In this document: piece by piece, positions 1 through 35,340 of the stretch
Numbering within the stretch: the stretch's first letter is position 1
How the letters are laid out: every line of letters starts with the position of its first letter
Assembly (NCBI GenBank): GCA_030018275.1
Contig: JASEGB010000013.1
Span: forward strand, 1 to 35,340
Length of the DNA stretch: 35,340 bases
Reading direction: 5' to 3'
From: Actinomycetota bacterium
GTDB lineage: Bacteria > Actinomycetota > Aquicultoria > Subteraquimicrobiales > Subteraquimicrobiaceae
The notes under the pieces: model-generated
Databases searched by the model: none
The model's input: the letters and a program-made list of their open reading frames with translations, nothing else
Told to the model about the DNA's origin: nothing
Program-made: the position numbers and the translations under genes

Positions 1-98
1 CGCCTCTCGGCGACGCAGTTACATTCGGTTACAGGCTGGAGAGTACACCCGAAGAGGACTTTCACCTCTCTGACCATGTACGCTCACAGGCGCACTAG
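1..98 (+). CDS. C-terminal tail of an unrecognised ORF cut by the window edge
   Basis: Reading from base 3, an open frame runs from the left edge to a TAG at 96-98 and gives about 31 residues ending STPEEDFHLSDHVRSQAH. I do not recognise the family. Its stop overlaps, on the opposite strand, the stop that ends the relic transposase frame (95-97). The GC-richer composition differs from the AT-rich DNA that follows. It could be the end of a real gene or part of a mobile-element flank. Confidence 0.3.
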   Translation, partial: PLGDAVTFGYRLESTPEEDFHLSDHVRSQAH

Positions 99-485
99 TG
101 GTCGAGCTCGCTCGATTTCAAGGATGATTTCTTACTTTGATTGTAAATTTCCTCAAATTTTAATTTCTCGACCATGGGATTATTCTGAAATATTCTCGGA
201 TCTTCTCTAGCGCCTTTTCGCCTCTGATAACGTGCTCATAATAATTCCTCTGCCAAAAAGCTTTTTGCTTATAACCTTTTCTTTTCAATCTGATCGTGAT
301 TATGGATTTGAAAGCCTGGATAAATCGAGGCAAACTTTGGTTAGCATCATTAAGGATAAAAATAATATGGATTCTTTTTCTCCTATCAGCTTTTTCTTAA
401 GGTCAGTACATATAGTCACAAAATATGCGCTATTATTTCTATAATTGTAATTTTTTAACCTGAAATTTTTCCTGAATCTGATCAT
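95..485 (-). pseudogene. Decayed REP-associated (Y1/IS200-like) transposase, internally deleted and frameshifted
   Basis: The N-terminus read from the ATG at 485 contains RLKNYNYRNNSAYFVTICT, the characteristic start of RAYT/Y1 transposases. This frame ends at 300. Further along the same strand (about 262 down to 170) another frame reads FWQRNYYEHVIRGEKALEKI, the conserved C-terminal part of the same family. It then needs one more frame change, after which NNPMVEKLKFEE follows and ends at 95. The middle, which should carry the HxH metal motif (usually MPNHIH) and the catalytic tyrosine, is missing. The gene is therefore dead. RAYTs mobilise or maintain REP palindromes, and several palindromic repeat families occur in this window. 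A GC-rich hairpin lies just upstream of the relic. Confidence 0.75.
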
Positions 486-532
486 TTTTACATTTAATAT
501 TGAGGTGAGTCGCAAATCTAACTCTTATAAAG

Positions 533-592
533 AGCCGCTTGCAGAGCAAGTGTGAGCGACGGCGTCGCAAGCGCAATTCGAGCAGCTGCGGC
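533..592. repeat. GC-rich REP-like hairpin next to the transposase relic
   Basis: The arms CGCTTGC and GCAAGCG enclose a smaller GCGAC/GTCGC hairpin. It sits between the transposase relic and the end of nadB, as cognate REP hairpins often flank RAYT genes. It may also act as a nadB terminator, but no T-tract is visible. Confidence 0.35.
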
Positions 593-600
593 AAATTGAC

Positions 601-2190
601 TTAGATTTTTAAAACGATGTGCTTCTTCCAACCTGCATCATCTTTCTCGGGAAAATCCTCCCTGAAGTGTACTCCTCGACTCTCCTCGCGCATTAAAGCG
701 GATCTGCAAATGAGCTCAGCGACCATGATCATATTTTGTAGCTCAAATCCTTCCACCGAAGAAAATTCCATATTCAAAATATCCTTGAGGGAATCCATGA
801 TCTTGAGGGCTCTCTTCAAGCTGACCCCGGAGCGAGTAACACCCGCGTCTTCCATCATGGTCTTCTGAATCAAATTTCGGCATTCCTCAATCTTTACATC
901 CTTAGGTCTCCGGGAGTATGTGTAAGTCATCCTTATTCCGAGTAAATCTTCTTGAGAAATCTCGTTTACCTCTTCCTCTAGGATATCCATGATCCTCTTG
1001 CTGAAAACGAGCCCTTCCAAAAGGGAATTGCTGGCCAACCTGTTTGCCCCATGAACGCCATTGGCGGCAACCTCTCCACTGGCATAGAGACCGCAAAGGC
1101 TCGTCCTTCCATAGATGTCCGTTTTAACACCCCCGATCATGAAATGAGCGGCTGGAGAAACGGGGATGAGATCTGTGGACAAATCATATCCGCTCTCCTG
1201 GCATCTCTTCCAAATGGTGGGGAATCTCTCCTTAAGTTTCAAAGGGGGGATGTGAGTAGCATCTAAATAGACGCGATCGGTTTTGCAATCGTGCATCACC
1301 TTGACCATCTCCCGAACGACAACATTCCGCGGAGCGAGCTCGGCTTCGGGATGGACTTGTGCCATGAATCGATTCCCCTTGCAATCCCTGAGGTAAGCTC
1401 CCTCTCCCCTCAGAGCCTCCGTGATTAAAAAGCGAGGATTTTGTGCCTCATCCAAGACGGTGGGATGAAATTGGACGAACTCCATGTCCATTATCTCCGC
1501 GCCCGTCCGATAGGCCATGGCAATGCCATCGCCGGTCGAGATCGGCGGATTTGTGGTGACGCTATAAATCTGCCCGGCTCCACCCGTAGCCAGGATGACC
1601 GCCTTGGCAAGACAGATTGAAAATCTTCCAAGGGAGGGTTCAAAAATGATGGCACCAATACATCTTCCATCAAAGTCCAAAAGATCAACGACGAAAACAT
1701 GCTCTTTAATTTGCAAACCGGAACATAGCTTCGCCACCTTCACCAAAGTGCTTTCAATGGCACTTCCCGTGGCATCTCCGGCATGCAAAATTCGGGGCAG
1801 CGAATGCCCCCCTTCCCTCGTGAGCCTCATCTCCTCCCCAAAGCGGTCGAATTCGGCTCCCAAATGAATGAGATCGGTTATTCGCCCGGGTCCTTCAGTT
1901 ACCAGAATCTTCACCACTTGAGGATCGCAGAGACCATCTCCAGCCAAGATGGTGTCCTCAAAGTGGAGTTGGGGCGAATCGTGCTCACCCACAGCTGTTG
2001 CCACTCCGCCCTGCGCGTACCAGGTGGTTGACTCCTTGACCTCACTCTTGGTTAAGAGAAGTGTCTTGTACTTCCCACAGGCTCGAAGAGCGGCGGTAAG
2101 CCCCGCAATTCCACTGCCAATAACCAGAAGATCATAAATGGATTTCTCCAACTTGTCGGAATCGAAATTTACAAGATATCTCGGTATCAT
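601..2190 (-). CDS. nadB: L-aspartate oxidase (NadB)
   Basis: NadB is a cytoplasmic FAD enzyme that oxidises L-aspartate to iminoaspartate, the first step of de novo NAD synthesis; anaerobes use fumarate as acceptor. At 529 aa it is close to the usual length of about 540. The dinucleotide-binding motif VIGSGIAGLTAAL lies near residue 23, STTWYAQGGVATA follows, and GEVAANGVHGANRLASNS is the family signature in the FAD-binding region. The C-terminal helical domain with ESRGVHFREDFPE is present, so the gene is full length. The ATG at 2190 has a GGGG-rich ribosome site. nadA lies 147 bp upstream on the same strand, so the two make a quinolinate pathway unit. nadC, the usual third gene, is not in the window; the transposase relic lies where it might be expected. 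Confidence 0.96.
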   Translation of the reverse strand: MIPRYLVNFDSDKLEKSIYDLLVIGSGIAGLTAALRACGKYKTLLLTKSEVKESTTWYAQGGVATAVGEHDSPQLHFEDTILAGDGLCDPQVVKILVTEGPGRITDLIHLGAEFDRFGEEMRLTREGGHSLPRILHAGDATGSAIESTLVKVAKLCSGLQIKEHVFVVDLLDFDGRCIGAIIFEPSLGRFSICLAKAVILATGGAGQIYSVTTNPPISTGDGIAMAYRTGAEIMDMEFVQFHPTVLDEAQNPRFLITEALRGEGAYLRDCKGNRFMAQVHPEAELAPRNVVVREMVKVMHDCKTDRVYLDATHIPPLKLKERFPTIWKRCQESGYDLSTDLIPVSPAAHFMIGGVKTDIYGRTSLCGLYASGEVAANGVHGANRLASNSLLEGLVFSKRIMDILEEEVNEISQEDLLGIRMTYTYSRRPKDVKIEECRNLIQKTMMEDAGVTRSGVSLKRALKIMDSLKDILNMEFSSVEGFELQNMIMVAELICRSALMREESRGVHFREDFPEKDDAGWKKHIVLKI

Positions 2191-2264
2191 CTTAACCCCC
2201 GTCGACTGCCCTTGATTCTATCGACTATGTGTATTAACCGCAGACATTGGTTATACTCTTACAT

Positions 2265-2293
2265 GGTTCACTGTTCACAGTTCACGGTTCACC
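2265..2293. repeat. TTCAC tandem repeat between nadA and nadB
   Basis: Three to four imperfect copies of a 9-10 base unit (GTTCACTGTTCACAGTTCAC) lie in the 147-bp gap between the two nad genes. No function is apparent. Confidence 0.6.
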
Positions 2294-2337
2294 GTAATTA
2301 TATACTAGATTAAGCTCATATTCTTGTGGGACTGGTT

Positions 2338-3237
2338 TTAGCCTATTTCAATCATCCTATTAACTGCTCTTTCGGCTCGAACCCGAATCTCCTCGGGCAC
2401 GGTGATCCTAGTTTCGAGCGATTCCAAGCCGTGCAAAACCTTTTCTAAAGTTGTGAGTTTCATATCGGGACAGATGGCTTCCTGGGGAACATAGAATTTT
2501 TTCTCCGGATTCTCCTTGGATAACCGATAAACCATGCCCGCTTCGGTGCCGACGATTATCTCTTTTGCCTCGACATTTCTCGCGTATCTGATCATTCCCG
2601 ATGTGCCGTAAATGCCGTCCGCGAAGGCTAAAACTTCGGGGCGACACTCCGGATGAGCCATGAATTTCGCCCCCGGATGCCCTTCCTTTAACTCAAGTAT
2701 CTGCTCCGCAGTGATATTATCGTGGATGGGACAACAGCCATCCCAAAGAATGATCTCCTTCCCGCTTTTCGAAGCCACATATTTTCCAAGGTTCTTATCG
2801 GGAACGAAGATTATTTGCGACTCTTTAAGGGATTCGACAACCTGCACGGCATTGGCAGACGTGCAACAAACATCGCTCTCCGCTTTAACCGCCGCTGAGG
2901 AATTAACGTAGCAAACCACCGCCGCTTGAGGATACTCCCTTCTCTTTTTCCTCAATGCCTCTGGAGTTATGGTATCGGCGAGAGGACAGCCCGCATTTGC
3001 ATCTGGAAGCAGCACCGTCTTGTCTGGACTGAGGATATAAGCGGTCTCAGCCATGAAGTGAACACCACAAAAGACGATCACATCGGCATCGGTCTGTGCA
3101 GCTTGGCGGGAAAGACCGAGGGAATCGCCGACAAAATCGGCGATATCTTGAATCTCCCCCACCTGGTAATTGTGGGCGAGAATGACCGCGTTTCTTTCTC
3201 TCTTTAATTCGAATATCCTCTCGATCAACTCTCTCAT
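2338..3237 (-). CDS. nadA: Quinolinate synthase A (NadA)
   Basis: NadA is a [4Fe-4S] enzyme that condenses iminoaspartate with dihydroxyacetone phosphate to form quinolinate. The protein is 299 aa from the chosen start, normal for the family. The N-terminal AHNYQVGEIQDIADFVGDS is typical. Three cluster cysteines are visible in the contexts SDVCCTSANA, DGCCPIHDN and EAICPDMK. I chose the ATG at 3237 because AGGAAGGG lies just upstream; the longer frame to 3270 has no such site and runs toward a palindromic repeat. It is transcribed with nadB directly downstream. Confidence 0.96.
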   Translation of the reverse strand: MRELIERIFELKRERNAVILAHNYQVGEIQDIADFVGDSLGLSRQAAQTDADVIVFCGVHFMAETAYILSPDKTVLLPDANAGCPLADTITPEALRKKRREYPQAAVVCYVNSSAAVKAESDVCCTSANAVQVVESLKESQIIFVPDKNLGKYVASKSGKEIILWDGCCPIHDNITAEQILELKEGHPGAKFMAHPECRPEVLAFADGIYGTSGMIRYARNVEAKEIIVGTEAGMVYRLSKENPEKKFYVPQEAICPDMKLTTLEKVLHGLESLETRITVPEEIRVRAERAVNRMIEIG

Positions 3238-3267
3238 TAAATCCCTTCCTGAATATAATTCGCTGTA

Positions 3268-3356
3268 CAAACAGGTCTTTAGACCTGTTATCCAACTAAG
3301 TTATCCAACTAACAGACCTAAAGGCCGTGCCTGCCGGCAGGCAGGTCTGTTTCTAC
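3268..3356. repeat. Dispersed palindromic repeat, family 1 (AACAGGTCTTTAGACCTGTT type)
   Basis: The inverted repeat AAACAGGTCTTTAGACCTGTT is followed by AACAGACCTAAAGG, a GC-rich palindrome (CCTGCCGGCAGG) and GGTCTGTTTCTA. Related copies lie at 19320-19392, 21240-21290 and 22400-22447. The central part varies between copies while the outer GGTCT/AGACC arms are kept, as in REP/MITE-like elements. This copy lies between folK and nadA. Confidence 0.75.
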
Positions 3357-3428
3357 TTTTAAAGATATCTCTCGGAAATTTGAAGATCCTTTCAAAAAGG
3401 AGAGTGGATTAGGAAAATGATATCACCG

Positions 3429-3920
3429 TTATTCTAAATTTCCAATCCTTATCGCATTAAAAGGGGCGGATAAAGAATCGAGGCAACTACTCACGGGTAG
3501 TCCCGATGGAAATTTGGCATCCGGTGCGATCTCTAAAAGGGGCATGAGCATGAATGCACGCTGGCACATTAGAGGATGTGGGATAACGAGTTCTTTCCCC
3601 TTGATCTCCTGAGAGCCATAAAGGAGGATATCGATATCTATCGTCCGAGGACCCCACTTAATCTTCCGTTTCCTCTTCAGAAATTCCTCCACAAACTGGC
3701 ATGCCCGTAAGAGTTCCATCGGGGAGAGGATGGTCTCGACCTCAATGGCAATATTATAGAACTTCCGCTGAGATACATACCCCTCCGGTTCAGCTTCATA
3801 AATTCCGGAGATATTCCGAATTTCTACATCTTTGTGATTTTTGAGGATCTTAATGGCGGCTCTGAGGTACGCCCTTCGATCACCAATATTTGATCCCAAA
3901 CTCAGGTACGCCTTCGGCAT
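3429..3920 (-). CDS. folK: HPPK, 2-amino-4-hydroxy-6-hydroxymethyldihydropteridine pyrophosphokinase (FolK)
   Basis: FolK transfers pyrophosphate from ATP to 6-hydroxymethyl-7,8-dihydropterin, the step before dihydropteroate synthase. The protein is 163 aa, the usual length. It begins with AYLSLGSNIGDR and carries the signature KIKWGPRTIDIDILLYG with the paired catalytic aspartates, then IPHPLMCQRAFMLMPL. It lies 53 bp downstream of folP on the same strand. In many related clusters folB sits between folP and folK; here there is no room for it. Confidence 0.96.
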   Translation of the reverse strand: MPKAYLSLGSNIGDRRAYLRAAIKILKNHKDVEIRNISGIYEAEPEGYVSQRKFYNIAIEVETILSPMELLRACQFVEEFLKRKRKIKWGPRTIDIDILLYGSQEIKGKELVIPHPLMCQRAFMLMPLLEIAPDAKFPSGLPVSSCLDSLSAPFNAIRIGNLE

Positions 3921-3973
3921 AAGACCACTTCACTTTCAGTCGATAGTCTCTTAGCCGGACTCCGCACTCCCAA

Positions 3974-5173
3974 CTACAGACTTATCATGGCATCGGTCAT
4001 CCTGACCACCCTGACCATATCTTTCACATCGTGAACCCGCACGATATTTGCTCCTTGAGCAATTGCATAAGCGACTGTGGCTGCAGTGCCTTCCAACCTT
4101 TCTTCCACTGGCAAATCCAACGTAAAACCGATGAAGGATTTGCGAGAGGTACCTATTAAAATGGGATAACCAAGGCTTTTAAGCTCAGGTAATCTACGCA
4201 TGATCTCCAAATTGTGCTCCCGGGTTTTTCCAAATCCTATTCCGGGATCTACAATGATATTCTCCTTTGGAATCCCGGCCTTTATGGCAATTTGTGCTCT
4301 TTCTCTCAAGAAGGAGATTATCTCACCCATCACGCACTTATACTGTGGATTTATCTGCATATCTCGCGGTGTGCCCCGCATATGCATGATCACGACGGGG
4401 GTACATCTCTCAGCCACCAATTTGACCATAGCTTCATCGGCTCGAAGTCCACTGATGTCGTTCACAATGGAAGCCCCCGCATCTAAAGCTCGACGAGCGA
4501 CCTCGCATTTATAGGTATCTATGGATATGGGTTTATCTATTTGAGAGGCAAGCAACTCGATCACGGGGATGACCCTTTCAAGCTCTTGATCCAAACTTAC
4601 CGGCTCCGCACCAGGACGGGTAGATTCCCCGCCCACATCGATGATATCCGCTCCCTCCTCGACCATTCTTAAGCCATGTTCAACCGCCTTATCCAACCGG
4701 CAAAATTTGCCTCCATCCGAAAAGGAATCTGGTGTAACGTTCAATACACCCATAATGTAGGTACGTTGCGAAAGGTCAAGGACATATCCACCGGCTTTTA
4801 AGGTATGATATGGCGATCGAAAATTTAGGAGGACTTCTTCAATTTCAGAGGCAATTTTTGAAAGCTCAAAGGGTTGCTCGGTGAGCTTTTCGCAAACCTC
4901 CTTAAACTGCTTCAATGTCCCCATGAGGATGATGTCGCTTTTCTCCGCTTTAAGATCATATACACCTCGGGAGATGGCGGCATCTCCACCCCGGGAAAGC
5001 ATCTCCTGTTTGATGATATTGGCCGCTCTTACATCCATGTCCTCGAGCTTCACCAGTTGGTGAATGGCCTTTGGGCTCATGATCTCGATGCCTTTGGGAT
5101 CGACGCCAATCTTCCTGAACTCCTCTTTTATCTGGGCAATATCCTTGATCGAAAGTATCCTTGCATTACTCAT
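3974..5173 (-). CDS. folP: Dihydropteroate synthase with N-terminal extension (FolP)
   Basis: FolP joins hydroxymethyldihydropterin pyrophosphate and p-aminobenzoate to form dihydropteroate. The protein is 399 aa from the ATG at 5173, longer than the roughly 280-aa E. coli enzyme. Residues 1 to about 135 form an extra N-terminal domain seen in some clostridial and archaeal homologues. The TIM-barrel part shows MGVLNVTPDSFSDGG, GGESTRPGA, IDTYK, SIVNDISGL and DPGIGFGKTREHN, all substrate-binding signatures. The GTG 12 bases upstream is a weaker start choice. Flanked by folE and folK; the pabB and pabC genes that supply its second substrate lie about 27 kb away in this window. Confidence 0.95.
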   Translation of the reverse strand: MSNARILSIKDIAQIKEEFRKIGVDPKGIEIMSPKAIHQLVKLEDMDVRAANIIKQEMLSRGGDAAISRGVYDLKAEKSDIILMGTLKQFKEVCEKLTEQPFELSKIASEIEEVLLNFRSPYHTLKAGGYVLDLSQRTYIMGVLNVTPDSFSDGGKFCRLDKAVEHGLRMVEEGADIIDVGGESTRPGAEPVSLDQELERVIPVIELLASQIDKPISIDTYKCEVARRALDAGASIVNDISGLRADEAMVKLVAERCTPVVIMHMRGTPRDMQINPQYKCVMGEIISFLRERAQIAIKAGIPKENIIVDPGIGFGKTREHNLEIMRRLPELKSLGYPILIGTSRKSFIGFTLDLPVEERLEGTAATVAYAIAQGANIVRVHDVKDMVRVVRMTDAMISL

Positions 5174-5226
5174 ATTTTTGACCACCGCTTAAATAGGGAT
5201 AAGGGATGAGTCTAGAGTCAAATTTC

Positions 5227-5264
5227 TTTCTCCCTCTAGACTTCTCCCTCTAGACTTCTCCCTA
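5227..5264. repeat. 14-bp tandem repeat between folE and folP
   Basis: About 2.7 copies of CTTCTCCCTCTAGA lie in the 98-bp gap between folE and folP. No hairpin or protein-coding role is seen. Confidence 0.7.
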
Positions 5265-5271
5265 GCTTCAT

Positions 5272-5832
5272 TTAGCTTTTAATAAGGGATAGTGCTTCGG
5301 CGCGGGAAGCTTCATTGGTGCGGAAAATGCCTCGCACAGCTGAAGTGACGGTCAGAGAACCGGGTTTACGTACTCCCCTCATGCTCATGCAGAGATGCTC
5401 AGCTTCTACAATTACGAGAACACCTAAAGGATTTAAAGCCGAGACCAAGGCATCGGCGATGGAAGTCGTGAGGCGCTCTTGGAGCTGGGGTCTTTTGGCC
5501 AATACCTCTACGACCCTGGCTAGCTTACTGATTCCAGTGATCCTCCTGCTCCCTCCAGGGATGTAAGCAACATGTGCTTTGCCTACGAAGGGTATGAGGT
5601 GATGTTCGCAGACTGAATAAAGAGGAATGTCCTTAACTAGGACTATTTCATCGTGATTCTCGGCAAGAGTTATTTGAATGACTCCCTTTGGATCCTGGGT
5701 CAAACCAGCGAATATCTCTTCATACATACTGGCTACTCTAGCTGGAGTATCCTTAAGCCCTGGTCTATTTAGATCCTCGCCAATTCCCTCTAAAATTAAG
5801 CGGACTCCCTGCTCAATCTTTTTTCTATCCAT
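5272..5832 (-). CDS. folE: GTP cyclohydrolase I (FolE)
   Basis: FolE converts GTP to 7,8-dihydroneopterin triphosphate, the entry into folate synthesis. At 186 aa it is of normal size for the homodecameric type I enzyme. Zinc ligands are visible in [11 protein letters not shown] and in [16 protein letters not shown]. The ATG at 5832 is preceded by AGGAG with 6-base spacing. It is the first folate gene of the minus-strand run folE-folP-folK. Confidence 0.97.
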
Positions 5833-5964
5833 TTGAAACTCCTGGTATAATGATTACACAGATTTTATTGCATCCTGATCTTTATAGGATGTCTATTCAA
5901 CACTTTTGATTCGCTCACAGGTCACCCGTATGGGCGACTTTCGACATTTAGCTCTTTTTTCCTC

Positions 5965-6003
5965 TAAAAAATAAAAACCACCTCACCTGCTTGGAGGTGA
6001 GAT
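5965..6003 (-). terminator. Rho-independent terminator after ftsH
   Basis: On the minus strand, CTCACCT and AGGTGAG form a short-loop stem that is followed by GTGGTTTTTATTTTTT. It begins 15 bases after the ftsH stop and separates ftsH from folE. Confidence 0.75.
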
Positions 6004-6018
6004 GGCGAAAAGCACCCA

Positions 6019-7929
6019 TTAACTCTCAACGGGTCTTAGTTTACCAGGTACCTTTTTTAAGCCGGATTCCCTCCGCTCCGCCCTGACGCTTTCCGATTTC
6101 TGTTCTTCAGCAGTTTGCTCCATTTGGGGAACGGGTTCTTCAACACCCTCAAGGAGTCTAACTAGCTCCTCCTTCTCAAGAGTCTCCCTCTCTATGAGCG
6201 TGTTAGCGATTTTATCGAGCTTTTCGCAATTCTCTTGGAGTATCGTTCTAGCCTTAGTCCAAGCTTCGTCCACGATACGTTTGATTTCCTTATCAATTTC
6301 GTAGGCGACTTCCTGGCTATAATCGGGATGGGATGCGAAATCCCTACCCAAAAAGACCTGATCCTGCTTTTGACCAAGGGTCAATGGACCGAGTTTTTGA
6401 CTCATACCGTACTCGCAGATCATCTGCCGAGCAATTTTGGTGGTTTTCTCCAAATCGTCTTGAGCACCCGTGGTTATATCTTGGAAGATAATCTCTTCGG
6501 CAACGCGCCCGCCCAACAGCATTGCCAGCTCATCGGTGAGCTCCGATTTGGTAACCAAATATCTATCCTCCGTGGGCAGAGTCAAAGTATACCCCAACGC
6601 TCTTCCACGTGGGATTATGGAGATTTTATGGACGGGGTCCGTATTCGGCAAGATGTGTGCCACCAGAGCATGTCCGGCTTCATGATAGGCTATTATCTCT
6701 TTCTCTTTATCACTAATTAGCTTCGTTCTCCGTTCAGGTCCAGCAATCACCCTGTCTATAGACTCTTCGAGTTCCTCCATATCTATATATTTCTTGCCAT
6801 GGCGTGCAGCGAGAAGTGCCGCTTCGTTCACCAGGTTAGCCAGATCCGCTCCGGTAAATCCAGGGGTTCGTCTAGCTAAAACTTCGAGATCGACATCCTT
6901 TGAAAGAGGCTTATCCCTGGTATGGACCTTGAGTATCCCTACTCTACCCTTAAGATCGGGACGATCGACCACGACCTGGCGATCGAACCTACCTGGTCTT
7001 AACAGAGCCGGATCCAGGATGTCGGGACGGTTTGTTGCGGCGATGAGTATCACGTTATCTCTGATATCAAAACCATCCATCTCCACAAGGAGCTGATTAA
7101 GGGTCTGTTCACGTTCATCATGACCTCCGCCGAGACCAGCTCCTCGATGGCGTCCCACGGCGTCTATTTCATCCAAGAAGACGATGCAGGGAGCACTGGT
7201 CTTTGCTTGATTAAAGAGATCCCGCACTCTGGATGCGCCCACGCCGACGAACATCTCAACGAAATCGGAGCCGCTGATGCTGAAGAAGGGAACGCCAGCT
7301 TCACCGGCAATCGCGCGAGCCAGGAGCGTCTTGCCTGCACCGGGCGGTCCATATAGGAGCACTCCCTTGGGTATTTTAGCCCCTAGTGCTCGAAACTTTC
7401 CGGGATTGGCCAAGAATTCCTTTATCTCTTGAAGTTCCTCCACCGCTTCATCAAGCCCGGCGACGTCATTGAAGGTTACCTTGGGCATATCCTTGGTCAT
7501 CATCTTCGCCCGAGCCTTGCCAAAGGACATAACCTTGCTTCCCCCACCCTGCATCTGCTGGAGCATGAATACCCAGATGGCGAGGATTAAGATGAAGGGA
7601 AGAAGATTGGAAAGAATCAGCCACCATACAGTCTCTTTTTGGGGATCAACCTGAGTTGAAACTTTGTGCTTGAGCAATACCTCTGAGATGTTGTAGCTTT
7701 CAGGGTAGGAGACCTCAAATTGAGTGCCGTTCTGTAACTTTCCTTTGATTATATGATCCTTGTCTAAGATTTTTACTTCCTTTACCTTACCCGCTTCAAC
7801 CTGAGCGATGAACTTATTCAGAGTCAATTTCTGAGTGGGCTTCTGATTGAAGAGGTAACTTTGGGCTAGGAACAGAATGAGAATTACAATCAGGAAGTAA
7901 AAAGCTGCGCTCTTGAAAAACCTCTTCAA
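6019..7929 (-). CDS. ftsH: ATP-dependent zinc metalloprotease FtsH
   Basis: FtsH is a hexameric membrane-bound AAA protease that degrades misfolded membrane proteins and regulators. The protein is 636 aa, full length. Transmembrane segments lie at about 8-24 and 105-122 with an extracytoplasmic domain between them. Walker A GPPGAGKT is at 194-201, Walker B IVFLDEID near 249-256, the second-region-of-homology RPGRFDR at 311-317 and the zinc-site HEAGH at 416-420; the third ligand lies in [12 protein letters not shown]. The start is TTG at 7929, 7 bases after a perfect AAGGAGG, and no ATG fits better. tilS lies upstream, as in many Gram-positives, but the usual hpt between them is absent. Confidence 0.97.
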
Positions 7930-8014
7930 AATGAAACCTCCTTAATAATTTCGCGTAATAATCGTAACATAATTTAAATTCATTAGCAATTTAACCAGGG
8001 AATAGTGTTGTAAA

Positions 8015-9424
8015 TTATTCTAAGTCTTCAACTTCTAGCTTTAAGATCGTCTTAGTGCCCCTGTTAACTTTAGCCCTATCATCAATTCTATACCCGATCA
8101 CCCAAAGGATGTGGTCTTTCCCTTGAAGGATGGGAATCCTATCCCTGAGTCTGCGTGGAACCTTCTCATCCACGAAGAAATCTTGCAATTTCTTTTCGCC
8201 CTCCATACCCAAGGGTCTAAAACTATCACCCGGTATTCGAGTGCGCAAGATGAGAGGGGGTTTAAGTTTGTCGGCATCGAGATAAGCCTTTTTGTCCTCC
8301 TTCAGAATTATTTCACCCTTTGCATCCTTAAATTCAGCCCTTATTCGGATTCCCAGGCTGGGGATATCAATTACGCCCGGAATGTTCAGCAAAACTCTTG
8401 GGACCTTGGGGACTTTCAACTTCTCCTTGAGAGTTATGATGAGTGCATCGTATTCGCTCAAGGCGACGAGCCTCCCTGGGAGATCCATTTGCAGATGTGG
8501 CAACTTCCCGGAGACGTATCCCAATATCCCCTCCAAATGTTTGAATTCTATACCCCGCAAATTTCCCTTCACCAACTGTATTCCTCTCCGAAGCACTCTT
8601 CGCTGAATGGCCAAGGGCAACTTCTGAATCCTCTTACAGGACAATTTCACTAAATCCTTCTCAATCACCGCGACCTCATTGAACTTTTCTTCGGCTATCT
8701 CATCGAGGAGGTCTTGTTCCTCACTTAAAATCTCCATGGTTTTAAGGATAACCCCTTTAAAATTTGGATTATACCGCTCCAGAGCCGGAATGAGCTGATG
8801 GCGAACCTTATTCCGCAAATAAGAGGTATCGAGATTCGATAGGTCCAGTCGAAATTCTATCCCCTTTTCTCCGCAATATTCCTGAATTTCGTCTCGGGTT
8901 GATTCAATCAAGGGACGAATGTATTCACCCCTCACCGGAAGCATCCCCCTTAGGCCTTCCTGTCCCGATCCCCGTAGGAGCCTCATGAGAAAGGTCTCAA
9001 CCTGGTCATCGGCATGGTGTCCAAGGGCAATCCTATTGGCTTTTATCTCTCGACCGACCTTTTCCAGCAATCTATATCTGACCTCACGAGCTGCCTCCTC
9101 GGGGGAAAGACGCTCTTTTCTCATATATGCTGGTACGTCAAAGGAGAGAATGGTAGAGGGACATTCCAGCCTTTCAGCCAATTTTTGGACGAAAAGGGCA
9201 TCCTCTTCTGATTCTTTGCGCATCATGTGGTTTAGATGGAATACATGAAGCTTCAATCCCAGTTCACCGCACAGAGCAGTTAGAATGTAGAGCAAGGCAA
9301 CGGAGTCCGGTCCACCGGAGACGGCCACCAGAACCCTATCACCGCTCTTAAGCATATCGTATTTTTCGATGGTCGCCAGCACCTTTCGTTCCAAAGGATG
9401 CCTTTCATCCGAAAGAGTTTTCAT
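8015..9424 (-). CDS. tilS: tRNA(Ile)-lysidine synthase (TilS)
   Basis: TilS adds lysine to C34 of the minor tRNA-Ile (CAU anticodon), which switches its decoding to AUA. At 469 aa it matches the long form. The PP-loop ATPase motif VAVSGGPDSVAL lies near residue 33, followed by HLNHMMRKESEEDA and ALGHHADDQVETFLMRLLRGSG. The C-terminal substrate-binding domain includes GDSFRPLGMEGEKKLQDFFVDEKVPR. The ATG at 9424 has GAGG 7 bases upstream. ftsH is next downstream. Confidence 0.96.
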   Translation of the reverse strand: MKTLSDERHPLERKVLATIEKYDMLKSGDRVLVAVSGGPDSVALLYILTALCGELGLKLHVFHLNHMMRKESEEDALFVQKLAERLECPSTILSFDVPAYMRKERLSPEEAAREVRYRLLEKVGREIKANRIALGHHADDQVETFLMRLLRGSGQEGLRGMLPVRGEYIRPLIESTRDEIQEYCGEKGIEFRLDLSNLDTSYLRNKVRHQLIPALERYNPNFKGVILKTMEILSEEQDLLDEIAEEKFNEVAVIEKDLVKLSCKRIQKLPLAIQRRVLRRGIQLVKGNLRGIEFKHLEGILGYVSGKLPHLQMDLPGRLVALSEYDALIITLKEKLKVPKVPRVLLNIPGVIDIPSLGIRIRAEFKDAKGEIILKEDKKAYLDADKLKPPLILRTRIPGDSFRPLGMEGEKKLQDFFVDEKVPRRLRDRIPILQGKDHILWVIGYRIDDRAKVNRGTKTILKLEVEDLE

Positions 9425-9439
9425 GAAAACACCTCATTA

Positions 9440-9605
9440 TATGAGTTTCATAAATTCAAAATTTAAAATCCAAGATGAAAAATGACAACGTAAAATCCAA
9501 AAACCGGAGTCTGACTCCAAGGTCTTATAATTTTTGACTTTGGACTTAAAATGATTTTGGATTTTGATCTGTAATTCTGATTTTTGATTTTTGAGTATTT
9601 CCAAT
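9440..9605. repeat. AT-rich imperfect inverted repeat between the amidase gene and tilS
   Basis: This gap holds low-complexity AT-rich DNA with AAAATCCAAAA (near 9491) facing TTTTGGATTTT (near 9551), plus a short GGAGTCTGACTCC hairpin. It looks like a small non-coding dispersed element. I see no gene or clear promoter in it. Confidence 0.45.
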
Positions 9606-9648
9606 CGTTGTCAAATTACTGTCAAATACCACTGCAGTCACATCGGTG

Positions 9649-10518
9649 TCAATGTTCTCCTGTAAAATACCGCACGACGCCATAGTGAATCCCTTCTGCT
9701 ACCTTCCACTGGTATTCTTCGCTATTGAGCAACCTATCCTCTTCGGGATTGGTTAAGAAACCCGCCTCCACAAGGATCACAGGGACCTTTGACCAATTGA
9801 AACCGGTGAAATCGCTGCGTGGCACGATCCCGTTATTCCGGCAATTGCAGGATTTGACGAGTTCTCGTTGCACCAACCCTGCAGATCGAAGGCTTTCAAG
9901 GTAAATGGATTCCGTCCATTGGTTCCTCGCCGGATAAAAGGTGGTGATACCGCTAACTGATGGATCATTGCTACCATTACAATGTATGCGAACGAAGAGG
10001 TCAGCGCCGACCCTATTTGCAATGGTTGCTCGTTCAATGTTGCTTATATTGACATTATCGGTTTCCCTGGTCATGACCACGACAACACCTGACCTTCCCA
10101 ATAGATTTTTTAATTTGAATGCTATCTGCAGAGTTATTCTGTATTCGGGAACGCCGGATGATACCCCCCTGGCGCCTCCCTTACATTTTTCCTTCATTCG
10201 CGAGGAACGTGGAGCGATGGGCTCAAGGTTCAAATTCCCACGAGCTTGATGCCCTGGGTCGATGCAGACGCACTTTCCCGCCACCTCGCCGGGAAGGGTT
10301 TTGGAACCACCAGCCTCGGTATCCAATTTATTTCTCACAATGGATTCTATGGTCTCGGAAACCTGAGAAAATTTTTCCTCAAAAAATCCCGTTATTGCCG
10401 AAACTAAATTATTTGCCTCTTCGATACTCTCTCGCTTATTTGCATTGGGTGTGGCAGGGATGGAGAGGACGCTGAAGAGGAATAGAAATATGATGACGAA
10501 ATTCAGAACTCTTTTCAT
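9649..10518 (-). CDS. Secreted N-acetylmuramoyl-L-alanine amidase (Amidase_3)
   Basis: This is a zinc amidase that cleaves the bond between N-acetylmuramic acid and the stem peptide in peptidoglycan. The 289-aa protein has an N-terminal signal segment (about 4-22), a linker of about 50 residues, then the catalytic domain from about 80. The zinc ligands are the His in CIDPGHQ, the Glu in GVPEYRIT and the His in VRIHCNG; the catalytic Glu is in ILVEAGFLTNPEED. There is no SH3 or SPOR cell-wall domain. GAGG precedes the ATG at 10518. It starts 12 bases after the ubiT-like gene, so it may be cotranscribed with that cassette, although no functional link is known. Confidence 0.92.
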   Translation of the reverse strand: MKRVLNFVIIFLFLFSVLSIPATPNANKRESIEEANNLVSAITGFFEEKFSQVSETIESIVRNKLDTEAGGSKTLPGEVAGKCVCIDPGHQARGNLNLEPIAPRSSRMKEKCKGGARGVSSGVPEYRITLQIAFKLKNLLGRSGVVVVMTRETDNVNISNIERATIANRVGADLFVRIHCNGSNDPSVSGITTFYPARNQWTESIYLESLRSAGLVQRELVKSCNCRNNGIVPRSDFTGFNWSKVPVILVEAGFLTNPEEDRLLNSEEYQWKVAEGIHYGVVRYFTGEH

Positions 10519-10530
10519 AACTTTATCGCC

Positions 10531-10896
10531 TCAGATGACCACGAGGTCATCAAAGATATTTTTCAGGGTCAAGGCCATTGTAAGCGAGCCCTCCACGGTT
10601 ATTCTCCTCCGGAAGAAAGCAGCGTCAGGATCGATTCGGCCCAAAAAGAGCCCCATAAAAACCTTCAATGACCCGGTAAAGATTACATCTGGCTGGTAAT
10701 TGCGAGTTAAATCTCGTGGAAGTGGTCCTCTAATTGAGCCCTCTTCAATGTTAAAGATGTAAGGTCTTTGGAATTCTGTTAATTTAAGGGCAAAGATTTT
10801 TCCATTCAAAGGGATCAATCTTTCCTTCAGATGGATATTTTTGTGAGTCAAGACTATGATCGCCTTCAAAAATAACTCCCCTAACTTGTAGAGCAT
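10531..10896 (-). CDS. ubiT: SCP2-domain lipid-binding protein, UbiT-like
   Basis: This small SCP2-fold protein of about 121 aa ends with TGSLKVFMGLFLGRIDPDAA and then GSLTMALTLKNIFDDL, a typical sterol-carrier/UbiT pattern. In E. coli, UbiT carries ubiquinone intermediates for the O2-independent hydroxylases UbiU and UbiV. Here it follows a ubiV-like and a ubiU-like gene on the same strand, which supports the assignment. It is shorter than E. coli UbiT (174 aa). The start is uncertain: the ATG at 10896 overlaps the ubiV-like gene by 16 bases, and a TTG at 10929 would add 11 residues. Confidence 0.75.
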   Translation of the reverse strand: MLYKLGELFLKAIIVLTHKNIHLKERLIPLNGKIFALKLTEFQRPYIFNIEEGSIRGPLPRDLTRNYQPDVIFTGSLKVFMGLFLGRIDPDAAFFRRRITVEGSLTMALTLKNIFDDLVVI

Positions 10897-11774
10897 ATTA
10901 AGCGCTTTTCCCTCCCCGTAAAATAGCAAGTGTCCAATCTATATGCTGAGAGTGAAGCCAATTTCTTCTCGGCTTGAGTCGGCGATATCTCTCCATCGAT
11001 CACTGCCTTGAAGATATCAGCAATCCCCACGACATTCTCCGGGATAGTCTCGATTCTTATACCCGCAACCCCCATTCCCTGAAATCTCTTAAGATGAGAG
11101 ATGAGGCAATAGGTCTTGGCATTGTAAACTGCCGGTCCATTCATTATGAACAATGGTTCATCTTCCAAAGTGGCTTGGGGAAGATTCTTCACCTCGTAGC
11201 ATTTGAACCCACAGTCCCTCCTTAGCTTTCCAAATGCCCTAGCCGTATAGCATCGCCAAGAGAAGGCTATAGGAAAGTTACCATAAACGACCACTTCGAA
11301 AGGGATATCGATCTCCTGACACATTTTCTCCATGGTATTCATGGATATGTCCACGGGGAAAAGTATTCGACGAATTTTGTATTTCAACAGAAACCTCGCC
11401 GACTGAGGATTATAAACATTGAAGAAGGGACCCAGCGTCAAAGATTTCTCTCTAAATTCTTTTAGCCAGACATTAAAGATGCCCATGTTATTAACCTCTA
11501 TCTCGTGAGCTTTTGCCATCAATGCACGGCTTTTATTCAGATCCTCTTCATTGGTGGGCAAAACAAGAGTGGATAGAATGACCTCTTTGCCCGCTTTTTT
11601 CAATGAATCTTGAATCTCGATGAAAAGTTCTGGATCAAGTATGTCCCTTTTTGTGCAAGCGATTTCCCCAACATATGCCCTATTTATAGCGGGATGAGCA
11701 GCGACTTTTCGATAGTAATCCAAAATTTTCTCTTTGCCCCAATTGGTGGGAAGCGGACCTATGGCTATTTCCAT
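10881..11774 (-). CDS. ubiV: U32 peptidase-family protein, UbiV-like
   Basis: The protein is 297 aa from the ATG at 11774, which has GGAG 8 bases upstream. The family is annotated as U32 peptidase, but UbiV in E. coli is an iron-sulfur protein of O2-independent ubiquinone hydroxylation. Four cysteines fit a [4Fe-4S] site: C40, C175 in SWRCYTARA, and C188 and C192 in RDCGFKC. The spacing 175-188-192 equals that of E. coli UbiV (180-193-197, from memory), and E. coli C39 matches C40. It lies 117 bp downstream of the ubiU-like gene and overlaps the ubiT-like gene. The natural substrate here is unknown. Confidence 0.85.
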   Translation of the reverse strand: MEIAIGPLPTNWGKEKILDYYRKVAAHPAINRAYVGEIACTKRDILDPELFIEIQDSLKKAGKEVILSTLVLPTNEEDLNKSRALMAKAHEIEVNNMGIFNVWLKEFREKSLTLGPFFNVYNPQSARFLLKYKIRRILFPVDISMNTMEKMCQEIDIPFEVVVYGNFPIAFSWRCYTARAFGKLRRDCGFKCYEVKNLPQATLEDEPLFIMNGPAVYNAKTYCLISHLKRFQGMGVAGIRIETIPENVVGIADIFKAVIDGEISPTQAEKKLASLSAYRLDTCYFTGREKRLICSTS

Positions 11775-11891
11775 TGCATTTGCTCCTTTAACCTTGCACC
11801 CACAATTTACAACCGACCTGACCTGGACTATCAACGAGTTAAGTTATCGCAGGTTAATCCATCTTGTTAATAATTCACCAGATCAACAATT

Positions 11892-12905
11892 TCACTTCTC
11901 CGCATAACAACCGATTATGATTTCCGCGCTTCCGAAAAGAGACGAGAGCCGCTTCAGCCATACTTCACGAACGGTAAAAGAATCGGGATGGGCATAGTAA
12001 GCGTCGATTGCTCGTCTAAAAATTCGACCCGTTGTTCTCACATAGCATCGGGATCTTTGCCTTCCTTCAATCTTTAAGGCATCGACTCCACTCCTTATGA
12101 CATCGGGGAGGATGGGCAGAATATTGAGAGGCATGGGGAATTGCATCGGATACCCCACACTATTTAAGAGAAGATTACAATATTTGCTCTTACAAGGTGT
12201 TGGATAAGAGAAAACTTCCTCCGGTTCGAGCACGTTCAACAGATGACCATTCAATCTTATCTCCAGTCTATTATTCTTCCAATTGAATACGACAAAATCT
12301 GAGGGGGAGCACATCCCATAGGTATTATTGGAGACACCAGTGAGATACGGGGAAAGATAGCATCTACCTTCACAATTTATGCACAATACACCATAGGCAA
12401 ATATCTCCAATTCGACGGATGTCAATGCCCTGAGTTCCCTGATCTCATCGAGATGCATAACCCTGGGAAGGGTGACGCTCTTTATGCCAAACTCCCTCTC
12501 GTAAAATTCGATGGCTTGAGCATTGCAGGCCGAAGCCAGGACACTCAAATGAATGGGAAAATTTGGGAAGTTGTTCCTCACAAACTCCAATGCGCTGAGG
12601 TCGCTGACGATTATGGCATCGGCTCCAACGGAGTAAGCAGCCTGTACACACTTATAACAATCATCAAGTTCGCCTATTTGAGGATAGGTGTTTACCGTAA
12701 CATAAATCTTCTTTCCCCTTCGATGAGCAAATTCAATACCCTTCTTTAGCTCCTCTAGGGAAAAATTTAAACCCGGAAAATTTCGGGCATTTGTGGGGGC
12801 TCTGAAGCCGACATAAACCGCATCGGCGCCATTTTCCACCGCTTCTTTGAGACCGGCGAGAGTTCCTGCTGGCATTCTGAGCTCAACTTTTTTCGTTATT
12901 TCCAT
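11892..12905 (-). CDS. ubiU: U32 peptidase-family protein, UbiU-like
   Basis: This 337-aa protein has the UbiU signatures ENGADAVYVGFRAPTNARNF, PGLNFS, LPRVMHLDEI, EGRCYLSPYLTG and KIEGRQRS. Cysteines 175, 182, 199 and 238 have exactly the spacings (7, 17, 39) of the E. coli UbiU cluster ligands C169, C176, C193 and C232. UbiU with UbiV forms the anaerobic ring hydroxylase of ubiquinone synthesis and is also implicated in prephenate-dependent chemistry. It is the first gene of the ubiU-ubiV-ubiT-like run. The ATG at 12905 has AAGGTGG upstream. A true U32 protease role is less likely given the cysteine pattern. Confidence 0.87.
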   Translation of the reverse strand: MEITKKVELRMPAGTLAGLKEAVENGADAVYVGFRAPTNARNFPGLNFSLEELKKGIEFAHRRGKKIYVTVNTYPQIGELDDCYKCVQAAYSVGADAIIVSDLSALEFVRNNFPNFPIHLSVLASACNAQAIEFYEREFGIKSVTLPRVMHLDEIRELRALTSVELEIFAYGVLCINCEGRCYLSPYLTGVSNNTYGMCSPSDFVVFNWKNNRLEIRLNGHLLNVLEPEEVFSYPTPCKSKYCNLLLNSVGYPMQFPMPLNILPILPDVIRSGVDALKIEGRQRSRCYVRTTGRIFRRAIDAYYAHPDSFTVREVWLKRLSSLFGSAEIIIGCYAEK

Positions 12906-13190
12906 GGACGATCTTCCACCTTTTAAAATATTTTAACCCAAAAACGCAGTAAAAGGAATTTGAGAAAACGCAGGTTTTAAAATCTTTGATTGAATGCACA
13001 TCGGGGTTAATTCTCCGTAAAAAGAAGGAGATACTAACAAATAAATCGAATATAGAAAGATGAAAAACAAATACTTTCGTTGGAGCAAAATACTTCCTCT
13101 GTCCCCATAATTCTTCCAGCATTCTTGCGCTATACAACGTTTTCACACCATTGAAAGGGGTGAGTTTTTCCTTTGAAAAGGACAACCCCT
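12906..13190. other. Divergent intergenic region
   Basis: This AT-rich region separates the minus-strand ubiU-like operon from the plus-strand kinase, so promoters for both should lie here. I see the palindrome TTAAAATATTTTAA near 12931 but no convincing -35/-10 pair. A 100-codon open frame on the minus strand (12883-13185) is Phe-rich, overlaps ubiU and resembles nothing I recognise, so I do not call it a gene. Confidence 0.5.
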
Positions 13191-14138
13191 ATGGCGCATA
13201 AAAAAATCAATGAAGATATTTCACAGCTGCAAAATTTGATTAAGAATGAAAAAGCACAAATCACCAAAGATATCCAAGAGAAAATCGATCAAGTATTACA
13301 TGATATTTGTATTGACCTGGAAACTTGCAAAAGAAAAATATCTAGAAATGAGCTTCGGGAAGCAAAAGATGAGCTTTGCCACGTAAAGAAAACCATGTCT
13401 ACATGCATTTTGGAAGTCCGCAAAATCATATATCAGCTGAGATTAAGAGCTAACGGATGCTCTAGTTCGTCAGGAGGTACAGATAGAAAATTATCGATTG
13501 TCGAAAGATTGATGGGGAATGAGAGTCTCAAAATCGCTGAGGTATTACACGATACCACCCTACAAAAGCTTGCCACTCTCCTGGTTGGGGTGCAACTTTG
13601 TGAAAGACTTTTGTCCAAAGATATTCGCAAGGTGAGAATGCAAATCGCCAATCTTAGAAATCTAGCTCTGGATACTCGCCGGGAAGTAGCAAAATTTCCC
13701 CTCGAACGGGACATCACAGAAGAAAATTTTCTCCTCATATCCGCATTGAAGGAACATCTAATAACCTTTCAAAACATTTCAAACATAACAGTTGAACTGC
13801 GCATCAAAGGAAAAGAGGATGGAATCTCCCAAAAAGTCAAAATCAATCTGTTTAAAATAATCAAAGAAGCCTTGACCAATATAGAAAAGCATGCCAAGGC
13901 AAATAGGGTGGAAATAGATTTAAATATGGCTGGTGATCGAATATTAGCCACCGTTGCCGATAACGGCAGAGGATTCGATTTAACTGCGAGTGTCGCCAAA
14001 TCGAGAATATCTGGACATTTGGGTCTTACATGGATGGATGAGAAAGTTAGAGCCTTGGAGGGCACCCTCACCATCAATACCAATCCCGGGAAGGGCACAA
14101 GGATAATGGTGGACATTCCGAATTCGCGGGTATCTTAA
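13191..14138 (+). CDS. Soluble NarL-type sensor histidine kinase with a duplicated HisKA_3-like segment
   Basis: This 315-aa protein has no membrane segment or recognisable sensor domain. A HisKA_3-type dimerisation segment with phosphoacceptor context IAEVLHDTTLQ (H120) is followed by an HATPase_c domain: N-box FKIIKEALTNIEKHAKAN (N230), G1 VADNGRGFD (D257) and G2 GHLGLTWMDEKV. An N-terminal stretch (about 20-85) also contains IDQVLHDICIDL (H37), which looks like a second, degenerate copy of the dimerisation segment. The ATG at 13191 follows AAAGG. A NarL-like response regulator starts 30 bases downstream, so they form a two-component pair. The stimulus is unknown and probably cytoplasmic. 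Confidence 0.88.
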   Translation: MAHKKINEDISQLQNLIKNEKAQITKDIQEKIDQVLHDICIDLETCKRKISRNELREAKDELCHVKKTMSTCILEVRKIIYQLRLRANGCSSSSGGTDRKLSIVERLMGNESLKIAEVLHDTTLQKLATLLVGVQLCERLLSKDIRKVRMQIANLRNLALDTRREVAKFPLERDITEENFLLISALKEHLITFQNISNITVELRIKGKEDGISQKVKINLFKIIKEALTNIEKHAKANRVEIDLNMAGDRILATVADNGRGFDLTASVAKSRISGHLGLTWMDEKVRALEGTLTINTNPGKGTRIMVDIPNSRVS

Positions 14139-14168
14139 ATTGTTGGCTTCGCTAGATTCGAGGAAAAG

Positions 14169-14789
14169 ATGAGGGGACTGAAAATCTTAATAGTAGACGA
14201 TCATAACCTCTTTCGTAAGGGATTACGAAAGATCCTTGAATTGGAAAAGGATATAGGCATCATTGAGGAAGCAGCAAATGCTTCTGAAGCCGTTCAAAAG
14301 TCCAAGGAAATATGTCCCGATGTGGTATTGATGGATATAACCATGCCCGAGACGGATGGCATAGAGGCAACGAGACTTATAAAAACAGTTTCCCCCACAA
14401 GTGATATAATTATCCTCTCCATGCACGATGATGATCACTACCTCTTTGGAGCAATTAAAGCGGGAGCTAGAGGTTATGTACTTAAAGAAGCAACCGTTGA
14501 AGAGCTTGTGGAAAGCATTAAAGCCACAGTAAAGGGAGAAAGCCCGCTTAATCCCATATTAGCTCGCCGAATTTTGGACGAATTCGCCAACTCGCAGAAA
14601 GCTGAGATTGTACAGGGCGATTTTGATAAGCTGACTCAAAGGGAAAAGGAGATTTTAAAATTTGTAGCCGGGGGCAAGAAAAATGAAGAGATAGCAAAAA
14701 AGCTATTCATAAGCGAAAAGACGGTCAAGAATCACCTTTCAAATACTTCCACAAACTACATTGTAATGATCGAACTCAAGCCGTATTAG
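14169..14789 (+). CDS. NarL/LuxR-type response regulator 1, frameshifted in its HTH domain
   Basis: The receiver domain is intact: the acidic pair VDD, phospho-acceptor D56 in VVLMDITMP, the switch Ser in IIILSMHDDD and the Lys in YVLKEAT. The LuxR HTH follows (LTQREKEILKFVAGG, SEKTVKNHLSN), but the frame then changes to an unrelated tail and stops at 14789. In another frame the expected end reads CNDRTQAVLEGVRLGIIEIE and stops at 14825-14827. One missing base near 14742-14752 explains this. As read, the last HTH helices are lost, so DNA binding is doubtful. GAGGAAAAG precedes the ATG. The restored stop would sit 5 bases from the convergent lipoprotein stop, a natural gene boundary. Confidence 0.85.
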   Translation: MRGLKILIVDDHNLFRKGLRKILELEKDIGIIEEAANASEAVQKSKEICPDVVLMDITMPETDGIEATRLIKTVSPTSDIIILSMHDDDHYLFGAIKAGARGYVLKEATVEELVESIKATVKGESPLNPILARRILDEFANSQKAEIVQGDFDKLTQREKEILKFVAGGKKNEEIAKKLFISEKTVKNHLSNTSTNYIVMIELKPY

Positions 14790-14832
14790 AGGGCGTTCGG
14801 CTGGGAATAATCGAGATCGAACATTAATTAGA

Positions 14833-15354
14833 CTACTGTGTATTCTTTTCTTCATATTGCACATGAATCCGAGTTTTCCCATAGTCGGTATATATGATGA
14901 CGAACGCAAATTGTTTTCCTTTAGTGAATGGATACACATACCCTCCGGCTTTCCTCTCCATCTTGGGTTCTGGTTGTACCCAACCTTGGGTGGGAAGTTT
15001 AGACTCATAATATTGCTGCACTTGCTCCAAACTGTCAACCGTGAAAGAGACTATTTGTTGTACCTCGCCATGCGGGGTTTTATTTTTCACCCTATTTTCG
15101 ATTTTCGCATTTGGATACAACAACTCTGAGGGGGAACTGCTTATATCAACTTCTTTTCTCTTCGCTTCCTGAGTTTCGACTTTTACGCTGGTTTCTTCTT
15201 TGACCTCTTCCTTGGCCTCCTTCTTGACCGCTTCCCTGGCTTTTCTCTCAACAGATCTCTTCGGTGATCGGAAACACCCCGAAAAAAGAATGGATGCAAT
15301 TAAAAGGAAACAAAATGAAACAAAGATAAATCTTCTTTTCTTCACGTAATACAC
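14833..15354 (-). CDS. Small lipoprotein of unknown function
   Basis: This 173-aa protein has a basic N-terminus, a hydrophobic stretch and a lipobox ending LFSGC (Cys near 27), so it is probably lipid-anchored. A charged Lys/Glu linker (about 35-70) follows. A small C-terminal domain begins LLYPNAKIENRV and contains SLEQVQQYYESKLPTQGW, a pattern common in small exported domains of unknown function that relate time-point or dosage-like repeats of the 'yPgA...v..yY...L...GW' kind. It converges with response regulator 1 and faces away from the repeat cluster. The role is unknown. Confidence 0.8.
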   Translation of the reverse strand: MYYVKKRRFIFVSFCFLLIASILFSGCFRSPKRSVERKAREAVKKEAKEEVKEETSVKVETQEAKRKEVDISSSPSELLYPNAKIENRVKNKTPHGEVQQIVSFTVDSLEQVQQYYESKLPTQGWVQPEPKMERKAGGYVYPFTKGKQFAFVIIYTDYGKTRIHVQYEEKNTQ

Positions 15355-15397
15355 GCCCTTGAAAGATTTAGCGCTTTAACTCTAAAGGATTTGTAGC

Positions 15398-15453
15398 AGC
15401 AGGTCAAGCCCGAATTGGGAGGTCCGATTGGAAATAATTGAAATTGAACACTA
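15398..15453 (+). pseudogene. Relic of a second response-regulator C-terminus
   Basis: The DNA aligns with the last ~19 codons of response regulator 1 (restored frame): around 15424-15453 it reads RLEIIEIEH then TAA, against RLGIIEIEH. Upstream, GGTCAAGCCCG matches ACTCAAGCCG of the same gene. No receiver or intact HTH precedes it. It is followed directly by a strong terminator, so it looks like the end of a deleted or rearranged paralogous regulator gene. Confidence 0.6.
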
Positions 15454-15464
15454 ATTTAAGACCA

Positions 15465-15494
15465 AAGACCCATTTAAAATGGGTCTTGTTTTTT
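15465..15494 (+). terminator. Rho-independent terminator
   Basis: AAGACCCATTT and AAATGGGTCTT are perfect 11-base arms around a one-base centre, followed by GTTTTTTG. On the plus strand it ends the regulator relic just upstream. A weakened version of the same sequence follows the receiver-only regulator at about 16150-16172. Confidence 0.75.
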
Positions 15495-15533
15495 GTTTGA
15501 TTATCTTATAGGCGAGTTCACCTGCTGGGAAAT

Positions 15534-15690
15534 GTAGGGGGCGGGGTTACCTGCCCATCCGTCAGGCGGGTCCCCGCCCAAAACAAAATCGGCGGATGAA
15601 CCGCCGCGCTACAGGAAATTTTGCGGGAGATGAACTCCCGCACTACTAAAATCCCGATGTAGGGGCGGGTCTCCGTGCCCGCCCAATGCT
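15534..15690. repeat. Cluster of GC-rich palindromic repeats, family 2
   Basis: Several short palindromes lie in a row, among them GGGGCGGGTCTCCGTGCCCG, GGCGGATGAACCGCCGCGC and GCGGGAGATGAACTCCCGC, most starting near TAG and ending with CGCTAC or CACTAC. Similar units occur at 19452-19477, 19530-19552, 22327-22380, 29832-29860 and 31928-31957. They form hairpins in either direction and resemble REP/BIME clusters. The last unit abuts the start region of the receiver-only regulator. Confidence 0.75.
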
Positions 15691-15706
15691 AAGAGGTTCA
15701 AAAGCG

Positions 15707-16090
15707 TTGGGGCAAATAAAAGTTCTGGTAGTTGATGATGACGCGCTATTTCGGCGAGTACTTTGCGAATCGCTTGAACTGGAAAAGGACCTTCAAGTGG
15801 TTGGGGAAGCCGCTGATGGCGAGGAAGCTATATCCAAAGCGCAAGAATTTATCCCAGATGTAATTCTCATGGACCTTAAGATGCCAAAGATGAATGGAGC
15901 GGCGGCGACTCGCTACATAAAGTCGAAAGAACCGAAAATAAAGGTGATCATGCTCTCCGCATATGTGGATAAGCAACTCATCGCAGAATCTTTGCAAGCC
16001 GGAGCCAACGCTTATCTACTCAAGGACCAACCCCTTCAAAACATCATCCGAACGATAAGGATCGTCTGTCACGCACCAGAATGGTATTAA
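15707..16090 (+). CDS. Stand-alone receiver domain (response regulator 2, no HTH)
   Basis: About 127 aa from TTG at 15707, which has AAGAGG about 10 bases upstream. An ATG at 15686 lies inside the repeat edge and lacks a ribosome site. The receiver has VVDDD, D56 in VILMDLKMP, the switch Ser in IMLSAYVD and Lys in YLLKDQP. The protein ends [16 protein letters not shown] with double TAA, right where the linker to a LuxR HTH would begin, and I find no HTH in any frame downstream. It is either a CheY-like single-domain regulator or a truncated NarL-like one. It lies between the regulator relic and the intact regulator 3. Confidence 0.75.
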
Positions 16091-16224
16091 TAAATCCCTT
16101 CGAACACAGGTTTGGGTGACCATAGACCTAGAAAAATAATGAAACTTAAGTCCTATTCAAATTGGGTCTTTTTATGTGCTTAGATAAAAAAAGAAAAGGC
16201 AGTATGAGACCGAAGGAGGATAAA

Positions 16225-16875
16225 ATGGGGAGACTTAAGGTGTTAATTGCCGAGGATCATGAACTGATGCGAAAGGGGCTTCGAAGCGTACTCCAATTAG
16301 AGGATGCATTTGACATCGTAGGAGAAGCAAAGGATGGTCAAGAGGCAATAGAAAAGGCGAAAACACATCAGCCAGATGTGGTTTTAATGGATCTGAGGAT
16401 GCCCGATGTGGATGGGATAAGGGCATGTCGAGAGATCCACTCCCGCTTCCCGGAAATAAAAATTTTGGTATTGACCGCTTATGAAACCGATGAGGATATC
16501 TTCACATCGCTTCAAGCGGGAATCTCGGGTTACCTGCTTAAGGATATAAGCCCTGAGGAACTCTTAAAGGCCATCCGCACAGTTTCGGAGGGAAAATCCA
16601 TTCTCCATCCTTCAGTTGCCCGCAAAGTTCTGGATAGACTCTCCTCACCTTTGGAATCACAGATGAGTGATTGTGAATCCTCTCCATTAACTGCAAGAGA
16701 AAAGGAAGTTCTCAACTTAATGACCCGTGGTTTGAAAAACAGAGATATCGCTAAGACTTTGTTCATCAGCGAAAAAACCGTTAAAACCCATGTGAGCAGC
16801 ATCCTTCGCAAGCTCAAGCAATCCGACCGCACCCAGGCTGTACTCCATGCCATCCGCCAAGGTTTAGCTAAATAA
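16225..16875 (+). CDS. NarL/FixJ-family response regulator 3 (intact)
   Basis: This 216-aa protein is complete. Its receiver has IAEDHE, D56 in VVLMDLRMP, the switch Thr in ILVLTAYETD and Lys in YLLKDIS. The LuxR-type HTH reads LTAREKEVLNLMTRG, then SEKTVKTHVSSILRKLKQ and DRTQAVLHAIRQG. The ATG at 16225 is 5 bases after AAGGAGGA; the longer frame from 16162 is less likely. It is the only regulator of the three with an undamaged HTH, so it is the best candidate partner for the kinase at 13191. The surface locus downstream is a plausible but unproven target. Confidence 0.92.
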   Translation: MGRLKVLIAEDHELMRKGLRSVLQLEDAFDIVGEAKDGQEAIEKAKTHQPDVVLMDLRMPDVDGIRACREIHSRFPEIKILVLTAYETDEDIFTSLQAGISGYLLKDISPEELLKAIRTVSEGKSILHPSVARKVLDRLSSPLESQMSDCESSPLTAREKEVLNLMTRGLKNRDIAKTLFISEKTVKTHVSSILRKLKQSDRTQAVLHAIRQGLAK

Positions 16876-16891
16876 AATTAACTACCGCCAA

Positions 16892-17166
16892 TTATCTTTT
16901 CTTCACCCATCTATCCAAATCTTTTCGATGAACCACAGCTAAAATAGATATATTTTCGCCGACAACCTCATAAAGCACTCGATAATCACCTACTCTTAAT
17001 CTCACAAATTCATCTTCCAAGCCTTTTAAATGCTCAAATTTTTTGCCCTTTGGAAAAGGGTCATCCTCTAAAGCCAAGATCGCTTTGATTATTCCATTTC
17101 GAGCAGCAGGATTAAGCTTTTCTATTTGCTTATAAACACTCTTGGGGACACGGGCTTATATTTCAC
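16892..17166 (-). pseudogene. RelE/ParE-type toxin, frameshifted near the start
   Basis: The body reads KSVYKQIEKLNPAARNGIIK and then LRVGDYRVLYEVVGE, typical of RelE/ParE toxins, ending RWVKKR at 16892. A GTG at 17166 begins MKYKPV and overlaps the antitoxin stop by four bases (GTGA), the usual arrangement. Between the two, the frame must change: one extra C in the CCC run near 17152 would restore MKYKPRVPKSVYKQ. As read there is no in-frame start before a TTG at 17077, which would remove the first third. RelE family toxins cleave mRNA on the ribosome; this copy is probably inactive unless the base is an assembly error. Confidence 0.8.
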
Positions 17167-17416
17167 TTCAAAGCCTTGAGTTCCTTAGCTCCTACGACTT
17201 GACCTCTTTTAACCTCTTCTCTGGCGATCTTCCTCATTTTAACATATCGGGGGTGATGAGCAAGAATGTAATCCTCTACCTCCTCCTCGCTTAACGGGAT
17301 AAGCACCCACAGGGTCTTCCTTTATAGGTTAGAATATACTCCTTTTTCTCCTCGCGCAGGGTCCTCAAAATCTCGCTGGTTTTTGTCTTTAACTCCCTTA
17401 CCCCTACAAAAGGCAT
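17163..17416 (-). pseudogene. Phd/YefM-type antitoxin, frameshifted
   Basis: The ATG at 17416 follows AAAGGAGG and gives MPFVGVRELKTKTSEILRTL, a Phd/YefM N-terminus, up to TYKGRPCG. The frame then stops early (TAA). In another frame the expected continuation follows: LIPLSEEEVEDYILAHHPRY, then a basic tail ending KELKALK with TGA at 17163-17165. One missing base near 17303-17316 accounts for it. The tail would bind the RelE toxin downstream. Both genes of the pair are thus broken. Confidence 0.8.
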
Positions 17417-17516
17417 ACTTAATCCTCCTTTAATTGTGGTCTCATTTGCAGCTACACTATAATCCCCACAGAAAGGCAACTGAGAATTGAGTGCTTTCCG
17501 TGATCATGCGGGGATG

Positions 17517-17583
17517 TCTCAGACTTTAGTCTTAATGAAAAATCCATCCAATGACCGATGTTACCTGTTTTCTTTTAGTTTAA
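17517..17583 (+). repeat. Long direct repeat, copy A
   Basis: A 67-base sequence starting TCTCAGACTTTAGTCTTAAT and ending TTTAGTTTAA recurs almost unchanged at 20212-20279, differing only near ACCTGTTTTCT/ACCATGTTTCTCT. Each copy sits 190-310 bases upstream of an exported-protein gene of the surface locus. The two copies bracket the two SipW-cognate genes and the signal peptidase. Confidence 0.9.
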
Positions 17584-17615
17584 ATTTAAGATAAAGTCCA
17601 ATCCTTGATATTTTT

Positions 17616-17633
17616 CATATTTGCGCAAATATG
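17616..17633. promoter_or_regulatory. 18-bp perfect palindrome, candidate operator
   Basis: CATATTTGCGCAAATATG is a perfect dyad about 137 bases before the first SipW-cognate start codon. The equivalent place after repeat copy B holds a smaller dyad, TTCGTACGAA (about 20331-20340). It could be bound by a dimeric regulator; which one is not known. Confidence 0.45.
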
Positions 17634-17769
17634 AGAATGATTTGAAAAAGCAGCACAGTGACCAATCTGGAATGATTAATCTATTTCTATTGGGGGTGAT
17701 TATCGGAAATATACTGAGAAATAATCTTGGTACTAGACCATTACATTTGACTGAAAGGAGGGGAAAATT

Positions 17770-18477
17770 GTGCAGAATGTGGCAATTATCAAAACTGGAC
17801 CGAGGATGCTAAGGCGAATGGTGAAGGCAAGAGTTAGAAAGAAGATTTTGTCTAGTTTGCTAACAATTGGGTTAGTGGCAATCCTCATCGGTGGAGCAAC
17901 ATTCGCCTACTTCAGCGATACCGAGACGAGTACCAACAACTTAGCCCAAGCAGGAACCTTAGACTTGAGAATGGGACCACCTGCTTATGAAGTCGATAAT
18001 CCAGGTGCGATAATTACAGCGACGAATTTGGCACCCTGCAAAGAGGCGGGTCCCTATGAAATCGGGTTTAAGAATGTTGGTACCTTGCCTGGCATCCTAA
18101 GCATCACCATCTCTTATGACGATGCTGATGGCACTGGCACAGCAGAGTTTAGACCAGGACTCGTAACTGCTAATGCATTTGCCGAGAAACTTTATGTGAC
18201 TCAGGCACTCTACGACAGGAACCAGGACGGCGATTATGAGGATACAAATGAGGACGTGCTGGCTGATTGGAAGGCTTACGCCGATGCCAATAACGATGGC
18301 AAGCTGAGCGTACATGAGATGGCTTTGAAGACCTGGACCTTTACTGAATCCCTAGGTCCTGGAGCATCTACAAAAGTCCAGATCAAGTTGCATCTGAATC
18401 CTGACGTAGGCAACGACTATCAGGCTGAAGGCATCAACGTAACCATCACCGGCATCCTGAATCAACTGAACCAATAA
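17770..18477 (+). CDS. SipW-cognate exported protein (TasA/camelysin-like), copy 1
   Basis: This 235-aa protein has the diagnostic SipW-dependent leader: basic residues, a hydrophobic stretch LTIGLVAILIGGATFAYFSD, then TETSTNN and AGTLDLRMG (mature part from about residue 47). Known relatives form extracellular fibres or metalloprotease-like camelysins. The mature part is a beta-rich domain with a perfect EF-hand-type loop DANNDGKLSVHE at 172-183 and a second Asp/Asn-rich loop at 149-162. The GTG at 17770 is 6 bases after AAGGAGGGG. A paralog follows at 18534 and the ER-type signal peptidase at 19571, so leader removal is probably done by that enzyme. No catalytic protease motif is visible. 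Confidence 0.88.
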   Translation: MQNVAIIKTGPRMLRRMVKARVRKKILSSLLTIGLVAILIGGATFAYFSDTETSTNNLAQAGTLDLRMGPPAYEVDNPGAIITATNLAPCKEAGPYEIGFKNVGTLPGILSITISYDDADGTGTAEFRPGLVTANAFAEKLYVTQALYDRNQDGDYEDTNEDVLADWKAYADANNDGKLSVHEMALKTWTFTESLGPGASTKVQIKLHLNPDVGNDYQAEGINVTITGILNQLNQ

Positions 18478-18533
18478 TGGCTGAAAAGGGGTGATGCAAA
18501 TCATCCCTGATCCACTTGATTAGGATCGGGGCG

Positions 18534-19208
18534 ATGAGTATGAATCTACGAATACTCAAATCCATATTGATCATAATCACCATATTGACCCTGGTGGGTG
18601 GAGCAACTGTCGCCTATTTCACCGATACTGAGACTAGCACTGGAAATACGTTCACCGCGGGTACTTTTGATCTCAAAGTTGCAGATAACAACGAGGATTA
18701 TGGCGATGGCGTGCATGAAACGTGGACGATGAAAAATATGATTCCAGGGGTAACCACCTGTGGAGGCATGGTTCTCCTTAAAAACTTTGGAAGCATCGAA
18801 GCGGACCACGTGGAGATCGAGGTCAGCAACGATTGCATCGAAGCTGGGAATGAGGAAAGCGACACCCTTCCAAAAAGCGCCGAAGGCATGGATGAGTATA
18901 TCCAAATAACCCACATGGAATATTATGGTCGTTTGCTACTCTTCACGGACACGGATGATCCCGATGCAGATGACGATGATCCCGCAACTCCCTGGAACGA
19001 GGTTGACGACGTCAACGGAAATGGATTTATCGATCTGGATGATTTTGAACAAAAGCCAATCGATGATTTAAAACCAGTTCCGACGCCAGACATTGGTAGA
19101 TGCTTTATAATGTACCTCAAATTCCACAAAAGCGCTCCAAACGACTACCAGGGTGATAAGTGCGATATGACCATGACCTTTACATTGAATCAGCACTCAA
19201 GCCAGTAA
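18534..19208 (+). CDS. SipW-cognate exported protein (TasA/camelysin-like), copy 2
   Basis: This 224-aa protein from the ATG at 18534 (AGGA 8 bases upstream) shares the leader pattern ILTLVGGATVAYFTDTETST then GNTFTAGTFDLKV. The mature domain has MIPGVTTCGGMVLLKNFGS, a pattern common in TasA-like proteins. A highly acidic stretch (about 139-150) and an EF-hand-like loop DVNGNGFIDLDD (159-170) suggest calcium binding. There are three cysteines after the leader. It follows copy 1 by 56 bases and ends at a strong terminator, so the two form one unit, probably two subunits of one fibre or matrix. Confidence 0.88.
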   Translation: MSMNLRILKSILIIITILTLVGGATVAYFTDTETSTGNTFTAGTFDLKVADNNEDYGDGVHETWTMKNMIPGVTTCGGMVLLKNFGSIEADHVEIEVSNDCIEAGNEESDTLPKSAEGMDEYIQITHMEYYGRLLLFTDTDDPDADDDDPATPWNEVDDVNGNGFIDLDDFEQKPIDDLKPVPTPDIGRCFIMYLKFHKSAPNDYQGDKCDMTMTFTLNQHSSQ

Positions 19209-19570
19209 AGGAATATATAAAGAGGCATCAAAGAAGCACGCATGGTGAGCGAGTGGCGAAATTCGCCACTCGCTTTCTTCATAAATTTGATTTTTTGTTA
19301 TAAGCGTCATTTAAGATGTAGAAATAGGTCTTAAGACCTGTTATTTTTGGGAATATGTTATTCCAATTTGAACAGACCTAAAGGTCTGTACAAGGTTCTC
19401 TTATTTTTATCCATAATTTCGTGGTAAGCTAAAAGCTACCTACAATAAATTCTGCGGCGGATGGTCCGCCGCGCTGCAATAAATTTGATATAGAGCATTC
19501 CCCTCCAAAAAAGCTTATGAGAGTAGGGCTGGGGTTCATCCCCAACCGATGATTCGGAGTTCATCGTGAA
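19209..19570. other. Intergenic region with terminator and repeats before the signal peptidase gene
   Basis: After the terminator come a family 1 palindrome (19320-19392), a family 2 unit GGCGGATGGTCCGCCGCGC (about 19454-19474) and a third hairpin GGCTGGGGTTCATCCCCAACC (19533-19552). No small ORF with a ribosome site is apparent. The signal peptidase gene must have its own promoter here if the terminator is efficient, but I see no clear consensus. Confidence 0.6.
19248..19282 (+). terminator. Terminator after the SipW-cognate pair
   Basis: AGCGAGTGGCGAA and TTCGCCACTCGCT form a 13-base perfect stem with a one-base centre, followed by TTCTTC. It lies 40 bases after the stop of copy 2. Confidence 0.75.
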
Positions 19571-20107
19571 ATGCTTAAAAGAATCATCAAATGGTCAATA
19601 ATATCTCTGATAATCCTGGTGTTTTTATTGGCGGTGGCTTCCGTATTCACGCGACTCAAGTCCTTTGAATCGCTGCCTTCAGTGAAGGGCTACCGACCCC
19701 TTGTGGTTCTCGGCGGGAGCATGGAACCGGCGATAAAGGTTGGAAGCATCGCCATGGTCAAAACCATAAGTCCATCGGATGTTGAGATCGGTGACATCAT
19801 AACCTACAAAACTCCAACGAATCCTCGCACTTACACCACTCACAGAGTGATAAAAATCAGCAAGCGCCATGGGAATCTCTATTTCAAAACCAAGGGTGAT
19901 GCCAATGAAGATCCGGACCGTTGGACGATCACATCCGCCGACGTTTTGGGCAAAGTAACCTTAACCATTCCTTACTTCGGTTATTTCATCCACTTTGCCC
20001 GAACTCGCCTCGGTTTTATCCTGCTCGTCATCGTCCCCGGCGTTCTGATAATCGTGGGCGAAATTCGAAATATCCTCAAATCCATCAAAGAAGCCAGAAG
20101 CATCTAA
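19571..20107 (+). CDS. sipW: ER/archaeal-type signal peptidase I (SipW-like)
   Basis: This 178-aa membrane peptidase removes leaders of exported proteins. N-terminal (about 8-27) and C-terminal (about 145-168) membrane segments flank the catalytic domain. The nucleophile is S50 in VLGGSMEPAIKVGS. As in the ER-type group that includes Bacillus SipW, the second catalytic residue is a His (H91 in YTTHRVIKI) in place of the Lys of ordinary bacterial enzymes. The box KTKGDANEDPD around D110 is also typical. Placed between the two SipW-cognate genes and the rest of the surface locus, it is probably dedicated to them. The ribosome site is weak. Confidence 0.93.
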   Translation: MLKRIIKWSIISLIILVFLLAVASVFTRLKSFESLPSVKGYRPLVVLGGSMEPAIKVGSIAMVKTISPSDVEIGDIITYKTPTNPRTYTTHRVIKISKRHGNLYFKTKGDANEDPDRWTITSADVLGKVTLTIPYFGYFIHFARTRLGFILLVIVPGVLIIVGEIRNILKSIKEARSI

Positions 20108-20211
20108 GGGGGACAGTCCCCACAATCTTACTACCTGTAACTTTAAGTTCCCATCCAAAATATTTTGCTGCTTGTCGGCAGACAGGCCGGGGACAAGTCT
20201 CGAGATTCATC

Positions 20212-20279
20212 TCTCAGACTTTAGTCTTAATGAAAAATCCATCCAATGACCGATGTTACCATGTTTCTCTTTAGTTTAA
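20212..20279 (+). repeat. Long direct repeat, copy B
   Basis: Near-identical to copy A at 17517-17583. The conserved part includes ACTTTAGTCTTAATG and CCATCCAATGACCGATG. It lies about 300 bases upstream of the exported beta-protein gene at 20585. Confidence 0.9.
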
Positions 20280-20417
20280 GATTATGATTAGAATAGCAAA
20301 TTTAAATTTCCCAATTTTTGACATTCTCGCATTCGTACGAAAGTAAGAAAGATTAGAGCAGGAAAGAGTTTTTAAAAGTTATTTGAAATGAATTAATAGT
20401 TGAAGTAATGAAGGCGG

Positions 20418-20466
20418 AACCGACTGACCCAGGAGTGGCACTCGAAGGGGAAGTCGGTTTTTGGTT
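20418..20466 (+). terminator. Hairpin with T-tract in the leader of the exported beta protein (attenuator candidate)
   Basis: AACCGACT and AGTCGGTT pair perfectly, extended by ACCC/GGGG, with an inner GAGT-GGC-ACTC hairpin. TTTTTGGTTTT follows. It lies about 120 bases before the start codon at 20585, with no gene ending just upstream, so it is either the end of a small RNA or a leader attenuator. Confidence 0.6.
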
Positions 20467-20584
20467 TTGAAGAGGGGGTGATATAAAGGGTTGCATAAAA
20501 GAGGTTGCAGAAAGGGTGTGGCTCGCTGGCTAACCCACCTGGTTAAGACTTTAACTCTTATTAAAGGAAAGGAGGTGTTGACAA

Positions 20585-21142
20585 GTGAAGAAGCTATTAG
20601 CAATGGTTTTAGCAGCAGTGCTTTTGCTCAGCTTCTCGGGGATTGCTTTGGCGACACAGGTGCACAGCATAGGCACGGATTTGGATATGCAGAGCGTTTC
20701 CAAGAATTTACCCATCACGGTGAAAATCCATCCCACCATAGCCATGAATACCTTCGACAAGGAAACAGGAGACCAGAAGGATGTGATTAACATTCCTTGT
20801 TTGAACCCCAAGACCAACTGGCTTGGTAAGGATGGCGTGGATTGGGTTGTCTGGAGTAACCTGCCATTTCATAAGACCGCATCCTGGACCGACCTTAAGA
20901 CCAGTTGGAATGCGGGTACTGTGGCGGAGCCGAAGATGATTGAAGACGTCATAACAGCAGATAGAGTGGTAGTCAAAGTGGAGGGTGTGCCGATTCCAAA
21001 TCCCTGGACGAGTCCAATAATAGGCTATCCAGCTGAGCAGCACCAAGAGAAGGAAAACGTTATGGTGCAACTTGAGATCAACTGGTGTGACTCCGCCGGT
21101 ATATACACGGGATCACTTACCCTGGATGCGCATCAGAACTAA
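20585..21142 (+). CDS. Small exported beta-rich protein of unknown function
   Basis: This 185-aa protein has a classical signal peptide (LLAMVLAAVLLLSFSGIALA, cleavage about 23-24), unlike the SipW-type leaders nearby. The mature part begins near THSIGTDLDMQSV-type sequence (TQVHSIGTDLD), has ITVKIHPTIAM and ends NWCDSAGIYTGSLTLDA. The closing pattern G-Y-x-G-x-L-x-L is common in immunoglobulin-like pilin or coat subunits. Only two cysteines are visible. The GTG at 20585 is 8 bases after a perfect AAGGAGGTG, so translation should be strong. It is followed by its own hairpin. It may be an abundant structural subunit; the family is not recognised. Confidence 0.8.
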   Translation: MKKLLAMVLAAVLLLSFSGIALATQVHSIGTDLDMQSVSKNLPITVKIHPTIAMNTFDKETGDQKDVINIPCLNPKTNWLGKDGVDWVVWSNLPFHKTASWTDLKTSWNAGTVAEPKMIEDVITADRVVVKVEGVPIPNPWTSPIIGYPAEQHQEKENVMVQLEINWCDSAGIYTGSLTLDAHQN

Positions 21143-21162
21143 TCTCGACTTCCCAATGTATC

Positions 21163-21205
21163 AGAAGAGAGGAAGGGAGGGGCCCATCTCTTCCTCTCTT
21201 CTTGC
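21163..21205 (+). terminator. Probable terminator after the small exported protein
   Basis: AGAAGAGAGGAAG and CTTCCTCTCTTCT form a 13-base stem with a 14-base loop, 20 bases after the stop codon. The T-tract after it is poor. Confidence 0.55.
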
Positions 21206-21239
21206 CCTCATTTATGGATTATTTATGAAATTTTGAGAT

Positions 21240-21290
21240 AACAGACCTAAAGGCGTGCTACCCTCCCGGCGGGCGGCAGGCGGTCTGTTT
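21240..21290. repeat. Palindromic repeat, family 1 (short variant)
   Basis: AACAGACCTAAAGG is followed by a GC-rich centre (CCTCCCGGCGGGCGGCAGG) and CGGTCTGTTTC. It resembles the right half of the copy at 3268-3356. Confidence 0.65.
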
Positions 21291-21332
21291 CAGAATCTAT
21301 AGTGCTATATGTTAAGATAAGGAAAAAAATCG

Positions 21333-22310
21333 ATGGGGATTGTCGTGCTAAAGCTAAAGAAAGTGCAAAGATATATTTCGATGTCCATTTTAATAACCAT
21401 TTTGCTTCTACTGCTGGCAAGTCCAGCACAAGGGAGTATTGTTCTTTTCCCCAGTAGGATTGAAGTCTTCGTGCCACCTGGAGGAAGTGAAATCGTAGAG
21501 GTGAATGCGGCAAATACGGGCAAGAACCCTCTTAAGTGCAAGATAAATAGCTGGGATTTCGCACGGGATGAGAAGGGCATAGCCCACCCCATCCGCCCCG
21601 ATGATGTCAAGGTCTTCCGAGGTTGCGGTGGGTGGTTGGACTTTCACAGCAAATCGATGACCGTTTCCCCCGATGAGACCGGTACCTTCAAGTTCACGGT
21701 GAATGTTCCCAGGGATGCCGAATATGGCACCCATTATACCTATGTGACCATTGCAGGAACACCAATCTTACCCAAGGAAAAAGGAAAGGGGATCACCATT
21801 CGCTTGCCCATGACCTATAGGATACATGCATTGCTCTTGGTGATGGTGAGCAAGCCCGGTGAGAGCTCAGAGGTGGGCACAGAAATTCCCGTCCTTAAGC
21901 GCTCGGCAAAATTGAAGGATTTAATGATTGGTTACTTAAATTTCTCAAATCCGGTTCCAATGAAGATAAAGATTGAAAACACCGGCAACTGTCATCTAAT
22001 CTTAACGGGAATCATCGAAATTTGGAAGGGTAAGTACAAGGGCGAGACCATCCGCGTTCCCGAATATACGCTATTGCCAATGAATACTTTGATCATACCC
22101 ACTACCTGGCGCTCACCGGCACTTTTCGGCAAATTTAGAGCCAAATTGATTGGCGATGCCGGATTAAATAAACCAATTAAAGCGGAAAAGACCTTTTGGG
22201 TGATATCCTGGAAATTATTGCTGCCCGCTCTTTTAGGAATCGCACTCCTCATCGCCTCATTCATCTTATTCCTAAGGAAGTTTAGAATACAGCTCGCCCG
22301 GCGCACATAA
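21333..22310 (+). CDS. Membrane-anchored surface protein resembling DUF916/DUF3324 WxL-interacting proteins, copy 1
   Basis: This 325-aa protein has an N-terminal signal (about 15-35, ending PAQGS), an Ig-like domain beginning VLFPSRIEVFVPPGGSE, a second beta domain (IKIENTGNCHLILTG, LLPMNTLIIPT, ALFGKFRAKL), a C-terminal membrane segment (about 291-312) and a basic cytoplasmic tail. This order is that of Firmicutes DUF916/DUF3324 proteins, which bind peptidoglycan and WxL surface proteins. A paralog lies at 24115; both share the block F-x-GCG-x-W and V-P-x-DA-x-x-GT. AAGGA precedes the ATG. It opens a tight five-gene run ending with the sortase. The family assignment is by pattern, not by search. 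Confidence 0.75.
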   Translation: MGIVVLKLKKVQRYISMSILITILLLLLASPAQGSIVLFPSRIEVFVPPGGSEIVEVNAANTGKNPLKCKINSWDFARDEKGIAHPIRPDDVKVFRGCGGWLDFHSKSMTVSPDETGTFKFTVNVPRDAEYGTHYTYVTIAGTPILPKEKGKGITIRLPMTYRIHALLLVMVSKPGESSEVGTEIPVLKRSAKLKDLMIGYLNFSNPVPMKIKIENTGNCHLILTGIIEIWKGKYKGETIRVPEYTLLPMNTLIIPTTWRSPALFGKFRAKLIGDAGLNKPIKAEKTFWVISWKLLLPALLGIALLIASFILFLRKFRIQLARRT

Positions 22311-22326
22311 TTCAGACGTAGTTCCC

Positions 22327-22380
22327 TGTAGGGGCGGGACTTCGTGCCCGCCCAAAGGCGGGGGACAAGCCCCGCGCTAC
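22327..22380. repeat. Palindromic repeats, family 2
   Basis: GTAGGGGCGGGACTTCGTGC with its CCCGCCC partner is followed by GGCGGGGGACAAGCCCCGCG and CTAC. It nearly matches the unit at about 15659-15685. Confidence 0.75.
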
Positions 22381-22399
22381 CCATGGGATTCTGGAAAGT

Positions 22400-22447
22400 A
22401 CAAACAGGTCTTTAGACCTGTTTAACAGACTAAAGGTCTGTTTCTAC
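22400..22447. repeat. Palindromic repeat, family 1 (compact copy)
   Basis: AAACAGGTCTTTAGACCTGT is followed by TTAACAGACTAAAGGTCTGT and TTCTAC. This is the cleanest copy of the family and shows its two inverted halves. Confidence 0.75.
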
Positions 22448-22469
22448 GAGATTCTTTGGGACTGAAAAG

Positions 22470-24110
22470 ATGTGGAAGATGAAAAGAACGAGAGGAGGGG
22501 CAAGGAAAAGATTAATATCCGTGTTGCTTTCAATTTGCCTCATCCTCCCCTATATTCCTTGTGGAGTTGCTTCCGCTCATGGTGGCGGTCATCCCCATGA
22601 TGGTCATCCTCCCCATGAACATCAGGGTCATCCCCCTCACGATCATCATGGCTCATGCTGTGAGCCCCCAGAGGATGCCATAATCTTAAACATAGAGACA
22701 CCAGATGGTTCAGGGCAAGTCAATTTCACCTGCTTGAATCCGATAACCCACAAATTTGAGATCATCGATGACCCCTATGCGGTGAAGGTCACCGTGAAAT
22801 CACCCTGTGATTATGATCTTGCGGTTAAGGCAAACGGCGATTTAACAAATACTCTTTGTTCCTCGACTATCCCCATAGAAAACTTGTATTGGAAATTAAA
22901 GGAAGGAGATGAGTGGGTACCCTTCTCCACCGAGCAACACTTGATAATGGATTCTGATTGCACAAATTCAAACGATGCCTTTTACTTTGATTATCGGATG
23001 TTCAGTTCAGAAAATGGTGTGAGTTGGGAGATCAAAGCTGGGGGTTATGAGACCACCGTTGTGTACACGGTGTTCCCATGTGCAGAGAATAACCACTGCG
23101 ATGATGGATGCGGAAATGTGAATCACTCTCCTGGAGGTCAAAATGGCAAAGCTCATCAAAATGTTAATCATGAAAATCAAATCAATGAGCAATCAGATGA
23201 ACATGGACATAACGGAGAACATTACCCCGAACATCCCCAAGGACATGGAGGTCATCAGCATCAAAATGATAGTGATGTTCAAAATGATGGACGAGCTGAA
23301 GCCGGATACCATGGAGAGCATGGGCATGGTGGAAACGCTATGAGTCACGATTCAAATCAAGGAGATGGTAACCAGGATACTACTCATCGGGATCAATCCC
23401 ATTCCAATGTAGCTCCAAATGAGAGTCTAAATCAAGATCAGGAAACCCCAGGACAAGATTTAAGTCCATCTGAGGATATGGATGCTTCTGAGAGTTCTCT
23501 GCCTGAGGATACTACTCCCCCGCAGGTGGTTTTCATCACTGCGGGAGGAGAAGTTGAGGGCACCATTCCCATCAAGATCGCCGCCATCGATGATACAGGA
23601 ATAGAACAGGTTAAATTATTCATCGATGATGCTGAAATGGGCGATGTCCCCTTGAATGAAGAGGAATCGATGTACATCCATGATTGGGATACAACCACAA
23701 CCCAGGATGGAGAACATACCCTCGTGGTAAAGGCTTACGACCAGGCGGGAAATGAAGCTGTCTCCGATCCCTTAACTTTGACCACGAACAATCCTCCCTC
23801 CTCACCAAGGAACCTTATAGCAACTTCCAAAGAAGACGGAATCAATCTCACCTGGTCACCAAATCCCGAGACTGATATTGCGGGATACAACATCTATCGA
23901 GCAACATTCCAAGATGGTCCCTTTGAAAAAATAAATCAAGAATTGGTGACTTCTACATCTTTCAAGGATACGGGAATTAATTTGGACGATTCCTACTATT
24001 ATTTCATCAAAGCAGTGGATGAGACGGGTAAGGAATCTGAGGCGTCACAAACGGTATGGATTCCAGCCATCGCTCAATCGGAAAGCATCGTACCCGAGCC
24101 TAAAGAATAG
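22470..24110 (+). CDS. Large exported His-rich protein with Ig-like and fibronectin type III domains
   Basis: This 546-aa protein has a signal peptide (about 14-36). A His-rich cluster follows at once (about 37-62, including GHPHDGHPPHEHQGHPPHDH), then a cysteine-containing beta domain (about 67-215), a second His/Asn/Gln-rich low-complexity linker (about 225-325), an acidic Ser/Glu stretch, an Ig-like domain (PQVVFITAGGEVEGTIPIKI to DPLTLTTNN) and an Fn3 domain (SSPRNLIATSKEDGINLTW to ASQTVWIP). It has no sorting signal or membrane anchor, so it is probably held by partners. The histidine clusters could bind zinc, nickel or copper. It lies between the two DUF916-like genes. Confidence 0.85.
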   Translation: MWKMKRTRGGARKRLISVLLSICLILPYIPCGVASAHGGGHPHDGHPPHEHQGHPPHDHHGSCCEPPEDAIILNIETPDGSGQVNFTCLNPITHKFEIIDDPYAVKVTVKSPCDYDLAVKANGDLTNTLCSSTIPIENLYWKLKEGDEWVPFSTEQHLIMDSDCTNSNDAFYFDYRMFSSENGVSWEIKAGGYETTVVYTVFPCAENNHCDDGCGNVNHSPGGQNGKAHQNVNHENQINEQSDEHGHNGEHYPEHPQGHGGHQHQNDSDVQNDGRAEAGYHGEHGHGGNAMSHDSNQGDGNQDTTHRDQSHSNVAPNESLNQDQETPGQDLSPSEDMDASESSLPEDTTPPQVVFITAGGEVEGTIPIKIAAIDDTGIEQVKLFIDDAEMGDVPLNEEESMYIHDWDTTTTQDGEHTLVVKAYDQAGNEAVSDPLTLTTNNPPSSPRNLIATSKEDGINLTWSPNPETDIAGYNIYRATFQDGPFEKINQELVTSTSFKDTGINLDDSYYYFIKAVDETGKESEASQTVWIPAIAQSESIVPEPKE

Positions 24111-24114
24111 ACGA

Positions 24115-25044
24115 ATGGTCAATTCGATTCGGGATGAGCTTAGGAGAACGGCTATTGCCTTGATTTGCTTCTCACTGGTCGTCCCCAGTATCGCGGAAGC
24201 AACAATGCAATTTGCCGTCTCACCGTCCCGAATTAATTTGACGCTCAAACCCGGCGAAAAGGGGCATAAAGATATAAAAATCATAAATATGAGCGAGGCA
24301 AAGATCACCATCGCCGCATCCACTATGGATTTTGTGCGAGATGAGAGAGGAAATATCCAGCGGTTAACGCCAGAGGAAGCCGAAAAATTCGGTGGATGCG
24401 GGAGTTGGATTTCATTCTCAAAATCGCTTCTTTTGGTGCCTCCGGGTCAAACTTCAAATGTGAGCATCACCGCTCGAGTGCCAGCTGATGCAAAACCGGG
24501 AACTTATTCGACCTATTTGATCTTTGGAACTCCAGAAGCCAAGGTGAGACCGGATACCGTGAAGGTCATCGGGCAAATTGCCTCGTTGCTCCGGGTGACG
24601 GTCCCCGGGCAAAGGGTGGAATTTCCAAAGATGCAAAAACAAGGGCGTTTAATCACCTTTGAGGTTCCTCGCTGGAACTTGGGTAGATCGGTGACTTTCA
24701 AAACGAAGTTTAAGAACACGGGCAACATCCATTTGGATGTGGAGCAAAATATCGAAATTCGAGATAAAAATGGCAAAGTGGTGGCGAGATTGAAACCGAT
24801 CAAGAAAATGATTCTGCCGGGTAAAACGGAAACACTATCCAATGAAACACTATCCAATACTTTTAGGGGAATACCAGTTTTTGGTAAATTTGAGGTCGTT
24901 GTCACCATTGAAGCGGGCTTGGATAAGCCTTTGGTTAGAAGGGCGGAATTTTGGGTCATTCCTGGGAAACTGATCGCGGTGGGATTGAGCATCATTCTCC
25001 TGTTAGCAATCTTTCTGACCGCTCTACGTATTAAAGGAAGATAG
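24115..25044 (+). CDS. Membrane-anchored surface protein resembling DUF916/DUF3324 WxL-interacting proteins, copy 2
   Basis: This 309-aa protein starts at the ATG at 24115, 4 bases after the previous stop; the longer open frame from 24019 overlaps the upstream gene and has no ribosome site. It has a signal peptide (RTAIALICFSLVVPSIAEA), an Ig-like domain starting AVSPSRINLTLKPGEKG, a second beta domain (FKNTGNIHLDVEQNIEI, MILPGKTETL, VFGKFEVVVTIEAGLDKP) and a C-terminal membrane segment with a basic end (LRIKGR). It aligns along its length with the protein at 21333. A pair of such anchors could hold two different partners, for example the His-rich protein and the SipW-cognate fibre. Confidence 0.77.
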   Translation: MVNSIRDELRRTAIALICFSLVVPSIAEATMQFAVSPSRINLTLKPGEKGHKDIKIINMSEAKITIAASTMDFVRDERGNIQRLTPEEAEKFGGCGSWISFSKSLLLVPPGQTSNVSITARVPADAKPGTYSTYLIFGTPEAKVRPDTVKVIGQIASLLRVTVPGQRVEFPKMQKQGRLITFEVPRWNLGRSVTFKTKFKNTGNIHLDVEQNIEIRDKNGKVVARLKPIKKMILPGKTETLSNETLSNTFRGIPVFGKFEVVVTIEAGLDKPLVRRAEFWVIPGKLIAVGLSIILLLAIFLTALRIKGR

Positions 25045-25046
25045 CA

Positions 25047-25730
25047 ATGTGTGGAAACATGCGCTTGATTAAAAAATTATTCTTTTGTCTCCTTCTGATC
25101 GGATATTACTTCTGTTCTCTTCGGGCACCTTCTACTGAATACGTGAAAACCAGTGAGGACAGGACGGAAATAGAGAAATCCATGCCTATTCAAGTCGAAA
25201 TCGAGAAAGTCGCTAGGATCAGCATAGTGGAACCCGGTCAATTTGCCACTGGTGGACCGGGGGATATTTTGAATTATTCCACCACTATTTCAAACACTGG
25301 AAACTTTATAGATATCATCGATATAATCTATACTTCAGAACAAGGCTGGACTTATAAATTCTTTAGTGACCCCAATGGAGATGGCGATCCCTCGGATGGT
25401 GAAGAGCTCAAGGATACCGACGGTGATGGGATAATTGATACTGGGGAAATCAGCAAAGATTGTCAAAAAAAGATCGTGAAACAAGCGATTATTCCATCGA
25501 CTGCCACGGATGGTATGGTTGACAGAATGACCATGACCATTAAGTCTAGCATCGACCCCTCCGCTACCGATAGTGTAATTAATACCACGGAAGTTGAATG
25601 GGCTGTTTTACCCTATAAGGAAAAGGTCGAAGCCGTGCTCCCCTTTGCAGGTGAAAACCTTTTGCTTTTCTTGATCCCTGGTACCATCTTAGTTGCCGCA
25701 GGATTATGGATTTTCCGCTTATCCAAATAA
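25047..25730 (+). CDS. Surface protein with EF-hand loops and an LPFAG sorting signal
   Basis: This 227-aa protein has an N-terminal hydrophobic signal (about 8-25), a beta domain with VARISIVEPGQFATGGPGD and STTISNTGNFIDI (DUF11-like conserved pattern), then DPNGDGDPSDGEE and a canonical EF-hand loop DTDGDGIIDTGE (123-134). The C-terminus is a textbook sortase signal: LPFAG at 198-202, a hydrophobic stretch (204-223) and the basic tail RLSK. The next gene is a sortase, so covalent attachment to the wall or to a pilus is likely. AAGGAAG precedes the ATG, 2 bases after the upstream stop. Confidence 0.85.
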   Translation: MCGNMRLIKKLFFCLLLIGYYFCSLRAPSTEYVKTSEDRTEIEKSMPIQVEIEKVARISIVEPGQFATGGPGDILNYSTTISNTGNFIDIIDIIYTSEQGWTYKFFSDPNGDGDPSDGEELKDTDGDGIIDTGEISKDCQKKIVKQAIIPSTATDGMVDRMTMTIKSSIDPSATDSVINTTEVEWAVLPYKEKVEAVLPFAGENLLLFLIPGTILVAAGLWIFRLSK

Positions 25731-25764
25731 TCCCAAACCTACTAGTTCCAACTTAAGAGGCAAA

Positions 25765-25989
25765 ATGATGCTAACCAAGAAGCTATCCCAGTTTTACTCA
25801 AACTCGGAAGAAAACAAAGAGAAATTAACAAAAAGGCTTAAGCGAAGGCGGGCCAAGAGGAAAAGGCTTGGCAGGATTCTTGGAATACTCCTGATATTAG
25901 CCGGGCTAGGATTGATTCTTTACCCTTCTCAACCTCCCTACTCAACCTGCGTACTCAAGCAAAATTGGAGAAAGAATGGAAAAAGATAA
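25765..25989 (+). pseudogene. N-terminal membrane part of the sortase, out of frame with the catalytic part
   Basis: From the ATG at 25765 this frame gives a charged segment, many Arg/Lys residues and a membrane anchor LGRILGILLILAGLGLILYP, as in class E/D sortases. It then passes through a 13-bp tandem repeat and ends NWRKNGKR. The sortase domain continues in another frame (RTQAKLEKEWKKIKS). The two frames should be one gene, 25765-26444. Confidence 0.8.
25928..25959 (+). repeat. 13-bp tandem repeat at the sortase frame break
   Basis: Unit 1 CTCAACCTCCCTA (25928-25940) and unit 2 CTCAACCTGCGTA (25941-25953) are 11/13 identical and are followed by the start of a third, CTCAAG. Two units put the membrane anchor and the catalytic part in different frames. 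Zero or three units would join them in frame. Confidence 0.8.
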
Positions 25990-26444
25990 AATCAGAAGCA
26001 GTTGAAAATCGCTCACCCTCCGGTCAAAAGAAATCATTGGAAGCAAAACCGTTGGGAGCTCCCGCAGTTAAGATAATCATCCCAAAGATCAACCTAGAAG
26101 CAATAGTCGTTGAGGGAGCCGATAGAAACTCTTTAAAGAAGGGTCCGGGTCACGTTAAGAGTTCTGCCTATCCAGGAGAAAAAGGTTACTGTATCATCGC
26201 GGGTCACAGAACCACTTACGGAGCACCCTTTTTTAGAATCCACCATTTACAAAAGGGTGATGAAATTTTCATCGAGACTCCAAGCAGTAAGTTTACGTAT
26301 ATAGTTGAAAAGGTGTTTAGCACCCGTCCCTACGATCTCTCGTTCATGAAACCCATCGATGAAGCCGTCTTAATCTTGAGTGCCTGCACACCTATCCATA
26401 GCGCCGCCAGAAGACTGGTGGTCCTTGCAAAATTAGCCACTTAG
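25965..26444 (+). CDS. Sortase catalytic domain (class E/D-like)
   Basis: This 159-aa frame has the complete sortase core: IIIPKINLEAIVVEGAD, catalytic H81 in IIAGHRTTYGAPFFRI, C141 in LILSACTPIHSAARRL, and the Arg of that motif. Sortases are membrane-tethered transpeptidases that cleave a sorting signal and join the protein to peptidoglycan or to another pilin. The annotated start here is a TTG with no ribosome site, because the natural N-terminus lies in another frame (25765-25989). Without it the enzyme would lack its membrane anchor. The gene immediately upstream encodes the LPFAG-bearing protein, the likely substrate. Confidence 0.9.
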   Translation: MEKEWKKIKSEAVENRSPSGQKKSLEAKPLGAPAVKIIIPKINLEAIVVEGADRNSLKKGPGHVKSSAYPGEKGYCIIAGHRTTYGAPFFRIHHLQKGDEIFIETPSSKFTYIVEKVFSTRPYDLSFMKPIDEAVLILSACTPIHSAARRLVVLAKLAT

Positions 26445-26695
26445 CCGATTTTTTCCCTCATTTTACCCTACGATTTTCATATCTCGCTTTGGTCAATCTT
26501 TGGTCGATCATATGTAATTCCAATGCCACCCAAGTAACTCCAATACCACATGGGTTCATTCTTCACTTAGAAAAGCCAAATTCTCATTTGAAATTGGAAG
26601 AAAACTATCCCAAAGGATAGTTGTATGAAAAGGTCAAACTCTGGTAATAAGGTGATATTAGCAAACACAAGAAAATTCAACTGATAGGAGGTCTA
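26445..26695. other. Intergenic region before the lamin-tail protein gene
   Basis: A hairpin AACTATCC-CAAA-GGATAGTT lies at 26603-26622, and a strong AGGAGG precedes the next ATG. No T-tract follows the hairpin. No other feature is seen. Confidence 0.5.
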
Positions 26696-27985
26696 ATGAA
26701 TCACTTAAAAAGAATATCAATACTATTGGTCACTTTTGCTTTTTTGCTTACCTCTGCCCACTCAACAAGTGCGGGAAGTGCCTCTCATCTTTTGATCTCC
26801 GAAGTCTTCTACGATACACCAGGGGCTGATTCTAATGAAGAATGGATTGAGATATATAACCCAACTACCTCGGCTATTGACATTTCAAATTATAAGGTTG
26901 GTGATGAGGAAACCAAAGGTGGTAGCGAAGGGATGTTCAAGTTCCCCGATGGAACTAAGATTCAAGCCGGGGCGAAGATGACGGTAGCTTTAAAAGCCAG
27001 TGGTTTTTATGCCCTCTATGGAAGAGACTCAGATTTTGAAATAAGCGACACCAAAGCTCAAGTCCCCGACATGCTCAAGTATTCGATATGGGGAACCGGA
27101 ACTATTTCCTTAGCAAACACTGGAGATGAAGTACTTTTACTGAATGAAGGTGATAACGCCATAGATGTTGTGACCTATGAGAAAGGTTCTTATCCAGGAG
27201 TTACTCCACACCCAGGTGTTCCCACGGGACACTCTCTGGAAAGATTTCCCCCAGATCGGGACACCGATGATTGTAGCGCGGATTTCAGGGATCAACCAAA
27301 CCCCAATCCCGAAACCATGGCTCCGCCACCACCAAAGGTTACAGCCGACTTTCAAATTTCAGCCGATCCAGCTCCTCCTGATTTCCACAAGGTAGTCAGG
27401 GGCGAAAAAGCTTCATGGATAATCAATCTGGAATCAATGGGTGACTTTAACTCCCCGATAAGCCTGAAGGTCTTTGGGCTTCCGAGCAGGGCTTCCGCAA
27501 CTCTTTCGCATACTAGCGTTATACCCCCTGGGAGTTCCGGACTGGAAATCACGACATCCGATTCTTCCCCCGTGGGGAGTTACCTCATATTGGTCATGGG
27601 AATAAGCGGAAACAAGGTTCATAGCTGCTACGTCAATTTGAAAGTTGTACTTCCGCCATCTCCACCAAGCGACTTTATCCTGTCTCTCGATCCTAACTCT
27701 GACTTTGCCCAAACCGTGGTCGCTGGAGATTCAGCCTCTTGGACACTCAATCTAAATCGCATAGGGGATTTTGGTTCCTCGGTTCGGTTGATGGTTTATG
27801 GTCTACCCGATGGAGCTCACGCAACCTTCGATGCTAATTCGGTCACACCTGATGGTATCTCCACTCTGATCATTTCCACCTCTCCTTCCACTCCACACGG
27901 AAGCTACCTAATACCAGTGATGGGAATAAGTCAAGGCAAAGCCCACAGCTGTTACATTAATTTAAAAGTGAAGCCACCATTCTAA
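26696..27985 (+). CDS. Exported lamin-tail-domain protein with two Ig-like repeats
   Basis: This 429-aa protein has a signal peptide (about 4-26). A lamin-tail (LTD) domain follows: LLISEVFYDTPGADSNEEWI, EIYNPTTSAIDISNYKVG, IQAGAKMTVAL, then STAN-like GTGTISLANTGDEVLLL. After a Pro-rich linker come two repeats of about 95 residues (about 217-315 and 325-427) that share DF...V..G..ASW..NL...GDF and GSYLI.VMGIS..K.HSCY. There is no nuclease domain and no sorting signal. LTD modules occur in many exported bacterial proteins as probable binding domains. AGGAGG lies 4 bases before the ATG. It closes the surface locus. Confidence 0.85.
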   Translation: MNHLKRISILLVTFAFLLTSAHSTSAGSASHLLISEVFYDTPGADSNEEWIEIYNPTTSAIDISNYKVGDEETKGGSEGMFKFPDGTKIQAGAKMTVALKASGFYALYGRDSDFEISDTKAQVPDMLKYSIWGTGTISLANTGDEVLLLNEGDNAIDVVTYEKGSYPGVTPHPGVPTGHSLERFPPDRDTDDCSADFRDQPNPNPETMAPPPPKVTADFQISADPAPPDFHKVVRGEKASWIINLESMGDFNSPISLKVFGLPSRASATLSHTSVIPPGSSGLEITTSDSSPVGSYLILVMGISGNKVHSCYVNLKVVLPPSPPSDFILSLDPNSDFAQTVVAGDSASWTLNLNRIGDFGSSVRLMVYGLPDGAHATFDANSVTPDGISTLIISTSPSTPHGSYLIPVMGISQGKAHSCYINLKVKPPF

Positions 27986-28059
27986 TCCGCTTTTTATATC
28001 ACCATCAAGGAATAGTAATGTTTGCGTGATCTGATATGCTTCAATCCGCAATATACTTT

Positions 28060-28142
28060 ACTACTTGGGGACAGTCCCCACACAATCTTTTGACCTGCGA
28101 CTTTAAACATTATTTCAAAATTTCAGCGCTGCAAGTAGCGCT
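28060..28142. repeat. Repeat hairpins at the edge of the inverted hepT segment
   Basis: GGGGACAGTCCCC followed by ACACAATCTT matches the hairpin and flank at 20108-20130. A second small palindrome, AGCGCT-GCAAGT-AGCGCT, ends in ACG just where the hepT body becomes recognisable. Confidence 0.55.
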
Positions 28143-28534
28143 ACGATGGAAGAGTTCAACTCCTAAAAACTTTGAGAGTTGGCTCTCCCTCCGACTTGGA
28201 GAAAAACGAGGAAAGATTTTGTGCTCTCAAGAATATCCTTTACGAAGCGGTAATGGATGTGATCAAAATAGGACAACACATTATAGCCGCTTTGCAGCTG
28301 GAAAAACCCCAAACTTATCGAGATGTTTTGCGAATTTTAGGGGGAAACATAGTGCCAGAAGAATTATTTAAGCGAATTCAGAGAATGGGTGGCTTTCGAG
28401 TTATCCCCGCTCACGAATATGAGTCAATTGACCGAGAAACGGTATATAAGCTTCATTTGAGGACCAAGGATTTTGAGGAATTTATTTACAACATAAATAA
28501 ATTTCTGGAGAAGGTATCGCAGAAATTAAGGTAG
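28139..28534 (+). pseudogene. HepT-like (DUF86/HEPN) body, lacking its N-terminus
   Basis: From 28139 the frame is open and reads VQLLKTLRVGSPSDLEKNEE, then IGQHIIAALQLEKPQTYRDV, MGGFRVIPAHEYE (the RX4HxY HEPN motif) and ends EKVSQKLR. HepT proteins are HEPN RNases or kinase-like toxins neutralised by a MntA nucleotidyltransferase. The first ~20 residues and a ribosome site are missing; the first possible start is TTG at 28172. The missing N-terminus appears on the other strand at 28526-28582, next to mntA. The segment has therefore been inverted and the gene cannot be expressed whole. Confidence 0.75.
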
Positions 28535-28582
28535 ATCGAGGTGTGAAAGCAAATCAGCGACTCTCTTCTTGTTAACCTCCAT
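28526..28582 (-). pseudogene. N-terminal stub of hepT
   Basis: The ATG at 28582 gives MEVNKKRVADLLSHLDLP and then TAA. This resembles the first helix of HepT and overlaps the restored mntA end (ATGGAGGTTAA), the usual translational coupling of these pairs. The remainder of HepT lies on the opposite strand at 28139-28534. Confidence 0.6.
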
Positions 28583-29002
28583 ATTTCTCTCTCACTTCCC
28601 TGAAGAAATAACTATTATAAAAGTCGATCATTGGACCATAGAGAAGATACTCACCCATCACTTTCGTCTCAAAGTCAACTCTTTTCCCTCATTGGCTGAG
28701 TAAAGTACCTTCCCATTGACGACTTCGAACTTTAAAGAAACTGAGGAGACATGATTTAACACGACGAAATCGATGTCATCGGTTTCAAGCGAAGAGATGA
28801 TTTTCTCTATTAAATCGGCTTTTTCATCCAAAGATAAGGACTCCTTTACCAAAACAGCGATATCGATATCACTTAGAGGAGTGATCTCCCCTCTCACTTG
28901 GGAGCCAAAAAAATATGCCACTATTACCCTTGGATTCCTGGCAAATAGCTCTCTTAATTTCCTAATTTTTTCCTGATCGATCCTTTTTTGAGCGACTCTC
29001 AT
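28572..29002 (-). pseudogene. MntA-like nucleotidyltransferase antitoxin, frameshifted near its end
   Basis: From the ATG at 29002 (GAGGAGG 5 bases upstream) the frame carries the minimal nucleotidyltransferase motif FGSQVRGEITPLSDIDIAVL (GS-x-D-x-D) and IDFVVLNHVS, and stops at 28658. In another frame the expected end follows: VDFETKVMGEYLLYGPMIDF then NSYFFREVREKYGG, stopping at 28572. One base change near 28675 separates them. MntA enzymes AMPylate HepT. The core catalytic motif is intact, so the shortened protein (114 aa) might still fold. It belongs with the broken hepT beside it. Confidence 0.8.
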
Positions 29003-29060
29003 CTTCCTCCTCAATATGTTCCCACTAAAAGCCCTCAATTTCAAATTTGAGGTAATGTTA

Positions 29061-29462
29061 TCACAACCACAAAATCTTTGCTTCCTTCTCTAACCTCTCA
29101 AATTCTTTATCACCCGTTATAACCTCGCATTCATTTTGAATAGCAAGAGCGGCGGCGAAACAATCGCCAAAAGCAATTGAATGCTTCGCTTTAAACTTGG
29201 AGGCTTCATAGGTGATTTCTCTATCTGCTTCAACCAAAACGATGGGAAGCTGGTCGATAACGGTTACGCATTCTTCGGCTTCTTTTTCTCCCTTGGCACG
29301 ATGCATAGAATAATAAACCTCACCCCAATTTACGATGCTCATCAAAATCTGGCACTTCCCCTTTTCAGAATCCTCTAGAGCTTGTTGAACAATATCAGCT
29401 CCCTCCTCGCCTTCCAAATAGGCTATTAAAGCATAGCTATCCAGCACAAACTTCTTTTTCAC
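29061..29462 (-). CDS. vapC: PIN-domain toxin, VapC-like
   Basis: This 133-aa PIN-domain ribonuclease shows all acidic metal ligands: D in FVLDSYALIAYLEGE, E in NWGEVYYSM, D in IAFGDCFAAALA and D in VITGDKEFERL. VapC toxins cleave tRNA or rRNA. It overlaps the AbrB-type antitoxin gene by four bases (ATGA), the standard coupling. No damage is seen, so this is the one apparently intact toxin-antitoxin pair in the window. Confidence 0.92.
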   Translation of the reverse strand: MKKKFVLDSYALIAYLEGEEGADIVQQALEDSEKGKCQILMSIVNWGEVYYSMHRAKGEKEAEECVTVIDQLPIVLVEADREITYEASKFKAKHSIAFGDCFAAALAIQNECEVITGDKEFERLEKEAKILWL

Positions 29463-29689
29463 CTTGAAGCCTCCTCTTTCCGATCCGAGAGAAGAACCTT
29501 CAGAGCCGATTTACCTCCCTGAAACATCCCACGAGCATCTTTGATGGGGTTCGTCAAAAGGGGCTTTATCACTATTTCGCCGTTCTTTTCTTCAACCTTT
29601 ACTTTCGTGCCCTTAATGATGTGGTATTTTTTTCTCAAGTTTGCTGGAATCACGATCTGTCCTTTTGCAGTAGCCTTTACGATTGCCAT
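29459..29689 (-). CDS. vapB: AbrB/MazE-fold antitoxin, VapB-like
   Basis: About 76 aa from the ATG at 29689, placed 9 bases after AAAGGA. The N-terminal swapped-hairpin AbrB domain reads MAIVKATAKGQIVIPANLRK and EEKNGEIVIKPL; the C-terminal tail (about 50-76) would wrap the VapC toxin. Such proteins repress their own operon. The longer frame to 29752 lacks a ribosome site. Confidence 0.9.
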   Translation of the reverse strand: MAIVKATAKGQIVIPANLRKKYHIIKGTKVKVEEKNGEIVIKPLLTNPIKDARGMFQGGKSALKVLLSDRKEEASR

Positions 29690-29831
29690 GTTTAACATTT
29701 CCTTTATGTTATAACCTATCAAAAAAGTACAACATTTTGAATTAAGAATCAACCAAAAATATATCCTACATTTTTGAAGACGATACCTGCTAGGCGCTAT
29801 GAAGCAACAAAATCTATTTTGAGGAAGACAG

Positions 29832-29860
29832 CTTGCGGGGGGACAGCCCCCGCCCTACTT
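29832..29860. repeat. Palindromic repeat, family 2
   Basis: TTGCGGGGGGACAGCCCCCG followed by CCCTAC is another hairpin unit, placed directly after the prenyltransferase stop codon. It may serve as its terminator. Confidence 0.6.
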
Positions 29861-29867
29861 GAGGATG

Positions 29868-30767
29868 CTACAAAAGGGCTTGCAGCCAAAGGTCGAGGCA
29901 CATGCCTAAGAAGATCAATCCAAGGTAGGGATAGGCGGATATCTTATAGACCCTCCAGGCATCCCTCTCTCCTCGTCTTCTGGAAAGATAAACATTGCTT
30001 AAGAACATCAGGATTCCCAATACATTGGCGATGATTAAATAAAGCATGGAGAATTTGCCCACAAAATAGAGACCAATGGTCGTTGCATAAAGAAGGATGG
30101 ATAAAGCCAGCAAAGTTCTTATTGTGGTCTCGATTCCCCGATTGATGGGGAACATCACCACACGGGCTTGCAAGAAATCGTCTCGATAGGCGGTCATCAA
30201 ACTCCAGACGTGAATGGGAGTCCAGGATAAGATGAGTAGGCAGAGCAATCCGATGGTCAAATCGAGCTTATGGCTTATGGCAGTATAACCCACCAAGATG
30301 GGTGCAGAACCCGATATTCCTCCCAGAATGTGGGTTATGGACCGCTTGCGACCGACCACAGCCGTTGTAATGCCCAAGGCTCCAGATAGAAAGCAAAGAG
30401 GATGTAAATACCAGGCAAGGGCAAGAGCGATGATCAACAGACCGATGGCATAGGGCAACATTTTCTCGGGTGGATTGATCCTTTTGGAAGGGAGGGCGCG
30501 ATGCTTGGTTCTCTTCATGAGGGCATCGACTTCACGATCGAGGTAGTTGGTGAGACCATTGCAACCAGCGCTTCCCAGAATAACAGCAACGGCGGTTATC
30601 AGAAGAAGGTTGGACGGAGGAAATCCCTTTCCGGCGACGATGGCGGCGCAGATACCAATGAAGGCGAGAAGGATGGTTTCCTTTGGTTTCATTACCTCAA
30701 CATAATTCTTGATCGTTGCTACGACGTTGCTCACTAACTCTTCCTCTTCTACCTTTTCGATGACCAT
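29868..30767 (-). CDS. ctaB: UbiA-family prenyltransferase, protoheme IX farnesyltransferase-like
   Basis: This 299-aa protein has about eight to nine membrane segments. The first Asp-rich motif is NYLDREVDALMKRTKHRALP, which in CtaB/COX10 carries NxxDxxxD. The second region, SWTPIHVWSLMTAYRDDFLQ, matches the CtaB pattern (W-x-x-PHF-W...YR-x-DY). CtaB attaches a farnesyl group to heme b for heme O. No cytochrome oxidase genes are in the window, so another UbiA-family role (quinone or lipid) remains possible. AGGAAGG lies 8 bases before the ATG at 30767. It stands alone between toxin-antitoxin remnants. Confidence 0.8.
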   Translation of the reverse strand: MVIEKVEEEELVSNVVATIKNYVEVMKPKETILLAFIGICAAIVAGKGFPPSNLLLITAVAVILGSAGCNGLTNYLDREVDALMKRTKHRALPSKRINPPEKMLPYAIGLLIIALALAWYLHPLCFLSGALGITTAVVGRKRSITHILGGISGSAPILVGYTAISHKLDLTIGLLCLLILSWTPIHVWSLMTAYRDDFLQARVVMFPINRGIETTIRTLLALSILLYATTIGLYFVGKFSMLYLIIANVLGILMFLSNVYLSRRRGERDAWRVYKISAYPYLGLIFLGMCLDLWLQALL

Positions 30768-30780
30768 TTATGTTGCCTTC

Positions 30781-30988
30781 CTATCTATAAACTTCCCTTC
30801 TATGCTTTACTCTTACAATTGTGATAGTCTTATTCTCGCCATCGACCATATATAAAATCCGATAATTCCCGTAACGTAACCGCCATTCCTCTCGATTAGT
30901 AAGCTTTTTGGTTATTCTTCCTTAATTCTTGAAGCACCAAGGCAATTTTATCCCTGACTTTGCTACTCGGCAAAATGTTCACACCCAT
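30781..30988 (-). pseudogene. Phd-RelE toxin-antitoxin relic (deletion fusion)
   Basis: The ATG at 30988 gives a Phd-like N-terminus (NILPSSKVRDKIALVLQELR, ending NNQKAY and TAA). Immediately after, in another frame, TNREEWRLRYGNYRILYMVD, then IVRVKHRREVYR, is the C-terminal half of a RelE/ParE toxin and ends at 30781. The antitoxin C-terminus and the toxin N-terminus are missing, so a deletion has joined the two, with a frame change at the junction. It is dead but diagnostic. Confidence 0.75.
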
Positions 30989-31044
30989 TATTGTCACCTC
31001 TGTTGTACAGTATACTGCTCATTGCTTTGAAATCAATTAAATTT

Positions 31045-31911
31045 TTAGTATCTGGTCTCAATCCGAACCAATTCTCGATAAGCCAGAATGAGCTGTTGAG
31101 TAACCGGTCCGGGACGACCAGTTCCGATGGGATGATCGGCTACCTGAACAATGGGCAGAATCTCCATCAAAGAATTGGTCAAAAAGCATTCCTGGGCTTG
31201 CATCAACGCATCGGGTGGAAAATTCCCCTCACGAATCGGTATCTGAAGCCCTTTTGCTAGTTTCAAAACCAACCGCCTGGTTATGCCGGGAAGGATACCA
31301 GCATCTTTGGGAGGAGTGATTAAAGTATTATCTCGAAAGATGAAAATATTGCCAACCGCTCCCTCAGCTACGAAACCCTTGGTGTTCAGGAGAATCGCCT
31401 GATCTACCCCAGCAGCCTTTGCCTCCATCAGAGCCAAAATATTATTCAAAAAATTCATCGATTTTACCCTCGCCAGGGGCGAGAGATCATCTTGGCGTGT
31501 ATTCGCTATGATCGCCCTTGCTCCCTTCTCATACAATTCGTGAGGATAAGACCTGAAAGGGCGGGCGATGATGACCACGGTGGACTTGGGGCAAGTTGAA
31601 GGATCGGGGCCCGTCTCCCCTTCGCCTCGCGAGATGGTCAATCTCACATAAGCATCCAATAAATCATTCGCCTTAATCGTCTCCTGAACTGCGGTCTCGA
31701 TTTCTTCCTCCGTGACACCGAGTTTTAACCTTAAGAACTTGGCCGATTTGAATAAACGTTTTATATGCTCGGTCAATCTAAATACCCGACCATTGTATGA
31801 CCGCATGGTCTCAAAGAGACCATCGCCGTAGAGAAAACCGTGGTCAAAGATGGAAATCTTAGCCTCCCTTTTCGGGACGAGACGACCGTTTAAGTATACT
31901 ATTTCCTCCAT
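31045..31911 (-). CDS. pabC: Aminodeoxychorismate lyase (PabC), class IV aminotransferase
   Basis: This PLP enzyme of 288 aa from the ATG at 31911 (AAGAGG 9 bases upstream) forms p-aminobenzoate and pyruvate from aminodeoxychorismate. The N-terminal IFDHGFLYGDGLFETMR, the PLP lysine in ARVKSMNFLNNILA, EGAVGNIFIFRDN and GILPGITRRLVL are family marks. Branched-chain and D-amino-acid transaminases share this fold, but pabB lies immediately upstream, which supports PabC. The longer frame to 31986 includes a palindromic repeat and is less likely. Confidence 0.88.
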   Translation of the reverse strand: MEEIVYLNGRLVPKREAKISIFDHGFLYGDGLFETMRSYNGRVFRLTEHIKRLFKSAKFLRLKLGVTEEEIETAVQETIKANDLLDAYVRLTISRGEGETGPDPSTCPKSTVVIIARPFRSYPHELYEKGARAIIANTRQDDLSPLARVKSMNFLNNILALMEAKAAGVDQAILLNTKGFVAEGAVGNIFIFRDNTLITPPKDAGILPGITRRLVLKLAKGLQIPIREGNFPPDALMQAQECFLTNSLMEILPIVQVADHPIGTGRPGPVTQQLILAYRELVRIETRY

Positions 31912-31927
31912 AAAGCTAAACCTCTTA

Positions 31928-31957
31928 AGCGAGGCTGAAAGCCTCGCACTACTACGG
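31928..31957. repeat. Palindromic repeat, family 2, between pabB and pabC
   Basis: GCGAGGCTGAAAGCCTCGC followed by ACTACTACGG has the hairpin-plus-CTAC form of the family. It has been inserted between two genes of one pathway. Confidence 0.65.
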
Positions 31958-31985
31958 AAATTACCCTTTCTATTGTACCTTTTCA

Positions 31986-33431
31986 CTACAGATTCAATGC
32001 TTTAATCAGAGCTCTTGCCTTATCCAAGGTCTCCACATATTCAGCCTCTGGATCCGAATCAAAAACTATGCCCCCACCCACCTGGAAATAAGCCCTGCCT
32101 TCGGTTATCAAAAAGGTTCGGATGACTATACTCAGATCCATATCGCCCGCGAAACTCAAGTAACCTATGGAGCCAGTATAAATGTTTCTTCTGGTCGGTT
32201 CGAGCTCGTCTATTATTTCCATGGCTCTCACCTTTGGAGCTCCCGTTATTGAACCTCCCGGGAAACAAGCCTTCAGGAGGTCGAAGCGGTCTTTATCCTC
32301 ACAGAGTCTTCCCTCAATCGTTGAGACCAGATGAAAGATGGTGGCGTAAGTCTCCAGGACCATGCACTCGGATACCTTGACCGATCCGTACTCGCAAACC
32401 CGCCCCAGGTCGTTCCTCTCAAGATCCACTATCATTATGTGCTCGGCTTTATCCTTCCCACTATCCATGAGCTCCCGGGCCAATGTCCCATCTTGCACTG
32501 GACTTTTGCCCCTTGGTCGAGTCCCCTTGATTGGTCTCGTTTCCACCCTTCTTCCATTGAGTCTTAGAAACCTCTCCGGAGATGCGCTGACCACCTTGAT
32601 TCCATCGAAATTCAAAAAGGCGGCAAAGGGTGCTGGATTTATGCTCCTCAGCCTCTTATACAATTCAAAGGGAGATATGGGTAAAGCGGTCTCAAACCTC
32701 TGGGAGAGGTTCACCTGAAAGATATCACCGGCGATGATGTATTCCCTCGCCGCCTGCACCGCTTCCAGATATCCCTCCTTACTGAAATTGGAGCGGAGCG
32801 AAACCTTGCCCAGATGTTGCAGGGATTGACGCACCGAATTCGTTTCCCTCCGCAACTTATTTTCAAGCTCTCTCAGCCTGGCTTCGGCTCTAATCTCAGC
32901 TTTAGTCCGATGCTCCTCGGGAAAACCGGTGGAGACCAGATAAATCTCGCCATTGAGATGATCAAAGACCACCCCTCGGTCGTAAAAACAGAGGTAACAA
33001 TGGGGCAGGTCTAAATCGTCGATGGCTTGGGACGGAAGTTCTTCGATGAAGTGGCAAAGATCATAAGCAAAATACCCCACCGCTCCCCCTAGGAAAGGGA
33101 ATACACCAGGTGGTGCATCTAGTTGGTAGCGATTCAGCAAACTCCTGAGGATATCGAAAGGGTTACCCTCAAGCATTCGGTGATGAGACTCCTCTGTGAT
33201 CTCGATTTTACTACCTTTGCTTCTGAAGATGAGGAAGGGGTCACTTCCCATAAAAGAGAACCGTCCCAATTTTTGAGGGTCCACCTGACTATCCAAAAAG
33301 AAGCTATGGGGTTCATCCTTTAAGCGCCCAAAGGCTTCGAAAGAGGAGATGGGAATGGAGATTTCTTTCACCAAGGGTACTACCAATTCTCTCGATAGGC
33401 CATGTCTGCCGACAGGCAGGAGATTTTTCAC
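31986..33431 (-). CDS. pabB: Aminodeoxychorismate synthase component I (PabB)
   Basis: PabB adds ammonia to chorismate for folate synthesis. The 481-aa protein has the chorismate-binding domain with SPERFLRLNGRRVETRPIKG; the Lys in PIKGT marks PabB, where TrpE has PIAGT. HIMIVDLERNDLGRVCE, FPGGSITGAPKVRAMEII and YTGSIGYLSF complete the signature. The N-terminal domain includes FFLDSQVDPQKLGRFSFMGS. The GTG at 33431 starts inside a CTGCC-GACA-GGCAG palindrome, so the first ~12 residues are doubtful. The glutaminase partner PabA is not in the window. pabC follows, and folate genes lie elsewhere in the window. Confidence 0.92.
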   Translation of the reverse strand: MKNLLPVGRHGLSRELVVPLVKEISIPISSFEAFGRLKDEPHSFFLDSQVDPQKLGRFSFMGSDPFLIFRSKGSKIEITEESHHRMLEGNPFDILRSLLNRYQLDAPPGVFPFLGGAVGYFAYDLCHFIEELPSQAIDDLDLPHCYLCFYDRGVVFDHLNGEIYLVSTGFPEEHRTKAEIRAEARLRELENKLRRETNSVRQSLQHLGKVSLRSNFSKEGYLEAVQAAREYIIAGDIFQVNLSQRFETALPISPFELYKRLRSINPAPFAAFLNFDGIKVVSASPERFLRLNGRRVETRPIKGTRPRGKSPVQDGTLARELMDSGKDKAEHIMIVDLERNDLGRVCEYGSVKVSECMVLETYATIFHLVSTIEGRLCEDKDRFDLLKACFPGGSITGAPKVRAMEIIDELEPTRRNIYTGSIGYLSFAGDMDLSIVIRTFLITEGRAYFQVGGGIVFDSDPEAEYVETLDKARALIKALNL

Positions 33432-33449
33432 ATCCCATCACCAGACCTA

Positions 33450-33489
33450 AAAAATTGGGCACCCAACCGATTAGCTGGGTGCCCAATTT
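33450..33489 (-). terminator. Rho-independent terminator after the HD-GYP gene
   Basis: AAATTGGGCACCCA and TGGGTGCCCAATTT are 14-base perfect arms with a 10-base loop; read on the minus strand a T-tract follows. It lies 64 bases after the HD-GYP stop and before pabB. Confidence 0.85.
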
Positions 33490-33552
33490 AGGCTGACATA
33501 CTAATCTAGGGACAAGTATAATACGAGTCCCCTCCCCTTTCAAGACAAATCC

Positions 33553-34872
33553 TTACCCCACAATCTTCAATTTTTCCTTCTTCATCTTCTCTTCAATCTT
33601 CGGCAGTTTCGATTTCTCAATGAGAGTACATAAAACCTCAACTATCTTTGGATCGAATTGAGAGCCGGCATTTTTCTTTAACTCCTTCACCGCACCCTCC
33701 AGGGTGTAAGCGGGACGATAGGGTCGTTCGGAGGTCATGGCATCAAAGGCATCCGCAACTCCCAATATCCTCGATCCCAGGGGGATTTCTTCGCCCTTGA
33801 GTCCAGATACATAACCATTTCCATCGTAGTGCTCATGATGATGGAAAATGATGGGTATCACCTTCTTAAACAATGGAATGTGTCCAATTATCTGAGTTGC
33901 TATCAAGGGGTGTTTTTTCACCTTGTCATATTCTTCCCTAGTTAATTTCGCGGGTTTGTTGAGGATATCCTCATCTACTCCTATCTTTCCGATGTCGTGC
34001 AGAAGCGAAGCGGTCCTTATCGTATTTATCCCCTCTTTTGTTAAACCCAATTCGCGAGCGATGGTTACGGCGTAGCTTGTGACGTGCTCAGAATGCCCAC
34101 TGGTATAGGGATCTTTAGCCTCGATGGCTTTAACGAAAGCCTTCACCGTCTCCATATATAACTCCTCAAACTGAGTGAACAACTGGGCATTCTTTATGGC
34201 TACAGCTGCTTCACCAGCCAAGATGGATAATATCCTCAAATCATCTTTGGTGAATTCATGGGGGTAAGTGGCACCCACATTGAGCACCCCGATTATTTTA
34301 TCTTCGACTTTTAAAGGAACGCATAATGCGGAATAGAGTTCCTCCTTGGACTTAAACTTCTTGAATCTGGTATCTTTCGAAATGTTCGATATGAGCAGGG
34401 GTTTTTCCATCTTTGCTACCCAACCTGCTATCCCCTCGCCCAGTTTCAAGCGGGTTTTCTCCACGGCTTCCTGGCTCAAGCCTTTGGCCGCTCTGATCCT
34501 GAGCTCCTTCGTTTCCTCATCGAGAAGCATCACGGAACCCGTATTGGCATGCAGGATATGCAAAGAGGATTTTAAGATGAATTCCAATACTTCATGGATG
34601 TTAAAGGTCGAACCCAAGACCTTGCTCACTTCGTACAATGTGGTCAATTCGTTGATTCTCTCCTGTACCGTTTGTTCCAGAGATTTGCTCCAGGCTTCGA
34701 GGTGCTTTTGAGATTTAATTAAATTAGCTTGAGTTCGATTCAGCTTTCTCGTAACTCTCTGTAAATGCGCTATGGTGCGATTTTTCTGGTCAGATATCAC
34801 CCCTACCATTAATCCTACAACTACAAAGAGGATGCTCCCGGCAATGTTTTGACTCATTAAATTGGCCGTCAA
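33553..34872 (-). CDS. GAF and HD-GYP domain signalling protein (probable c-di-GMP phosphodiesterase)
   Basis: The frame of 439 aa has one membrane segment (about 9-27), a coiled coil (about 32-80), a GAF domain (about 85-225) and an HD-GYP domain (about 235-425). The HD-GYP part shows TSGHSEHVTSYAV, LLHDIGKIGV, FHHHEHYDGNGYVSGLKGE and DAFDAMTSERPYRP. The metal-binding His/Asp residues are present, but the GYP triplet is GYV. HD-GYP enzymes degrade c-di-GMP. The first start in this frame is a TTG with no ribosome site; the true N-terminus lies further upstream beyond an in-frame TAG (34936-34938). A strong terminator follows the gene. Confidence 0.88.
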   Translation of the reverse strand: MTANLMSQNIAGSILFVVVGLMVGVISDQKNRTIAHLQRVTRKLNRTQANLIKSQKHLEAWSKSLEQTVQERINELTTLYEVSKVLGSTFNIHEVLEFILKSSLHILHANTGSVMLLDEETKELRIRAAKGLSQEAVEKTRLKLGEGIAGWVAKMEKPLLISNISKDTRFKKFKSKEELYSALCVPLKVEDKIIGVLNVGATYPHEFTKDDLRILSILAGEAAVAIKNAQLFTQFEELYMETVKAFVKAIEAKDPYTSGHSEHVTSYAVTIARELGLTKEGINTIRTASLLHDIGKIGVDEDILNKPAKLTREEYDKVKKHPLIATQIIGHIPLFKKVIPIIFHHHEHYDGNGYVSGLKGEEIPLGSRILGVADAFDAMTSERPYRPAYTLEGAVKELKKNAGSQFDPKIVEVLCTLIEKSKLPKIEEKMKKEKLKIVG

Positions 34873-34935
34873 AATGTGCGGGAATAAGTGAATAAAGCCT
34901 AAAATTAAACTTGTGCCCAGTCCTCCCTTGAGACC

Positions 34936-35097
34936 CTACCAATAAGCTCCCAAAATGATGGGAACATAAAAGATATGAGTGTAGATGATCTCCATCCTCA
35001 GGATAAAATGGAAATAGTATTCTACAACGGCGCATAAAATTATTTCTCCACCAATAACCCCTATCTTAAGTGGGTTCTTTTTTGAAAAATTCTTCAT
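34936..35097 (-). pseudogene. N-terminal membrane part of the HD-GYP protein, ended by an in-frame TAG
   Basis: An ATG at 35097 with AGGGGTG upstream gives MKNFSKKNPLKIGV, then IILCAVVEYYFHFIL and IYTHIFYVPIILGAYW, and stops at TAG. The same frame continues without a shift into GLKGGLGTSLILGFIHLFPH and the HD-GYP protein. A Tyr codon here would give YWYGLKGG, the common form of such multi-membrane sensor domains. So one base change has produced a stop, or the codon is read through. Confidence 0.8.
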
Positions 35098-35130
35098 TTT
35101 TTCACCCCTACTTGAAATATTCCACTATCT

Positions 35131-35158
35131 TTATCGGGCAAAGAAATCGCCGACTTTA
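35131..35158 (-). promoter_or_regulatory. Sigma-28 (FliA/SigD)-type promoter of the HD-GYP gene
   Basis: On the minus strand, TAAA (35158-35155), a 16-base spacer and CCCGATAA (35138-35131) closely match the FliA/SigD consensus TAAA-N15-GCCGATAA. It lies 34 bases before the ATG at 35097. This sigma factor normally serves motility and chemotaxis genes. The rest of the right edge (35159-35340) shows no gene. Confidence 0.55.
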
Positions 35159-35340
35159 GCAAAGGGTTGGAGTTTTGCTGTACCTTACCTACTCGCTTCC
35201 TCCCAGAAAACCTGCTCAAAACCCGAATTCAAGGGTTCGATGAAACGTGGGGGTTGCTGATATGTGCAAAATGGCAATCCAAAATTAAAAAATGTTTGAA
35301 ATCTTCTGACCAGCCTATTCTCAAGAATTTGAGAACAACT

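Follow-up and report, generated by a model that had tools for sequence, protein, structure and literature searches.

The UbiT, UbiU and UbiV proteins of E. coli (YhbTUV) belong to the O2-independent ubiquinone pathway, and a survey of 5,750 genomes found ubiTUV only where there were signs of ubiquinone production, as given in the part of that report available to us (PMC6747719). A 2026 paper covering 26,264 genomes described the Desulfobacterota class GWC2-55-46 as giving the first evidence that a ubiquinone pathway exists outside Pseudomonadota; in the accessible sections of that paper, ubiquinone outside Pseudomonadota was inferred only in this class, two further genomes being treated as likely annotation errors, and there is no mention of UbiUVT in Actinomycetota (PMC13386864). 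Literature searches, supplementary tables aside, likewise listed no report of UbiUV in Actinomycetota. Here we describe a trio of adjoining ubiU-, ubiV- and ubiT-like genes in an Actinomycetota host. We give a probability of roughly one half to the reading that it constitutes an O2-independent isoprenoid-quinone hydroxylase module, long maintained within a single class of this phylum, with a substrate most likely drawn from the menaquinone route.

The cassette and the identity of its proteins

The three genes are co-directional on the minus strand between positions 12905 and 10531 of the window (the whole stretch of 35,340 nucleotides that was analysed), where a sequence-only reading had already placed a complete ubiU-ubiV-ubiT-like cassette. 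The ubiU-like gene (11892..12905, minus strand) has an ATG start and encodes a U32 protein of 337 aa. The raw ORFs of the other two run from TTG codons (ubiV, 10881-11834, minus strand, 317 aa; ubiT, 10531-10929, minus strand, 132 aa), and better starts for both can be read from the sequence: the ATG at 11774 for ubiV, which has AAGGAG upstream and gives a protein of 297 aa (10881..11774), and the ATG at 10896 for ubiT, which gives a protein of 121 aa (10531..10896) and a 16-base overlap with the end of ubiV. Divergent from ubiU is a histidine kinase gene (13173..14138, plus strand) with HisKA_3 and HATPase_c domains and without a recognised sensor domain, a possible candidate regulator of the cassette; by eye, a kinase-like gene also lies beside ubiU in two relatives of the same family (G001 and G002). 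In the host and these two genomes, the gap between ubiU and the kinase gene held no NarL heptamer, and every candidate FNR site in it had at least 3 mismatches.

NCBIfam profiles name all three proteins. UbiT scored above the cut-off of its best match (NF047962, 56.9 bits, cut-off 46.9), UbiU (NF047963, 375.1 bits, cut-off 440) and UbiV (NF047965, 212 bits, cut-off 275) below theirs, and the latter two are therefore relatives that the curated models do not file as ubiquinone equivalogs. Pfam recognised U32 in UbiU and UbiV and the SCP2 domain in UbiT (PF02036, 57.2 bits), so that an SCP2 protein does follow the U32 pair, as had been noticed beforehand. Identity to the E. coli proteins (L109) was 41% over 333 columns for UbiU, 28% over 271 columns for UbiV and 33% over 54 columns for UbiT. 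A sequence search for solved-structure relatives of UbiU or UbiV found none.

The cysteines of host UbiU (175/182/199/238) are spaced 7-17-39 and the last three of host UbiV (60/195/208/212, numbered from the TTG) are spaced 13-4. Both spacings, reported earlier from the sequence, equal those of the cluster-binding E. coli residues (UbiU C169/C176/C193/C232, UbiV C39/C180/C193/C197), as given in the available part of PMC6747719. As proof of identity, such spacing is weak and insufficient, because all six TrhP and all four "pairA" rows share three of the four UbiU cysteines, and the five "pairB" rows have the complete UbiV set of four. Columns at least 97% invariant, determined by comparison with 41 UbiU rows of named genomes, separate the proteins further: host UbiU retains 67 of 79, six TrhP-type rows 40-44 and the four pairA rows 38-41, while the other UbiU rows of the class retain 48 to 68 (lowest in G009). 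For UbiV the host retains 27 of 34 invariant columns and the five pairB rows 19. In a UbiU tree of 58 rows (48 UbiU against 10 TrhP/pairA, RlhA rows left out), UbiU parted from TrhP/pairA at 100/100, and the grouping with TrhP-type U32 proteins that the sequence-only reading had considered was not seen. In a UbiV tree of 50 rows rooted on pairB, the UbiV proteins of the class grouped with UbiV, separated from pairB by a branch with 100/100 support. The identity of the trio rests on these profiles and trees and on the presence of all three genes.

Distribution and gene neighbourhood

Within the host's class, UbiU scored above 250 bits in 6 of 36 genomes: the host (G000), G001 and G002 (family f1), G006 (f4), G009 (f7) and G010 (f8). 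The remaining genomes had UbiU scores of at most 172 bits or no match, and none of the 36 reached the 440-bit cut-off. Among 396 sampled Actinomycetota genomes, UbiV scored at least about 170 bits in six, all of the host's class and the same six that carry UbiU; the next score was 81.5, and the 275-bit cut-off was exceeded in none of the 396. Two of the six copies are irregular: in G002 UbiU is divided over two contigs, and the ubiU of G006 is interrupted by an in-frame stop codon, with no UbiT match seen next to ubiUV. The host had been taken from its sequence for a monoderm anaerobe, in agreement with the sortase encoded in the window and with a search for heme-copper oxidase (COX1) in nine genomes, including all six with the trio, in which only the trio-free G018 was positive. 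It is assigned to Actinomycetota through G056, a genome of the same phylum, whose MqnA matches SCO4506 of Streptomyces coelicolor with 532 bits along all 256 residues of the query, and the suggested possibility of a proteobacterial host with a normal ubiquinone pathway thus fell away.

Downstream of ubiT lies a gene for an N-acetylmuramoyl-L-alanine amidase (9649..10518, minus strand; PF01520, 150 bits), followed by two genes that we take to be tilS (8015..9424, minus strand) and ftsH (6019..7929, minus strand). These genes serve as syntenic markers, the order of tilS and ftsH being conserved in G001, G009 and G012. The order FolE-FtsH-TilS-amidase-UbiT-UbiV-UbiU is common to the host, G001 and, with one extra gene between FtsH and TilS, G009, which belongs to another family; in G002 the same neighbourhood is found in pieces. 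The trio-free G012 has the same FolE-FtsH-TilS-amidase block, but next to it stand UbiX-UbiA-UbiD and, beyond these, MqnE-MqnA-MqnC-MqnD. Because the amidase gene adjoins ubiT in G001 and G009 and ubiX-ubiA-ubiD in G012, the trio and the mqn genes share one spot in different families. The trio of the host itself lies on a different contig from its mqn cluster and has no adjoining quinone gene.

Quinone genes and candidate substrates

A single stretch of another host contig (C3) encodes an MqnX-like protein, a PF01048 phosphorylase, MqnC, MqnA, MqnE, a UbiE/MenG-type methyltransferase, UbiD, UbiA and UbiX. MqnC (TIGR03699, 512 bits) and MqnE (TIGR03700, 528 bits) score above cut-off, UbiD is of the menaquinone type and also above cut-off (640 vs 496), and MqnA matches SCO4506 of Streptomyces coelicolor (227 bits). 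Searches for MenD gave only weak matches in all nine genomes examined (52-67 bits vs a cut-off of 244). The presence of the mqn cluster on C3 and the absence of MenD above cut-off together predict that the host uses the futalosine route to menaquinone. No decisive sign of ubiquinone was found in the host: among three further methyltransferases, none scored above cut-off as UbiG (best 42.4 vs 103). The UbiA family of the host comprises three proteins, one in the mqn cluster, one MenA-like and one nearest heme O synthase. The last is encoded in the window (29868..30767, minus strand; TIGR01473, 180.5 bits, cut-off 210.3), and we record it as context without assigning it to a pathway. Several members of the class have the mqn set without the trio, and the trio is therefore dispensable for menaquinone.

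That UbiUVT may serve quinone synthesis in this class is indicated most strongly by the gene arrangement in G010, which has three UbiU genes, one UbiV gene and one UbiT gene among menaquinone-type genes in two operon-like clusters. One cluster (L045) reads, on one strand, ubiD-ubiX-ubiU-ubiT-polyprenyl synthase-mqnX-like; the other (L046), also on one strand, reads ubiD(mqnL)-mqnE-like-ubiU-ubiV-mqnE-like-ubiU-ubiA(mqnP), with directly upstream an SCP2 protein that has no NCBIfam match. A tree of the two radical SAM proteins of G010 did not settle their place. No PF02621 match was found in this genome, which is 89% complete. The suggestion made from the sequence, that the cassette may hydroxylate another quinone or a lipid, is favoured by these clusters. 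In G009 (100% complete), the trio occurs together with a methyltransferase of the MenG type (252 bits) and, close to ubiU, a cytochrome of the NapC/NirT type. Neither a protein of the MqnA/MqnD family nor a MenD above cut-off was found there, indicating that the link between trio and futalosine route does not extend to all genomes. G002 also had no PF02621 match and no MenG above cut-off, both of which are present in G001 of the same genus; since the quinone contig of G002 starts inside ubiD, we take this absence for an assembly gap.

By homology to E. coli, UbiU and UbiV would probably form a heterodimer, each holding one [4Fe-4S] cluster on its four conserved cysteines, and would add a hydroxyl group to an aromatic ring without O2, while UbiT, through its SCP2 domain, probably presents a prenylated lipid substrate. 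That substrate may be an isoprenoid-quinone intermediate, in the host most likely a futalosine-route menaquinone intermediate or menaquinone itself, which would be converted to a hydroxylated or otherwise altered naphthoquinone. We consider a benzoquinone-type substrate less likely than this naphthoquinone type, and ubiquinone itself is an unlikely product of the host. The trio and the G010 clusters point to an undescribed step of O2-free quinone chemistry. Tentatively, we envisage an undescribed isoprenoid quinone that the class would make without O2: UbiUVT would act on a futalosine-derived, prenylated naphthoquinone-type intermediate, built in G010 by its hybrid mqn-like/ubi-like set with three UbiU and two MqnE-like radical SAM proteins, and would represent a general anaerobic tailoring module, perhaps older than ubiquinone.

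A rather unlikely alternative is O2-free synthesis, in this class, of a benzoquinone resembling ubiquinone or methyl-plastoquinone, beside or instead of menaquinone, with UbiUVT hydroxylating the ring as in Pseudomonadota. In G010 the UbiD adjoining ubiX-ubiU-ubiT scores better as the ubiquinone type (634 vs 482 bits), and a methyltransferase reaches 361 bits on MpqE, above the cut-off of 335; the host methyltransferase also scores highest on MpqE (321 bits), the best profile for the UbiA of the host mqn cluster is PRK12888, a 4-hydroxybenzoate octaprenyltransferase (345.5 bits, cut-off 364), and G009 carries the trio without futalosine MqnA/MqnD. That same host UbiA, however, lies in the mqn cluster and reaches only 120 against a cut-off of 275 on the proteobacterial UbiA profile, the host UbiD exceeds the menaquinone cut-off, and UbiG is missing from the three methyltransferases searched. 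The MpqE score was dropped as a marker, the trio-free G012 and G003 also scoring high (279 and 273 bits).

Hydroxylation of something other than a quinone, be it tRNA, rRNA or a membrane lipid, seems to us more doubtful still. Other U32 proteins act in tRNA hydroxylation, according to the available part of PMC6599085 and the NCBIfam name of TrhP, and no U32 proteins were found in the host besides those of the trio, which lies away from the quinone genes. Nevertheless, UbiU stands apart from TrhP in both tree and profile, the SCP2 partner indicates a lipid, and the G010 clusters indicate quinones.

It is quite improbable, although compatible with the absence of MqnD from all six genomes with the trio, that UbiUV replaces MqnD in the futalosine route, supplying the ring oxygen after an MqnD-free cyclisation. 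In the host, PF02621 matches a single protein, MqnA, and MqnD was found with this profile in 7 of the 36 class genomes. Genomes of families f2 and f5, however, have MqnA, MqnC and MqnE and lack both MqnD and the trio, and for this reason we judged UbiUVT an unlikely substitute. In addition, the PF01048 phosphorylase that adjoins mqnC in the host has similar counterparts beside mqnC in G001, G003, G006 and G018, which fits mqnZ, proposed as the MqnD replacement in the part of PMC4746308 available to us.

Age of the trio and relation to known systems

The seven UbiU rows of the host's class form one clade (96/98) in the UbiU tree and, among the matches listed, lie outside a clade of 36 other Pseudomonadota rows (92/93); among these matches, a single Deltaproteobacteria record lies nearest to them from outside (89/81, not starred). 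Long branches, with a warning that such branches meet, occur for four rows of this tree, including those of G009 and G006 and one of G010. L081 is the nearest named row among the matches listed. In the UbiV tree the class proteins again fall outside the proteobacterial branch (100/98); they do not form one clade, the UbiV of G010 diverging first. Between the host and G001, dN/dS was 0.17 for ubiU, 0.32 for ubiV and 0.38 for ubiT, compared with 0.31, 0.22 and 0.37 for the control genes (amidase, tilS and histidine kinase) and 0.06, 0.10 and 0.09 for mqnA, mqnC and ubiD. The trio is under purifying selection, looser than that on the mqn genes.

The single UbiU clade and the synteny between families favour an old vertical presence of the trio in the host's class. 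The sequence-only reading had left the choice between a transferred and an ancestral pathway; long presence within the class is now favoured, and we reject a recent transfer from Pseudomonadota on the basis of the UbiU tree and the gene order shared across families. A contaminating contig, a recent transfer or a decaying relic, to which the in-frame stop of G006 and the higher dN/dS of the host trio relative to the mqn genes might have pointed, is very improbable, because the trio is under purifying selection (dN/dS well below 1), falls in a single class clade of UbiU and has the same surroundings in G001, a member of its genus, and in G009, which is from another family, as well as piecewise in G002.

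The occurrence of the trio in menaquinone-type Actinomycetota breaks the link between ubiTUV and ubiquinone, bears on whether O2-independent hydroxylases predate ubiquinone, and provides concrete genes with which to seek a new quinone. If the reading as an undescribed quinone were true, UbiUVT would be a general module for anaerobic quinone tailoring that is not confined to ubiquinone.

Compared with other U32 proteins of the TrhP/RlhA type, the host proteins belong to the same family, and TrhP has three of the four UbiU cysteines, but TrhP forms a separate clade (in a tree that covers TrhP and not RlhA) and has longer frames. With the futalosine pathway the host shares MqnA, MqnC and MqnE, whereas MqnD is missing; the literature available to us contained no role for UbiUVT in this pathway. 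Like E. coli UbiTUV, the trio consists of three adjoining genes with the same cysteine spacings and an SCP2 partner. It differs in its Actinomycetota host, where a menaquinone cluster of the futalosine type is present and no pathway to ubiquinone was recognised (with UbiG sought among three methyltransferases), in UbiU and UbiV scoring under their cut-offs, and in the length of UbiT, 121 aa rather than the 174 aa given in the accessible part of PMC6747719. Finally, as described in the available sections of PMC13386864, the Desulfobacterota class GWC2-55-46 resembles the host in having UbiUVT outside Pseudomonadota that also branches outside, and in having only the O2-independent system, but it differs in carrying ubiA, B, C, D, E, G, K and X, in showing no sign of menaquinone and in being backed by E. 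coli mutant tests, whereas the host has mqn genes.

U32 genes in related genomes

In G006, a genome of the same class as the host, the ubiU frame contains a single in-frame TGA (locus L047, positions 14390-14392, minus strand). It coincides exactly with the codon for the first of the cluster cysteines, C175 in the window UbiU. This TGA could encode selenocysteine, or it could reflect either a sequence error or a nonsense mutation; folding of the G006 ubiU TGA region gave no convincing stem-loop. Other families of the class carry, at five loci (L020, L022, L023, L024 and L027), a distinct pair of neighbouring short U32 proteins of about 340 and 315 aa, with four of four UbiV cysteines conserved in one member and three of four UbiU cysteines in the other.

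Other genes of the window and of G001

The UbiA-family protein encoded at window positions 29868-30767, near trpE/pabB-like and ilvE/pabC-like genes, is heme-O-synthase-like, and COX1 is absent from the host genome. Similar proteins are encoded by G003 and G009, both likewise lacking COX1. The NarL-type response regulator (window 14169-14789) has, by eye, a shorter C-terminus than its copy in the related genome G001 (locus L048, 14236-14955), as if shortened by a frameshift. At the same G001 locus, the FtsH frame (4343-7597) carries a long insert that is missing from the window's FtsH and by eye looks intein-like. Finally, window positions 17770-27985 form a cell-surface gene region, in which a row of SipW-type exported proteins is accompanied by a signal peptidase, a protein with a lamin-tail domain and a sortase.

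Quinone genes in the host and its class

Ubiquinone-type and menaquinone-type genes are mixed in two operon-like clusters of G010 (L046, 5244-13333; L045, 2-6130), which together encode three UbiU, one UbiV, one UbiT and two UbiD proteins, UbiX, UbiA, a polyprenyl synthase, an MqnX-like protein and two divergent MqnE-like radical SAM proteins. An MqnA/MqnD-family protein was not found in this genome, which is 89% complete. Besides the ubiU-, ubiV- and ubiT-like trio, G009 (L044, L210, L211 and L275) encodes a MenG-type methyltransferase as well as a cytochrome of the NapC/NirT type, but no menaquinone headgroup genes were recognised in it.

The presence of MqnA without MqnD is common in the host's class. 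In genomes lacking MqnD, a PF01048 phosphorylase gene lies next to mqnC; in the host this phosphorylase gene is at L042, 4644-5480, on contig C3, which carries the futalosine menaquinone cluster. This arrangement agrees with the published mqnZ proposal for replacement of MqnD (PMC4746308).

Follow-up and report, generated by a model that had tools for sequence, protein, structure and literature searches.

The ten genes at 17770-27985 in the genome of Ca. Subteraquimicrobium (Ca. Aquicultoria, Actinomycetota), an uncultured groundwater bacterium, probably form a variable surface-structure island made of two stacked cassettes, which are probably co-regulated. To the left lies a TasA-like/SipW module that comes with two-component regulators of its own. 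The genes to the right make up a WxL/Csc-type cluster containing two WxL-like/WxLIP-like pairs, because its paralogs are divergent WxLIP homologues and their neighbours make up one WxL-like partner family. All ten genes lie on one strand where the initial annotation had placed them, five of them in a tight run from 21333 to the sortase gene with gaps of 159, 4, 2, and about 37 nt. Within the window, i.e., the whole 35,340-nt stretch that was analysed, the island would reach from the response regulator ending at 16875 to about 28067, with cassette 1 at 17770-20107 and cassette 2 at 20585-27985, a 63-nt element and an adjacent palindrome standing ahead of each (Table 1).

Table 1. Features of the island and of its surroundings, in window coordinates.
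Feature	Position	Strand	Evidence or remark
Two-component genes, likely island regulators	13173..16875	+	Pfam HisKA_3/HATPase_c, Response_reg, GerE
Histidine kinase	13173-14138	+	
LuxR-type response regulators	14169-14789, 16162-16875	+	
Lone receiver	15686-16090	+	
63-nt upstream element, copy 1, ahead of SipW/TasA module	17514..17576	+	92% identical to copy 2
Perfect 20-bp palindrome TCATATTTGCGCAAATATGA, possible regulator operator	17615..17634	.	
SipW-cognate/TasA-like protein 1	17770..18477	+	PF12389, TIGR04088 above cut-off
SipW-cognate/TasA-like protein 2	18516..19208	+	PF12389, TIGR04088 above cut-off
SipW-type (ER-type Ser/His) signal peptidase	19571..20107	+	TIGR02228 above cut-off
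63-nt upstream element, copy 2	20209..20271	+	
Dyad TTCTCGCATTCGTACGAAAGTAAGAA, counterpart of the 17615 palindrome	20324..20349	.	
Small exported WxL-like protein (CscB-like role), cognate of the 21333 protein	20585..21142	+	
WxLIP-like protein a (CscA-like)	21333..22310	+	Signal peptide, two Ig-like domains, C-terminal TM
Large WxL-like protein (CscC-like), His-rich	22470..24110	+	
WxLIP-like protein b (CscA-like), cognate of the His-rich protein	24115..25044	+	Profile methods, structure search
LPFAG protein, CscD-like role	25047..25730	+	TM tail, acidic DxNGDGD-type loops
Class D/E-like sortase gene, split over two frames	25768..26444	+	PF04203 2.2e-31
Secreted lamin-tail-domain (LTD) protein, two C-terminal repeats	26696..27985	+	PF00932 74 bits, cut-off 34.3
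Right end of island	28067..28145	.	89-90%, common to G001 and G002

The two SipW cognates and the ER-type signal peptidase recognised in the initial annotation are borne out by scores above cut-off for Peptidase_M73 (PF12389; 43.1 and 43.5 bits, cut-off 22.5), TIGR04088 (37.5 and 38.7 bits, cut-off 19), and TIGR02228 (128.6 bits, cut-off 51.85), and the peptidase carries Ser48 (GGSM) and His91 (TTHR). Its orthologues in G003, G012, and G017 are 54-58% identical, the SipW modules of these relatives have similar two-component genes beside them, and third SipW cognates with Big_7 Ig domains are found in G003 and G012. The Bacillus TasA/TapA-SipW operon, which is a matrix-fibre operon, is similar in its SipW-type peptidase and two TIGR04088/Peptidase_M73 cognates. 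The window differs from it in lacking TapA, in having two-component genes upstream, and in proteins that fall below the TasA and SipW equivalog scores. The signal peptidase obtains 132 bits with NF046067 (cut-off 190), and in the window TasA equivalog NF046066 (18 bits, cut-off 450) and TIGR04087 (13.9, cut-off 80), used together as the TasA equivalog/TapA anchor test, are not reached.

The proteins encoded at 21333 and 24115 are divergent WxLIP (DUF916/DUF3324) homologues. They are 32% identical, and each has a signal peptide, two beta domains, and a C-terminal TM helix. The DUF916/DUF3324 label that the initial annotation gave them stands by profile methods only, each protein singly being below the Pfam cut-off; in single-sequence comparison with PF06030, the 24115 protein scores 16.9 bits (cut-off 27.3) and the 21333 protein gives nothing at E<=1. 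The same Pfam family is matched by nine of the 18 members of the WxLIP-like family, and is above cut-off in three relatives within the class (G012, G014, and G019). The family profile matches WxLIP1 of Enterococcus faecium (EfmWxLIP1; 9i25, 9i1y) at 4.5e-9 over both Ig domains, and hhalign gives 95% to E. faecium/E. faecalis WxLIP and 98.7% to DUF916 proteins of Paenibacillus and Actinomycetes. In Foldseek the best three matches are to EfmWxLIP1 (E about 1e-12), and the model of the 24115 protein (d916b) is mediocre (pLDDT 66, TM-score 0.35 to 9i1y). Placement of both proteins in a surface-anchor family thus succeeded by profile, hhalign, and Foldseek. Single-sequence search of the PDB with the 24115 protein returned no match; with one WxLIP-like protein as query, a contig scan of genomes matched G001 alone and viral contigs gave none.

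The 20585 protein and the N-terminal domain of the 22470 protein belong to one WxL-like partner family. The 20585 subfamily aligns with the partner family of the class at 95.8% in hhalign (E 7e-9; negative controls <=0.5%), the 22470 protein is matched at 5.5e-18 by a held-out HMM of WxLIP-adjacent proteins, and leave-one-out E-values of the family are 1.8e-10 to 2.7e-29 (His-rich protein, 1.3e-17). Across the class (36 genomes), the family adjoins WxLIP-like genes, 15 of 18 WxL-like matches having one no more than a few kb away on their contig. The WxLIP tree tracks partner type (2 changes vs. 8.2 when shuffled, 0/200), and the small-WxLIP-large-WxLIP gene order of the window recurs in G005. 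The link of this family to true WxL domains is moderate: its profile matches Firmicutes WxL at 57% (E 1e-4), and PF13731 (WxL) is matched by four of 23 class partners and is above cut-off beside a PF06030 gene in G019. No window protein matches PF13731 or carries the dual W-x-L motif, the aligned positions in the His-rich protein being YDL and VYT. Only chance matches were obtained in the PDB with the 20585 protein as a single sequence, and none in plasmids searched with the WxL-like domain. An AlphaFold model of the WxL-like domain of the 22470 protein, made from a single sequence, was discarded (pLDDT 40).

In the 22470 protein, the WxL-like domain (about residues 57-204; ~22638-23081) is followed by a His-rich linker, a Big_7 domain (PF17957; ~23541-23729), and an Fn3-like domain (~23808-24059). 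The protein contains 31 His, and the His-rich stretch is only suggestive of the metal dependence first proposed; as to calcium dependence, EF-hand matches in window proteins are below cut-off. Its Ig/Fn3 tail is 44% identical to that of a SipW-like fusion protein of the sister species G002, the same tail being joined to a WxL-like head here and to a SipW-like peptidase head there. The WxL-like domain at the start of this protein had been overlooked earlier, as had the repeated upstream element.

The small protein at 20585, exported as first described, and the His-rich, LPFAG, and LTD proteins were all recovered as annotated. LPFAG is located at residue 198 with A in place of the T of LPxTG, and is followed by a hydrophobic stretch and a basic tail; the LTD protein is below cut-off for NF058595 (29.8 bits, cut-off 37). 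For the annotated sortase, the catalytic domain is confirmed (PF04203, 108.6 bits, cut-off 26.6; His/Cys/Arg in IIAGH, LSACT, and SAARR), but there is no single intact gene, the TM anchor being in frame 25768-25989 and the catalytic domain in another frame at 25965-26441. Intact copies exist in relatives, and a second sortase was not found in the genome at E<=0.001. Because the sortase frame is broken and the island of G001 is decayed, some of cassette 2 may not be active; all that G001 retains ahead of the right end is the beginning of the LPFAG gene and pieces of the 24115 gene. That cassette 2 as such is decaying, only part of it being kept in a locus on its way to loss, is unlikely, as none of the other nine reading frames is disrupted, and one break of frame in an assembly derived from a metagenome may be due to sequence error.

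The 63-nt element has two copies in the whole genome and one in G002, where it stands ahead of the SipW operon that occupies this slot. All three copies precede a surface operon, 190-350 nt 5' of its first gene, with a dyad alongside, that in the G002 leader being related to the 17615 palindrome. Over 357 aligned nt, the leader of cassette 2 (segment 20210-20547) and that of the G002 SipW operon agree at 75%. The shared element suggests that both cassettes are switched on together. Since one rare element precedes both, and since the Ig/Fn3 tail goes with a WxL-like head here and a SipW-like head in G002, the SipW/TasA half and the DUF916/WxL half, which the initial annotation had joined, probably run together; co-regulation is thus probable as judged from DNA alone. 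Rfam has no match in the window at gathering score, and only chance matches below it; therefore no known riboswitch lies ahead of these operons. A leader RNA of G003, G012, and G017 was left out of the main claim because its RNA model finds only these three genomes, from which it was built.

In the right flank, proteins are 93-97% identical to G001 and mostly 88-95% to G002, and the interiors differ. Such variation of the slot among three sister species, the dispersed palindromic repeat at 20109 and 28067, and the separation of the modules elsewhere would fit modules that became neighbours by chance at a hot spot of insertion, with recombination leaving the repeated DNA upstream as a by-product that is uninformative on shared function. 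This explanation is improbable given that the element has no other copy in the genome and keeps its position and dyad ahead of a surface operon in three of three cases. The case for the repeat at 20109/28067 as a clean boundary of a cassette is weakened, since the genome contains further copies of its palindromic core.

Relatives carry the two modules apart. In G002 the WxLIP-like gene is on contig C94 and SipW on C11, G012 has the two on C21 and C34, and in G003 and G017 SipW modules occur but a full-length WxLIP-like gene does not; no other genome was seen with both modules on one contig, many contigs being short. Therefore, the two modules are not one obligate system, and the single fixed composite system first proposed gains no support, as WxL-like/WxLIP-like pairs and SipW modules are on different contigs, a scatter that had been set out beforehand as evidence against it. 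The common strand and upstream element, the Ig/Fn3 tail shared with the G002 SipW-like peptidase, and the third SipW cognates with Big_7 domains would agree with all ten genes being dedicated to a single composite appendage or wall layer, its TasA-like fibres being assembled on or through a WxLIP-like/sortase platform, but the distribution in these four relatives makes it quite doubtful.

WxL/Csc clusters of Lactobacillales and Bacillales consist of CscA-D, with WxLIP, small WxL, large WxL, and LPxTG proteins (PMC1534035, PMC9772566, PMC10599100). Cassette 2, their distant relative, shares with them a two-domain Ig-like protein with a C-terminal TM, adjoining small and large secreted WxL-like and LPxTG-like proteins, and detectable homology of its WxLIP-like proteins to EfmWxLIP1. 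It differs in that a WxLIP-like gene follows each of the two WxL-like genes, and in a large protein whose WxL-like domain is N-terminal, not C-terminal, and precedes the His-rich linker, Ig, and Fn3. It also lacks the dual W-x-L motif, is below Pfam cut-offs, has its own sortase and an upstream element common to a SipW module, and belongs to a deep actinobacterial lineage. The DUF916 loci of Actinomycetes (Cellulosimicrobium, Clavibacter plasmids) similarly have a ~210 aa secreted protein adjoining the DUF916 protein, but with GH43 and LamG neighbours, one DUF916 gene, and neither SipW nor sortase.

From the observed homologies, pairing, shared element, and slot-wise replacement in sister species, we infer a function for both cassettes. 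In cassette 1, the dedicated SipW-type peptidase would mature the two TasA-like proteins, which may then polymerise to fibres. In cassette 2, the gene of each of the two WxL-like proteins is followed by that of its own membrane-anchored WxLIP-like partner, and the genes of the LPFAG protein, sortase, and LTD protein come after these pairs. The WxLIP-like proteins may keep the WxL-like domains attached to the wall through strand exchange, as happens in E. faecium, with the His-rich/Ig/Fn3 protein facing outward, and the sortase, if functional, would attach the LPFAG protein. The neighbouring two-component system may act on the shared element, by which both cassettes would be expressed together. 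A role of the WxLIP-like proteins as donor-strand pilin chaperones of the chaperone-usher kind and not as wall anchors, to which Foldseek matches to CfaA, CsuC, Caf1M, and EcpB could point, is very improbable, as WxLIP outranks these chaperones, an usher was unrecognised among the scanned window proteins, and the WxLIP-like proteins end in a TM helix, which periplasmic chaperones do not. With WxLIP-like proteins as wall anchors, a tentative and rather speculative extension is that SipW-made TasA-like fibres stand on a WxL-like/WxLIP-like wall platform, and that, across the genus, entire surface kits are exchanged within one slot between a promoter and an Ig/Fn3 tail that are both shared, two kits being stacked and co-expressed here. 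If true, such fibres on such a platform would be a hybrid surface structure without earlier description.

The family profile, the partner-following WxLIP tree, and the pairs of the window allow a direct test of partner specificity, and the upstream element beside a two-component system offers a testable link between WxL-type and TasA-type surfaces. To our knowledge, nearly all descriptions of WxL clusters come from Firmicutes associated with guts or plants, and their usual explanation is host attachment. Their occurrence throughout a deep groundwater class of Actinomycetota, in divergent form and matched to partners, suggests a role in the wall that is older and more general.

The source genome is 1.49 Mb in size and 99% complete, and the window is its contig C13; the closest relative with a name is Ca. 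Subteraquimicrobium carltonvillense UBA2594 (G001; class Ca. Aquicultoria, Actinomycetota), a member of the same genus. All 10 island genes listed in the initial annotation are present as described on a single strand, and Pfam and NCBIfam place two SipW cognates, a SipW-type peptidase, a Big_7 domain, a sortase catalytic domain and an LTD domain. The signal peptidase has the Ser/His pair typical of ER-type enzymes. The sortase, listed as one gene, keeps its catalytic domain but is split between two frames (Table), by either a sequence error or a mutation. Intact sortases occur in relatives, and no second one was found in a search of the source genome.

The paralogs 21333 and 24115 (named, like other proteins here, by position) had been called DUF916-like. 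Searched singly, both miss the DUF916/WxLIP Pfam cut-off (24115, 16.9 bits vs 27.3), but the label holds at the level of the family profile. Alignment of 18 relatives gives one family with a C-terminal transmembrane segment and two beta domains. In a profile search this family hits EfmWxLIP1 from Enterococcus faecium, whose structure is solved (9i25, 9i1y), at 4.5e-9, with both domains aligned. Profile comparison gives 95% with E. faecium/E. faecalis WxLIP and 98.7% with DUF916 proteins of Paenibacillus, Cellulosimicrobium and Clavibacter. EfmWxLIP1 entries (9i25, 9i1y) are the three best PDB matches of the predicted 24115 structure, a moderate model (pLDDT 66, TM-score 0.35). Within the class, three relatives score above the PF06030 cut-off, and one of these has an adjoining PF13731 WxL gene, also above cut-off.

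In nearly all relatives the WxLIP-like gene adjoins a secreted neighbour with a common beta domain. A model of 13 such neighbours, built with the window proteins left out, matches the N-terminal domain of the His-rich protein 22470 (5.5e-18), and leave-one-out recovers 14/14 members. The small protein 20585 is a more divergent branch of this partner family (profile comparison 95.8%, negative controls <=0.5%), which has a moderate tie to Firmicutes WxL domains (57%, E 1e-4). Scanning 36 class genomes in six frames gives 18 WxL-like matches, 15 of which share a contig with a WxLIP-like gene only a few kb away; most of the 15 trained the profile, and three did not (G011:C38, G019:C32, G019:C119). 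On the WxLIP tree three partner types split with the minimum possible changes (2 vs 8.2 shuffled), the pattern that partner-specific WxLIP-like proteins would produce. Partner-family membership and this tree together predict two cognate pairs in the window, 20585 with 21333 and 22470 with 24115. The order small-WxLIP-large-WxLIP recurs in another family of the class (G005, contig C1, L042:5190-11025), where the large protein has 1069 aa.

Homologues of 20585 in G014 (C83, L032:3744-4403) and G019 (C119, L034:998-1651), adjoining WxLIP-like genes of the same loci, carry an N-terminal CQVCHG; this CxxCH heme-attachment motif suggests that a WxL-like wall protein carries c-type heme. In G029 (L031:11286-12899) and G019 (L036:1544-3211), a small WxL-like and a WxLIP-like gene adjoin a subtilase whose C-terminal domain is WxL-like, a protease that this system apparently anchors to the wall.

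The SipW unit, comprising regulators (histidine kinase, LuxR-type response regulators), two cognates and SipW, also occurs in G003, G012 and G017, followed by a third cognate, with a Big_7 Ig domain demonstrated in G003 and G012. No full-length WxLIP-like gene lies beside the unit in these three genomes; the two modules are thus separable, and the single fixed composite system initially proposed is not supported. The same genomes have a conserved, foldable leader of ~107 nt 5' of the SipW-cognate operon (L093:6127-6233, L094:6449-6555 and L095:7520-7628 in G003, G017 and G012), absent from Rfam, with two long stems in which pair changes are mostly one-sided. A similar core is common to the G002 leader and the window leader at 20515. 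The G003:C52 surface locus (SipW module and sortase) contains c-di-GMP-I and c-di-GMP-II riboswitches (L093:2369-2459, L093:13955-14037).

Both window modules are preceded by a 63-nt element (92% identity between copies). Genome search found no further copies in the source genome, G001 or G003; G002 has one, 5' of its SipW-type operon. The WxL-type operon leader (20210-20547) is 75% identical to the leader of that operon over 357 aligned columns, and palindromic dyads lie 3' of the element at all three sites.

On its right flank the island is conserved in G001 (93-97% protein identity) and G002 (mostly 88-95%), and the interior differs. In this slot G002 carries two exported proteins that look like SipW cognates, without Pfam match, and a SipW-like peptidase fused to the same Big_7/Fn3 tail as the window's His-rich protein (44% identity); G001 retains this tail, along with fragments of the 24115 gene and the first part of the LPFAG gene. 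These sequences are most simply explained by a single slot, bounded by a common leader and common ends, in which the contents are swapped; in the window species it contains two stacked kits.

A dispersed palindromic repeat, GGGGACAGTCCCC (~5 copies genome-wide), occurs twice in the window. Opposite-strand ORFs 3' of the HepT-like gene resemble, by look, a nucleotidyltransferase, a PIN protein and an AbrB-type antitoxin; the profile check covered HepT alone. The GAF/HD_5 protein is likely a c-di-GMP phosphodiesterase.

Features of the island and its right flank (window positions)
Feature	Position	Remark
63-nt element, copy 1	17514-17576	5' of SipW module
Palindromic repeat	20109-20146	just 3' of SipW gene
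63-nt element, copy 2	20209-20271	5' of WxL-type module
Sortase membrane anchor	25768-25989	frame differs from catalytic domain
Sortase catalytic domain	25965-26441	frame differs from membrane anchor
Palindromic repeat	28067-28106	right end of island
HepT-like gene and opposite-strand ORFs	28172-29752	HepT PF01934; right edge of island
GAF + HD_5 protein	33553-34872	HD-GYP type; ~5.5 kb past island

Beside the computed homologies, pairing, common element and slot variation, we infer the expression, binding and fibre steps. Neighbouring response regulators would co-express both modules, and WxLIP-like proteins would hold WxL-like domains by analogy with E. faecium WxLIP, seen bound to a long WxL in 9i25; strand insertion is predicted for such binding (PMC10599100). 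The Ig/Fn3 end of the His-rich protein would face outward, and SipW-processed proteins would form fibres. Judged by eye, cleavage would leave a histidine at the mature end of the His-rich protein (VASA/HGGGH); with its 31 histidines the protein may bind metal.

Together with the LPFAG protein, the two pairs correspond in order to CscB, CscA, CscC, CscA and CscD of the Csc clusters (Siezen et al., 2006, PMC1534035). However, their WxL-like domain is N-terminal rather than C-terminal, the dual W-x-L motif is absent and the module has its own sortase. Over 91% of WxL domains are reported from Firmicutes (PMC9772566), and annotation of DUF916 proteins in Actinomycetes already exists. In the literature searched, only a general review mentions both the WxL domain and TasA. 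New here are WxL-type pairs of divergent sequence from a deep class of Actinomycetota, placed under a common control element with a TasA-like/SipW module.
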